NCBI GenBank assembly: GCA_964019415.1
Contig: OZ025877.1
Coordinates: 3,242,879-3,306,878, forward strand
DNA from: Ianthella basta
Lineage: Eukaryota; Porifera; Demospongiae; Verongiida; Ianthellidae
Length of the DNA: 64,000 nucleotides
Direction: 5' to 3'
Made by a program: the position numbers and the translations under genes. Within the stretch, counting starts at the first letter, position 1. Every line of letters begins with the position of its first letter. Shown in pieces: positions 1-64,000 of this stretch. The notes under the pieces are model-generated. The model saw nothing but the letters and a program-made list of their open reading frames with translations, made no database searches and had not been told where the DNA came from.

Positions 1-165
1 ATACCAAGTTGTATGCACAGTACATCGCCAGGAAGAAGGTAATGGACAAGGCCAATGCGGGGCATTGGCATCAGAATGAAAGACAGCTGTTTCATGGCTG
101 CAGTTTTGATGTAGTTGATGCTATAAACCATGGAGGATTCAACAGAAGCTATTCTGGACTACATG
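1..165 (+). CDS. Gene A, penultimate coding exon (partial): start of PARP catalytic domain, PARP14-like
   Basis: This is the 3' part of a macro-PARP gene whose upstream exons lie left of the window; reading starts at base 3. The peptide (KLYAQYIARKK... NERQLFHGCS... NRSYSGLHG) is nearly the same as the matching part of gene B (23830..23994), with two extra residues (HW) before QNER. The NAD-binding histidine of the H-Y-x triad is seen in LFHGCS (codon 93-95). The exon ends in phase 1 at a gtgag donor (166), the same place and phase as in genes B and C. The product would be a mono-ADP-ribosyltransferase of the PARP14 group. Confidence 0.8.
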
Positions 166-1361
166 GTGAGTGCACCACTACTAGTTTTATTTGTAGAATA
201 CTGAAGGTCTGAGCTTTTGGTGGATTCCGTCAGCAAAGTATGCAATTAACCCAAGACAGCCTTCTGCTCAGGACTGAATTCTATAAAGAGAATTGGAAGT
301 TCGGTTATGCAAAACTGTACAGTAAAGTTTGTGTCTCCACGCCTGCCTATGCATGAATTGACTGCCTACATCATACACCTGAAGCCCTGGACTGAAATCC
401 CTTAATAATGGTGCAATGGGACTATTATACTAAAAGGAGTATAGATTGACTTACTCACTCCACATGTAGTGACCTTGAAATGCACATCCTAGCTGGCTTC
501 CATGCATGTCTGTATGCCACAAACAGTTATGGTCTAGCATGTAATTGGGGCTCACCCAGTCACTCCCCACACTTCAAGTGAACAGCAGATACATACCTCT
601 AGAATTGCCAAGGAAACTTCCAACGGCAGTCTAATCTGATGAAAGGAAAGTTTAACTTACCTAACTGCTGTTCAGTCAACAATCACTGTAGAGATATTGG
701 GCATCTAGAGAATGTGTCCCTCCTTCTCAATAATTTGTACAACCTTGCGCTAAAGCTTGCAGCATATTAGTTACTCTCTCTCCAGCTATGTGTAGTACTC
801 CATCTCCTCCTTCCATGCATGGACATTCCTGTTCACTTTTACCTGTATATCCACCACTCACTCCCTTCCATCTCAGATTCTCTGCTTTCTGCCCATTTCA
901 TGATTCCATATTATAGTTGTATATCCAGCTAAATGCACACTTGCCAAGGGGGGCGGCAGGTCCTAAAAAGTGTGTGTGTGTGGGGGGGGGGGGGGGGTCC
1001 AAGGTCCAAACTATCAATCTCTCTATAAGGTTATAGGGCTACCCTATGGTTAGCTTCAAAGTGGCGGAACCCCCCCCCCCTTGCCGCTGCCCCTGCTTGC
1101 ATGTAGCTAGCTAGTGCCTGTCCTCCTGACCATCCACTGTCGTGCAACTGTCGAGTAACGGCTTCACTCCATGAAACTCATGTAAACATGATACACCCGT
1201 ACAAACCCGCACCCCCTCCAGCTTTGTGTTTACTTATCTCACTTTCAGCTCGTCAGTTGTACTGTGGTGTGTGTGAGTGCCTGCCTGTATGATGTGTCTG
1301 CCATCTGTCTTTGTACATGATCATGCCTTATATGACATTGTACTCTTTATCGCACTGACAG
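166..1361 (+). other. Intron of gene A
   Basis: Non-coding DNA between the two visible exons of gene A. It holds a run of GT followed by about 18 G (near 970-998) and a C run (near 1069-1081). With their flanks (gccaaggggggcggcagg near 945, and ccttgccgctgcccc near 1080) these form an imperfect inverted repeat of about 150 bp, perhaps a small MITE. No other gene or element is seen. Confidence 0.5.
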
Positions 1362-1648
1362 CTTCTCATTTTGGTAGAGGTTCCTACTTTGCTAGAGATG
1401 CCTCCTATTCTGCAAATGCCAGATATTCTGCCCCTGATCTCAATGGCCACCAGCACATGTATTTGGCTCGTGTTTTGACTGGGGAGTATACCACAGGGCA
1501 AAGCGGTTATCTTGTGCCACCTGCAAAGGACCCCAACAACCCGGCAGTTTTGTATGACTCGGTAGTGGATAATGTTCAGAATCCCAAAATTTTTGTAATC
1601 TTCTATGACCCTCAGGCGTATCCTGAGTACCACATTGAGTTTTGTTGA
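1362..1648 (+). CDS. Gene A, last coding exon: C-terminus of PARP catalytic domain
   Basis: An ag acceptor at 1360-1361 opens this exon in phase 1 and it ends at tga 1646-1648. It encodes the second half of the ADP-ribosyltransferase fold: the triad tyrosine in GSYFA (1385-1387) and the family-typical end FYDPQAYPEYHIEFC. The third triad position, which aligns with Glu988 of PARP1 and Leu of PARP14 in the strand xFVxFYD, is isoleucine (codon 1589-1591). H-Y-I is the signature of mono-ADP-ribosyltransferases rather than polymerases. The exon is highly similar to the last exon of gene B. The glycine-rich loop differs: ASHFGRG here against GTAYGKG in B. Confidence 0.83.
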
Positions 1649-2157
1649 TTGTTACCTATGTAGCTATAACACATGTACACATGCATGTAGTGTTCTTATT
1701 AATTTCCCTATGCATTTTTCTATTTAGCTAGCATGATAGGATTGATTATTTTAATGAACTTCTACAAAAGTGTGTAACTTTTTGTTGATATTTCATAATT
1801 AAGCAACCAAAGCTTGAAGGTGACAATTGCATATAGTTTCCATCATGTGTGATCAACATCACCATGCAATTGCAAGTACATATGCGTATACGTATACGTA
1901 CTAGTTTATTAATGTCATGAAAGTACTATATATAATTTATATACAATTATATATAAGAATGCTATACATTATGCAGTTTATATTAATAATAAATCGCAAT
2001 AATTGCAAGCATAATATATAAATTATACCAACATGTGCACATGCATGCATAATTATGTGATTGACCCTCGCCCACTTCAGCTTACTCCATTTAAAGCTGT
2101 AGTACTTGTGCAGGCCTATGTGGGGAGAATAAAAGTTTGGCCCCAGCTGGCCATGCA

Positions 2158-2219
2158 GCACATACACACACATGCACACACATGTACACCGCATGCATGC
2201 ATGCACGCACACACACACA
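2158..2219. repeat. Imperfect (CA)n microsatellite
   Basis: CA-rich stretch interspersed with catgca words, ending in acacacacacag. The short reading frames on both strands here (Cys/Val- or His/Thr-rich) are products of the repeat. Confidence 0.7.
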
Positions 2220-3110
2220 GCTAGCTAGCTATACACAATGAAACATATAAATTCTTGCTAGAAATATTAATATTAAATAGCTATCTCAGTCCCATTAAGG
2301 CATAGTGCACATGTGCAGTTATGGAGCCTTGATCCCTGTAAGGGTTCCTCCCCTTTGTTTGCAATTGTGTAGTGGTTCGCCATATAAACTTGCTATGTAA
2401 ACTGCAATGATTGCTACTTCCTGCGTGCGTATATAAAGGATAGGGCTAAGTGCATATTTTTCAAAATGGCGGACACCAAGCAAATAGACAATTTCTACCG
2501 GAAAAAGTCTCATGCCAGCTATGAAGGAGTCGCTGCAGGCTACTGTCACAACCTTTGCATGATAGAACAACATCAATCACCAGTTTTGTCAATTGTGCTT
2601 GCATTATTATCATAGCTACCCCACTAATGACCACGTGCACTCTAGAAGTGTATCAGCGACAAAGCACTGAACATGGCCATATAGGCTAGCTAGCACAGCT
2701 TTGTCTGCATGGCATCGAATAAAGATGAATGCATGTGGCTGAATCTTGCTTAAAGTCATTGTGGTATTGAGATCTTCCTTCTGCCTGTAGCTAAGGTAAC
2801 AATTATTGATGTAAGCACTTTAGTACACATGCAAAAAAGAAAATAGGCATTTGTTACACTTGTAGTGTAAATAGACAATTCATACATAGCTACAGACTTC
2901 CATATATGTGCTTCCGATCAAAAGAGAGGGGCACAAACTCAGAGTCTGTGATGAAACAATCTTGATACTAAAAGACCACAAACTGAAAATGCACTAATCT
3001 TACAGATCAGGTTATCTTACATGCATCTACAGCAAGTGTATGCATAGTATAGACATGTGATGAGTGACAGGGCCATACACAACAATACTGTTTCACAGTA
3101 GGTTGCATGG

Positions 3111-3590
3111 TCACACCCTCACTGCTGCACGTACCTCTATTCCCTGCACCACCACTGTCAATCCGCTGTCAGTCGCAAATTGCAGCAGGTCCTCAAGCAT
3201 CAGGGGATTGTTACACTGCGGCTCGTACTTCTTGTAAAACTGCCTCGCCTTCTTTCTCCACCCAGTTTTGCTGCTTCCGTCAAAAACGTACGCCAGGCAT
3301 TCGACCCCCATCCCAACGTGCCAATCACGCCCACACGTCTTCACTCTCTCATTCCGCTGCTTCCTCGGCTGCCATACGCCAGGGGTCCATAACAAAATCC
3401 ACTGGCGACACGCCCAGTGTTCTCCACCACCGCCTCCAGCTTGCCGACAAATTCGGTACCCGGTCGCCGGAATATCAGCTCCCCGGTCTTGGAGTAGTAG
3501 TACTCAATAGGTCCGACGTAGCCCTTGAAACAGTCCTACGCCTCAACGTCCAAGACCACCTTGTGGCCGCTTCTAACGTTGCCCATGTTG
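3111..3590 (-). pseudogene. Broken reading frame of unknown family (minus strand)
   Basis: Read on the minus strand from about 3590 down, a protein-like sequence appears in two frames. First comes GHKVVLDVEA, an in-frame stop (about 3536), then GYVGPIEYYYSKTGELIFRR and EFVGKLEAVVENTGRVA. After a frame change near 3330-3345 it continues as GVECLAYVFDGSSKTGWRKK, with QFYKKYEPQCNNPLMLEDLL further on, to a stop at 3111. The composition looks like real protein, so this is probably a decayed gene or transposon protein. I do not recognise the family. It lies opposite to genes A and B. Confidence 0.35.
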
Positions 3591-3989
3591 CTTGCAAATG
3601 GGTTACGAGCAACGGCCACACCCATTTAAGTGCATGTGATTATCACGCGAGCGCTCGAGGCGGAAGTTATAATGACACAAGTCAGCTGATGGTTGTGTGC
3701 TTCCGAGAATAGCGCATTCGCCGGAAAGCCCCTATCTTTCTCAGTACGCTGAGTCATCATACCCTCGTGTTGCGTCTTCTTGTTCCAGTTGTAGAAAGGA
3801 TCAACGGTGACGCGTGATCACTTTGTTGTTAGAGTCTAAGACACCTTCCCTGAGTGCACCTCCATTGGGCAGTTGTTCGGTATGTTGGCTAGTTAGTGAA
3901 CAGTAGTTTGAGTGTGTTGTGTCATACAGTAATTGTTCCAAATGGAAGCTTACTAATGTAAGCGTGAATCAGTGAATCAGCTAGTGGTA

Positions 3990-4229
3990 TCAACAGACAG
4001 CCAACGGGGCACACATCTGTAGTCGGACGTCGTCGCGTTGCATCCCCGACTCTTGGTCCCCAGCCCCGAAGCGCACGTAGACTAACCAGTAGTTAAACCA
4101 CGTACGCGTTATGTTGAAACGGTCCCTTCGTCCCGATGAATAAGTAGATTCAAGGAACACGAAGTGCTTGAATGTTAAATTCAAATTCAAAGTTTTTTTT
4201 TTGAATTTCTCAGACGGTAGCCCATACAT
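3990..4229 (-). pseudogene. Possible decayed exon, unknown protein
   Basis: An open minus-strand stretch with protein-like composition (FVFLESTYSSGRRDRFN, then WFNYWLVYVRFGAGDQESGM). It may be a piece of the same lost minus-strand gene as the broken frame at 3111-3590. No family is recognised and chance cannot be excluded. Confidence 0.2.
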
Positions 4230-4603
4230 TAATTAATAGCTAGAATCCGATCGATACCGTTTTTACCACCTATTATGCATGTGGTCATATGCTGTTAACT
4301 TCTGTCAACAGCAACAGTTTCGAATAGGCTAAGGTATCACAATAGAATGACAAGTTATGATTGTGCAGAGAGCTGGAAGTGTGTTGTCTTGTGGCATTTT
4401 CTGTGCCTAAAGGCTAAAGATGTCACTTGGTATGTAGAATCATTCAGACTTTGATGCATCACATGCCATGTGTACAGGGCCCTACCTACGTAGTTGAGTC
4501 TCACTTGTTATGTAGCTGTTTATGTGTGTGTCATGGCCCACATGCAGATTTTATCTATGTACGGCTGTACATGCTGATGTGGTAGCAGGTGATTGTCTGC
4601 AAC

Positions 4604-4784
4604 ATGGCGGCAAGTAATCTCTTCTACATCAAAGTACTTGGGATTCAGCCTGATTTTACCATCGATGACATTGTCGCCTACTTTCAGACAGCACGTTGTG
4701 GATCTGGGATTGTGGACAAGGTAATTTATCTCGATGCAAAGAAGTCAGCGGTATTGATTGGGATAGAAGGGCTGACTGACAGAG
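4604..4784 (+). CDS. Gene B exon 1: N-terminal RRM-like half-domain
   Basis: The start is ATG 4604, in a strong context (a at -3, G at +4: aacATGG); the frame is open slightly further upstream but without another ATG. It encodes MAASNLFYIKVLGIQ and FQTARCGSGIVDKVIYL, the first strands and helix of an RRM-like fold, as in exon 1 of gene C. A phase-1 donor (gtgagt) follows at 4785. The rest of the RRM is encoded at the start of exon 2, after a 7.2-kb intron filled with transposons. Additional 5' non-coding exons are possible. Confidence 0.78.
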
Positions 4785-7700
4785 GTGAGTACAGTTTGTG
4801 GGTATTTTGGCTTGGTATGTGGTATGTGGTATATGTGCATTATGAGCAACTTTCCTGCACCGTGCTGCAAACCAACCTATTTCTGCCAGACCCTTCGTCC
4901 CTTCCTGCACTTGGCTTGCTGAAGAAGGGCTTGGAAATGAGACTGTGTACATTTATTGTGTATGCTGATACTAAATGAAACTGTATAGTCTTCCCTATGG
5001 GTACATTGCATGGTGTGGCCTTAGTATCCCATTCAGTATGTATCAGACTATATTTCTCAGGTGATTTGGTGTGTCAATGCCTCAGCTGGCCATGGGCATG
5101 CATGCATTCATGTACGTATTTACTACTAATTTCTTAGGGGATGGTTATTTCGCTATTGTCATTGCAAGAGTAGGCCACTTGTGATTCATTAGGACTGCTG
5201 TCCTAGCAAATTTATATACACCCACAGGGACTGCTTCCAGAAATGGTGTGACCTTTGAAGACTCATACTCTGTGTTTTTCAGATATATTATACAAATTGA
5301 ACCCATCTAATATATAAAGCCCAAGTGTCTGTGTGTGTGTTCGCTATGCGTGTGTGTGTTTCTTGCTCCATCACCCTCAAACTTGCTGTGGTTGCTAGGG
5401 GCACTGGGGTTCAGGTTATAGAGGGGTTGACGTGGCCCGTCTTGCAGTTTGCGGAGTGTTACCGTATTTGCTCTATTAAACGCCGCTCTCTATTAGTCGC
5501 CGCTCTCTAATAGTAGCCGCACCTTCGGATTTGCTGAAAGAAATAGTAGCCGCTCTCTATTAGTAGCCGCGGCTAGTATTCGAGTAGACAACCTTGGGAT
5601 CGCTTGACGGCAATAGCAGAGATAGCAATACAAGCAAAACGTATACAGTAGCTACATTTTAAGGATTGTAGAAAGCATAGTATAATGAGTTAGCAGTCTT
5701 CTAGAACAAGTTCATTCTCCTCCAACTCTTCTTCGTCCTCTTCAACGTCGGCGAAGGGGTCTGATTCCGCGAGCGAATCTGTTGCAGTGGCAAGCGCGGC
5801 AGTGTCTCTTTCAATTGTCTTCCTGGCGTCTGCAGCCACTCCACCTTCCTTAAGACAGTGGATTTCTCCGTCTTCCGTGCCGTCTGTGTGCACGGAAATC
5901 CCACACGCTCGGAAGGACTTCCTTACGGTCTCTGTTGGAAGCGCCTCCCAGTCTACTCTTTCACCCACTGGAGGCACAACGCTTTGCTGGGAGCACGCAC
6001 ATTCCCAGTGGCTGTGTAAGTCTTGGGACCGGTTAAGGTAGGGGCTTTTCTCAAAGCCCCTACTTCACAAAAGACTTCTTCGACCGAGTCACCGACGGAT
6101 GCCCACTGAGTTTAATAAACGCCGCTCTCTATTAGTAGCCACTCTCCAATAGACGCCGCACCAATTGCCTAGCGAAATAAATAGTAGCCGCGGCGTCTAA
6201 TAGAGCGAATACGGTATCCTTCCATTTCTGCTTTTTCTTCCTGGATGATCGCCATTTTCTAATAATCGTTCCTGTTGACTTCCGGTTTTGCCCCGATATG
6301 ATTCGCTGTCGTCCCATGCATGTTTGAATTTATACCGATATTCATCATCAATGTTTGAGCCGTAGCAGTATCATGGTTGCTGAGCGCATTGGGGGAAAGG
6401 CATTGGGCGCCGTAGCTCGCCAATGATGGCCCACTCTGCTAGCAATCATATAACGGACACTTTGCAAGTATGGGCATACTGAGATGTAGTAATTTCAATA
6501 TGTTATGCAAGCAATGCCACACTATGGCACTGCTACTCTAATTTGAAGTCAATTCCAAGGGAGAACTGTTCAGTGTATATGGTCTTGAACTGCTATGAGC
6601 AAGTATCAAATTCGAATGGAAGCCGAGGTTGTAGTTTTAAAGCAACAAGTTGGGTAGTCATCTTGTTACATCAGGATATAGTGTTACACTGTGTGCTGTG
6701 TCACTTCATTTTCCTCTTCCCCCCCTTCTTTCCTTACCATGTTTAGTTCTGAACGTTGTCTTCCATTGTTTCACTTAATTATACAGTGAAACTTATGTAA
6801 GATGGTCACTGTGTTAGGCAGCCACCTCTGTAAAACAGCCAGCCTCCCTGGCCTCAAATAGCATTAAAGCACTGCAATCTACCTCTGTAGAGCAGTCACC
6901 TCTCAATGAAAATGCTAAAGTGCTAAACCCTCAGCCTAATGTGCTATATAGAAAGTTTCAGTCATTTGAATCAAAATGTTTATTAGAATGTTTGGTTCTG
7001 TATTATAGGTCCACTGTTGCAGTTTTTTTTTAAATTTTCATATTGATAGTGCTTTGTGAAACGTTTTCAATGATACCTATTTCAATGTCCTTTGCCTCAC
7101 AATGGGGAGTTACGAGGGCGCAAAGTTTCAAAAAAGCCAATTATGCATGGGCGTTTCTGGTTTTCTGGCCTAACAATGCTAAAACGTCGTGACATCACAG
7201 TAGGCTCCAAAATGTTTGCGCAAGTATGGAGGAGAGTAGGCCAGGCAACGGACTGAACAAGAAATCGTTATCTCCTGCGAGTCTTGCTCTCACGATGAAG
7301 GCGAAACTTCTTGAGATGATGAATGAGATACCCCTACTGATTCTGAAATAGATCTGGGCATGCGGGTTGCGCAGCTGTACGGCACAACATCTATTTTTGC
7401 GACACAACAATAATACAGTGACGCCCGTTCTCAGCCCTACAAACGCAGATTTGCAGCATTCTTGAACTGTTACAAGGGCATATGAAACAGAGATGGTACA
7501 CCAGCCTAGAGCTGATTTGTCACCTCCTACAAGGCATAATAGCTGAAAATACGAAGTGTGCCGAAAACATAAAAGTTTCTAAGAGCTCTCATCATCCCCG
7601 AATGTCTTGACTTCTTGGTTAGTCCGGTTTTGCCCTTAATGTTCGGCATATGCAAACTGCAACGGTAGCAAATTGCGTTGTGGGAAGAAACGTATTACAA

Positions 7701-10544
7701 TGACGTCATGGGATCATTGCGCAAGCCTAAAACCTGCATAACTTGAGCCCATCCTTCGGCCATCGAGCCGCTTTCACCTGCGTAAGACAGCGCTTTCCGC
7801 TTTATAGCTTATGTCACTCACAGCCTTCTACTTTGCTTTCGTTTTTTTCGGCGTTTTTTCGGCACATGGTTCTGGGGCCCAGGAGGAGTTTTGTAACAAA
7901 GGAATTCACTGCGAATTCCTTAATCTACTTACTACTTACTACGGCCTAGCTCCATTATAATAAGAAGACTAGTAGAGAAGGGCGCCGAAGGCGCTCTTCT
8001 CTGCTTCGGCGCCCAACGCAGGTGCTGTCGATGCCAGTGCTTCTGATGCAAAACACTTCCAAACCTGGCTACCAAGTGATAGCTATAGATGCTGTGGTTG
8101 CTGCTATCTATAGAGTTGCATGCAGCTGACTCCTCTTCCACCACGAATCACCTTCTGCAAGGTCAAGCGTCTTGTATTGCCCTCCAAATTAAACAGAACT
8201 GACTTATGATGGCCTCTTTGAGCTGATTCCTGGTTGTTCTCTTGAGCTGACTCCTGGTTGGTCCTTTGAGCTGACTCCCCTTGAGCTGGCTCCTGCTTTT
8301 CCTCTGGAGCTGACTCCTGTGAGTGAAGGTTGTGTGATGGTCTTGGAGTTCTGACAGTTGTCTTCGGTTCCTAAGAGCTCTCATCATCCCCAAATGTCTT
8401 GACTTCTTCGTTAGTCCGGTTTTGCCCTTAATGTTCGGCATATGCGCACTGCAACAACGTATTACAATGACGTCATGGAAACATTGCGCAAGCCTATAAC
8501 CCGCATAACTTGAGCCCATCCTTTCGCCATTGAGCCGCTTTCACTTGTGTAAGACAGCGCTTTCCGCTATATAGCTTATGTCACACACAGCCTTCTACTT
8601 TATGCTAAAACAATAGCAAAGAAGCCGTCGCACCATCTCCCCAGGAGAAGTTTTGTAACAAAAGAATTCACTGCAAATTCTGTAATCTACTTTGCTTTCC
8701 TCTGTAAAACAAAAATGGCGTCCCATAGTAACGTATGGCGAGTTGGCGCAAAACCTTCATTTCGCAAGCTTTCGCAGGAAAATCCAACCGAGGACACCCT
8801 CTGGATAACGCTTCAACATTCGGACTGCGTTTGCTGCGAACCCTTCGCACGATTCTGGAGATTAGTGCGGACAAAAAATTGGCTTAGCTCCATTATAATA
8901 AGATTATTATTTAAGTGCACCGTGTTGTATAATACAAACACTAGGGTGTCAGCCCCATGCAGCACTATGTAATAATTGAATGTAACAAAGCATCAAAAGA
9001 ATCACAATGGGCATAGTTCTTTAAGGGCAGCTTGTCCTTTTTCGCCACATCCTCTGCAGCGCCTTCTGTACTCCTCCATCTCCAGGGCCGGCGCCAGTAG
9101 TCCGGCAGGTCCGGCATTTGCCTACCTTTTCAGGCTAAACTCCAAAAAAGTTAAACTGAAATAGCTAGCAAGTACACAAAATGTGAATTGTGTGAATTGC
9201 CTGAATGAGCTTACCTGATTTTTTAATAACTAGAAGCATTGAAGGTATTTTACTTCTAAGTAATTTGAATGTCCATTTTTAGGGGGAAACATAACCAATT
9301 ACCGACGAGGTGTCCAAAAGCGCCATCTTATGAGCCAGCCATGTGATATAAGATTGCGCAACCACCCTCGTGATACAGGCCTCAAGGTTTAATTGTTTCC
9401 GGCTTTGTTCGTTCGGTTTGTTCAGCGCTGTGCTTGGAGAAAAGATCCTACGCCACAGTGACAACCTCAGCCAAACACTACAGTCAACAACTATGTCTGC
9501 AGTTGAGGGACAGAAGATCACATCTATGGTTGTCAATACTCTGAAAGCCATGCGATCAGATGAGGCTTTCGAGTTGTTCTGGAAGTACGTAACAGATATG
9601 GCTATGTCACTTGAAGTTGAAGATCTAGTTCTTCCAAGGAAAAGAAAAACGCCAAATCGCCTTACTGATGTAGGCAGCATGGGTGCAGAGACGGAGTATT
9701 TCCCCAGTACCCCAATTGAGCTTTATCGTCAACTGTATTTTGAAGCACTTGATTCTGCTACTTCTTGTATTGTAGACCGCATGGAACAACCAGGGTACAA
9801 GGTGTACTCAGTGCTGGAACAGCTTTTGCTGAAATCCTGCACAGGTGATGACATTGAGGACTGTTTCCAAGCTGTTTGCTCCTTTTACAAAGATGATTTT
9901 CAACCTGATGATTTACGTTCTCAGCTTACCACATTTGGAGTGAATTTTAGGTCCACTTTCAAGGATTGCAGCATTCAGCCATCACTTTTCGATATCAAGA
10001 AATATTTCTTGTCACTATCAAAGGGCCAGTGCCAACTCATCAATCATGTTTTGAGACTGCTCCAACTCATTTTGGTCATGCCTGCCACTAATGCCACATC
10101 AGAGCGATCATTTAGCGCATTGAGGAGAGTCAAGACATATTTAAGGAGCACCATGAGCCAAGTTCAGCTGAACAACCTTTTGCTGTTGCATGTCCATAAG
10201 AACTGTACTGACTCCCTAGATGCACACATAGTTGGCAATGATTTTGTTGAAGGGTCAGAACACAGACTACGAGTCTTTGGAAAGTTCTGATTATTATTTC
10301 AGTACTGTAATATTTTATATACAGACTCAATACATTACTCTGAGAGTAATGTATTGATTATATTTATTGACTTGCAAGTTTTCATCCATTTTTGCCGGAC
10401 CACCCGGAAACTGCTTGCTCCGGGCCTGATCTCTGCATGACTCCTCCAGTACCCATATCACCCTCTCTTCGTCCTTCATGCTCTCCCATCCCACCACTAT
10501 CTCATTCATAAGCCTTGCACATGTATGTGCATGTGTGCATAAGG

Positions 10545-10636
<92 letters not shown>

Positions 10637-13600
10637 AGGAGGTAAGTCATAGATGTCACTGGGTTCTACTAAAGGTCAGTTAGAACTGGCCCACAGGTGG
10701 CTGTCTTAGACAGGTTCCACTGTATACAGTGTAGATAGACAACTACTGAAAGACTCTGCCTACAGGAACAACAGTGTGGCCTAACTTTCAAACTGGAGGC
10801 CAGAATCAGCCTTACATGGAGGAAGTTGAGGAGGCTAGCCAGCAAACAATGCTTTTCCTCTCTCTTCCTTTCCATGGCACCACAGTTTTATGACCTCTGG
10901 TTATTCAAAAGTGGATCCCCCTTCATCCAATCATGTCAGCCATATGTAGGAAAAGATATAGGAAATATTTTATATTATAATTAGTGTATAAAATTCCTTT
11001 AGAATTAAAAGGGATTTAGGAATGGCCAGCAGAAAAAAGCATAGAAACAAGCTACAGTAACTCAACACAATGATGAACCACATTGCCATGAAGTTCGCTA
11101 TGCATTCCTAATTTTCTTGTATATCTACATGGACCCAAATGTCTAGCTAGCATAATCCCAAGTAGCTACAAGGAAATTAGTAATGCATAGCAAACTTCAC
11201 GGCAATGTGGTTCATCATGGTGTTGAATTACTGTTACTTGTTTCTATGCTTTTTCTGCTGGCCATTCCTAAATCCCTTTTAATTCTAAACAATTTTTATA
11301 CATTAGTTTGTACAGTTTTTGCATATCCAAAGGACTATGGTTACACCAGCTGTAGATTGATACCAGCACTGACTATACTCCTTCCTTAAATTAGTTGAAG
11401 ATTGTGCAAGCATCGAGCACAGTAATGCCACTTTAGATGAAGTGGCTGCCGTGTACCGTATACTGTACACCAGCATAACAAAATGGCGGCATTGGGGTAT
11501 CTTTAATGCACGGTGAGGACACATTTCCTGCCCGCTCCAGCGCTGTACTCATTGGATTGCCGCCGGCGCTCAGATCCAGATCCTCGTACACGGCTTAGGT
11601 CCGTAGATGCCCTGTGTCGAGCGCTAGGAGTGCGCAAAAATTTGGTGGGAAGAAAAAGAATATGAAAAGACAAAATAGGGTACGAGCAGCCTATGACACT
11701 TTTCTCTTATGTGTACTCTAGGTTGCCTTTGGGTACGTTGCTGTGGTCAATGCACCAAAAGAAGTCATGGCCTTTAATTGTTCTTTGCCACTGCCGTTTG
11801 GCTAGTTTAACTGAAGCGTCCTAATACATTAAGACAGGGACATCATTTTGAACTGGGCACATTCCTAAATAGATGTCACCAGCGTGACGTCTGATACATA
11901 TTAATTATAATATTATTTGGTATTATATAGTTTCTTTCTGTTCTTGTGCAGCAAGTGACAAACTTTTCAAAGGTAGTCACAAACTCAAAGGCAAAAATGT
12001 GTCAGTGAGGAATGCAAAGCCACCGACTGAAAAGCAAAGGGCTCAGGCTGTGTTCACCACTGGAAAGCAGTCAGTCAGCTCAACATTAACTTCAACACAG
12101 CACACTCCTCCCAAGAAAGTACCATCTCAGCAGGAGCCCCTGATGCCAGCTTTAAAGCCGAATCATTCTATAACAATGACTAGCAGTGAGCAGTTGCCGA
12201 TCCAGAGCAACCTTACTGGCACTACTGTCCAGTCGCAGTCAGAACCATGGCAGACCACTAACCAGGTACAACCTGTCCTGATGAGTCCGCAGGTTGGAAA
12301 TACACAGGCCCCATCCATGGACTTGGGCAGTACTACTAGACCCGTTGAACTTTCACAGTTTCAAAACATGAACATTTTTGAAGCTGCACAACTTCCACCA
12401 GCTCAATTCCCAATAGCTCGACCAGATAGTGAGCCAGCTCAATCATCTTCTCCTCTTACTACGAGCGAACCTAGTTTGCTAGATGCATCTCCGCATGCGA
12501 CAAATGCTTCCCAATCGCACATGCAAGCAAATGTATTTCAGGTTGCACCCACCTTACCCCTCTCTTCTCCGTTGGTGGACCCCTCTCAGCTTGGCAACCA
12601 GGGGAACGGGAACACAAGGATGACCATTTCACAGGAACCTCTCACTCAGTCAGTATTGGAAGAGTGGCGTACCTTGCAGAATGTGGGCCATCCCTCACAA
12701 GATGGCATGCAGCAGCATGCCCAGGGCAACACCGTGCAGCAGCAAGCTTTTCAAGCTGTACAACAGCAAGGTGTGTCACTGCACCTTGGCTATCCTGGAC
12801 TACAGTATCAATCTCTAAATGTACATCAGCATGGTGACTTTGCTGGGCTTCAGCACAGCACTCATGCCGGACCACAGCAAGGCAAAACTGTCACATTGCA
12901 GCGTGGTGTCCATACTAGCCTGCAGCATGGCACTCACACTGGGCTCCAGCACAACCTCTACGCTAGTCCGCAGCAAGGTGCCCACACTGGACCACAGCAG
13001 GGTGCCCACACTGCACCACAGCAGGGTGCCCACACTGCACCACAGCAGGGTGCCCACACTGGACCACAGCAGGGTGCCCACACTGGACCACAGCAGGGTG
13101 CCCACACTGGACCACAGCAAGGTGCCCACACTGGACCACAGCAAGGTGCCCACACTGGACCACAGCAGGGTGCCCACACTGGACCACAGCAGGGTGCCCA
13201 CACTGGACCACAGCAGGGTGCCTACACTGCACCACAGCAAGGTGCCCACACTGGACCACAGCAGGGTGCCCACACTGGACCACAGCAGGGTGCCCACACT
13301 GGACCACAGCAGGGTGCCTACACTGCACCACAGCAAGCTGCCCACACTGGACCACAGCAGGGTGCCCACACTGGACCACAGCAGGGTGCCCACACTGGAC
13401 CACAGCAGGGTGCCCACACTGGACCACAGCAGGGTGCCCACACTGGACCACAGCAGGGTGCCCACACTGGACCACAGCAAGGTGCCCACACTGGACCACA
13501 GCAGGGTGCCCACACTGGACCACAGCAAGGTGCCTACACTGCACCACAGCAGGGTGCCCACACTGGACCACAGCAGGATGCCCACACTGGACCACAGCAG

Positions 13601-16600
13601 GATGCCCACACTGGACCACAGCAGGGTGCCCACACTGGACCACAGCAGGGTGCCCACACTGGACCACAGCAAGGTGCCTACACTGCACCACAGCAGGGTG
13701 CCCACACTGGACCACAGCAGGATGCCCACACTGGACCACAGCAGGATGCCCACACTGGACCACAGCAGGGTGCCCACACTGGACCACAGCAGGGTGCCCA
13801 CACTGGACTGCAGCATGAATATAACCCTGGATTGTTGTACAGTGCACCTTTTGGTTTGCAGCCTGATACCCACACTGCACATGAACCACTGCAGGGTGTA
13901 TCAGCAGCACATCTGAACATGGGCGTTTTACAGTCTGGCAGTCAAGGAGAACTTGGGAAATCTTCTTCTGCCCCCATGGGATTTTCCCCCAGCAGCACTG
14001 GCAATCAAAGGGAACTATCCCTACCTATTGAAGAAAGTGTCAAATTGAATGCTCCTCACGAGTGGCCCTCTTTCTCTACTGAAAGTGAGGACACAGTGCC
14101 TGCAGCAGCTCAAGCTCAGCTATCTGGGCAGCATTCATTGCCTTCTAATGAAGGAGGAGTAGTGGTGCAAGTTGAAGGAGTGACAGGATTGACAAGTGAT
14201 AGTTTGGATTTGGCTTTTGATGATGAAGACAAAGGGGGTGGTGAAATTGATGATATTCAGTGGAAAGGGGATATAGCACTCATCAGCTTCAAAGAAAAGA
14301 GAAGTGAGTGCTTTCTATTTATCACATAGTGTGTGCACATAATTATGTAATATAATAATTATTATAGCTGTTCTCTGTATTTTACAGTTGCTGCACAGGT
14401 GGCATCCAAAGATATTTGGCGTGTAATGGGAAGAACAGTGAAAGTTTCTCTGTATCAGCCGAAGCCTGATCCACTACATGAGATCCTTGCTCAATATACC
14501 AGAGAGAACACACTAGTGCTGAGGGATCTACCTGCCTCGGTGACCGATGAACATCTTTTCACTCATCTTGAACTTGTTGCAGGGATGACGGAAGATGAAG
14601 ACTTCAAGTTTGATCGAAGGGAAGACAGTGCCTTGCTGAAACTGAACAGAAGTGAGTTAAATGATTTCTGTTTCTGGGATGATTTATAGCACTTGACTAT
14701 GCCTCATGCTATACAGTGGAACCCTGCCTTGCGGACACCCCTGAAAAGCGGACACCTCGATTACAGTGGAACCCCTATAATGCGGACACCCTTCGGAATA
14801 AGAGAAGTGTCCTGATTATGGGGGTGTCTGCATTTCAGAGGTATGGCTTAAAAGCCCATACGTTAAAGCAATCATGTAATATGCATGAAAAGTATCAAAA
14901 TAAGATGAATCTGTAAAGGTAGAGGTAGTTCGCTCGAGCACTCGACTCACACACCATTTCTGAAGTCAATTCTAAAGGGTAGCTGCTCGTGCTGAACTTT
15001 CCCATGTTAAAAACACTTTCAAAACCCTTAGTATAGACGATTTGCGGCACTCGTCAACTTCTGTGCTGTTCCTGTCACTTGTCAGAGGTAGAGGTGCAAA
15101 TCAGGGAGCGGCCATTTTCTGGCAGCTGATCGAATGTCCGGATTATCGGGTGGGGTTTATACAGAGTTGTATAGGGCGGTACACAGGGCGCTGTCCGTAA
15201 TACAGAGTAATGGGGTGTCCACATTTCAAGGAGAAGTTTATACAGGTAGAATAGGGCCAGTCATAGGGACTTTAGAAAGTGTCCTCATAATCGAGGTGTC
15301 CGCTTTTTAGGGGTGTCCGCAAGGCGGGGTTCCACTGTATGTGGACACTTTCTAAATTCCCAACAATTGCCCCGATTGTGAACCACTAGCAGCACTGGAC
15401 ACATTCACAGAACTGGTGAAGCACCTCCATTGCAATTTTACTATGGCATACATAGTATACTTTGATTTTTAGGTGCGAATGAGACTGCAAAATGGTTATT
15501 GACTCTGGAACCGGTCATTATTTTCATCAAGAGACGCAGCTATTCAATCGAAGCTGTATGTAGGATGCCTGAAACATAAGTGTTCTTTTTGAAAGTTAAA
15601 AGTTTGGCAACAAAGCATGCTTCAGGATTAAAGCAGTCAAAATTCCTCTGCCCACATAAGTCACTATAGAGCCAATTATAATTGCACCATTATTGAAGTC
15701 AGTTGTGTGTGCTTTGCTTTACCCAAGTTATACATAATTATTATAATACCATGCTGTATATTTCCCTTTAGACATGGCCCAGGATGTGTGGCAAAAGCTA
15801 TCTTCTTCATCCCGTCCACTAGTCAAGAAAGCAAAAACCATGCTCAAAGTAGAAATCTTGCCTCCTGCCAATGCAGTTAAACTAGAAGGCTTTAAGGATG
15901 ACTGCTGCAGCGAAGAGTTCTTAGAGATGTACTTTAAGAATAAGAAGAAATCGGGTGCAGGAGGGAATGTATCTGTGGTAGTTACTGGACGACAGCAGGC
16001 AGCTATCACCTTTGAAGATATACATGGTGAGTGACATTAAAGCCAGTACCATGCACCTATGTATACATTTTATGCATTACATCAGTCTGTGACTTTGGCT
16101 GCTGCTTTTTTCTCCCCTTAACTATGTATTTACAGTGATCCCAAGTGTGTTATCCCACAACCATTCCAAGGTGTTGGGACAGAGAGTATCAGTGAAACTC
16201 TACCACCCCATTCTTAGTGACTGGTTCAAGGCAGATGGATCAAGCGCCGGCCAACCAAAGCGCGCAAAATCGATGCAGCACAAGTTTTTTACAGTGCCGG
16301 TCTCTGCTGCCATTCACCATCACTTCAAGAGGACTGATTTCATGTCCCCACTGAATGAGAAACTGATGGGTTTATGTGGTAAAGCTACACTCACTGAAAA
16401 GGGCATTTTGGTAGAGCCAACTACTGGCAGTGAATGGAATGAGCAGTGGGTTACTCAGTGCAAGGAAGCAGCTGAAAAATTCAAATCATCTATTTCTGAG
16501 TTGTTCCTTGATGTGCCACCTGGTGTCATGGACAAAGTGTATCGTGTCATTGCGGCCCAGGTCCACAACCCGAATGTCACCATATCCCCAACAGAGACTG

Positions 16601-19600
16601 GAGACCAGGTGTACTTGGTGGGAAGCACTTTTGATGTGGAGGAGTTGGAAGCTAAGATAAAGAAGATTGTTTATGAGCACCTGGACACAAATAAGGATGA
16701 GAACCTGCCAGTTCCTGTGTTGGTGCTCATTGATCAATGTGTAGGCCAGCAGCTGAAGAAGGCACATACAAATGTGCTGTTTGAGACATTTCTTCAAAAG
16801 GATAAACTTCAGGTTAGTGGCAAAGATGCAAGCTGTGACAAGTTTTTAGAAGATGTCCAGAAACTACACCCAGAAGTGATTGATGTTCGCTTGGGAAAGG
16901 AAGCTGTTTGTCTTCTAGCCAGTGCAAGTGGTAAGGCGCTGCTTCTTAGCAAGATTGGAGAGCAACCAGTTGGCTACTACTTTACAGATGTGGATGGAAA
17001 GCTGCCCACTAGTGATTTAGCAATAGTCACTGGACTCCATCTTGTTAGTGAAAACAGAGAAGTAGCAATCAAAGTGGCTAAGGACCTGCAGAGCACTCTT
17101 GCAATACACAGTGTTGATGTTCCCGAGGAGTTTAAGCACACTGTACGCAGTCAGGCATGGTGTGCAACTCGAAGGAGAATTGAAAACAATTTCATTGCGC
17201 AATTATTTCCCCAGCCAGAGACCAGGAAGGTTGTTGTGGCATGTGATTCCATGCATGCTGTACAGATTAAAGCAGACTTGGAACAATTCGTACGTGATGT
17301 GTGCTACAGCAACAGCACTATTAAGATGGAGCGATTGCAGTGGGAGTATATGGACAAGTACGACAAGGATTGGAAGGATTTCTTGGATGACATCAAGGGC
17401 AGTGGGTTGAAGTACTCACTTCCAGGTGCTACGGGTTCCGCAGTGATTAAGATAGGAGGTGAAGCAACCCCTTTGGCTAAATTTGCTCGCCGCGTTCATG
17501 AGATTTGTGATAATGTCAAAGTTGGAAAGAAAGAGGTATCCAAACCTGGAGCAGTCAAGCATTTTCAGTCCACTACGGGAAAGAAGACTTTGAAGGGAAT
17601 TGCTGCTGAGCAGAAAGCTGTTGTGGAAGTGTACACTGTGGAAGAAGAGGCTGAAGAAGCTAATAGGGCTACAGCCTCCCTGCATCGCAAGATCTGTCAT
17701 GGAACCACTGATGATGGCCGCATTCTTAACATCATGCAGGGTGACTTAACAGAGTTTTCAGCTGATGTGATGGTGAATGCTGCCAATGAGCAACTGAATC
17801 ACGTTGGAGGCATAGCTGGGATCATTTCAGGGAAAGGTGGTCCCATTGTTCAGGAAGAATCGACCAAGTATGTTGAACGTGCTGGGCAGTTGAATGTAGG
17901 TGACGCTGTTCTTCTCAAAGCTGTGGGTAACTTGCCCTGCAAGGCCATAGTTCATGCAGTGGGCCCTCGTTGGAATGGAGGCCATGCCCATGAAGAGGCC
18001 TACCTTGCCAAGGCAGTCCGTAACAGCCTTGTGGAAGCATCAAAGCACAACTACACATCAATTGCTTTTCCAGCCATCAGTTCGGGAATATTCGGTGTCC
18101 CTGTAGACATCTGTGCTAGGGCAATGATGCAGGGTATCAAGGAGTTTTCAGCACTTGGCAAGCCGCCACAGCTTAGCTCCATCACCATCATGCTATTTCA
18201 GGGTGAGCATATCAATACCTTCACGCAAGCAGCTAACGGAGTTCTGAAGGAATTTTCTGAACAGCCAGGTGGCTGTTCGGCATCTGCTCCTCACTCATCT
18301 GTTCAGAAAAAGGCAAGTTCCACAGGACCAAGACGCCCATCAGGTGTGCCAGCTGTACAAGGTCTGGAGCTGAAGAAAGGCTCACTGACGTCTTACCAGG
18401 TGAAGCTACATACAGCTACTAACTGAGATATTCCTTCTCGTTTTGCATGGTTCCTCTAAGCAAGGTTCACCTATCAGGTGCAACCACTATGCTGTCACTT
18501 GAGAAAATGCAATTTATGTTTGATGTGCGTTTGTTGTTCAGCAAATATTTTCTTTGTAGAATCACTTGCAATTGTGTATGTTTATCAGTGAGTGTTCATG
18601 GATTTGGTTTTCTACATTTTATTCAGGCTGATGTTTATGTGAACACTGCTCACAACCAGTTGAACCTAAATCATGGTGCTGTGGCTCAGAGCCTCCTCAA
18701 GGCTGGTGGCTCTACTATCCAGGATGAGTGTAACCGTGTAGTGGCCAGTCGAGGGACAATCGCATACTGGGACATTGCTACCACTACCGGAGGGTATCTT
18801 CAGTGCCAGCACATTATCCACACAGTGGGAGCCAACTACCAAGGCAGAGGTTGTGAGCAGGTATGCACTATTTTTTGTTTGGTGCAGGATAACGCCATAA
18901 TGTAAACTTTTTAGCAACATAGCCCCTGTATGTGTAATCTTAAATAGCTGAAACCCACAAAGTGGAAGGGTTGGTCTAACATACATTGTGATTAGTTCAC
19001 ACCAGTCCTAACAATTAGTAGTCTGGCTTGCTAGACCATTCCATCTACATGCCGGGGGCGATGAATGGGAGGGACGGTCTGGCAGCATTCATGATTGGTT
19101 CGCACCTTCGCATTATCAAACTTGCACCTATTCTATTGTGAAATTCATAAGCAATACCGTACGGTAAATCTGTGCGATTGGGCTGAACCATATGGTACAT
19201 GTACAAGCACTTTTGCAATTGCTGTTGCCAACCACCAGAACAGAACTACAGGTTGGTGAAAGACTGATACGCTGACTGTAATGGGGAAAATACATGCGAC
19301 AGTTCATCATCTAGTATTCTAAACCGGCATGAAGCAAGGAAGCACACGTTCACGTGAAATTCAACTGCTGGTGCATTCTTCTTAAGTTCTATGCGAGTGA
19401 ATGGCCCATTGCAACCCTCTCCACGGTTGGTCGGTCGATCTCTAGCCAGAAAGTGATCCAAGAGAGGAATAGAGTGAGGGATAGCTGAGCTTCGAGCCCT
19501 TGTCAATCACCAAAGCCAGAGCACAGCCACAGACAAAGCCCACTCTTGCGTAAGTAAAGCTCCTCAAGTCAATGAATACTATCAGCAGGAATTTCTGCCA

Positions 19601-22600
19601 AACGCATCTGATTGGTCGAATAGGTGTGAACTAATCGTTACTGCCGCTAGACTGTCCCTTCCCAGCCCTAAGCGCCCGGCGTTTAGATGGAACAGTCTAG
19701 TGAGCTGGGCTAAACAATTAGTAGAACATGGTGGAGCAATTTAAGAGATGCCATCATTTTTTGCCTTCGAAACTCTTTGGACTCCCGAACGTGCACTGTC
19801 TTGGCGGCAATGTCCCCTGTACTTCATGCGGCAGCTTTACAGCCGTACTTCAGATTGATCCCACCAACCATGAATCTGCTTGACTGTTAGAGTAAAAAGC
19901 ATGCAGTGATATGTTTACAACTTGAAAAGGAACCTCTCTTACATTCCCGTGTACTTTTGCAGGAGCATGTAATAACAGGGTTATGGAGTGAAAGATAAAG
20001 GAATTTGCATGCATGTAGCGTTGCAACACGAATGCTGGTGTCCTGGCCATTGAAAATGGTGGAATTTGTATCACTTTGCTGTGGTTAAACAATGGCTGTC
20101 TTTTCTTCTAACCCTGATAGGTAATGTTGATTCCTCTGTGCCCGAGTTAGTAGTGAAGGCCATTTAAAACTATGAATACTATTGCCAAGAATTTTTGGTA
20201 GTAGTATTCATAGAAGGATACTTAGCAGCAATATTCTTAGCTGCTGAATCTGAGCATCTTATGGGTTGGGACCAGGGGGGTCAGACAAAGTCCTGGGATT
20301 GTGCAATACCAGCACTTTAATAATTGCATTTCTGACATTCCAATCATGTCTCCATGTAATAGCCCACCGTGCTGAGGCCGAGTCTGCCTACCCTGAGCTA
20401 TGGCAGGGCCTTGTACTGCATTCGCGCCCCTGGTATGACCCGTACGTACGTAGCTAAGTAGCCATACGGTGGATTGGGCTTAGTTGTCGGACTGCTTTCA
20501 CGATTGAGTTGTTGCAAATTATCGCAATGTTTCTCGAGGATTGCCAGCACGGTTTAGCCATTTTTAGCATCCCTGCTGCCGAATGTGACAAGACGTGTAC
20601 AGAACCAAGACAACTGCGTGGATTTGGCTGCCGATTGCACTCTCATTGTAGAAGCAGTCGACCTATCAGTCTTGCAGTCCTGAAGTGATCAATGAGGACT
20701 TGCTACCAGCTTCTAAGGAGTCACTTCCACAGCAGCACTTGCTCAGTACTCCAGATTAGGCTCCATCTGTCTCGTAGCCAGTATCAGCGAACACTCGTAC
20801 ACCAACTTTGTAAAATGCTTGCAAAACCTACCTAGATGCTGAGGAACGGCGGGGAATGGTCCTTTTTCTGAAAGTCCTTGTCCAACTGTGTGCTCAGAAG
20901 CAAAGAAACAACCGATGCAACATGTTTATCGAAATATATCCGCTCTTAGCTAGTATAGGGAAAATACACAGTATAGAGCAGCCACATCGGCCATTTTTCG
21001 AACGCACGTGACCTTGACCGACCCCCCTGGGTTGGGAGTCTTCAGACTAGGTGTGAAATAATCACTATGTATGCTGGACCATCCCTTCCATTTTTCACCT
21101 CCCTGTCCTGGGTGCTTAGGGACTGTCTAACTAACCAGACGAACTAATGCATTAACCCATTAGGGCCCAAAGACGCAAATTTGCGTCAAATATTTGTATG
21201 CGCTTAAGGCCCAATGACACATATTTGTGTCAAGACGAACTTTCCCTTCATTTGGCTGCCAAGAACGGAGGAATGGTACGAACCTTTCACAGCACGCCTG
21301 GCAGTCATTTGGCCACCATTTTGAACTCTTGCCGTCTCTTCTGGTCGTTCTCGCGCCGCGCAACCAAGCGCCGAACGTTTTGCGAAGTTACGCACCATTT
21401 TAGTGCGTGACCAGAAAGCTACCACGTACCACGTAGCGACAAGAACGAATGCAGTCGGCTGTTGAACAAATAGTCCAGCAGCTAGAGCGGCTCCTAGGTT
21501 CTTTTCTGGGTCACATAAGTGCCAGCAAATAAAATACAAGCGTTCGCTTACCGTTCTCGTCTTCTTCGGCTGCACAAGCTTGCGAAGAATCTAGAGCTGG
21601 GTCACGAACACCCCATAGCCTTTCTAAGAAACAGCACCATGGAATGCAACACCCAATGTCAACATTTTGCGCGAGGAAAGCCAGGAAAGCCACGGAAAAG
21701 CAAAAGTACGGGGCTTGTACGTAACCGCCATTTTTAAGTTGGGCTCACAGTACACGAGCGCGAAGTTTGAAATTGGGTCCTAATGGGTTAAGATGTGCAG
21801 TGTTGCCATTTTTGTTGGGCACATTCCTGAGTAGGCATCATCACTGTTATGTGTAATACGTGAGATGATCATTATGCTACTTGTACCTGTAGGCGTTAAG
21901 AATAATGCAATTTATTCACATGTAAGCTAATTACATGACAGACACTGGATTTAAAATTCATGCGGGTTGTGTCTTATCCTGTGTACTTCCTCTTATCCTG
22001 TGTACTTCCACAGAATATGGAGTCCATGATTACTAAAGTGATGCAAGAATGTGATCGCCTCAAAGCCACATCAGTGGCATTCCCTGCACTCGGAAGTGGC
22101 AACCTTGGGTTTCCAGAAAAAGTGGTGGCTGAGGTCATGGTCCGTACCATCTCCAGCTACCTCAGCAAGAATCCTAGGACTACGGTGAAGAAGGTCCTGC
22201 TGGTGATTTTCATGGACTCCACACACAGAGCCTTCCAACAGGCTATTGCAGGTACTCCATCCGTACCATCTGCAGTGCATCATGTGGAAAGCAATTTTGA
22301 GGTAGTTGGTGAGGTAGTGGATGCTCCAAGTACAACTGAAGTATATGCTGGACCATCTGAAGTATTATACTCATTCTCCTGCAATCGTGTTAATGTTGAT
22401 ATCGTCAATGGCGACATATCAGCCGATGATAGTGAAGGGATAATCAATACGGCTAGTGAATCACTTCAACTTCACAACTTTGGTGTGATGGGTGCATTGC
22501 GTAGGAAGGGAGGACAAGAGCTACAGGATGAGTGCAATGTAGCTGTAGCTAAATATGGTCATTTGGAACAACACAAGGTCATTGTGACTGGAGTAGGTAG

Positions 22601-25600
22601 GCGTACGCGTGATGGCTTGAAGTGTCTGAAGATCCTCCATGTCTTAGCTCCACAGTATAGTGGTGGCCTTGCCAGGACAGTATTAGAGGCACTGAAACGT
22701 GCAGACCAAGAGGGGCTACGTTCAGTTGCCCTCCCAGCTATTGGCACAGGTGAGCATGGCTTCTCATCTGCTCAGGCTGCAGAAGGGATTGCTGATGGTA
22801 TTCTGCAATTCAGCAAAAGTGTACACAACAATGTTGCTAGCATAAAGGTTATCCTGTTTCAGAGGGACCAGTTTGGTAGCTTCGCTTGGGCTTTCGAAGA
22901 GGCAGGAAAGAAAAAGGGCTTCCTAAAAAGGGCCTTTGATAGGATGACCAAAGGGGCAAAGTGGGCAGTGGAATCATTTCTTGGTGTTCCTCCTACACCC
23001 CACTACTCTGGATCCTCTCAGCAGTCTGCCTCAGTGAGATACTCAGAGACCACTGTATTGTGTATCAAAGTGTATGCTGGCGATACGTCTGCCATTGACA
23101 ATGTCTTCAAAGAAGTGGACATGGTAATTGCAGAAATGATAAAGGAAGATTATGTCAAAGATGATAAGGTCAACAAGCTATCGGCAAAGGCAGAAGCTGA
23201 TTTGACAAGGCAAGCAGAAATTCACCATGTAAGGATGTCTATTGACAGAGCCCCTCTGAACCAAGTACGTTTCAATGGTGAAAGGGCAGATGTGCTGTTA
23301 ATGAAGAGTGCTGTGCAGGAAGAGTTGCGACAAATTGAGAGTGAGGAAAATCGGTTGAAGGAGGCCGATCTCCTGACAAGCAAGTTTCAATGGCAGTGGA
23401 AGGACGTTAGTGGGAACTTCCAGAATTACGAAGCAATGTCCAACTTTGAAATTGAAGAGGCATATGGTAAACACAAGAAATCTGTTGTGGTTAAAACAGA
23501 AGCAGGACCAAGAAGCATTGACTTTGACCAAATGTATGAAATGGATGTGCGACCACCGTATGGATTCACTACTGTGAGGAGGAGGGACTTTGAACAGGAG
23601 AGGAAGGAAGGCGAGCACCCTTCGTCCTGGGTCCCCATGCCTGTGGACCCTGGTACTGGGCGAGAAGTTGAGTGTCATGTTGTGCAGCTCTCACCTACTA
23701 GCAAGGAATATAGTGATGTTGCTACTCAGTTCAACCTCACGATGGGGGGTGGAGGGCTGTCCACACGTGTAGCCTTTATGCAGGGATTAGGTCAGGCTAA
23801 CCAGGGAAGAATACAGAAGATTGAACGCATTCAAAATAGCAAGTTGTACGCACAGTACATTGCCAGGAAGAAAGCAATGGACAGAGCCAATCCAGGACAC
23901 CAGAATGAGAGGCAACTGTTTCATGGTTGCAGTCTTGCTGCAGTTGATCCTATCAATCAAGGAGGCTTCAATAGAAGCTATGCAGGGCAGCATGGTAAGA
24001 TTCAGTGTTCATATAGGGAAGAATGAACTATCCACTAAAGAATAGTAAACATGCCACAAAAATACAGAAACTAGGAAACTGTGTTACATGTCATGGACCT
24101 GTATGAGTGAAAGTGCTGTGAGACATTTTGTGGTCTTGGAGTATTCTATAGTCTCTGTTCTTTGCACCCTTATGACTGTGTATCGATTATATGGTAGATA
24201 AACGATAAGGGCTTCTGCCAGTGAAATTTCCCTGTCCTTTCTCCTCCTGATCGTGTCTGCATGAAGATTTAATGTAATGATTCAAGAAGTCAATGTGATG
24301 TTATAGTAAAAGTCGCAAGTAGTCTATGAAATTATAGTAAAAGATGCCGGAGAAAATGTACATCATGCATGCATATAAAGAGAATGGATAATGTGAATAA
24401 TAGATATGTGAAGTGAATATACATGTGTCAATGTGATAGTAAAAGTGACTGTTGAAAAGAGGATTCTGAAGTGTGTATGCCTGCCAATATGCACTTGCTA
24501 TGACCTGCCTCTCCTTGAAGTGAATGTTGCAAAGTGGAGCACTTAACACTGCTTTAATGTCCAGGTCGCCCTGTTGGTTCCCAGTCATTTGGTCAAGCTG
24601 TTGGGGCCGAACACTCGTCTCAGCTGGCAAGCGGGTGGCAGAATGATTGGAAGCCATAGCGCAACAAAGCAAGCAGCGAATCTGGAATTTGACAATCAGG
24701 CTGGGTGCGCGGTTGCCCAAAAAGCCCAACTGAGCGCCAGAGGCTGAGTCATGTAATAGGCTTACACAATGTGCAATCAGGTTTGTACAATGTACGGACA
24801 GACATAGGAATATATAATAGTATATATATTAAGAATTTCCTTTAACCCTATAGGCTCGAACTTTAATCTTCGCGCCATGCACTCAGTATGCGGAGTTAAA
24901 ATGGTGGCGCGCAGAGACTAAATGACTTGAGCCAATTGCACACACTTTGTGGCGTTGTCACTGCCAGAAAGGTGAAGATGACAGGAGGATAGTTCAACGC
25001 TGTCCCCGAGAATACCTAGGGCTCCTAATTTGCCAGTTCAAGAATGTTTGCAAGCACTTATGTAGGAAGACGATGAGAACGGCAAGTTTCTGCATGCTGT
25101 AAAGGCTAGAGATTGCTTATTTCCCCTCTACCATGGTAGCAATTTGAACAAGAGTCAATAGACTCTTGTTCAAATTGCCTTTGTTCCATAGACTGCTACA
25201 CAGTGTGACATTGGTATTAGGGAGAACGCGGGCAAATACGTTCAAACTTTAACAGTTGATTGCAGGCACTGGGTGCTACAAGGAGACAGGAAAAGCAAGC
25301 CAGGTAAGGTCCAACCACTGCTGTAGGTCCTCTGAGAAAGGTAATCCGCTTCAAGGTTTGTAGCAAAAGAAAGCAAACTTAACCTCTTAACCAAACTCTT
25401 AAACTGTGCCAATTTCTATGATGACTAAACTCATCATTTGCGCTTACGTGTGTACAAATTTATGATGAGTAAACTCGGCATTCGGGCCTAAAGTAGTCTC
25501 GCGTAGCCCAGACCGCAATAACCGGGTGGAAAGGGTCTGGGAGTTTTCTCAAGTGTAACTGTTCAATGTCTGTGGGAAGCCGGACAAGGTGTGAATCTAA

Positions 25601-28600
25601 CACCTCTTTGATGTGGTACCACAAGTCGTCATAAGCGAGTCAGCGAAAATGACGCCGAGTGTTTGTGCGAGCGAAGACGAACTGGAACGAGACCGTATTA
25701 CCGCGATAGTACGTGTGGCAGCAGCCGAAGCAGGGTTCCAAGATCTAAAGCCAGAGAAGATGCAAGCCATCTTAGAATTCATCGATGGTCGTGATATTTT
25801 CGTGTCGCTTCCTACTGGCTACGGTATATCTCTTATTTACGGATTGCTGCCCTTGTCATCGAGCGAGATCCGAAAATACATCTGCCGCCATTTGCAGTAG
25901 CTTACAGAAGTAGCAGTTCGCCATCTCAGTCTTCAACGCTATATAATAATGCAGACGTACAGGCGCATCCCCGGTGTAACACCTAATCAACACCTCTGAA
26001 TTATCGTCCCACAATGGTGTTAAGTAAACAGTGGCTGTGCGTGGGTGGAACAGCTTGTGCTTAGGAAAACTCCCAGACCCTTTCCTCCCTATTACGCAAC
26101 AGCAGAAATGGAGGAAAGGGTCTGGGCTACGCGAGACTAGGCCTAAAGGGGTTAAATTAATAGGGATTTAGGAAAGGCTAGCAGAAAAAGCATTAGAACA
26201 AGCTAGCTACTCAACACTATAATGTACCTCATTTCTGTGGAGTTCATTTGCCATTCCTAATTTCCTTGTGCATGGAATTTGAACCAGCATGTTAATCATA
26301 AACGTTTTGGGTGGGTTAATTACAAGAAAATTAGGAATGTCGAATGAATTCTACAGAAATGAGGTATAATATTGTGTTGAGTAGCTAGCTTGTTTCTATG
26401 CTTCTTCTGCCTGCATTACTATTTTTTAATTAAAGGAAATGTTTAATATACTAGTTTGTATGCTTTTTGCATTTCCAAAGGACCATGCTACATTATTTCT
26501 TCTTGAGCTGGCTATTAAGGATGTTGGTCAAGCATTGCTTGAGGGTCAAGCAACGCTTGACTATAAGGCCATAATGTATGCTAACGCAACAAAATGGCAG
26601 CATTTGGGTATCTTTAATACATGGGGAAGACAAACTTTGTACTCGCTCCAACGCTGTGTTCATTGAATTGCTACCGGCACTCAGATCTTACTCCTCTGCG
26701 TATGCATGTAAGTAGTCTTAGAAAATGGGGTCAATAGGTGCGCTGTGTTGTACACTAGGAGCACACAAAATTCTGTGGGAAAAATAATATGAATAGAACA
26801 AATGGGTACAAGCAGCCTATGACGTTTTTGTCTTACATGTTTTTCAGGTTGCTTTTGGGTGTGCTGCCGTCTTCAGTATATTCAAAGAAGCCTATCCATG
26901 GCCCTTAATTGTTCTTTGCCACCACCATTTGACTAGTTTCGCTGAAGCGTGCTAATATATTGTAATAGGAGACACTAATTTTATTGGACACATTCCTAAA
27001 TAGAAGTCATGGGCATGACGTCTGATATGGAAATATTCAAAAATGTTGAATAGGCTGCAATCTTTGGCCTCGCTTTGCTTGCTAATGCTCGCCACTTGGC
27101 AATTATTGCCAAGCGGCGAGCGTAAGTGAGCGAAGCGAGGCCATTGATTGCTGTCTATTTTAGCTTCGGCAATATATTTATATCCAATCTATGATTGAAA
27201 AGTCCTGAGTGGCTAGGTAAGTCTGACATCATCCAAGTTCGTTCACACTAGCCAAAATTTCACAAGTTATCCAGACGTTTCGGCAGCTTTCAGCCACCTT
27301 CATCAGTGAATGACATAATACAGCACTCCTATAGTAGTTGCTTGGAGTGCTTCTATGCCGTTGTCTTCTTTGACACGTTTGAAAAGTCCTGAGTGGCTAG
27401 GTAAGTCTGACATCATCCAAGTTCGTTCACACTAGCCAAAATTCCACAAGTTATCCAGACGTTTCGACAGCTTTCAGCCACCTTCATCAGTGAATGACAA
27501 AATACAGCACTCCTATAGTAGTTGCTTGGAGTGCTTCTATGTAGGAGTGCTGTATTTTGTCATTCACTGATGAAGGTGGCTGAAAGCTGCCGAAACGTCT
27601 GGATAACTTGTGAAATTTTGGCTAGTGTGGACGAACTTGGATGATGTCAGACTTACCTAGCCACTCAGGACTTTTCAAACGTGTCAAAGAAGACAACGGC
27701 ATAGAAGCACTCCAAGCAACTACTATAGGAGTGCTGTATTTTGTCATTCACTGATGAAGGTGGCTGAAAGCTGCCGAAACATCTGGATAACTTGTGAAAT
27801 TTTGGCTAGTGTGAACGAACTTGGATGATGTCAGACTTACCTAGCCACTCAGGACTTTTCAAACGTGTCAAAGAAGACAACGGCATAGAAGCACTCCAAG
27901 CAACTACTATAGGAGTGCTGTATTTTGTCATTCACTGATGAAGGTGGCTAAAAGCTGCCGAAACGTCTGGATAACTTGTGAAATTTTGGCTAGTGTGAAC
28001 GAACTTGGATGATGTCAGACTTACCTAGCCACTCAGGACTTTTCAAACGTGTCAAAGAAGACAACGGCATAGAAGCACTCCAAGCAACTACTATAGGAGT
28101 GCTGTATTTTGTCATTCACTGATGAAGGTGGCTGAAAGCTGCCGAAACGTCTGGATAACTTGTGAAATTTTGGCTAGTGTGAACGAACTTGGATGATGTC
28201 AGACTTACCTAGCCACTCAGGACTTTTCAAACGTGTCAAAGAAGACAACGGCATAGAAGCACTCCAAGCAACTACTATAGGAGTGCTGTATTTTGTCATT
28301 CACTGATGAAGGTGGCTGAAAGCTGCCGAAACGTCTGGATAACTTGTGAAATTTTGGCTAGTGTGAACGAACTTGGATGATGTCAGACTTACCTAGCCAC
28401 TCAGGACTTTTCAAACGTGTCAAAGAAGACAACGGCATAGAAGCACTCCAAGCAACTACTATAGGAGTGCTGTATTTTGTCATTCACTGATGAAGGTGGC
28501 TGAAAGCTGCCGAAACGTCTGGATAACTTGTGAAATTTTGGCTAGTGTGAATGAACTTGGATGATATCCAATATATGTATCGCACGACACGTGGCTGCGC

Positions 28601-29561
28601 ATGTGCTCTGTCACGTGATGGCTTGTCTTTCAGGGGGTACTTCTGCTCCTGTTCATTGCTCATCTTTGCCGACATGCTCCCGCTGAAGAGGGACACAGAA
28701 GGGAAGCAGATGGCAGTGGCAATGACGCGGCTGCATCCAGCATGCCGAGGGGCCACGCCGGTGCGTGCGACTTGGCATGGAGACAGTGGGGCAAAGAGAG
28801 ACCAGACTAGAAATGAATGCCGCAGAATGGCGCAAGGCTACTGGCCTCGGCAACGGACGAGCAGCAGCAGCCCAGGCTTGAGGAGCTTTGGCAGTAACAA
28901 ACAAGGCCCTTGGCTACTAAGACAGCTCCAGCCTGTAACATCACATTACACTTGTCTACTGGCCACATACTATTCATGCTGCGAGGCAATTCTTATGCAC
29001 TTAGCGTATGCCTAGTATACATTCACTGAAGTAGGCACATGCAGGTAGTCGCAATGTCTGATTCATTTATGATTTGTTGGCAAGCTTATTCTGCAATAAG
29101 CCCACGTTGCAGTCTTCCTAGCCATTCAGGACTTACTGTATTTCTGCAGCATGTCAGTCTGTTATTGTTTTGTGCGTTTGCATGCATGTTTGCATATGTT
29201 GTATGGTACGTAATAAAGTATGCATGTCACTGCATGTATGGTCTGATTATCACCCTTGCATCTTATTGCTACAGGCACAGCTTATGGCAAAGGAGTCTAC
29301 TTTGCTAGAAATGCCTCCTACTCTTCAAGTGCCAGATATGCTGCCCCTGACCACAATGGCCACCAGCATATGTACTTAGCCCGGGTGCTGACTGGGGAAT
29401 ATACCACTGGGCAAAGTGGTTATCTGGTGCCTCCTGCAAAGGACCGCAACAACCCGGCAGTTTTGTACGACTCAGTAGCGGATAATGTTCAAAATCCTAC
29501 CATGTTTGTAATCTTCTATGACCCTCAGGCCTATCCCGAGTACCACATTGAGTTTTGTTGA
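4604..29561 (+). CDS. Gene B: complete PARP14-like macro-PARP, eight coding exons
   Basis: Joined exons 4604-4784, 11952-14303, 14388-14651, 15772-16026, 16136-18399, 18627-18860, 22014-23994 and 29275-29561 total 7,818 nt (2,605 residues), all with gt/ag introns and a continuous frame. Approximate domain order: RRM-like 1 (6-85); Gln/Ser/Pro/Thr-rich linker with 35 eight-residue repeats (403-682); RRM-like 2-4 (797-1045); middle region with KH-like segments (1060-1530); macrodomain 1 (1536-1720), 2 (1763-1926) and 3 (1973-2156); WWE (2300-2375); ADP-ribosyltransferase (2389-2605). The triad is His2487, Tyr2519, Met2587. Human PARP14 has 1,801 residues; the excess is mainly the repeat linker. 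The order matches PARP14, but orthology as opposed to a lineage-specific expansion is not shown. The expected activity is mono-ADP-ribosylation of proteins or nucleic acid, with macrodomains that read or erase ADP-ribose. Confidence 0.85.
5462..6214 (-). mobile_element. Non-autonomous pogo-like element with TA target sites
   Basis: Ends CCGTATTTGCTCTATTA and the complement of TAATAGAGCGAATACGG are flanked by TA (5460-5461 and 6215-6216). Subterminal copies of cgccgctctctattag are repeated several times inside both ends. The only coding remnant is the C-terminus of a pogo/Tigger-type transposase on the minus strand. Confidence 0.72.
5690..5977 (-). pseudogene. Pogo/Tigger-like transposase, C-terminal remnant
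   Basis: The minus-strand frame reads VDWEALPTETVRKSFRACGI, GTEDGEIHCLKEGGVA and an acidic tail (FADVEEDEEELEENEL). This matches the region after the DDE core of pogo-family transposases, where W..LP.E.I.KSF..CGI is conserved. Directly upstream the expected CLQWVKE is in another frame, so a one-base shift breaks the gene. The DNA-binding and catalytic parts are absent. Confidence 0.65.
6781..6960 (+). mobile_element. Tigger-type MITE fragment
   Basis: Begins tacagtgaaacttatgtaag and continues ttaggcagccacctctgtaa. The same sequence occurs in the opposite orientation near 45650-45785, and its end near 10659-10724. The right terminus is not clear. Confidence 0.5.
7579..7930. repeat. Direct repeat block, copy 1
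   Basis: About 350 bp (ctaagagctctcatcatccc ... ggaattcactgcgaattcc) repeated at 8370-8694 with few changes. Both copies contain caatgacgtcatgg, with a perfect CRE-like palindrome. A further shared tag (tagctccattataataaga) follows each copy, at 7948 and 8884, so a larger segment was duplicated in tandem. Confidence 0.7.
8213..8320. repeat. Short minisatellite, gagctgactcctg units
   Basis: Four to five imperfect units of about 21-27 bp, each containing gagctgactcctg, between the two copies of the duplicated block. The minus-strand open frame across it (SQLKG-type repeats) is not supported as a gene. Confidence 0.5.
8370..8694. repeat. Direct repeat block, copy 2
   Basis: Second copy of the 7579-7930 block, with a short deletion in the middle (around 8450, after gcactgcaacaa) and a diverged 3' part. 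Confidence 0.7.
9083..10428 (+). mobile_element. hAT transposon, internally deleted
   Basis: Imperfect inverted ends start CAGGGCCGGCGCCAGTAGTC (9083) and, complemented, CAGGCCCGGAGCAAGCAGTT (ending 10428); both continue to GGTCCGGCA. The content is the C-terminal part of a hAT transposase on the same strand. No clean 8-bp target duplication is seen: the flanks share only atctc. Confidence 0.75.
9370..10290 (+). pseudogene. hAT-family transposase, N-terminally truncated
   Basis: A 306-codon open stretch; its first ATG is at 9493. The end carries the hAT C-terminal dimerisation motif (MPATNATSERSFSALRRVKT, with RSTMSQVQLNNLLLLHVHK). It resembles the zinc-finger MYM/DUF4371-type transposases that are common in invertebrates. 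The zinc finger and most of the catalytic core are missing: full-length proteins have 600-800 residues. Stop at 10288-10290. It is likely dead, although the retained part has no internal stop. Confidence 0.75.
10551..10635. repeat. (CA)42 microsatellite
   Basis: An essentially uninterrupted CA dinucleotide run of about 84 bp beside the hAT remnant. Confidence 0.95.
10981..11897. repeat. Palindrome-headed dispersed repeat, copy 1
   Basis: The head (10981-11305) is a foldback with arms of about 145 bp (ttagtgtataaaattccttt ... ccttttaattctaaacaatt). The body continues to gtgacgtctgata. Copy 2 is at 26158-27028 in intron 7. The shared body words (ttaattgttctttgccac, acattcctaaatagatgtc) identify the family. 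No protein is encoded. Confidence 0.68.
11952..14303 (+). CDS. Gene B exon 2: RRM tail, repeat-rich linker, start of second RRM
   Basis: The acceptor ttcttgtgcag ends at 11951. The first codons (SDKLFKGSHKLKGKNVSVRN) complete RRM 1. A long disordered Ser/Thr/Pro/Gln-rich linker follows. It includes an older degenerate Gln/His repeat from about 12830, then 35 exact 24-bp units (12977-13816) encoding GAHTGPQQ variants. After the linker, VVVQVEGVTGL and the acidic AFDDEDKGGGEIDD start RRM 2. The exon ends in phase 1 at a gtgagt donor (14304). The homologous exon of gene C is only 618 nt and has no such repeat, so the expansion is specific to gene B. In the repeat all six frames are open, but only this one joins the flanking exons. 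Confidence 0.82.
12977..13816 (+). repeat. Coding minisatellite, 35 units of 24 bp (GAHTGPQQ)
   Basis: Exactly 840 bp, 35 head-to-tail 24-bp units with no frame break. Unit types are GAHTGPQQ (most), GAHTAPQQ, GAYTAPQQ, DAHTGPQQ, AAHTGPQQ and a diverged last unit, GAHTGLQH. Units 24-29 and 30-35 share one six-unit order (GAY, GAH, DAH, DAH, GAH, GAH), a higher-order 144-bp duplication. The block is expected to be unstructured, rich in Gln, Pro and His. Confidence 0.95.
14388..14651 (+). CDS. Gene B exon 3: end of RRM-like 2, start of RRM-like 3
   Basis: A symmetric phase 1-1 exon of 264 nt. It begins AAQVASKDIWRVMGRTVKVS, closing RRM 2. It continues with NTLVLRDLPASVTDEHLF, the beta1-alpha1 start of RRM 3, and stops after ALLKLNR at the phase-1 donor gtgagt (14652). 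The matching exon in gene C is 46145-46420 (for example TIVIEDVPEGIDKEHL). In PARP10/14-type proteins such RRM-like domains bind nucleic acid or proteins; the exact ligand here is unknown. Confidence 0.82.
14714..15337. mobile_element. Tigger/pogo-type MITE (TA target site)
   Basis: In intron 3 of gene B. The ends are inverted repeats of about 40 bp beginning CAGTGGAACCCTGCCTTGCG on the left and the complement of GCGGGGTTCCACTG on the right, each flanked by TA (14712-14713 and 15338-15339). A second CAGTGGAACCCC start with TA lies inside at 14765, so a related copy is nested or duplicated. There is no coding capacity. CAGTGGAACC ends are typical of Tigger-like mariner elements. Confidence 0.8.
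15772..16026 (+). CDS. Gene B exon 4: end of RRM-like 3, start of RRM-like 4
   Basis: A symmetric phase 1-1 exon of 255 nt. After the acceptor at 15771 it encodes MAQDVWQKLSSSSRPLVKKA and MLKVEILPP, closing RRM 3. Then NAVKLEGF and EEFLEMYFKNKKKSGAGGNV start RRM 4, up to AAITFEDIH. The phase-1 donor gtgagt is at 16027. Gene C has the equivalent exon at 55565-55807, with the near-identical motif YFKNKKKSGGG. Confidence 0.82.
16136..18399 (+). CDS. Gene B exon 5: RRM 4 end, KH-like middle, macrodomain 1
   Basis: The largest uninterrupted coding stretch apart from the linker (2,264 nt, phase 1 to 0). The start VLGQRVSVKLYHPIL closes RRM 4. About 450 residues follow that fit the repeated alpha/beta KH-like units described for PARP14; this is inference, as no single motif is diagnostic. 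Macrodomain 1 covers RILNIMQGDLTEFSADVMVN, then NAANEQLNHVGGIAG and the SSGIFGVP loop. The Asn-Ala-Ala-Asn and GGIAG motifs that hold ADP-ribose in hydrolase-type macrodomains are intact. The last codons (LKKGSLTSYQ) begin macrodomain 2. The donor is gtgaag at 18400. Confidence 0.85.
18627..18860 (+). CDS. Gene B exon 6: N-terminal part of macrodomain 2
   Basis: A phase 0-0 exon of exactly 78 codons, from attcag|GCTGAT to gagcag|gtatgc. It encodes ADVYVNTAHNQLNLNHGAVA through IIHTVGANYQGRGCEQ. The NAAN motif of macrodomain 1 is replaced by NTAHNQL, so ADP-ribose binding may differ between the domains. The homologous exon in gene C is 59084-59323. A broken copy is found at 34354-34541. Confidence 0.85.
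19019..19712. mobile_element. Mutator-like MITE with perfect 9-bp target duplication
   Basis: Ends tagtctggcttgctagacc (19019) and the complement of its counterpart (…agtgagctgggcta, 19712) are flanked by an identical 9-bp duplication, aacaattag (19010-19018 and 19713-19721). Each end carries a second, inward-facing inverted segment (ggtctggcagc on the left; ctagactgtccc on the right), so each end can form its own hairpin. The architecture is shared with the elements at 25494 and 47866. The 9-bp TSD suggests the Mutator superfamily. No transposase is present. It lies in intron 6 of gene B. Confidence 0.75.
20272..21030. mobile_element. TIR element, 759 bp, 7-bp target duplication
   Basis: Terminal inverted repeats ccaggggggtcagacaaagtc and the complement of gaccttgaccgacccccctgg bound the element. 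The flanks repeat gttggga (20265-20271 and 21031-21037); an 8-bp reading is possible if one end is shifted. No transposase is seen. The superfamily is not assigned; a hAT-type element with 8-bp TSD is one option. Confidence 0.65.
21047..21138. mobile_element. Remnant end of a 9-bp-TSD Mutator-like element
   Basis: The segment taggtgtgaaataatc ... gggtgcttagggactgtct matches the right arm of the element at 19019-19712 (taggtgtgaactaatc ... agactgtccc) with many differences. Only one arm is present. Confidence 0.4.
21156..21787. mobile_element. piggyBac-type MITE (TTAA target)
   Basis: TTAA at 21152-21155 and 21788-21791 flank inverted ends cccattagggcccaa and ttgggtcctaatggg. Just inside lie short inner repeats (acgcaaatttgcgtc). 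CCC next to TTAA is the piggyBac hallmark. There is no transposase. Short open frames inside are not supported as genes. Confidence 0.8.
22014..23994 (+). CDS. Gene B exon 7: macrodomains 2 (end) and 3, WWE, start of PARP domain
   Basis: From ttccacag|AATATGG to catg|gtaag, phase 0 to 1, 1,981 nt. It completes macrodomain 2 (SVAFPALGSGNLGFP), encodes macrodomain 3 (NVDIVNGDISADDSEGIINT, ALPAIGTGEHGF) and a WWE domain (FQWQWKDVSGNFQNYEAMSN ... VRRRDFE). It then enters the ADP-ribosyltransferase domain, whose His is in LFHGCS (23922-23924). Macrodomain 3 has NTASE in place of NAAN. WWE domains bind ADP-ribose-type ligands in related proteins. In gene C the same region is split by an intron after REKKEG; gene B runs on without it (ERKEGEHPSSW). 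Confidence 0.86.
24000..24841. other. Start of intron 7 of gene B
   Basis: AT-rich intron DNA after the exon-7 donor. Nothing is recognised here apart from short chance reading frames. Confidence 0.4.
25494..26139. mobile_element. Mutator-like element carrying a RecQ helicase fragment
   Basis: Perfect outer inverted repeats of about 20 bp (tagtctcgcgtagcccagac / complement at 26120-26139) are flanked by a perfect 9-bp duplication, ggcctaaag (25485-25493 and 26140-26148). A second inverted pair (ggaaagggtctgggagtttt and complement) lies just inside, as in the elements at 19019 and 47866. Between the ends is a piece of a RecQ-type helicase gene rather than a transposase, as in Pack-MULEs. It lies inside an older piggyBac-type element in intron 7 of gene B. 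Confidence 0.75.
25613..25900 (+). pseudogene. RecQ-like DNA helicase fragment (captured)
   Basis: The 95-codon frame contains FQDLKPEKMQAILEFIDGRD and IFVSLPTGYGISLIYGLLP. This is the N-terminal Q-motif/Walker A region of RecQ (Bloom-type) helicases. The Walker A lysine is replaced by isoleucine (GYGIS where GYGKS is expected), which would abolish ATP binding. The frame starts at a non-ATG codon (the first ATG is at 25650) and stops after about 20 further residues, so only a small part of a helicase is present. It is probably non-functional cargo. Confidence 0.7.
26158..27028. repeat. Palindrome-headed dispersed repeat, copy 2
   Basis: A foldback head (26158-about 26440; arms gggatttaggaaaggctagc ... 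and its complement near 26400) is followed by about 590 bp. The whole matches copy 1 in intron 1 (10981-11897), down to the closing tgacgtctgata. Family members thus sit twice in gene B. No coding capacity is seen. Confidence 0.65.
27066..27142. repeat. Long hairpin
   Basis: Nearly perfect palindrome: ggcctcgctttgcttgct ... and its complement around the centre ggcaattattgcc. It is probably a small foldback element or the tip of one. Confidence 0.6.
27269..27311 (-). ncRNA. Hammerhead ribozyme-like motif, inverted unit 1
   Basis: Minus-strand copy: CTGATGA is the complement of 27300-27306 and GAAAC of 27277-27281. All core positions match the plus-strand units. Confidence 0.6.
27453..27495 (-). 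ncRNA. Hammerhead ribozyme-like motif, inverted unit 2
   Basis: Minus-strand copy with CTGATGA at the complement of 27484-27490. One stem II base differs (GCTGTC for GCTGCC), still allowing a wobble-containing stem. Confidence 0.57.
27562..27604 (+). ncRNA. Hammerhead ribozyme-like motif, unit 1
   Basis: Stem I ATTCA/TGGAT (27562-27566 with 27600-27604). Core CTGATGA (27567-27573), one extra A, stem II GGTGGC-loop-GCTGCC, then GAAA (27592-27595). The stem III strand ACGT is self-complementary, suggesting pairing between two copies. The predicted cleavage site is after GTC (27599). Activity is not proven; the extra A before stem II departs from the consensus. Confidence 0.65.
27746..27788 (+). 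ncRNA. Hammerhead ribozyme-like motif, unit 2
   Basis: Same layout 184 bp on; the self-complementary ACGT after GAA is ACAT here, so stem III is weakened. Confidence 0.55.
27930..27972 (+). ncRNA. Hammerhead ribozyme-like motif, unit 3
   Basis: Same layout; the stem II loop has a G-to-A change (ggctaaaagctgcc). Core residues are intact. Confidence 0.6.
28114..28156 (+). ncRNA. Hammerhead ribozyme-like motif, unit 4
   Basis: Same sequence as unit 1 throughout the core. Confidence 0.62.
28298..28340 (+). ncRNA. Hammerhead ribozyme-like motif, unit 5
   Basis: Same sequence as unit 1 throughout the core. Confidence 0.62.
28482..28524 (+). ncRNA. Hammerhead ribozyme-like motif, unit 6
   Basis: Core as in unit 1. 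The unit is cut off about 40 bp downstream, at the right target-site repeat. Confidence 0.62.
28578..29274. other. End of intron 7 of gene B
   Basis: About 700 bp between the satellite and the last exon. A 154-codon open stretch (28551-29015) overlaps it but has no recognisable domain and starts inside the satellite, so it is not called a gene. Confidence 0.4.
29275..29561 (+). CDS. Gene B last exon: C-terminal half of PARP domain
   Basis: The acceptor gctacag ends at 29274; the exon enters in phase 1, forming HGTAYGKGVYFA with exon 7, and ends at tga 29559-29561. It holds the triad tyrosine (29298-29300), the donor loop (ARVLTGEYTTGQSGYLVPP) and the terminal strands FVIFYDPQAYPEYHIEFC. The third triad residue is Met (29502-29504), where human PARP14 has Leu, PARP10 has Ile and PARP1 has Glu. 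It lies 5.3 kb from exon 7. The intron between them contains the nested transposons and the hammerhead satellite. A variant polyadenylation hexamer attaaa follows 8 bases after the stop. Confidence 0.85.
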
Positions 29562-30426
29562 TTCTGGCATTAAAATAGCATGTTTGTAGTCTTTCATATC
29601 TACTATTATCATGCCTAGCTTGCAGACATTTAGATGTATGCATTCTGTCCTCACTCACAGCGTCTTTCTTGGATTTTGCTAGTGCTCTTTTATTATGTTT
29701 ATCTTTTTGGGGCGGAATATCGTTCTCAATTTTAGGTAATCGTATGGCTTCATGTTCGTAATGGACTATGTATGTATATTTCCGGCAATTCAAGATGGCG
29801 GCGCTCGAGGTCTACGCTTTACAATTCAAGGCTCGCAATCATCTATGTTCGCATTTCGCCGTCTATCTATCAAACGAAATTAGAATATATATACGTAGGT
29901 ATGTGTTTACATAATTATGGTATATATTACTAGCAAGAAGCCTATTGAAAGACTCTAGATCTCTTGTGAGATACAACTCCAAATATATACCATGAAGACC
30001 GAGCGACGGGTATTTTAAAATGGCGGCGCTCATGCAGAGACGAGTCGCTATCGACTTACTACATTCAAGCTTCCTCTATTGCGTAGTACTTATAAATGGT
30101 TAATGCGGGATTGGAACCATTTGTTCATTATAACATACCAACGCAACGAGGTTACTGGAATGAATTCGAATTGGCTTGATTTTCAACCGAAAAACCAGAT
30201 ATTGCGCATGATGGGAAACTAGCTACCCTCGTGGAGTTGGTTGAGACAGCGGAACAGCGCGCGCGGCGCACTTCAGGTAATCAAGGCACCGAAGTGTGCA
30301 AAGGTTAGTACTCCCAGAGGAATTGAAATTACACTATGGACATGTAACATGCGATGAAATATTCCTCCATTCAGCTACAACAGACCTTGCTACCTAGCTA
30401 ACGCTCTGTGTGTACCCCACCTCTCT

Positions 30427-30548
30427 CTCACTGTGTATCTGTGTGTGTGTGTGCATGCGCACGTGTGTTCTGTGTGTGTGTTTGTGTGAGTGTGTGCGTG
30501 CGTGCGAGTGTTGTGTGTGTGTGTGCGTGTGTGTGCGAGTGTTTGTGT
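30427..30548. repeat. Imperfect GT-rich tract
   Basis: GT dinucleotides with gcgtgcg and gagtgt interruptions. Overlapping open frames on both strands are repeat artefacts. Confidence 0.6.
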
Positions 30549-31160
30549 GTTGTTTGAGAAGGCAGTATGTTTCACTAGACGTTTGCACCCGAATGACGCC
30601 AAGCCTGTGCCTGAAGGACAGAACAGTCCCGAAAACAGTAATGGACTCGGACTTCAGAGCTTCCGCAAAGGGAGAGTTAGGCAGCGCGAGGCCGACGGAG
30701 GTGCGAACCATCCACCGAGGACCTAGGGAAACAGACAGATGCGTCCTCGGCGACTACTGGAAGGGGAGACAATCACAACACACCGGTCTGTCAGGCGACC
30801 TAAGGCCTGACTCGGGGCGGGCAAGACCCCGACGGGCGGATGAGGGACGAATCTCCCCAACGGCTGGCGGGCGGAGGAGGGAACAATCCCCAACGGCCTC
30901 CTGCTACTACATGGCAGCAGAAGTGGATCGAGAACAGAGCCAAGCAGCGCTGCCATCCAGCTTGGTAAGATGGAACCGATTCAGCAGTCCCTGCCACAAC
31001 AGCACAGAGGATCAACCAGTGTCCACTCAAGAAGGAGCAGCAGCGCAAGACCAAGAGACTTCTGACTAGCCTGACAACAATGCACACACATCACTTCATA
31101 TTCTTATGCACACACTACCCTATACAAAATTCACATTACATGCATACACACAACCCTCCC

Positions 31161-31290
31161 TATGCATACACACCCATATGCATACACACCCATACGCATA
31201 AATACCCATATGCATACACACAATTCGCATACTTATGCATACACCCAAACACCATATGCATACACACCCATATGTACACACATCTCTTCC
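31161..31290. repeat. Minisatellite of catacacacccatatg type
   Basis: About seven imperfect units of 15-16 bp, based on atgcatacacaccc. Confidence 0.7.
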
Positions 31291-31421
31291 AAACCTACAG
31301 AGTCACCAACAGTTATACATTGTGCCATGCGTCCTGCAGCATGTTGACAATTACTGTTATACTCAGTGACTCCATTTTTCCTTATTTTTGTACCTTGGTC
31401 TTAATAAGGAGAATGTTTGCC

Positions 31422-31423
<2 letters not shown>

Positions 31424-31467
<44 letters not shown>
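31424..31467. repeat. (GT)22 microsatellite
   Basis: Pure GT run. Confidence 0.9.
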
Positions 31468-32150
31468 TAGAGGTGCTTTCACTGGTTGGCAGGCTGATCT
31501 GGTGACTTGAAGCTCTTGCAAACCCAACAGTCTATTGCATCTTGATGTATATTTAATTCAATTCATTATTCATTGCACCATGCCAATAGGCACTAGGACA
31601 CATCATGGTCCAATGTAGCACTGCACACATGCACCATGGGAGATGCAAAGATGAGTCTGATATAAAGAAAAACTGGTAATGACAATGTTAGTAAAGAGTG
31701 TGGCAGATTGTTTGATAACATGTAAAAATAGGCATTCATTAATAGAATCTAACTGACCACATAGAGCTAATAATTGACAATATATGATAGTTCTTACAAG
31801 CCAGTGACAATACAAGGGCTGCTCTCTCTCCAACGCTTTTAGCTGGAAAGTCCTCCCTTGATCCCTTCATGGCTTCCAGAAGAGGTTTGTCTGAGATGGT
31901 CCCATGCAGAGCACTGCAAAAGCCAATGGCATACATCCTCCACCTCCTCCACTGTCACATTCCTTGCATATCCTCTCCTCTCTCTTCATCCCTTGCCACC
32001 TTCCCATTTCAGGCCATCAGCGCTGTATTCCCAACTTTCTAAACTACTTTCTAAACTACTGAACATTCATGTGGAGATTGCTAGCAAATATAGTTCGAGT
32101 TCAGGGGCGCCCTGGCGCCCCATGAGTTTTTAACTCGAAATACTTGTTCT
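31466..32150 (+). repeat. Dispersed repeat ending in a hairpin, copy 1
   Basis: Starts tggtagaggtgctttcactg ... gcaaacccaac and ends in the hairpin 32086-32147. The same pieces, inverted and with the middle deleted, occur at about 41398-41600 in intron 2 of gene C. Confidence 0.55.
32086..32147. repeat. Hairpin of the caagtatttcgagtt family, copy 1
   Basis: Inverted arms caaatatagttcgagttc and aactcgaaatacttg around ggggcgccctggcgcccc. Sister hairpins lie at 39676-39742 and 41398-41459. Confidence 0.65.
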
Positions 32151-32461
32151 TTATTCATGTGTGCAAGCATGGTTTGACATTGACTTATTAAACAGAAAAG
32201 TGTAAAAATTTAATGGCAACATTGTTTGCTGAGCAGGGAAGCAAAGTGCTAGCTATGGTTGTATGCAATACCAGTGATTGATAACTAAGTTGCAGAGAAG
32301 TGCAGTTAACAAAGCTAATTGCGCTTAATTGACCCATACATACACCCATGCATGCCATCACTGCAGCATAATATAATTAATTTTGATTTATTATTAATTT
32401 CATGATCATGTCAATTTGTTATAATGTTGGTATGGATTATATTGTGTGTGTTTGTTTGTGT

Positions 32462-32571
<110 letters not shown>

Positions 32572-33547
32572 ATACGTGTACGCGTACATGGAGCTAGCAA
32601 AGCACACTGAGCATGTGGTGGAGGTTGAGCTTTTGTTCATAATTATAATCTATTAGCATGGTTTCACTAAGGAAAAAGTTTTGGGCTGGGTACAGTAAAT
32701 AAGAGTGTGCCTAGGACCTTTCTCTTCTACCTGCAATGTGAGGCACTTCAATGGTAGCACAGATGCAACATGCTGTCTTCAGTCGAATCAGCCTCCTTTG
32801 GACACATTTGGACACTGCAACAAAGCTTTCCAAACTCAAGGTGTGACTTTGACAATAGTTGCTAGACCCTGCCCCCACATGATATTGAGAAGCTGAGTCA
32901 TGTGAGGCAGACTAGTAATGACAGCTCTGATGCTATATAGTGGAAAAGTGAATTGAGAGTCATGTACTGAATATAACTTTCACACCACTTGTACATACAT
33001 GAACATTAATGTGTAGTCTCGTGTGCAGACCCCAATGCTGAAGGGTCTGTTATTATTGCATAAGCTGAATTGGGGCATAGGAATGTAATTAGTGTGTAAT
33101 TGTGGTTAGCTAACTCTTCTAAAATGTCGTCGGCAGTGTGGTAGTGCAGCTGTTGAAGTATGGAGTGCCCGAAGTAGCATTGTTTTTGTACAGCACGTTC
33201 TTGCTCTGCTTTCAGAGTGTACCTGAGTGAAGTCACAGCTAGCTATAGCTAGTGCGTCCAATGATATCCTTCAAGTGAGGCAATGCCATATCTTCAAATT
33301 TAGGCTAGCATCATATAGCAATTGGGAATCTGATTGGCCAGTACAGGACTTTGTATTGGACACAAGTCGGTGTATGCAATAATACCAGACTCCTCCACAG
33401 GGGGTCTAGCATGTGAGACTAAACCTTTATAATGTTCATAATGATACTACTTGAGCACATTCAGGAAATACACAAACATTTTTGACTGTGAAAACGTTGC
33501 ATGATATGGTAACACATTACACTTTGTGTGTGTGTGTGTGTATGTGT

Positions 33548-34266
33548 ATGTCATGAAATTGGCAAAAGAAGAGGGTTATGAGAGTTGGAAGAAAGCATGA
33601 GGTGTGTAATGTCAAAGTTAAGGGTGAGAGAGTGGAACAAGTGAAGGAAATGAAGTACCTTGGGACAATGATCAGTATATTGTGATGGGAGTTGTATGGA
33701 CAGTAAGGGGGAGCAGAGAGTAGGGAAATGGCATCGTCAATGGTTGGGACAATTGGAAGCACAGTGCTGGGAAGGAAGGAGTTGACAAAGGGGACAAAAT
33801 TGAGGGTGGTGAATGCTACGGTGATTCCCACATTGACTTATGGGTGTGAAGTATGGGTGTTGCAAGCAGGACATAAGGGAAGAGAATACAGGCTATGCAA
33901 ATGAGAGTGTTAAGATGGATAGATAATTATGTCAAGGCTAGCAAGAATAAGGAACGTAGATCTTAGAAACAGATTGAGGCAGGAGGGAGTTTTGGATCTG
34001 GTAAATAGATGGCAGCAGAAGTGTAAGCAAAGATTAGAGGCGATGAGCAGTGGTAGAGTGACAAAGATAGTGTATGGTGGTGAGGTTCCAGGAAAACGCC
34101 CTCAAGGAAGACCCAGAACAAAGTGGAGTACTAATTTTGCCTAAATTTACAATAACTGAGTTATGACATTATTTTCTACTAGTAGAAACTCCCATGTAAG
34201 TATTTAGGGTGACCACCCACATGAGAGATAAAGCCCTCATGTGCATTATCTGATTGATTGATTGAT
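33548..34266 (+). mobile_element. RTE-like LINE, 5'-truncated and frameshifted
   Basis: Translated in shifting frames, the segment gives the C-terminal region of a non-LTR reverse transcriptase protein: VKEMKYLGTMIS, then LTYGCEVWVLQAGHKGR and LRWIDNYVKASRIRNVDLRN, ending KRPQGRPRTKW. The element ends in a short (TGAT)n tail (34251-34266), as in RTE-type elements. Several frameshifts make it dead. Only the last fifth or so of the protein remains. Confidence 0.7.
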
Positions 34267-34353
34267 GAAATCATGCACTTAGCTTAGTGGCGGATATTGC
34301 TTTGTGCTGTAGTTGACTGTTCATCTCTGTTGCTTGCCAATGTATCTTTGTAG

Positions 34354-34541
34354 GGTGATGTTTATGTAAACACTGCACACAACAAGTTGGACCTGAATCA
34401 TGGTGCTGTGTCTCACAGCCTCCTCAAGGCTGGAGGCTCTCCTCTACATGCAAGATGAATGTGACCGAGTAGCTCCAGCGCAAGCTCATTATCAACACAG
34501 TGGGAGCCAGCTACGAAGGCATATATAGGCTGCAAGAAGGT
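34354..34541 (+). pseudogene. Relic of a PARP14-like macrodomain-2 exon (exon 6)
   Basis: After a preserved acceptor (tttgtag, ending 34353) the sequence reads GDVYVNTAHNKLDLNHGAVS, HSLLKAGGS. This is close to exon 6 of gene B (18627-18860) and gene C (59084-59323). It then shifts frame (ctctcctctacatg), meets a TGA, lacks about 45 bp, and resumes at the part encoding IINTVGASYEG before gtgtgt. It lies alone between gene B and gene C, so it marks a lost paralogue of the same cluster. Flanking exons of that gene are not found. Confidence 0.8.
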
Positions 34542-35074
34542 GTGTACTTCCACAGCTGTTTCTCTGCCATAATTATGTGGGTGGGTGTCAACATTCCACA
34601 TGCACTGTACAATTTTAAGGCATGTACTGCAAAGTACTGAATGTGAGCAGATTTGAGAGTAAGGCACTACTATGTGGTATATGATCCCTGTGGCACCTGC
34701 TTTCGGACAAGTTGAAGCATACAATGTAAGACATCACCAATGACATGCCAGAGGGTTCTTGATGATTCCTGGCTCTCTTTGAATGCTGGCTATCTACGTT
34801 TTAATTGGCATATTTTATGAATATAAAACTCTGTGAGTATGGAATTTCACGTATTGATTTATAATGGGCAATGTAGGTATGTGTAACATATGGTATGACA
34901 CATAGCTGGCTAAACATAGCTAGCTAAATTCATCATTAATTATGTGATAGCTATAGCTAGCTATGCTAGCAGTACATTTCAAATAGTTATGCACATGCAG
35001 CCAAAAGGATTTATGAATTATTAACAATTGCATTATAATATAAATACATAGCCATATTGATCTGGAAGAAGAAT

Positions 35075-35888
35075 GGCTGACGATAAGTTCTATAATGCAT
35101 TGTTACATGAGGAAGCCATACTTCAAAGCAAGCTGCAGTGTGCTAATTTTGCATAACACCACTGTTTACATGTTCACACCTCATAACACACTGCGTCGAA
35201 TGGGGCTCTTATTTGCTAACCGAATCACTTTCTAGCCTTAAACAAACGTTTTGTTTACTGCTTTATCAAAATGCCTTTGATATTCATCACCTCGTGAACT
35301 TTCTCATGAACATTGGCTCTGGAAAGATGAGTCATCAACATAAATTTATGCCTAGCACACGTGTATTTTTATGGCAGTGACATGTAATTGTGCATGTAAT
35401 GTCTTTAGTGATAGAGAAACCAAGATTCCCTTTCACGAATTCACTTGTTGGATCAAATTGAAGGTAGATCTCGCCACTCCCAAGTTCTCCAGTCGTTTAA
35501 ATCCTAGTACACTCTCTAAAAAGAAAGTTCTCCCTTCATACGCTGCTTGTAGGACTTCTAATTATTTGCCCTAGTGCCGACTCAAGCGACGCCGACGCTT
35601 TATTCAGTACGAGAGGCCGCTGACAGCCTTTTTCTTGCGACGCGCTTCTCGCCTTTCGCCTTGTGCTCCGAGAAGAGCGTGTTCTCTGGTTTCTATAGTA
35701 ACTTCAGTCAGGTTCGTTCAGTAAATCCGTTCGACAGCGAACAAATTCAAGCGCTTAACGCTGCTGTTTGAATCGTAACAAGTCAGTTATAACAGGCTGC
35801 TCGGACGCTTAGCTGATTTATAGCACTCGGGCGCTTCGCGCCCTCGTGTGATAAAATCAGCCAGCGCCCTCGCGGCCATGTTATAACT
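35075..35888 (+). repeat. Dispersed repeat, copy 1 (spacer upstream of gene C)
   Basis: About 810 bp that recur in the same orientation at 40440-41275 (for example gttacatgaggaagccatac, aggccgctgacagcc, gtgttctctggtttctatag). Identity is moderate, with indels. Both copies end in a strong hairpin. Confidence 0.6.
35785..35887. repeat. GC-rich foldback hairpin, copy 1
   Basis: Arms agttataacaggctg ... and catgttataact around gggcgcttcgcgccc, about 103 bp. The sister copy is at 41165-41269. Confidence 0.7.
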
Positions 35889-36469
35889 AGTACTAATTAT
35901 TATACGGTGCGCACGCAGCATGCGATACGGATTTGGAACGGGAATCGGTATACGTATTGTTAGTATAAGTTGCTCACGTGGGGGTGGGGACTCTTTAACA
36001 GGGCTATCCCTTATTCTTGGAACTCACGTGGCTTCCCTTCTTCGAACACAACGTGACCTTTAGACCCCTTCACCAGCTGGTATACAACGTCTCATCGGCA
36101 CTGTAGAGCCAGGACCTGGTCGCACTGTGCACAGAAGAGATCAAAATTTCGACACAGCTACTCTTAGGAGTGTCACGCTCTTTGAGTTGCTTATTGCCTT
36201 GTCATTGGATTGAATCCAAACGTACGTACTTTTAAGGCAAGATACTAGTATCTGTGGAGAAATCATATGTACCGTCGTTTCACAACGATTCTTTAAGCTG
36301 TTATTGTATTTTATGTGAATCATCGTTACTTCTCTTTCGTCATTTACAGGTATAGCTAGCTAGCTGCCTTTGTTCGAAGTCATCAAGGTCTGATCGGTTC
36401 ACTGTTGATTGCCCTCACACCGCGCTAGCGCCGGTGTCATACCGGGGGCGCTCCAGTCTAGTAGACGAT

Positions 36470-36653
36470 ATGTCTTCGCCAGAATACCTTTCCTGGGTAA
36501 GAGTGGTGGGGCTGAGTCAGACGCTCACGGATGATGACATCGCCGCACATTTCCAGACTGCGCGATGTGGTTCAGGCCTCGTGAAGAAGTTGGTGTACTT
36601 GGGTCCACACAGGACAGCAGCCATGATAGGAATTGAAGGAATAGACAGCAGTG
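36470..36653 (+). CDS. Gene C exon 1: N-terminal RRM-like half-domain
   Basis: The start ATG 36470 (g at -3) opens MSSPEYLSWVRVVGLSQTL and HFQTARCGSGLVKKLVYLG, the same FQTARCGSG motif as in gene B. The donor gtaggt is in phase 1 at 36654. The intron that follows is only 764 bp, against 7.2 kb in gene B, because it lacks the transposons. Confidence 0.8.
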
Positions 36654-38955
36654 GTAGGTGCACCCGTGATAAGCAGCTCAAGTTCTTTAAACTAGCTACT
36701 GTTGGAGTGACAATCTTTGGACTGTGTAGAAGTATTTCCTAGTAGTGGAGTTTTCAAGCATATGTTGGCAGTCACCAACCAATCACGTACGATTTGATGT
36801 GTCAGGGAATCGTGCACTAATTTTGAGACCCTGCTCACAATGACTGCCTTGTTGTAGTAGTCTTTTACCTTATTTGCAATCTTAATGCATGTTGTACCCA
36901 TGGCGCACTTGCAGTTAATCTTGTGTGCCTCCCACTGCTTGGGTAATGATGTTGCCAGATAGTCAGTTTACATTATAAGTGAGCCTATCACATTCTTCAA
37001 GGTTACCATGACTACGCATGTGACTGCTTGCAATGCGCATGTGATCAAAATGCTAAATTGCATCACACATTGTTCAAATCTGCATCAGTGGTGAAGAATA
37101 CGTTAGTGCCCACTTGCAGGAGGCTAATATGCCATTTGCATGTCAACCTATGATTTTTGTCATCATGCGACCCTCCTGGCCTTTCTGAGGCATATTATTT
37201 GTAGATGAAGCTGGGTGGATGGTGGATGTATTCTTATGCATTGTTAGATAGGATTAAAGGTGGATGATGGTGTTTTGTGTGTTCATTTTTGGGGGAAATG
37301 TTGGTAAATGTGTCTGGTGTGTGGCATATTTTCCACATTTTCTAAGCAACACTAGGAATGTGTTGCCTCTTGCACTTTGTTACTTTCAGTTTCACTATTT
37401 GGGCATTATCTCTGCAGGCATGGCGAAGCTAACTAAAGGGAACCATGACATTTCAGGGGTGAAGTTGCGGGTGACTGAGGGGCAAATGCCTTCGCAATCT
37501 CAGCTGCAGCAAGCCATAATCTTTCCTTCCACACCTGCTTCACAACTGATGCAGCCTCCGCCACATGTTCTGCCTCAGCAAGTCACTCAGTCAATGCCGC
37601 CTGTCCCTGTCCCACGCCCACGGACTAAAAAGCCTACTTCCAGCCTTTCGACTGATGAGGCTAGTGTATTATCAGCTACTGCTCAGGGCTTATCCTTAGC
37701 AACTGCTACTGGTGGCCAGTCTTTCACTCAAGCAGAAGACTCCACTACTGAAATAGGTTGGCCAGATACCATTCCTGTTGATGTTGGCTCACCTGCACAA
37801 TCCACATCCACCAGTATTACTTCTCTATCGACGCCTCTTCGCACCAGCAGCATTATGAGTGAATCATTGACTCCTATGAGTCCAGTAGTTAGGGTGGTAG
37901 GAATACCGCCAGACTGGGATGAAGACATGTTGAACATGGCATTTGATGATGAGGATGAAGGTGGAGGAGAGATTGAAGAAAATGGTATTCAGATCAAGGG
38001 AGATGAAGCACTAATTACATTCAAGGATCCAGATGGTAAGTGTGATTTTCCAAACCATTGTGAGCTCCATCAGACAGCTTAATTTTGCTCTGTATGTACA
38101 GTGGTGCCTGTGTAGATTAACTACCATGCAGCCTGCAAGGAGTTCTCCATGAAGCTGATGCAAAAATAATTCGCAGACAGTTTTTATGGGCTGCCTGTGG
38201 CAGCCCCTAGTATTGTTTTCGTTTTGACATTTTGTTATATGGCTTCATGTCCTGCTTCTGGTGGTATGTCGGTATGTATGTATGTATGTATGTATGTATG
38301 TTTATATAATATGTAAACTGCAGTAGTATAACTGTGTTAGCATTTATATAATAATGTATCGATGAAAGTATTGAAGATAAGGAATTTATATTGTCGGCCA
38401 CTTTGTTTGCATTTCTCCGGAAAGACTGAGGGAAGGACTTTGAAACTGGTTTCCAAACTTCGCTTCACGGGGAGCATAGGCATATTCTGCCTTCGAAAGT
38501 TGTAGAACAGGCAACCACATCACCTCTGATCTGAAGACTTACAGAAAGCAGTGACATAGCATCCAACAGTTCGGCGACTTGGTTCACACGATGTTTTCAA
38601 TCATGGCTGCCCCATTGAATGACTTCAGTTTCCTTTCTCAGATAAGTGATAGGAGTGACAAAACGTAGTGAGTCCCATGAATTCTGTATGCAAACATTTG
38701 CTAATAGTCTATAGTGTTTAAAGCTTAAGCGCGCACAGTTACCCTTCTGAATTTCGTCCAGATGGCGTGCGTAGTGTGGTCGAGTGAACTGCCTTCTGCC
38801 ACAACAGTCATTGCCACGACAATGACTGCGGGTGTGCTATAAAACACTTGCAGCTATCTGTGTGCCCTCCATCTATGTCCCTCTCCCCTCATCCATGTCT
38901 TTTAGAGTGCAGGTACGTATGTTTGCATGTGTGTGTTTACCTACATGTGCGTTTC

Positions 38956-38991
<36 letters not shown>

Positions 38992-41900
38992 ACGTCATCA
39001 AGATGGCGGCAAGAAGACCACGTGGCCGCTGAAGGAGACCACAGTAACACCCTGTGCGCACGGAGGTGGTACGTTTACTCTGCTGGAAGGAGTTCCTGAT
39101 GACTGGAAGTGTAAGCATCGCGGTTCTTAGTCAGTGGAGAGTACCGACCAACGAAGCTTCAGCGAGCGAACTGTGTGTTATTCGACCCTGCCAGTGGAAC
39201 CAACTGTTTGCCGCACCACCTGGGCCTGTTGGCTCGGCTGACAGATGGGTGACCAACACGGCCATCAATGGCCAGGTGCCCTGCAGCCCCCTCAGCCCAG
39301 GGTAGTCCAGTGTGAGTCTAGCCCCCTTAAGGGAAAGGAAGTTGGTTACGAAAACAGGTCCCAGGCTTACACCTGGAACCTGCCCTATGTCCCCCAGCAG
39401 ACAAGGAGAACAGAAGAAGTGTGTGTTTGTGCGTTTGTGTGTGCATGTGTGTACTTGATTGCATTTTTGGCAACTCTGAGAATGTGCAAGCTGTGTATAA
39501 GGTACGTAAGTTAGTAACTGTGCCATTGTGCACATGTGTGTAAATATTTTTGACTCGATTTGTGTCCGCTTCAATCATTTGTGTTCATTCTTGCTTGTGA
39601 AGTGTGTTGATGAATTGCACAAAAATAGTTACAATAGCTACTACATATTGAAAGCACAGCAGTGACCGGAGTGAGCAAGTATTTTGAGTTAGGCGGCAGC
39701 GAGCACGAGAGGCGGCACGAGGTTTTTAACTCAAAATACTTGATGCATATGAAATGCATTGAATAATCCGGAACTTGTGTAATCCATAATCTGATTGCAC
39801 ATGTGGGACATGTCCACTGTTAGCAAAGTTTGTGTTTGCAGGCTGAACCATTTGGTTTCTTCGCTGTTACCATGGCTATGCATGTAATTGTGCGTGATGT
39901 GCATGTGATTCAATGGCCAAATTGTACAATGATGTGGAACATGAATACGTATCTCATACGAATGTTGTGGGATACGAATCTGCATTAATCACTTAGAATA
40001 TTGTTCTTATTACCTAGCTGGACATCAGCTCATAGCTGATGGTTACACTGTTATTTTTCAAGCTATAGTTGTAAGTGTGGCAACAGTTTGCCAAGAAGTC
40101 ATGGGAATATCATGTGACAAGGGCTGTTCAGGACAGTGGCAACAGTGATTGTGTCAGTGAAATGTTGTGTGGTAAGAAATGGGCTTGCAGAGTAAAGGCA
40201 CAGCGAAGGCTCATTTCGAAAGTCAAAGGAGTGATCAAACTTTTTCATGTGTCAGCTTTTGATATGAGATACCTTCTTGAGTATATAAATTTGAAAGCTT
40301 CTACAACAAAGGAATTCAGTGGATCGGTTTGTCGACTGCGGACACTTGGAAAGTTAGTTCATGCGACTATGTATATTCTATGTTCTCTAATTCACTCTTA
40401 GCTTCTTCATCACTTCCCACACAGTGATTTGTGTGTTTATAAAGGTACTCTTGTTACATGATGAAGCCATACATCAAAGGAAACAACTGTGCGTTATTTT
40501 GGCAAATGCACTGGATAATGCACAGTTGCCTTATTTGGAAGTGTATAACAGATGTTTTATAATGCACTGCTTTGAAAGGGGATCTTATTGACATATCCAA
40601 TAATTTTCTAGCCTTATGTAAACGTTTTCTCTGCTGTTTTAGCAAAATCCCTTTGATATTGAGCACCTTGTGAACTTTCACATGAACTTTGGCTCCTTAA
40701 TAAGAGTGCATGACTCTTAGAAACGGTTCTCCCCAATCATTTATGCCTAGCACAGCACTGCGCATGCATGTTTGATGGCAGAGACTTGGAATTGTGCATG
40801 CAATATCTTTAGAGTTTTCAGAATGGGATTTTAGTGTGTAAGAAGGTCCCTCCACTCCCCAAGCTCTACAGACCTTCGAATCCCATGCAGTCTGCATCCT
40901 GCAGGGAAGCTCTGAGTTCATATGCCGATAGCAGGTCTTCAAATTATCTGTCATAGTGCCGACTCAAACACTGCCGTCACCTTATTCAGAAGGAGAGGCC
41001 GCTGACAGCCTTTATTCTCACTACGCTTAGTTCTTCACTTTTCTTGGTCAAGAATAGCGTGTTCTCCGGTTTCTATAGTAATTACAGTCTAGTTCGTTCT
41101 GTAAAATGATTCGATGGCAAGGGAATTCAAGCACAAATTGTTTCTGTTTGAACTGTAACAAGCCAGTTATCACATGGCCCCTCGGGTTATTCACTAATTT
41201 ATCGCACTCGGGCGCTTTGCGCCCTCGTGTGATAAATTAGCGAACGCCCTCGCGGCCATGTGATAACTAGTACTTGTCAGCAATGATTCTCCATTACAAG
41301 CAAAACAGCTTTCTCTGTTGCATGTATACCTAGCCCAGAGGTCAGCAATGCAGGTCAAAGGTCAAAGGTCACAAGAGCTGGCCCAGCACCAGGAGAACAA
41401 GTATTTCGAGTTAAAAAACTCGTGGGGCGCAGGGCGCCCCTGAACCTCGAACTACTTGCTAGCAATTTCCCCATGTAGCTACATTCAGTAAATCAGATAG
41501 TTGGGGGTACAGTACCGTTGGGTTTGCAAGAGTTTCAAGTCTCCAGAGCAGCCAGTCATATCCAGTGAAAGCACCCCTACCAAACTGTCAAATGTTTGCC
41601 TACTGCTTTTTGATCTATATGGCATTCTGAATGAGCAATTGTTACTTTGTGCCTGGAGGAGGAGTGTGCTGGCTGAAAGGCTACCCTATGATGACTCTAT
41701 GAGCGAATCATGGCTATAATTTATGCCATGATTCGCTGGTCTGCCATTATTGGCCAACGGGTCATTAGACTTCTGTTGTATTTAGGGCTGTACCTCGCAG
41801 GAAAACAGTTAGGTAAGCTTCCTACTACAATGCTATTACTTAAACATGTTCTAGAAACACTTTGCATTCTTTGGATACACGCCGAAATATAAAGAAAGAT

Positions 41901-44900
41901 GATTTTGAGCCTAGCAAACAGAGAGCGTCGAGTGTGCGGCCATTTTACAGTGTCCGTCAGTGATAATTGGAGCTGTATCTCACAAAAGAGACGTTCCTTA
42001 GGCTTTTTATTAGTATTACTCTATTAACACATGTGTATGATCACATTCAAACACGGCAAAACACCATTAGAGATGATTTAAAGCTTTGTAAAGAACGACA
42101 TGAGCACCGCCATTTGCAATGACAGAAATCTCTATATCTAATCCTATGTTCGCAAACTTCTCACGCAGTTTGTGTGCGATCGACACGAAACTCAGGATTA
42201 TTACAGAGCGCCGCATGGTGATGGTTATAAGGGGGTAGACAGAAGATGATTCGCTGCGCCTGCGAAGAGTGCTGCACGTTTCCCTCTCCGTTACGGAAAA
42301 AGACTCCATGTTTTTTGTCCTTTTACGGTCTGCGTATACGGGATTCCGGTTACTTAACGTTTCAAAACGCAGCACCATGCCCAGGGGAGAGCGCTCGTGC
42401 TCTGCACTAACTATGGCATCATTCTGATAAAGATCAGCTACATATCAGTCTACAGTGCAGCAACATCATAGACCTCTTCCTTCTGTGAGCATGTTGCTGC
42501 TTTTACATCAAGTCAATGATAGCTAACAATCTGTAGGTAACATTTTGCACCTTCTATCCACCGTTGTATAGCTGTCTGGACACATCAAGTATTAGAGCTG
42601 AAGTACACTCAGGTGAGCAACATGTCTGGATGGTTTTGGACAGTACATGCATGGTATTGTTCTAGGCCAAAGTGGGATATAGTAGCCCAATCAGTGACTT
42701 TTCATCACACTTTGACATGGAACAGTACCATGCATGACCTGTCCAAAACCATTAGTTCTTCAGACATGGTGTTCCCTTGAGCATACATGAGCTTCCAATG
42801 TACTTGCCCACAGTATAATGCCAGAAACATGCATGCATAGCTATGATTGTGGCCTACCAGCTGGCATACCCACACAATCATAAGCCACACTGTAATGGAG
42901 TAGCTATTGTGCAGCAGCCGTCGTGGAGGTGCCGGAGCAGGGAAGCCCGCCTTCGGCGGGCTTTCCTTCTAATATATATTTATATATATATAGGTTATAC
43001 CGAGATCCGAAGTGTCTACAGGATTTGGAACACTGTGGGAAACTGATTACTATAGAGGCCCACGCGCGAAGCGCAAGGGCCTCTATATTGGTTTCCTAGG
43101 TGTTCTAAATCCAGTAGACACCGAAGGAGGCTGGTATAAGGTGTTTAGACTATGATAGCAACCAGCATCATTATGGGGAAGGACCGCGCTGGCCAGTTCT
43201 ACTGAGAAATGACGACAAAAAGGTAGCTGAGTAGTCAAATGGCAGCATAAACTGCGTGGAAACGACCCTGCGAAGCCCAGCTGCCATGAAGTACCTTGGA
43301 ACGTTGCTAAAGTTAATTTCGCTCTGAGCTTGTCGCAGGTACGTTGTCGAAAGTTTGCCATAAAGCGTCAGAAGCTACCAGAGGTGGTATAAGTTGAATC
43401 AGAGGTGGTATAAGCAATTTAGAACACCTCCGTTGGACTAATCAAATTACAGCAATTTTTGCATCATGGTCTAAATACATTATACATACATATATACGGA
43501 CATGAAGCCATACGAAAACCTAAAAGTGAAAACAATATGGGGGTGCCGAAAAGCTGGAAATACAAATGTAAATATGTGTCATATGGACGCCATGATTATT
43601 TTTTACAGCGGATGTGTCTCACATGTGTGGCTTTTGAGTACAGAGATTCAATTAGTCCTCCATTAATGGTGGTAATCTGGATAGTATGCAAAATTTTGCC
43701 ACTACTGATAGTAAACCCCATTTCTCAAAATCACAACAAGTGTGCTTGTGTGCAATTGCATGTCAGGGTGCAGCCATAAAAGTGCAACAAAAGTGCAGTG
43801 GATTCTAAACAGCTCTGCTACAATTTATGTCTCTCTAGACTTTATCACATGGTACATATCTTTCACGAATTCACAATTACCATATTACAAATTGAAAATG
43901 TGAGAGTCGCCAGTAGAAATTGAAGATTAGTGCAAATTGTTATAATTTAAAAATGGCCGCCGAAAATTGGCAAGATTGAAGGGGCAGAAAGTGCCACTTA
44001 ATGATATTTTCGATCCTTGAATTGAATGCGCTTGGATAAGGTATGCTTTCTGCATTATGTAAACTGCAGTTCGCACCTTTTGACTTCAAAAGTTGCCCTT
44101 GGTTTCATATTTTCGAAGACCTCCTGAACAACGCTGACTGGAACATTCGGCTACTGTAACACAAACATCACTCTGCTGATGGATTCATCCTCACTTCAGT
44201 AGAAGATTCCCACAGTTATAGCTCTATTAATCATCAATACAGTTCGAAAAGAGACTGAATTCGACTGGAGTGAAGGCGGAGTGGCCATTTTTAATTACCA
44301 TTTTGTATCCTGCATATATAGATATAATGGCGAGTCGGCTACATTCAACTGACAATTTCTCGGCAAAGGAAGCTCAAGTGCATCTCAAACTTGCTAAACG
44401 TTCTAAGTAGACATGTGGCTACCTAAATCCGGAAGAATCTCCAAATAGCCAAAATGCGCTAATCTTCGATTTCTACTGGCGACTCTCACAAATGTTTTTT
44501 GATGTGTACTTGTGCACTATAGACCACTTGCAAAGTAATGTCATTGAATGTTGCAATTTATCTAGCACTATGCTGGAATGTTGGCGGAGGTGTTGGTACG
44601 CATGTGGCTCTGTTGCTCAAAAATGGAAAGTGTACAAAATGTATGCTACTGATATGGAGATGTTGGATCGTCTTGGAAAGACACTCACATTCTTTTGTAA
44701 GGCATCTCTTGTGAAACTGTGGGGGATGTGCTAAATCTGTTTGAATTGAAGCAGATACTTAAAACAGTACCAAAATACATTCCCCATGGGAATGTATACA
44801 TTACATATGATATACATTCCTTTTGCTAGCAGTACAACATGATGTGTAAAGCAATAATGTCATTCTCAAGTGGTTTCTGTTGTAACTAGGGACTGATTAG

Positions 44901-47900
44901 AAAGGGTTGGTTCTCCAATACCAACTTCACAACAGGGTTGAAAACCTTGCCGACGTTTCGACCAGATGCTCTGGTCTTTTTCAGGGCGAAGATCTGAAGA
45001 AATGTCGGCAAGGTTTTCAACCCTGTTGTGAAGCTGGTATTGGAAAACCAACCCTTTCTGATGCCTGAGCCAGTTGAGAAGCCCTCACTTCATAGGGACT
45101 GATTAACAGGACTAAACCACACTCACGAGAACACACTCCAAATGATGATTATATTACTAAAAGGTGACTCCGAAAATCAAAACCTGCTTAGCTTTTAGAA
45201 AAGTAGGGGTGAACCCAGGGGGGCTATGTGGGCTTGCTTCCCCCCTTGGCCCAGATCTAAAACATGTTTTGTTAGCAAATTGTACTGAAGTGTACATCCA
45301 ACAGGGTGTAGTGGCCTAAATCATCGAAATAACTTTAGAAGAGCTACTGTAAGCTTAATAGAGTCTTGTGGGCTGCACAGGGAACTGGATTTAGTACGTT
45401 TTTAGTTCTGGCTGCCAGCAGCCATTTTTAATTATGTCATTTTTATGATTGTGCAATAACTAATGAAACACTCAGCCCCCCCTCATAAGTTGGACTAGAC
45501 CTGCCACTGAGAACAGATTCATCAAACCAGTGCCTACCAGCCAGTTCAACAGTATTTTACAACTACCCCTCCCCCCCCCCCCAACCACCACCACCACCAG
45601 AGAAATGTTAACATATTACACTGGCAGCCATGTACCTGTGGGCCAGTTTTGTTGACCTTTATAGAGAGGTGGCTGCTCTACAGAATTAGATTGCTATGTA
45701 TTAGTGCTAGTGTGACAAGAGAGGCTGGCTGTTCATGAGAGGTGGCTGCCTAACACAGAGTCAGCCTTCTTAGACAGGTACAAGGCAGCCCAATATGTAT
45801 ACTAGCAGTCCTTACAAAAATTCATGTCAAGTCATAATGTGATAGTTTTCTATCAACACTAGGTTTACATGTCTTGAGGCTATCAGTTATTATAATTTTA
45901 TCAAATTTATTGAGCTGTGAAGATTGCTCAATACTGTACCCGCTAATTTTTGTAGTCAAAAAATTGTACACAAAACTTTAAAGTTGCTATAATTAGTACC
46001 CATCAAATGGACTGTTCATAATACTAAATTTTGTTGCCACTAAAATTAACGTAACGTAACCTAACGTAACAATTTGTACAATGCATGGACGTTATAGAGT
46101 TCTCTGTATATTTGGAATCTCACTTATTACATGTTTCTGTGCAGTTGCTCAACGTGTTACCTCAAAGGAAACTTGGGAAGTCTCTGATGTTGTATTGAAA
46201 GTGTTACCATTTCAGCGCAAACATGATGCTGTACAGGCGATGGTGGAGAATTGCACTCCAGATAACACGATAGTAATTGAGGATGTTCCTGAAGGAATTG
46301 ACAAAGAACATCTTGTGATGTACTTGGAGAAGGCAACTAAACTAGAGGAAAATGAGGAGTTCACTGTGAAGCACAAAGGAACAAAAGCCCTGATGGTGCT
46401 TCAAGGAGATCTTGAAGAAGGTTAGTGCACATCTGTGTAATTTCATACACGTGTGGCAAGTGATCTAGATTGTGGTTATGGATTGATATTATGTGCTTTG
46501 TATGTAATACATATAGTACGGTAGGGAGGTCTATAGCCGATATATAGGACCGAGGTAAATATGAGCGCCGACGTCCTATATAGAGGCTATAGACCGACCT
46601 ACCGTACTATATGTCTTATATTGTATGGTGAGTGCGCAACAGGAACGAACAGTTCAACCTTCCGCAGCAATATCGAGGCCAGACCAACTCTCCAGAGATG
46701 ACGCCATTTGCATTCGATAAGCGCCTACATTACGTCACTGCTCCTTCTGGGAACGGGCTACGGCACCATTGCATTCAGAAGACACCTCCGTGATGTCACA
46801 ACAGGCTTCAGGGCTGACCAACGAGAATACTGCGCGCCTTTTGGCAGCACGCTGACCAATTAGATTACAGAGAACCAAATTCAAAATAATGCACAGTCAG
46901 CAGTTTTGGTTGTGGCCGTGACAGGGTGCTGCACGGAGGATCTTGAAAGCGCTTCTTTTCTGGCAGAACACCAACTTCGATGCGGACTCAGAAGTAGAAG
47001 GAGCAATTTTAATCACATTTGGGAGCTTTCGACGATATCCAGCTGGACTCGTTTTTAGTCATCTGAAGAAGTCGCTCAACTGACCGTGTCTGCGCGTCTT
47101 CCACGCCATAGTTTTGCGCAACAGAGCCGGACACAGTGCTCGGTTCCTAGAATACGTCCCTTTACGCATGTATTCTGGTATCTTGTCCAACTTACTTTCC
47201 TTAGTGCGACGATTCTTTGCGGTCACATTTTTTCTTGGAGCGTCAAGATCCTCCGCAGCACTGATTGTCACGGCCACAGTGAAATGGTAAGACTGCTTCG
47301 CCTGACATTGTTTAGTACACACATTTGGCTCTGGTTTCATGAGATTTCTTCTTGATATCAGACCTGTTGTGCAATCAGACACTTGATATCGTGATATCAG
47401 ACCTCTTTTCAGGTCTATATCACATATATAGGAGCACCTGCCAATGCTTAACTCCCTATAGTTGCACAATCACCACACTATATGTGTATATATTAGTGTG
47501 TCCACTGGAGGAGTACCTAGTCAGACTGAAAAGGTAATGGTGAACCGAGTAACGGTAGTGTTTAGTGGTTCCATTTATTGTTTATTGGTTAGCCTTTAGC
47601 AATTATTGGTTAGCGTTTCACCCCTAGCTGTACAGTTTATTTGGTACAAAGCATTCTCGATCGATTCTGAAGTTTCAGTTGGCAGCACAGAGAAGATGGT
47701 TTGTCTATGCATCATGCAGCTGTACTTTAAGCGATTGTATTTTATTTTCTTGCTCAGTCTTGCCACCTAAATGGTACATGTGATTTACAGCCAACGATAG
47801 TGGCCTGATGCCCTCTTTGTGCTAGCGCAAGAGGCAAAAATGACCAGACCACGTGAGTATGTTGCTAGTCTAGGGGCCAGACCAAATTTCCAAGAGAAAT

Positions 47901-50900
47901 TAAGGTCTGGAATAACTCCTATAACAAAGTTCTGCAATTGGGACGGAATTAACGCATACTCACGCTGTTTAATGCAAGTTCACGAGAATGGACAATGGCC
48001 CCGAATTGTGAACTGTTCAAGCGTTCCTGCAGTTTTACTCTCCTCTCTGTAGCAGAAACCAATCTGGTATGCATCCTCACGGCTCAACCACTGTAGTCGT
48101 AACGTAGGCTAGCCAGCATTGCAATAGAAAGTTATAATGGTATTTCATTGTCATCGTTGCGCTTGAGTGTATGCGTGGCAAATGGGTTTATGTGTGTTCT
48201 GCAATACCAGACCCTTTCCTCTCGCGGTATTGTACATTGGAGAAGGGGCTGGCTCGCCAGACTAGTATGTAGCCTAGAGCCAGCCATGTTTTCACTATAT
48301 AATGAGCACACAGCACCGTTAATAGTTAGGTTTATGGTTAAGGTGGTAGGTGTGGCTATTTTCTAAACCAGAAAGGCAAGTTCGAATGCCCGTAACTGCC
48401 TAACCACTTATCCTATGAAGTTCATTTTTTCATACTTCATAGACATGACTTCTCTATGCAATCCCTTGTTACAATTGATTGCGCAATCTATTATGATAGC
48501 ACAATCAATTAATTAAGAGCACTGTAGTCCTGGTTACTCCCAGTAAAAGTGAAACCATTTCTGACTAGATAACACTGAAGCTACCAAATTTGGTACAAAG
48601 CAAGACAAGGTATATACCGACACTCCTACAGGAGCGTTTGAAGATGGCGTTTACCCTGGCCATGTGAGAGCGCTGTCAGTAACACTCGAACGAAAAGCGC
48701 CATGTTTCTTTATCCAAAGTGTTTATCACTAATCGTTCCCGTGCGATTGTAATACATACGATATCCTTCCTGTACAAGCAAACCACGTACAAATCGTTAG
48801 TACTGCGACAGATTGGTATCAGTTGCAACACCTCGACGATTGCAAGGGGGCAAGATCCCGCCAACACAACACTTTAGCAAAGCGATTGCTCGTATTTACC
48901 GTCAGCACCGTCTATAAAGCACTTCTACAACGTTTGGTCCACCTGAACAAGCATTAAAGACCTCAGCGCCTTCGTTTTCTTGGTAAAGAACGAGTACAGC
49001 CATTACGTTCGTGGTTCACACCTCATAGCAGTATTAGGTGTTATGTAAACAACCTCAGTGGTTAAGGATAGGGTGCCGCGAGGTGACAGGTTGCTATGAT
49101 GACATTGCAGGCGCGACCTAGTAATTACTAACGATTCTTATACCTTTTATAACTCTAAAAGTATGGAACGCTTTTGAAAAGTAAAGGCATAATTTGAAAG
49201 GGTTCTAACTAGTCTACAAGTGGACCAAGAATGAATGCAATGAAAACAGGTCGCTTGAGCCACACCTACCACCTTAAGCGATAATTATATAGATATAGAT
49301 AAACGGCATGATTCTCGCAATATGGTTGAATGACAAATGGAATTATTGTAATACCTTTTCTATGAACTGTACCGTATGGTGTACTTTAACCCATTAGTGC
49401 CGAATGATGACTGTAGGCGTCATTTATTAGTTTGCGCGTAAGTTCGGATGACGCCTGTAGGCGTCATAACCGAAGGCGCGCAATAAACTTTGTTTATTTC
49501 TTGCTACAAGCTGTGCAAAGACACACCACTTCTGAAGGATAGGTAGCAGTCCCGGAGCTTTGAGTAACCGCGTAGTCTCGTCCCTTGGTTGCGCTCAAGG
49601 CCCGCGCTCAAGCGCCAAAGTTTGTGTAAAGTACGCAATGGTGAAGGTGAGTTTCGTAATTTTGCAGCGCAAATGTAACACAACGATACCAATACAAGGC
49701 AAATTGCATCTTCAACACGTGCAGACAATGGGTACAGAGCAGTCTAGAAGATGGCTGCATCATCCTCAAGGACCCGCTATACTAGGGAAGAGTCATGACC
49801 CTCCTGGATGAAGATGAAGAGGATGGAGGAATGGTAGAGCATTTTTTTTCCCAGGAAGTGATGAAGAACTTGATGTTGAGGGCAATGACAGTCACACTGA
49901 TGAAACTGAAGAAGAGGAGGATAGGTAGGATAACTCATAGTAACATCAGAGAAGTACTTGCTAAACATGCATCACTTATCTTCAACAGTGGACCACACGA
50001 AAATGAAGCCGAAGAACAGGCAGAAGCAGCTTCTTCCACCAATGCTACACACCTGAAGTGGGTATGACCCAGGAAAGAGAATATGTATATATGAATCATC
50101 GCAGCTGCTGGTTTACACATTACCTATTCTACTCCCAACTGTAGCTCACAAAATATCAAATGGAGAGCGAAACTCACACCGATCAAAGTGCAACCCCTTT
50201 GTCCAACCCACATGTCCGAGAGTGGGTATCCCCAGCACGCCCAAAGACATCTTTCTTCTCTTCTTCACTTCCACGATCCTACAATACATTGTAGATCAGA
50301 GTAACAAATACGCAGCAGAATGTAAGGGGGAACAGTTTCAGGCATGGCAACCCATTACAAGATACCATGATTATGGGATGTTTCCGGTTCAAGCTCAAGC
50401 CCAGGCCATGGCAGAGAGGTTTTCAGTGGCAGCACCTCCCCGACAACAAACAGCCCCACTGAACAAATAACAAACTGATCTTACTGTACGTGTGTCTGTG
50501 TTGTTTGTATCAGACAGCATGGTAGTGCTGTCTATGTAGGGATGGCAGTGGTTGTTTGTATGCTGTAATACAAATGAAAAGTCGCGCTACTCCTGAACAG
50601 GGCTGAAAACCGGCAAACGAAGCTTACCATGACGAAGTAGGGACTGAACAGTGCGCATAACTAACATTACTTCCCAGCGAAGGTGTGACTACATGTAGAG
50701 AGCGCCCTCGACATTACCCACGTTTTGTCGTCTTCTTCTTCTTCTTCTTTTTATTCTTCGTCTTCTCTGACAGCTGTAGCGCACAAACCAGAGGGACCAG
50801 GAGGATACCTCTTGCACCATATTGCATCAATTTTGGCTGGCTGCATTTCTTTGTAAGTTAGAAGGCGGCGCGAGTTAGTGCAGAAGACGGCGCTTGCCAC

Positions 50901-53900
50901 CACTCCTGCCGTGTTGCTTGGCCAAGTGGGACAGACGCCATTTTCAAATTATGTAATTAAACCGGATGAGACCGGAGTGACTGGTGCCATTGTTAGCAAC
51001 TGCAGCCGTTAACTTGCGCACCGTTTGAAGGACTTTTCGCAGTCGTGCGTGCATTTCCCAGCCATTGTTGGCTTCCGGTCGCCGTTCCTCCCTGGGAACC
51101 TAGGTGCTAGCCCACACCTTGAGCTCCTGGATTTCAGAAATGAGGTATAATGCCTGCACCAATGCCCTATGGTTGAGACTAAGTGACTTTGTGTTGCTTC
51201 AGCTTAGCTGTCCACTATAAAAGTACAGAAACTAGAAATAATAAAAATTTTCTACAAAGTTGTAAGGATGTAGGGATGGCATATAAAGGACAGAAACAGG
51301 TAAAGGGTGTTACACAATGGAGCATTAACCATCGTCCCTACATTCAAGGATGTAGGACCATAAGGTGCAACGTTCTTGCATGTTGGGACCATGGTTAATG
51401 CTCCACTGCATAACAGCCTTAACTTGTTTCTGTCCTTTTTATGCCATTCCTACATCCTTACAGTTATTGTAGAAATTTTTTATTATTTTTATTATGTATG
51501 TGTTGTGGGTGCCTGGAAGGGTAGCCTTCTGGCTAAAGGTTCCCCACATTAAATAAGATCAATTATTATTATTATTATTATTATTATAAGGGGCTGGGAG
51601 CCAACGTAGTAAAAAGCTTGACTGAACAACTACAAGGCACACACCGTCATGTATATTACGACAACTTTTTTGCTAGTGTGGACCTGCACTTGACCTAATG
51701 AGAACTGGGCTGTACAGCTGTGCAACTCTCAGAAGCAATCGCAAAAGTTTCCCTACCAAATTGAAGCCATTTGTCAAGAAGGGATTTGATAAGAGAGGCA
51801 CAAGTAAAACATACCAGCAAGGAAACCTTACAGTAGCTGTGTGGCAAGATAATCGACCGGTTACGCTAATCTCTACCAACTCAGACCCTACCACTACCAG
51901 ATCCGTACAACGCAAGAAAAGAGATGGCACTAGCTACTCCTGTCCAAATTCACTCGCATTATACAACCAATATATGGGTGGAGTCGATTGTAATGATGAA
52001 CTCTGTGGATACTATCATGTGAGACAGAAACCAGAAAACATTACAAGTATACTTTTGGTTTTTGGTTGACTTGGCAATCACCGATGCCTACATACTTAGC
52101 CAGTCAAACCTGGACATTGGAGTAAAGAACGTCAAGGACTTCAGAACATCCCTTGCCAAAGAGCTAATTGGCACATACGCTAGCAAAAAGAGAGTAGGGC
52201 GCCCATCCATTGGACCACCTACGACTAGATTCTGCCAACACCACTTTCCTATATATGAGAGTGACATCCAAGCATCGTTGCCACTACTGCCACAATTACA
52301 AGAAAGAACGGCGGGAAACTGTTTGGCACTGCAAAGATTGCCAATTGTATCTTTGCCACACTGGTCTGGATGAAAGCGACTGCTTCTTGCTATACCACAC
52401 AAGATACGTTGATGGGCCCACCAACAACTGATCTAACATGCTATTCTGTTCCACTATCAACTATATCTACCAACACTCTGGTGATGTAGCTAAGCCACCC
52501 TACATTATAGCTATAAGCACACACACTACAGCATACACATCAAGTTCCCCTATAAATTTTACTCATAGGGGTAAACAATTGTCATGTAATGAAACAGAAG
52601 GTACAAGCTATCATATCGCACGAAAAATGCAAAGTACAACCTGATTCCAGAAGGGTCAGATAGAGTGGCAGTGCGTACACGCACACACGGCTATGATGAC
52701 TCACTGAATTTGTCGTCTTCCGCTGACTAAACCAGGGCGAGCAGGAGTCTTGAAGTTGTACGAGATGACCTTCCATCTTTCTGACTGACACTGGTGCTCT
52801 TCTTCCTACTGTCTCTGGCGTGAATGAAGTCTGAACACGTGGCACACCAAATTGCTCATGTGCGTCGCCATTTTAATTTCGGCACTGGCTGCATTGCGCG
52901 AATTTTAAACTTCGACACTAATGGGTTAAAGAGACTGTGCTTTATTAATAGTATGTGACATAATCACGCAGACCACCTACCACATCCTACTGTAATTCAC
53001 AAGATCTAGAATTTTTATGTATGTTTGTTCGGCCATAAAATTGGCACCTTGCAGGGAATTGGCTTGAGACGCTCCGTGCCAGTGGAGGGACTCGGGGGCC
53101 ATGTTCTTAGTGGGGTGCCGTTTGCCTAGCTGCCTTGTGGCCGAAAAGCAAGACGTCCTTTGTCAATTCTCCGTGGGCCGACACACCATTTTCAAAATTA
53201 TCGACCGGCCCTTACACTACCGGTCATTGGCGTACTTGATATGAGCCATGCCGTTAAGGGAGTGGGGGACGTGAGCTTAGAGGGGTGCCGTTCACCTAGC
53301 TGCCCTGCAGCCGAAGAAAGCGCTTCCTTTTTTCCATGGGCCGAGACGCCATTTTTAATTATTGGTCTCTAGGACTTGCTGACTTGCGTGAGGCTGGGAA
53401 CCCACCATTTTAAACTACTCTTGCAACTCTTGACAACGTACGAACAGTATTTCATTCCGCCATCAGAATGTGACGTCACATCCAGCTGACGTGGGCTGAG
53501 CACAGGCGCGTACGTGAGCTATGTCTGCTAGTATTAAAGAAATTTCCCATATACAGTAGAATCTCCCTTATCCAGACCTCTTAGTTATGGGCACCTCCCT
53601 CTACCGGGCAGGCAAAAAGAATTTCTTTAAAAAATTCCCCCCCAAATTTTTCAATTATTTACTAATTTTTTTAAAATTAATTGTTTGTACTGTATTACAG
53701 TACAGTACTATATGTACTGTATTACGGTACAGTGCTATATGTACTGCATTACAGTACAGCACCATGTGTACTGTATTACAGGTTAATTGCAATTATTGTA
53801 ATTACATTGCATTAATGTTGGTATTTCTAAGATACATACATTTCTGAGTTACGGACACTGCCCTGTCCCATGGTGCCCGGTTAAGGGAGGTTCTACTGTA

Positions 53901-56900
53901 CCATTCAATTCTTGCTTGCCACCCCAACTTGACTTGCTCTCTTTTGTCACTGCTGTGTAATCAGTGTGTGTGTACGTGTGTGTGGGTGTGGTGTGTGCAT
54001 ACATGCAAGCATTCCACTTATGTGATGTATGGGTGTTATTGTAAACACCATGCTCCATTATGTAGACAAGCAGACGTCCCACATACGATACTAGTACTAA
54101 CTCACATAATTATGGTATTGAGATTATAGCTGTGATAATTCACACATGTATAATGTAGCCTTATAACAGACAGTCATAATACCTCGTGCTATGGTAACTT
54201 CCTAAGAATAATGATATACGTATGGTACAGAGTATGACTGTTATGTCAGAGGGAGCCACTCTCGTAGCCTTATCTTCTGTGCATAAGAATGGCATCCAAT
54301 CTCAGTAGTATTATTATTGCCCAGATATTGAGTTCTGGCATGCAGTTGAACTTTGCTTTGCAAAACTCGAACTGTGACTATAAAGAATTTCATACGTAGT
54401 AAGGGTTGAATGAATAACCAAATAGTTGAATGTTCATTTGGTAGCCAGAAATTCACTAATGAATTTTAATCATTCAAATATTAAAGTGGGCTTGTGATGT
54501 CATAAAAATGGCCTCTGATGCCTTAAGTCCTTGCTTCATTCGACGAATCAGTCAATATAATATACCTGATGAAACGCCACATAACGCTCACAGATTACAG
54601 AGAGATGACTGGAAAGTGATTTGTTTGGGTCAAACTTGCCCGTTTTCCTCTTCCACTGGCTTTCTCCTCCCACTTCCGGTATTCACTTCTCTGCTGATCG
54701 CCATATTTTGGTATTCCATCTGGCAGAATGAATATTTGACTATTCGTTCATTGCAAACAGCAAATTGTTGACCTTAAATTAACCCATTAGCCGCGGAATT
54801 TAAATCACGCACTGTCACGAGTAGCGAAACTAAAATGGCAGCTCACATGCGAATTCAGCGGATCACGTGTTCGCACCTGCTGGAGCCTTCTCTTGCCCGG
54901 AGAAGTGGTGAAGAATTAGTTGCAGCCTAAAGCTATGTGCCAGGAAGGTCGTGGATTGTTCTTGTGCCTTTCTGAGGATCTTCGCGGTCGGGCATGGATG
55001 AAGAATACGCGAATGGTTCCATTCCATCTTCCAAGCAAGGCCAAGACTTGCAGCCCAGTCAAATGGGGCCTTGAAGACTCTTCAGCCATCCTATTTTAGG
55101 TTATTTGAAGTATTCAATGTAATAGTCGCTTTCACTGCGTTGTTATCAGTGCAAATGTGAAGTTTGCTTACCATCCATCGACGAAGACGTCTGAAAATTT
55201 GTGTACTCTTCGGAAGCAGCTTGCACGCAACAGGCACAACCTGGAGACTAGGTGAGGGTGCTGATAGAAAGCTCTGGTGCTGGTGCGGGTACACTGAAAG
55301 CAACGTTCCATTTGAAGACTCCTCGGCTGAGATAATGCTCGAAATTCGCGTGAGTCCAATATGACGCCAAAAGGTGTCATCCGCGGTTACGTGCCAACTC
55401 ATTCTTGACATCTTTTGGCGTCATCCGTGGTGAAAGGGTTAAGATATTTGTTCAACCCTTAACACATCTAATACTGTACATCATAGCCTTGTTTTAGTGC
55501 CTATGATGTTAGGTAATGAATGTAAGTTCATTTTCTTCTTTTCACTGTCTTGCTTATTACTCAGGACATTTGGAGGCTACGGTGGCAAAAATTAAGTCAG
55601 CCAAGAAGCTGTTGAAGGAAACGAGGCTGAAAGCCACCAGGCTGTCCCCTGTGCTTGCTGTTCTAGTTACCAATATAAGCAATGAATCTTGCAGAGAAGA
55701 CAAGTTGAAGCTTTACTTTAAGAACAAAAAGAAATCTGGTGGAGGAAAATGTGAAGTCAGTATTACTGCTAAGGGGCAAGCAGTTGTCACATTTCAGGAA
55801 CCTGAAGGTGGGTTGTTATGTAAACAGGTTTGACAACCATTTACTCTGTCAGCCATTTAGTTCTAGATAGTGCTCCCTCTATGCTGTGTGTGTACATGAA
55901 TTAATGGCAAATGACATTTGGTTTTTGACTTGGACTGCTTGAATGAGGATATCTTAATTTCAACTCTCGCATTGCCTTGGCAACGTGTGTAGTGTCATTT
56001 GATTTGTGCATGATCTGAAATGCGGTATTGGGCTGATAGGTTCATACATGAGGACGGAGGCAAGCGTAAATGTGCGGGTTTCAGTGTGTCATTCGAGCCA
56101 AACTGCCAAATAGGGCAACATGAAATTGCATTGTTAACCATTTTGCTTCATGTTACGAAAACATCATGTGTTCATTGGACATTTATTTTGGACGGGGGGT
56201 GGGGGAGGCAAGGCTGGAGTGTTTGAGAAGAAGTTCCCTCCCCCCCCCCCCATAGATTGAATCCTATTCTAACATCGTGTGTGAATTAAATGATCCCATT
56301 CCCTACTATTTCTGCCTTTCCAGCATTCATTATACACAAGTGTTTTGCTCTTTACCGTTTCGTTTGTGGCGATATAGCTCAGTGTAGCAAATTGTCGTCA
56401 GCAGCTATCAAGCATAGAAGTGTTAGGTGGGTGTTTGTCTTCACTAGATATTTGTCCTGCTCAGATCCAAATGAAGTTTTTATAAAATAAGAAAGAATAT
56501 GATGGTAAAATTAACCGTGTGGAAGCCACCTGTTTTCGTAACTGCCATGTCCCATATTATCGGTTCTGGCAGTGGCAACATTTATGCCATTATTATACCA
56601 TACATACACATACATATACAGCAAATCAGCCGTTATGCTACTCAGTTTGTTATATCTCATTCCTGTATATATGTAGGTGTTGAAGGAGTTCTTGCCAGAA
56701 ATCATGCAGGTCAGCTGGGGGAGGAAGTGGATCTTCAGGCATATCACCCTATTTTGACTTTGTGGTCAGGGACTGTAGCTCAGCCACAACAGGTTAAATC
56801 ACAGCAAAAGGCAGCCTTCACCCACGAATTGTCTAAGGCTCAGTATGAGCACATCAAGAAGTGCAAACTTATACAAGTTACAAATGATCAATTGGCAGAC

Positions 56901-59900
56901 AAGAAAGTCAGTGCCAAGGCAAAACTGGATGAAGTTGCAACTGTGGTATGCATTGAGCCTACAGCAGGAAGTGAGTATGATGAAGAATGGAGCTCAGTAT
57001 GCAATGATGTACTGCAGCAGGTTCTGGGTACCATATCTGAAGCATCAGTTAAAATTCCAGAGAAGGTGGCATCGAAAGTGTTTCCGGTTATTTTAGCCAA
57101 TGTGTCACATCCGAATGTCAGCATCAGTCTTTCTGACAGCCATGATCATGTGTTAATCACTGGGAGCCAGCAGGACACTGATCGGCTTAGAGAACAGGTT
57201 GAAAGTATCATTCACAACAATCTTGATACAATGCAGGAAATCCAACTTCCAGTCAGTGTTCTTGTTTATGCTGATCGCTGCATTCGCCAGGCACTAGAGC
57301 GGGCCAACCCCCAAGTTATCTTTAAAGTTTCATTGCCCAATGGGAAGATGCATATAAGTGGTAAAGCTGCTGGCTGTGAGAAGTTTTTGGCAGAGATTGA
57401 GAAGTTAAATCCTGTTGAAGCGGTTCCAGTGCTGCCTAAGGGAGCAGTTCGTTTACTGTCTATGCCAAATGGTAAGCAAATGCTTCTCAGCAAATTGGCT
57501 CACAGTGAGGCAGTTTGGTATTACTTCTCAGCAGAGAATGGCACCATCCCAAATGATGATGTCACACCAGTGCATACTTTGCACATAGTTGGCTCTGCCA
57601 TGCCTAAGGTTCAGGGTGTTGTTGATGCCTTGCAGAATTGCATTGCTGTTAAGGATTTGCCAGTACCCAAGGAGTTTGAGAACACACACCGCTTGGAGGC
57701 CTGGTCTGAGATAAAGCGATCTATTGAAAAGCAGTACATTGCCCTATTAATCCCAGTCATTGAAGTACCGCAGGTACAATTGGTCTGCGACAAAAGTAAT
57801 GTTGGTATCATCAATCGGGAAATTCAGAGCTTCATTGAGAGTGAGTGCTATGCAGAGGAATGCATCGCTGTAGAGCGAGGGCAATGGCAGTACATGTGTG
57901 AACATTCAAAAGAGTGGAGTAGAGAGGCATATACAATTGAGGATGCTGGAATTGACTATAAATTCCCAAAAATGGAGGAGCAAGTGCTTACTTTTAGGCT
58001 GAAAGGTGAAACTACCCCTGTTAGATCGCACTCCGCTACAATCAAACGAATCTTGGGAAACATTGTGAAAGATAGAATTGAAGTGGCAAGACCAGGCACA
58101 GTCAAGCACTTTCTGTCTGATAAGGGAACACTGGAACTGAGAGGCATTGGTGCACAACGGAAGGCTGTTATTGAGGTTGCTACAAAGGAAGAGGATGAAG
58201 AGGAGGCTGAGCTGATAGTGAAGGCTGCAAAGCCAACACATAGACTTGTGTGCAGTGGGACAATTGCGCGAGACAAGAAGGTGGAGATCATGGTTGGTGA
58301 CCTAACGGAGTACCCAGCTGATGTGATAGTCAATGCAGCCAATACAAAGCTGCAGCATGGTGGAGGCTTAGCAGGAGTAATTTCCCGCAAAGGAGGCGAA
58401 ATCATTCAGCGAGAATCATCACAGCACATAGCAAGACATGGCCAATTGGATGTAGGAGATGCTGTACTTTTGAAAGGTGTTGGTAATCTTCGTTGCAAGG
58501 CAATAATTCATGCGGTAGGACCAATATGGCAGAAGGGAAAACAGAATGAAGAAGCATACCTTGCAAAAGCTGTTGTAGGAAGCCTGTCAGCAGCACAGAA
58601 GCACAAGTACACTACAATTGGATTTCCAGCTATTAGTTCTGGAATTTTTGGTGTCCCATTAGATGTTTGTGCCCGAGCAATGTTTACTGGAATCAACCGT
58701 TTTTTCGAGGGGAATCCACAATGCAGCATCAAAGTTATTATAATGCTACATCAGGATAGCCATGTTGGTCCTTTTGATAAGGCAGTGGGTCAGTTCCTGC
58801 AGAATGTGTCCCGGCCGCAAAGGGCCAGTTCTCCTGTTTCCACAGCATTGAAGCAGGCGACTGTGCAGCAAGAGCTATCTGTGCCAAGCAAGCCCTCTCC
58901 TCCAACTGGGCCTAAGCGACCAGTAGTACCAACACCTAAGAAGATTCCAGATGCAGTGGTGTTGCAGAAAGGATCACTCACAGACCATTCTGTTAGTTAT
59001 CCATATTAATTCTTGCAGCATACTGTACATGCAAATGAATTAAGTATTCTGCATGTTAATATTGTCTTTTACCCTTTCTGCAGGCAGATGTATATGTTAA
59101 CACAGCTTCATGTGGCTTGGACTTAACGCATGGCGCAGTAGCAAATAGTCTGCGGACATCTGGTGGCCCAAAGCTTCAAGAGGAGTGCACCCAGTACACG
59201 CAGACAAATGGTAATGTGAACACTTGGGAATTTGCCACCACACAAGGACACAAGTTGAAGTGCAAGCATGTCGTTCACACAGTTGGAGCCAATTATGATG
59301 GACAAGGCGGAAATGCTGAGAAAGTAAGAGAATTATTCATTACTATAATATTGAGACAGAGTTTAGAACTATATCTAAGCCTCATTTAGAGCAAGATACG
59401 TAAGTTGTTTGAAGCATTGCCTTTAAGAGTGTGCTCTGTCTATTGCTTCATAGGGGATGAAGACTATGGTCTATAAAGTGATGGAGGAATGTGACAAACT
59501 CAAGGCAACCTCCGTGGCGTTTCCTGCTCTTGGTACTGGTAACCTCGGTTTTCCCGACAATGTAGTGGCTGACATAATGGTTAATACCATTTCTGACTAC
59601 TTGGAGCAACAGAAAGGCAAGACAACTCTGAAGAAAGTGATTCTTGTAATTTTTCTGGATAAAACATGTGATGCTTTTAAGAAAGCAATGCAGAGAGGGG
59701 TTGTAACACCTCATCTGCCAGTACCAGGGCAACAGATGCAGCCACCCCAGAGAACTGCATCTGATGAGGAGGAATTTGAATTTGTGTCAATACCTCATAG
59801 AGTGCAGCAGAAGGAATCAACTATGATGCCAGCTTTCCAGTGCAATAATGTTACCATTGACATCGTGCATGGTGATATTTCCAAGGATAACTGTGAAGGA

Positions 59901-62132
59901 CTTGTCAATACTACCAGTGAAGATCTCACACTTCTCAATTTTGGTGTTCAGCGTGCACTGTTACAGAAAGGTGGACACCTCCTGCAAGATGAATGCAAAG
60001 CTGCCGCTAAGGAACATGGGAGTCTTTCACATGGCAAGGTAATTGTTACAGGCCCAGGTAAGAGAGGAGGGTTAAAATGCCGTAAGATCCTCCACATCCT
60101 TGCTCCAAAAAAGCCTGGAGGTTTGGTCAGGACTGTTGGTGCTGCCTTACAAAAAGCTGATGAGGAAGGCCTCAAATCAGTTGCCCTACCAGCTATAGGC
60201 ACTGGACAGCATGGCTTCTCTGCCAAGCAAGCTGCAAAGTACATTTGTGATGCAATTGTTACTTTCAGCAAAACTAATCCCACTTCTTTGGGTCATGTTC
60301 GAATCGTTCTGTTTGAGAAGAACTTATTTTCAGACTTTTCCAAGCACTTCGAGGAGTCTGGTAAGGAGAAAGGGGTCATCCGCACTCTTGTAGGAGCTTT
60401 GGGTGGATTGTTGAATGCGGTGACATCTGCATTTGCTGCTAACATGCCATATGACCAGGAATATGAATCAAGTACAGACACAGATCATACAGTTGCAGGT
60501 GCTGTGTATCCTCCTGGACGAGGTCCACCAAAACGTGTTCATTCTTACACAGAAACAACTATTTGTGTGATTTCAGTGTATGCCGGGAGCCAGCAAATTG
60601 CTTCAGATGTAGTTGCCCATATTAATCAAATGATTGATGAATCATCCGTCACTGAAGAAGTGTGTCATGCAAAAATTGATGAACTGCCTCATACAGTCGA
60701 GCAGACTTTGCAAGATTTTGCCAAGCAGCTTCATGTGAAGCTCACCATTGAGAGAGCACCTTTTAATAAGGTCAAGATTCGAGGTGATAAAGCTGACGTG
60801 GCCACTATAAAGACAGCTGTAATGGAAGGTCTATTCAAGCTGGAGATGAAGGAGAAGCGTAAAACGGAGGCAGAACTACTTGTCGGTACAACTCAGTGGC
60901 AATGGAAGGATGCTCAAGGTGAATTTCAAAACTATGAACCATTAGTTAACTTGCAAATTGAAGAGGCTCACAGGAAGGGCCACACAAGAGTGGCTATTGA
61001 GAGTAACGATGGAGCTAAGGACATTGACATTGGCAGCATGAAAGAATCGAGCCAGCACACTATGACAGAGGTGAGGCGGAGAGACTTGGATAAGGAGAGA
61101 CAGGACTATGAGCGAGAGAAGAAGGAAGGTAGGTTAACTATAACAGCGTGATATTGTCATGCTGGGCAAGTGTACCCTGTGTATCTGATACGGTGTTGAT
61201 TATGATGGCATCAATATTTGAGTTTCAGACGAAGGTAATGTAAATGGGTCCAAAATCTTTCACAAAGCTGTTACTTTGTGAAGAAGTACCATGACTGCTC
61301 ATGGGAAGAAATCTGTGTTTCTGACGCTGGTCTTTTGTACAAGAAATATATTTAGTCTACAATCAAAAGCTGGGTGGCTGATACTACTCACTTTCAATGC
61401 TTGTATGTTGAGAAATACCTTCTGCCACTAACATTTTGAATGGGGAGAGACTTTTTCAACCCTCGCAGAAGAGGCGATTAACCCCCTACCATCTTTGCTA
61501 CATGGCAGCTTAACCTTTGTTCACAAAATGACAATGTACTATCACTAAGGACACATTGCCCAAAGATTTGAACAATCTGGACAATCTAATTATTTGTTGG
61601 AATCTCATTGGTCCTACTTTGGCCTACTACTTTGCCACTTGCCCTGTATCAGTAGCTGGAAGTCCTTCATGTATGATATCATAAGAATTGCTCACTTTAT
61701 AAACAATGCTGCCAATGTAATGAAATGAAATTACGAGTGGTGCTCATTCATTACATTATGCAGGTGAAAGGCCATCAAACTGGGACCCAATGCCTATTGA
61801 CCCCAATACTGGGAAGGAAGCCTTGTGTTATGTTGCAGAACTCAATCAAACCAGTCCAGAATACAGGGAAGTTGAACAGGCTTTCTCACGCACTATGGGA
61901 GCTGTAGGTAGCTTAATACCTGGAATGGTCAGTGCATACCAGGGAGTCATCAAAATCCAGCGCGTGCAGAACCAGAAGCTGTATACCCAGTACTTGGCCC
62001 GGAAGAGATTTATTGACAAATCCAACCCTGAAGGTCACCAGAATGAACATCGTTTATTCCATGGTTGTGATGGAAAAGTAACCAATGACATTAACCATGA
62101 GGGGCTTAACAGAAACTTTGCTGGGAAAAATG
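36470..62132 (+). CDS. Gene C: PARP14-like macro-PARP, eight exons visible, 3' end outside window
   Basis: Exons 36470-36653, 37418-38035, 46145-46420, 55565-55807, 56677-58991, 59084-59323, 59454-61128 and 61764-62132 join to 5,920 nt in one frame (1,973 codons plus one base). The missing last exon should add about 95 residues. Domain order: RRM-like 1; short Ser/Thr/Pro-rich linker; RRM-like 2-4; KH-like middle; macrodomain 1 (about 963-1148), 2 (1201-1371), 3 (1422-1593); WWE (about 1770-1828); PARP domain from about 1851. The exon plan equals gene B except for the short linker and one extra intron between WWE and the PARP domain. Expected role: mono-ADP-ribosylation with ADP-ribose-binding modules. 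Confidence 0.85.
37418..38035 (+). CDS. Gene C exon 2: RRM tail, short linker, start of RRM-like 2
   Basis: After tctctgcag the exon reads GMAKLTKGNHDISGVKLRVT, closing RRM 1. A Ser/Thr/Pro/Gln-rich linker of roughly 130 residues follows, then VVRVVGIPPDWDEDMLNMAF and the acidic DDEDEGGGEIEENG opening RRM 2. Symmetric phase 1-1, 618 nt. There is no 24-bp repeat, unlike gene B. Confidence 0.82.
39676..39742. repeat. Hairpin of the caagtatttcgagtt family, copy 2
   Basis: caagtattttgagtt ... aactcaaaatacttg around a GC-rich centre. Confidence 0.6.
40440..41275 (+). repeat. Dispersed repeat, copy 2 (intron 2 of gene C)
   Basis: Second copy of the 35075-35888 repeat, same orientation, ending in the hairpin 41165-41269. 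Confidence 0.6.
41165..41269. repeat. GC-rich foldback hairpin, copy 2
   Basis: agttatcacatggcc ... ggccatgtgataact around gggcgctttgcgccc. The sister copy is at 35785-35887. The arms have changed together, with tatcaca/tgtgata here against tataaca/tgttata there. Confidence 0.7.
41398..41459. repeat. Hairpin of the caagtatttcgagtt family, copy 3 (inverted dispersed repeat)
   Basis: Hairpin caagtatttcgagtt ... tcgaactacttg. The following 140 bp are the complement of the start of the 31466-32150 repeat, so this is an internally deleted, inverted copy. Confidence 0.6.
42618..42773. mobile_element. Foldback element
   Basis: Arms aacatgtctggatggttttg and the complement of aaaccattagttcttcagac, about 50 bp each. 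The inner parts also pair (acatgcatggtattgttc with gaacagtaccatgcatg). Confidence 0.55.
42941..43124. repeat. Two hairpins: ggaagcccgcc and a long palindrome
   Basis: A perfect short hairpin (gaagcccgccttcggcgggc, 42942-42965) is followed by an imperfect palindrome (43006-43124). Its arms tccgaagtgtctacaggatt and the complement of ctaaatccagtagacaccga surround gaggcccacgcgcgaagcgc. It looks like a foldback MITE. Confidence 0.6.
43899..44490. mobile_element. TIR element, 592 bp
   Basis: Inverted ends tgtgagagtcgccagtagaa and the complement of ttctactggcgactctcaca, about 35 bp with few mismatches (continuing attgaagattag/ctaatcttcgat). Target duplication unclear. No transposase. Confidence 0.6.
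44899..45059. repeat. Palindrome with decayed hammerhead-like core
   Basis: Arms of about 60 bp (agaaagggttggttctccaa ... ttggaaaaccaaccctttct). On the minus strand the left half reads CTGAAAA, then a perfect stem GACCAGA-GCA-TCTGGTC, then GAAACGTCGG. This has the hammerhead layout, but the core CTGANGA is altered to CTGAAAA. It is probably an inactive relative of the satellite at 27197. Confidence 0.5.
45650..45785 (-). mobile_element. Tigger-type MITE fragment (inverted)
   Basis: The complement of ttaggcagccacctctc and its surroundings matches 6781-6960 in the opposite orientation. Confidence 0.45.
46145..46420 (+). CDS. Gene C exon 3: end of RRM-like 2, start of RRM-like 3
   Basis: The acceptor tgtgcag ends at 46144. 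The 276-nt symmetric phase 1-1 exon encodes VAQRVTSKETWEVSDVVLKV (RRM 2 end) and then TIVIEDVPEGIDKEHLVMYL and KALMVLQGDLEE (RRM 3 start). Donor gttagt at 46421. It aligns with exon 3 of gene B at both ends. It is an isolated exon between introns of 8.1 and 9.1 kb, recognisable only through the paralogue. Confidence 0.8.
46510..46613. repeat. Palindrome
   Basis: catatagtacggtagggagg and the complement of gacctaccgtactatatg, arms about 45 bp with few mismatches. It is probably one end or the whole of a foldback element. Confidence 0.6.
46911..47278. repeat. Inverted-repeat segment
   Basis: tgtggccgtgacagggtgct with gcacggaggatcttga is repeated inverted (tcaagatcctccgcagc, attgtcacggccaca). 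The ends are not defined; it may be the inner part of a larger TIR element starting at 46510. Confidence 0.45.
47866..48264. mobile_element. Mutator-like MITE, 399 bp, 9-bp target duplication
   Basis: Ends tagtctaggggccagacc and the complement of ctggctcgccagacta. Flanks gtatgttgc (47857-47865) and gtatgtagc (48265-48273) are a 9-bp duplication with one mismatch. Each end has an inner inverted ccagacc/ggtctgg segment, as in the elements at 19019 and 25494. Confidence 0.72.
48342..49273. mobile_element. TTAA-flanked TIR element, 932 bp
   Basis: Perfect 16-bp ends ggtggtaggtgtggct and the complement, with TTAA at 48338-48341 and 49274-49277. TTAA targets are used by piggyBac and Kolobok elements. 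The absence of CCC next to TTAA argues against the piggyBac family seen elsewhere in the window. No transposase. Confidence 0.7.
49795..52431 (+). pseudogene. piggyBac transposase, fragmented
   Basis: Pieces in several frames follow the piggyBac order. An acidic N-terminus reads SDEELDVEGNDSHTDETEEE in a shifted frame. Next come the entry region (PRVGIPSTPKDIFLLFFTST, IVDQSNKYAAE, 50200-50330) and the third catalytic Asp region (RHVYYDNFFASVDL, near 51640). Further on are RTGLYSCATLRSNRKSFPTK and LYNQYMGGVDCNDELCGYYH, and finally a Cys/His-rich C-terminus (HRCHYCHNYKKE ... WHCKDCQLYLC). The core with the first two catalytic Asp residues is missing between about 50470 and 51590, where other DNA is found. 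Multiple frameshifts make it inactive. Confidence 0.75.
51236..51494. mobile_element. Foldback element inside the piggyBac remnant
   Basis: Arms of about 100 bp: aaggatgtagggatggcata ... gagcattaaccatcgtcc, mirrored by gaccatggttaatgctcc ... tatgccattcctacatcctt. It lies in the gap of the transposase, so it inserted after the piggyBac. Confidence 0.65.
53108..53365. repeat. Direct duplication, about 171-bp period
   Basis: ggtgccgtttgcctagctgc ... gtgggccgacacaccatttt (from 53112) is repeated as ggtgccgttcacctagctgc ... atgggccgagacgccatttt (from 53283). Confidence 0.6.
53554..53898. mobile_element. Tigger/pogo-type MITE, TA target
   Basis: CAGTAGAATCTCCCTTATCC at the left, the complement of GGGAGGTTCTACTG at the right, and TA on both sides (53552-53553, 53899-53900). 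The middle has three imperfect units of tactgtattacagtacag. No coding capacity. Confidence 0.75.
54783..55438. mobile_element. piggyBac-type MITE (TTAA target)
   Basis: TTAA at 54779-54782 and 55439-55442, ends cccattagccgcgga and the complement of tccgtggtgaaaggg. Inside the right end is a hairpin of tgacgccaaaaggtgtca and its complement. Confidence 0.75.
55565..55807 (+). CDS. Gene C exon 4: end of RRM-like 3, start of RRM-like 4
   Basis: A symmetric phase 1-1 exon of 243 nt after tattactcag. GHLEATVAKIKSAKKLLKET closes RRM 3. AVLVTNISNESCREDKLKLY, then FKNKKKSGGGKCEVSI and AVVTFQEPEG, start RRM 4. Donor gtgggt at 55808. The match to gene B exon 4 (YFKNKKKSGAGG) fixes the frame. Confidence 0.82.
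55808..56676 (+). other. Intron 4 of gene C
   Basis: An 869-bp phase-1 intron. A C run lies near 56239. No element or gene is recognised. An upstream extension of the exon-5 frame (from 56499) is open, but the paralogue alignment and the tatatgtag acceptor place the exon start at 56677. Confidence 0.55.
56677..58991 (+). CDS. Gene C exon 5: RRM 4 end, KH-like middle, macrodomain 1
   Basis: 2,315 nt, phase 1 to 0. It begins GVEGVLARNHAGQLGEEVDL and LQAYHPIL (RRM 4 end), matching VLGQRVSVKLYHPIL of gene B. The middle carries the same alternation of helices and strands as gene B (for example TAGSEYDEEWSSVCNDVLQQ). Macrodomain 1 is VEIMVGDLTEYPADVIVNAA, NTKLQHGGGLAGVISRKGG and AISSGIFGVPLDVCARAM, with intact Asn-Ala-Ala-Asn and GGGLAG motifs of ADP-ribose-binding, hydrolase-type domains. 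It ends KGSLTDHS at a gttagt donor (58992), equal to KGSLTSYQ in gene B. Confidence 0.86.
59084..59323 (+). CDS. Gene C exon 6: N-terminal part of macrodomain 2
   Basis: A phase 0-0 exon of 80 codons from ttctgcag|GCAGAT to gagaaa|gtaaga. It encodes ADVYVNTASCGLDLTHGAVA to VVHTVGANYDGQGGNAEK. It has two residues more than gene B and a different substrate-loop motif (NTASCGL against NTAHNQL). Confidence 0.85.
59454..61128 (+). CDS. Gene C exon 7: macrodomains 2 (end) and 3, WWE
   Basis: From ttcatag|GGGATG to ggaag|gtaggt, phase 0 to 1. It completes macrodomain 2 (SVAFPALGTGNLGFPDNVVA) and encodes macrodomain 3 (VTIDIVHGDISKDNCEGLVN, ALPAIGTGQHGFSAKQAA) and the WWE domain (WQWKDAQGEFQNYEPLVNLQ ... 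EVRRRDLDKE). It stops at REKKEG, where gene B continues in the same exon into the PARP domain. Confidence 0.86.
61764..62132 (+). CDS. Gene C exon 8: start of PARP catalytic domain
   Basis: The acceptor attatgcag ends at 61763. The exon encodes GERPSNWDPMPIDPNTGKEA to NRNFAGKNG, phase 1-1, 369 nt. The triad histidine is present in LFHGCDG (62060-62062). Donor gtaagt at 62133 matches genes A and B. The exon with the Tyr and third triad residue is not in the window; the start of an LTR retrotransposon lies downstream, probably within that last intron. Confidence 0.84.
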
Positions 62133-62380
62133 GTAAGTCTAGATCTGTCTAAGCCTCCATATTTGTTTATTTGTGTTGCATTTCCTGACCAATCTAGCAT
62201 TACCAAGCCAAGCATTCATGGTTAACTGGTTGGCAAAATGCATGAATAGTTCTAGTTTGCTTAGATTTTTTTCTATCCTGTTTTAGTCCCACTAACCACG
62301 AACAACCTTTGTTACTAATATTCTTTCATTTGCTTTGCATAAGTGTATTTGGGCCCAGTCTCCTGTAGCCGACCTTCTTT

Positions 62381-62560
62381 TCATAGACTCCACTTGGAAG
62401 GATGATCTGGGCTTATTGCCTTTCCTATTCTTGAAATTTGTGACATTGACACCCCAAACTGCTTAGCCACTTGAACTTGTGTTGCTCCAGCTGCTTCCAG
62501 CTCCTTAAAAATCTTCACTTTGTTGCTCAGACTCAAATCGACGTCTTTAGCAGCAGCCAT
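62381..62560 (-). CDS. 59-residue frame with a CENP-B/Tigger-type helix-turn-helix
   Basis: The minus-strand frame from ATG 62560 reads MAAAKDVDLSLSNKVKIFKE, then LEAAGATQVQVAKQFGVSMS, QISRIGKAIS and a stop after nine more residues. LS...K..I...LE.G.TQ..VAK.FGVS.S.ISRI is the N-terminal Psq/CENP-B-like DNA-binding helix-turn-helix of Tigger/pogo transposases. It ends where a full-length protein would continue, so it is either a transposase fragment or a short HTH protein. It lies just beyond the putative LTR, on the same strand as the retrotransposon. Confidence 0.45.
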   Translation of the reverse strand: MAAAKDVDLSLSNKVKIFKELEAAGATQVQVAKQFGVSMSQISRIGKAISPDHPSKWSL

Positions 62561-62586
62561 ATTATCCCGCCATGCTATTTACTCTG

Positions 62587-62865
62587 TGTTGCAGCTAGAC
62601 ACGAACTGACGACCACGAACCACGGGTAATGAAACAAATGGACAACAAGATCAATAAGCCACTTGGCAACTCAACTTACAACCAGGGCAAGCACTCTACA
62701 GCAACACGTGCACAACAACTCAGCATGCGTACAACATGATGTAAGTAACCAAAAGAAGATACAATCAGATATGCACAGTACAATAGTAGCCACTATCAAC
62801 ATACAACACACAAGGTACTATTCTTAGCATCATGCACAGTAATCACAGGTTACAAGGTTACTACA
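62587..62865 (-). mobile_element. Putative 3' LTR of a Ty3/gypsy-like retrotransposon
   Basis: On the minus strand the sequence right after the polypurine tract begins TGTAGTAACC (62865 downwards), as an LTR should. The outer boundary at 62587 (…GCTGCAACA) is a guess based on the terminal CA. The other LTR is outside the window, so it cannot be tested here. Confidence 0.45.
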
Positions 62866-62877
62866 CCCCTTCCCCCT
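62866..62877 (-). other. Polypurine tract
   Basis: AGGGGGAAGGGG on the minus strand, 19 bases after the stop of the integrase frame and directly before the putative LTR: the usual plus-strand primer site of LTR retrotransposons. Confidence 0.65.
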
Positions 62878-62896
62878 AAATGGGAATTGTGTTCAG

Positions 62897-64000
62897 TCAT
62901 GGGGTGTACCGGTCTGGGGGCCCGCGAGTGCGAATGGACCTCCGTGGAGTTGTGCTGTGGCTCGACTCCGAACTTGAGGCATCCACTGGTTCAGTGGACT
63001 CAGTTGGCCAAGGCAACGAAACGTCATCCATGTCACCGTTGGAGGGTTCGTCCATGGGAGCAGCACGCCGTCTACTCTGGACATGGTTCACGTGCCTCCT
63101 TACAACTCTGCCATCATCCAACTCCACCTCAAAAGACAAAGGCCCACGTAATGATCTGGTGCATCCAGTTAGCCAATTAGGGCCTGCCGTGAAGTTCTTT
63201 ACAAACACCAAAGATCCTGGCTCAAACTTTCTGTCCCGGCTGGATCTGTCATGATCTGCCTTCTGGCGGTCTTGAGCCCTGGCTACACGAGATGCCACAC
63301 TAGGCCGCATGAGATCTAGGTGTGTTCTCAGTCGGCGACCCAACAGCAGCTCAGCAGGCGAGACTCCGGTGACTGTGTGAGGAGTTGTTCTGTAATGGAA
63401 CAGGAACCTCGATAGCTGCTGTTGGATGTCTTCAGCAGAACTCTTCTTCATTGCCACTTTAAAGGTTTGTACATATCTTTCAGCTAGCCTGTTGGAGGAA
63501 GGGTGATAAGGTGCTGATGTGGCATGTCTGATACCATTCCTATTGAGGAATTCCTTGAATTCAGCACTGGTAAAGACGCTGGCATTGTTGGAAACAAGTA
63601 ACTCCGGTAAGCCATGCATTGCAAACATGGACCTCAGTTTCTCGATAGTGTGCCTGGAAGATGTAGTGGGTACCATCTCCACCTCCAACCATTTGGAGTG
63701 TGCGTCAACGACGACTAAAAACATCTTCCCTAAGAAGGGCCCAGCATAATCAATGTGCAGCCTTGTCCATGGCTGGGATGGCCATTCCCAAGGATGGAGG
63801 GGGGCTTGGGCAGGTGTCTTCTGGTTCAGTTGGCATTCTCGGCACGAGTGCACCTTGCTTTCAATCTCTGAATTCATTTCTGGCCACCACACAACCCCTC
63901 TCGCGATAGCCTTCATTCTTGAGACTCCAGGATGGCTCTCATGAAGTTCATCCAGCACTTGCTGACATAGCACTTTTGGTACTACAACTCGGCTTCCCCA
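62897..64000 (-). CDS. Ty3/gypsy-like pol polyprotein, integrase part (partial)
   Basis: The frame is open from the right window edge to tga 62897-62899. It begins WGSRVVVPKVL and shows the H2C2 zinc-binding region (HESHPGVSRMK ... CRECQ), the integrase core (LHIDYAGPF, with the first Asp; then LLVSNNASVFTS; then SNRLAERYVQTFK, with the Glu) and the C-terminal GPFxE-like region (RSLRGPLSFEVELDDGRVVR). The second catalytic Asp, normally in SDNG, is Asn (SNNA), so this copy is probably unable to integrate. The protease, reverse transcriptase and RNase H parts lie outside the window. No stop or frameshift is seen in the 367 visible codons, which suggests a young insertion. Confidence 0.85.
   Translation of the reverse strand, partial: WGSRVVVPKVLCQQVLDELHESHPGVSRMKAIARGVVWWPEMNSEIESKVHSCRECQLNQKTPAQAPLHPWEWPSQPWTRLHIDYAGPFLGKMFLVVVDAHSKWLEVEMVPTTSSRHTIEKLRSMFAMHGLPELLVSNNASVFTSAEFKEFLNRNGIRHATSAPYHPSSNRLAERYVQTFKVAMKKSSAEDIQQQLSRFLFHYRTTPHTVTGVSPAELLLGRRLRTHLDLMRPSVASRVARAQDRQKADHDRSSRDRKFEPGSLVFVKNFTAGPNWLTGCTRSLRGPLSFEVELDDGRVVRRHVNHVQSRRRAAPMDEPSNGDMDDVSLPWPTESTEPVDASSSESSHSTTPRRSIRTRGPPDRYTP

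Follow-up and report, generated by a model that had tools for sequence, protein, structure and literature searches.

An inverted hammerhead array in a PARP14-like intron of Ianthella basta is a non-autonomous deletion derivative of a Penelope-like element

The window, by which we mean the whole 64,000-nucleotide stretch analyzed here (G000:C10:3242879-3306878, within a 209-Mb genome), carries a PARP14-like gene with macro and WWE domains and the beginning of a PARP domain; in this domain search the PARP and KH_PARP14_2 scores fall below the cut-offs. Its PARP catalytic domain is split by a 5.28-kb intron on the plus strand (23995..29274), bounded by a GTAAG donor after the exon that ends at 23994 and by a CTACAG acceptor, reading TTGCTACAG, before the exon that starts at 29275. 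This last exon is 81% identical over 101 residues to a PARP exon of the upstream gene and scores 42.7 bits with the Pfam PARP model (cut-off 26.7). The intron contains an array of hammerhead-ribozyme layouts, six units of which run in the sense of the host gene, as the initial annotation had proposed. Elsewhere in the window lie a 24-bp minisatellite of 35 copies in open coding sequence of the PARP14-like gene (12971-13815), a hAT transposase piece (9352-10287, plus strand), a DDE_Tnp_1_7 transposase piece (51677-52066, plus strand) and an integrase-bearing retroelement piece (62900-64000, minus strand). Adjoining the array on its left is an imperfect inverted repeat (27038-27170), which matches the MIR841 model far below its cut-off and is perhaps another small foldback element.

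TRF assigns the array a period of exactly 184 bp from 27195 to 28563-28565, in two parts with 98% and 99% matches to that period and 0% indels. The succession of CTGATGA, stem II and GAAAC occurs eight times, twice on the minus strand (5' ends at 27306 and 27490) and six times on the plus strand (27567, 27751, 27935, 28119, 28303 and 28487), at steps of exactly 184 on each strand, which bears out the eight layouts and the unit length first described. The strict pattern ending in CGTC was found seven times in the window, compared with a mean of 0.00 in 100 shuffles. The 5-bp stem I reported earlier (ATTCA/TGGAT) is present, although one of its pairs is T.G. Similarly, the self-complementary ACGT that had been taken to let two units act as a dimer could pair between units, but the copy at 27751 reads ACATC rather than ACGTC, so that the palindrome is present in seven of the eight units.

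The array consists of two oppositely oriented arms. The left arm (27195..27541, minus strand) measures 347 bp, or 1.9 units, and runs from unit position 112 at its outer end to 134 at its inner end. The right arm (27542..28563, plus strand) measures ~1020 bp, or about 5.6 units, with its inner end at unit position 160 and its outer end at 77-82, a value that varies with the assignment of the bases common to the unit and the duplication; TRF places this end at 28565, unit position 79. The arms are enclosed by a target-site duplication, whose left copy ATATCCAATCTATG (27180..27193) is identical at 13 of 14 positions to the 14-bp right copy ATATCCAATATATG (28564..28577). With two of its eight units antisense, the array is not the simple satellite suggested at the outset, nor a dispersed one, but one head-to-head inverted insertion.

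The hammerhead motif recurs throughout the genome. The pattern CTGATGAN10-28CGAAACGT has 679 genome matches versus 7 for the reversed pattern, and a shorter CGAAAC form has 1778 versus 98. The pattern prescribes CTGATGA, GAAACGT and the C that closes stem II, and these letters are therefore no evidence in themselves. For the stems, we read 51 motifs (37 distinct), a hand-picked and deliberately varied sample drawn from the first 100 listed of the 679 places, four loci of the array's family and the window, leaving out motifs with a second internal CTGATGA. Pairs 1-4 of stem I were formed in 130 of 148 cells, against 81 ± 4.8 after shuffling (2000 shuffles, highest 97) and 45-56 when the arms were slid; the fifth and sixth pairs were formed in 15 of 37 motifs each. 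Pairs 2-4 of stem II were formed in 102 of 111 cells, against 72 ± 3.7 in shuffles.

The 31 motifs from outside the array's family give a similar picture, with 83.5% of cells paired (59.1 ± 2.2 shuffled, 0/500; 17-45% after sliding) and 78 cells with both partners changed (31.8 ± 4.1, 0/500 shuffles). The number of pairs altered on both sides (8 versus 7.8 shuffled, 388/500) shows no excess and the number of further pair types (23 versus 19.6, 23/500) no clear excess, so that two of five pair measures do not stand out from the shuffles; the motif sequences are related, and none of these shuffle counts is readable as a probability. A covariance model built from these 31 motifs recovers all eight array copies (E 1.2e-10 to 4.5e-8). 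On the minus strand these are the motifs at 27274..27306 (40.9 bits, E 1.2e-10) and 27458..27490 (38.2 bits, E 9.7e-10), the latter with a C-to-T change in stem II that keeps a G.U pair. On the plus strand, the motifs at 27567..27599, 28119..28151, 28303..28335 and 28487..28519 each score 40.9 bits, the one at 27935..27967 with a single loop II change scores 39.8 bits, and the ACATC copy at 27751..27783, which has lost the ACGT palindrome, scores 33.1 bits (E 4.5e-8).

The extra A after CTGATGA, feared in the initial annotation to break the fold, is real, but the same position holds A in 35 of the 37 distinct motifs, G in one and T in one. According to PMC3705267, the CChMVd(+) hammerhead likewise carries an extra A between A9 and G10.1, at the cost of a moderate loss of trans-cleaving rate, although its host molecule is a viroid and not a retroelement.

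A covariance search had been named as the deciding check, and its outcome depends on the model: the Rfam type I hammerhead (RF00163) gave no match on the array at the gathering threshold, at E <= 1 or at E <= 10, whereas the model of the genome's own motifs found all eight copies. Otherwise Rfam returned only weak miRNA-like matches over 3 kb and, over 371 bases, a snoRNA match due to chance. Since RF00163 does find canonical hammerheads in the same genome (eight matches at 35.9-41.0 bits, from 5 of the 10 loci searched among 15 fetched), its miss on the array is a matter of subtype. The array motif combines a CUGAUGA/GAAA core with covarying stems I and II and has no stem III, and from these sequence features it very probably belongs to the minimal class of hammerheads in Penelope-like elements (PLEs) reported to act as a dimer. 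Small PLE-associated hammerhead variants reportedly cleave as dimers, a finding attributed to Lunse and co-workers in 2017. Like the array, such dimer hammerheads leave no room for stem III, and the ACGT of the array could pair between copies. Minimal PLE hammerheads lacking helix III are already known, and so is the action of newt and PLE hammerheads as dimers (PMC6155905, PMC7761336, PMC6466107 and PMC7229834). A PDB sequence search returned nothing useful. The canonical matches come from a separate type I family, CTGATGAGCCCC...GGGCGAAAC, at L076-L079 and L081 (35.9-41.0 bits with RF00163); L076-L078 are head-to-head pairs, and the place of stem III is taken by ACAGCTGT, likewise a palindrome without a loop.

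The 33-nt motif of the array has at least 118 genome copies at up to 3 mismatches, eight of them in the array, compared with none for the reversed control. We fetched 24 sister loci (20 plus four), of which 16 have outward-facing terminal pairs, 12 contain the GIY-YIG stretch YIGQTGR and 8 the reverse transcriptase (RT) stretch YVDDT; loci lacking these stretches are short or truncated. In all three frames tested with Pfam, RVT_1 (E 5e-5, 2e-4 and 0.009) precedes GIY-YIG (E 0.025-0.055), every score lying below the curated cut-offs. A database search with the parent frame returned 3347 homologues, and among the 120 listed, 118 carry PF26215, which we take to be a domain linked to PLEs, and 3 carry GIY-YIG. 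A single frame in which RT precedes GIY-YIG is the hallmark of a Penelope-like element, and the link to PLEs in the initial annotation holds up, the motif forming the ends of such an element elsewhere in the genome. A reading of the inverted repeats as the ends of a DNA transposon, with the hammerhead likeness due to chance, has next to no probability: outward-facing pairs and target duplications do resemble terminal inverted repeats, but the ends differ in position (about 79 and 113), the motif pattern outnumbers its reverse by 679 to 7, and the reading is refuted by the enclosed RT and GIY-YIG frame and by the covariation of stems I and II.

Comparison with the sister elements reveals how the 184-bp unit is composed. 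One sister locus, L012, has a direct copy measuring 2635 bp from hammerhead to hammerhead, with one stop between two pieces of its frame. Unit positions 1-156 align to the 5' side of L012 and other sisters, comprising the hammerhead, the leader, the ATG at position 75 and 27 codons; an example is the retained ORF start at 27641..27722 (plus strand), which runs from this ATG to unit position 156. Positions 157-184 correspond to the 28 nt that precede the 3' hammerhead. Relative to L012, ~2.45 kb is absent, nearly the whole RT/GIY-YIG frame, and the parent thus appears, from these alignments, to have lost about nine tenths of its length while keeping the putatively self-cutting RNA motif. The deletion junction (unit position 156/157) occurs seven times in the array, for example at 27722..27723 on the plus strand, and each arm contains it in more than one unit. 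At this junction the two pieces abut directly, and no overlap is needed (microhomology was considered). Splicing was rejected as the origin of the deletion because the 5' side is followed by GG rather than GT at both loci in which the continuation is visible. With 27 codons kept and the body deleted, the unit has no RT/EN coding capacity of its own, and the array is a non-autonomous PLE deletion derivative present in both arms of one insertion.

A junction 36-mer, searched with up to 3 mismatches, was found at seven places in the assembly, all seven in the array; the same search found the junction nowhere else and no donor tandem array of the 184-bp unit. The array is therefore neither a satellite nor an established retrozyme family, as had been supposed. 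Metazoan non-LTR retrozymes, as presented by Cervera and de la Pena 2020 (PMC7229834), resemble it in their short ribozyme units in tandem, their lack of a usable ORF and their long target duplications, and their mobilization by PLEs or other non-LTR elements has been proposed there. Their hammerheads, however, are canonical type I, their copies numerous and dispersed, and their circles proven, while the array has one locus, a minimal hammerhead and visible PLE coding sequence. That the array belongs to such a family, spreading through 184-nt circular RNAs, is accordingly quite improbable: its unit size (within 170-400 nt), tandem layout, GC content under 50% (0.435) and target duplication of more than 4 bp match the metazoan retrozymes of PMC7229834, but the assembly lacks the dispersal of a tandem family, the unit retains PLE coding sequence, the hammerhead is of the PLE type without stem III, and the 184-nt circles remain putative.

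The end points of the array agree with those of its sisters. We parsed 16 head-to-head insertions, the window included, and in 15 of them one end falls at unit positions 78-90 and the other at 112-118; in the window they fall at 112 and about 79. Two values depend on the alignment: the end parsing places an end of L074 at 125, but its match runs to about 118 and then meets the duplication, and L019, the sixteenth insertion, gives 107/113 in the end parsing and 81/113 in another alignment. L020, outside the 16, is an exception that is head-to-head with ends at 80/80. The other eight loci comprise direct pairs (L012, L015 and L028), a distant pair (L022) and single copies (L024-L027). In 14 of the 16 insertions the ends are bordered by direct repeats of 9-15 bp that differ at one position at most (14 bp with one mismatch in the window), whereas of 660 position pairs drawn at random from these loci 29 show such repeats; this search found no flanking repeat at L017 and L019. 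L028 holds two direct copies 406 bp apart with ends at 114 and 79, and its BLAST rows show no 184-bp step. By eye, no array-like near neighbors on the same strand were seen among the 100 listed of the 679 pattern places. Very short head-to-head PLE insertions occur at L072-L075, spanning 226-273 bp between direct repeats of 9-14 bp and containing little beyond two inverted pLTR ends.

The interval between the two end points of the array, 113-79 = 34, fits the optional tail of PLEs when set beside published elements. This tail is 31 bp in Adineta (PMC3846280), and for the anole PLE PMC11167929 describes reverse transcription that starts internally, an interval of 30-40 bp between the sites that corresponds to the tail, and cutting and extension of both DNA strands. 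PLEs whose pLTRs carry minimal type I hammerheads share with the array the same kind of core near the ORF start, end points separated by a tail, head-to-head inverted copies and target duplications (PMC3846280 and PMC11167929). From Adineta vaga, PMC3846280 reports a Pen2 copy that has an internal deletion and inverted pLTRs. The array has a parent frame in the order RT then GIY-YIG, a tail of 30-40 bp and a target-site duplication. Unlike those PLEs, its body has been deleted to a 184-nt cycle that is repeated 1.9 and 5.6 times.

Taken at the level of sequence, the comparisons establish parentage, deletion, end points, duplication, head-to-head arms, a junction found in the assembly at this array alone and stem covariation, and from them we infer one retrotransposition event that copied a circular or multimeric 184-nt RNA. 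We consider it very likely that the array is a single insertion of an internally deleted PLE copied from such a template. The deletion of ~2.45 kb would have left a 184-nt cycle made of the hammerhead, the leader, the ORF start with both sister end points and the 28 nt. A PLE reverse transcriptase, presumably supplied in trans by a helper, would then cut the intron DNA on both strands, and cDNA synthesis would begin internally on the RNA, at unit position 112-113 for one strand and at about 79 for the second. With the ribozyme cut only 46 and 80 nt away from these presumed start sites, cDNAs as long as 1.9 and 5.6 units would require a circle or a head-to-tail template that had not been cut. 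The template may have been a circle formed by hammerhead cleavage and ligation or an uncleaved multimer, and the enzyme would have travelled along it for 1.9 rounds in making one cDNA and 5.6 in making its partner. Finally, these target-primed cDNAs would be joined head to head and the 14-bp target duplication filled in.

The substitutions within the array bear on a different history, in which the PLE brought in few units at insertion and the tandem repetition arose later by DNA slippage or unequal crossing-over. The units are 98-99% alike, those at 28119 and 28303 are identical, and the junction occurs at one locus in the assembly, all of which would suit later amplification. However, several junctions lie in both oppositely oriented arms, so that amplification would be needed in both, or copied between them. 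Moreover, the array carries 7 substitutions in its 1371 bases, every one private to a single unit and none common to two, a pattern that fits the birth of the whole array at once as well as a quick amplification at the DNA level. On balance we regard later amplification as rather unlikely and prefer the single insertion from a circular or multimeric template.

Predicted folds provide a cautionary view of the putative cleavage step and of any release of 184-nt RNAs from the intron transcript. In a tandem transcript, the two motifs evaluated have stem I probabilities of 0.01-0.03 and stem II probabilities of 0.09 and 0.97, whereas a motif with 10-60 nt of flank gives 0.16-0.92 for stem I and 0.5-0.99 for stem II. 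The two-strand minimum for two motifs is a plain duplex and not a double hammerhead. When the whole array is folded as RNA, the structure of minimum energy pairs nearly all of the 347-nt antisense arm with sense units, and about one third of the sense sequence could therefore be locked in duplex. These models speak against easy folding of the hammerhead. For the anole PLE, PMC11167929 indicates that the hammerhead (HHR) cut only with protein present and that HHR mutants left insertion in vitro unchanged; taken together, release of the template by the ribozyme would not be required. The same source gives the first 172 nt of the ORF as needed for the template in vitro, compared with about 82 nt kept in the unit.

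A more specific version of the single-insertion reading is that the array records, as a fossil, rolling-circle reverse transcription, in which a PLE reverse transcriptase copied a 184-nt RNA, excised by dimeric hammerheads of its own and circularized, from both target strands simultaneously. We advance this tentatively, as a possibility that we hold to be somewhat doubtful. If true, it would represent the birth of a retrozyme from a PLE by a single internal deletion. If the starts are the observed end points, a cut linear monomer would give a short product only, and a longer copy implies an uncut multimer or a closed circle; the two arms would then count the enzyme's rounds on each strand. In this respect, the array looks like a first step by which PLEs could become retrozymes, and it resembles an expected precursor of metazoan retrozymes, although we do not file it as a retrozyme. 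According to PMC7229834, the origin of retrozymes and the reverse transcriptase that copies them are open, PLEs being the favored but unproven helper. A literature search by titles and abstract openings found no PLE-derived deletion retrozyme, which does not prove absence. At this locus, parent, deletion and product are all readable within one genome.

Further hammerhead-like copies were observed outside the array. A second, diverged PLE motif lies in the window at 44947-44989 on the minus strand (23.9 bits, E 5.1e-5 with our covariance model), at the center of an inverted repeat with long arms. In addition, G000:C23:1618463-1654748 holds four motif copies with the same loop change at ~12-kb steps, which suggests a 12-kb tandem duplication.
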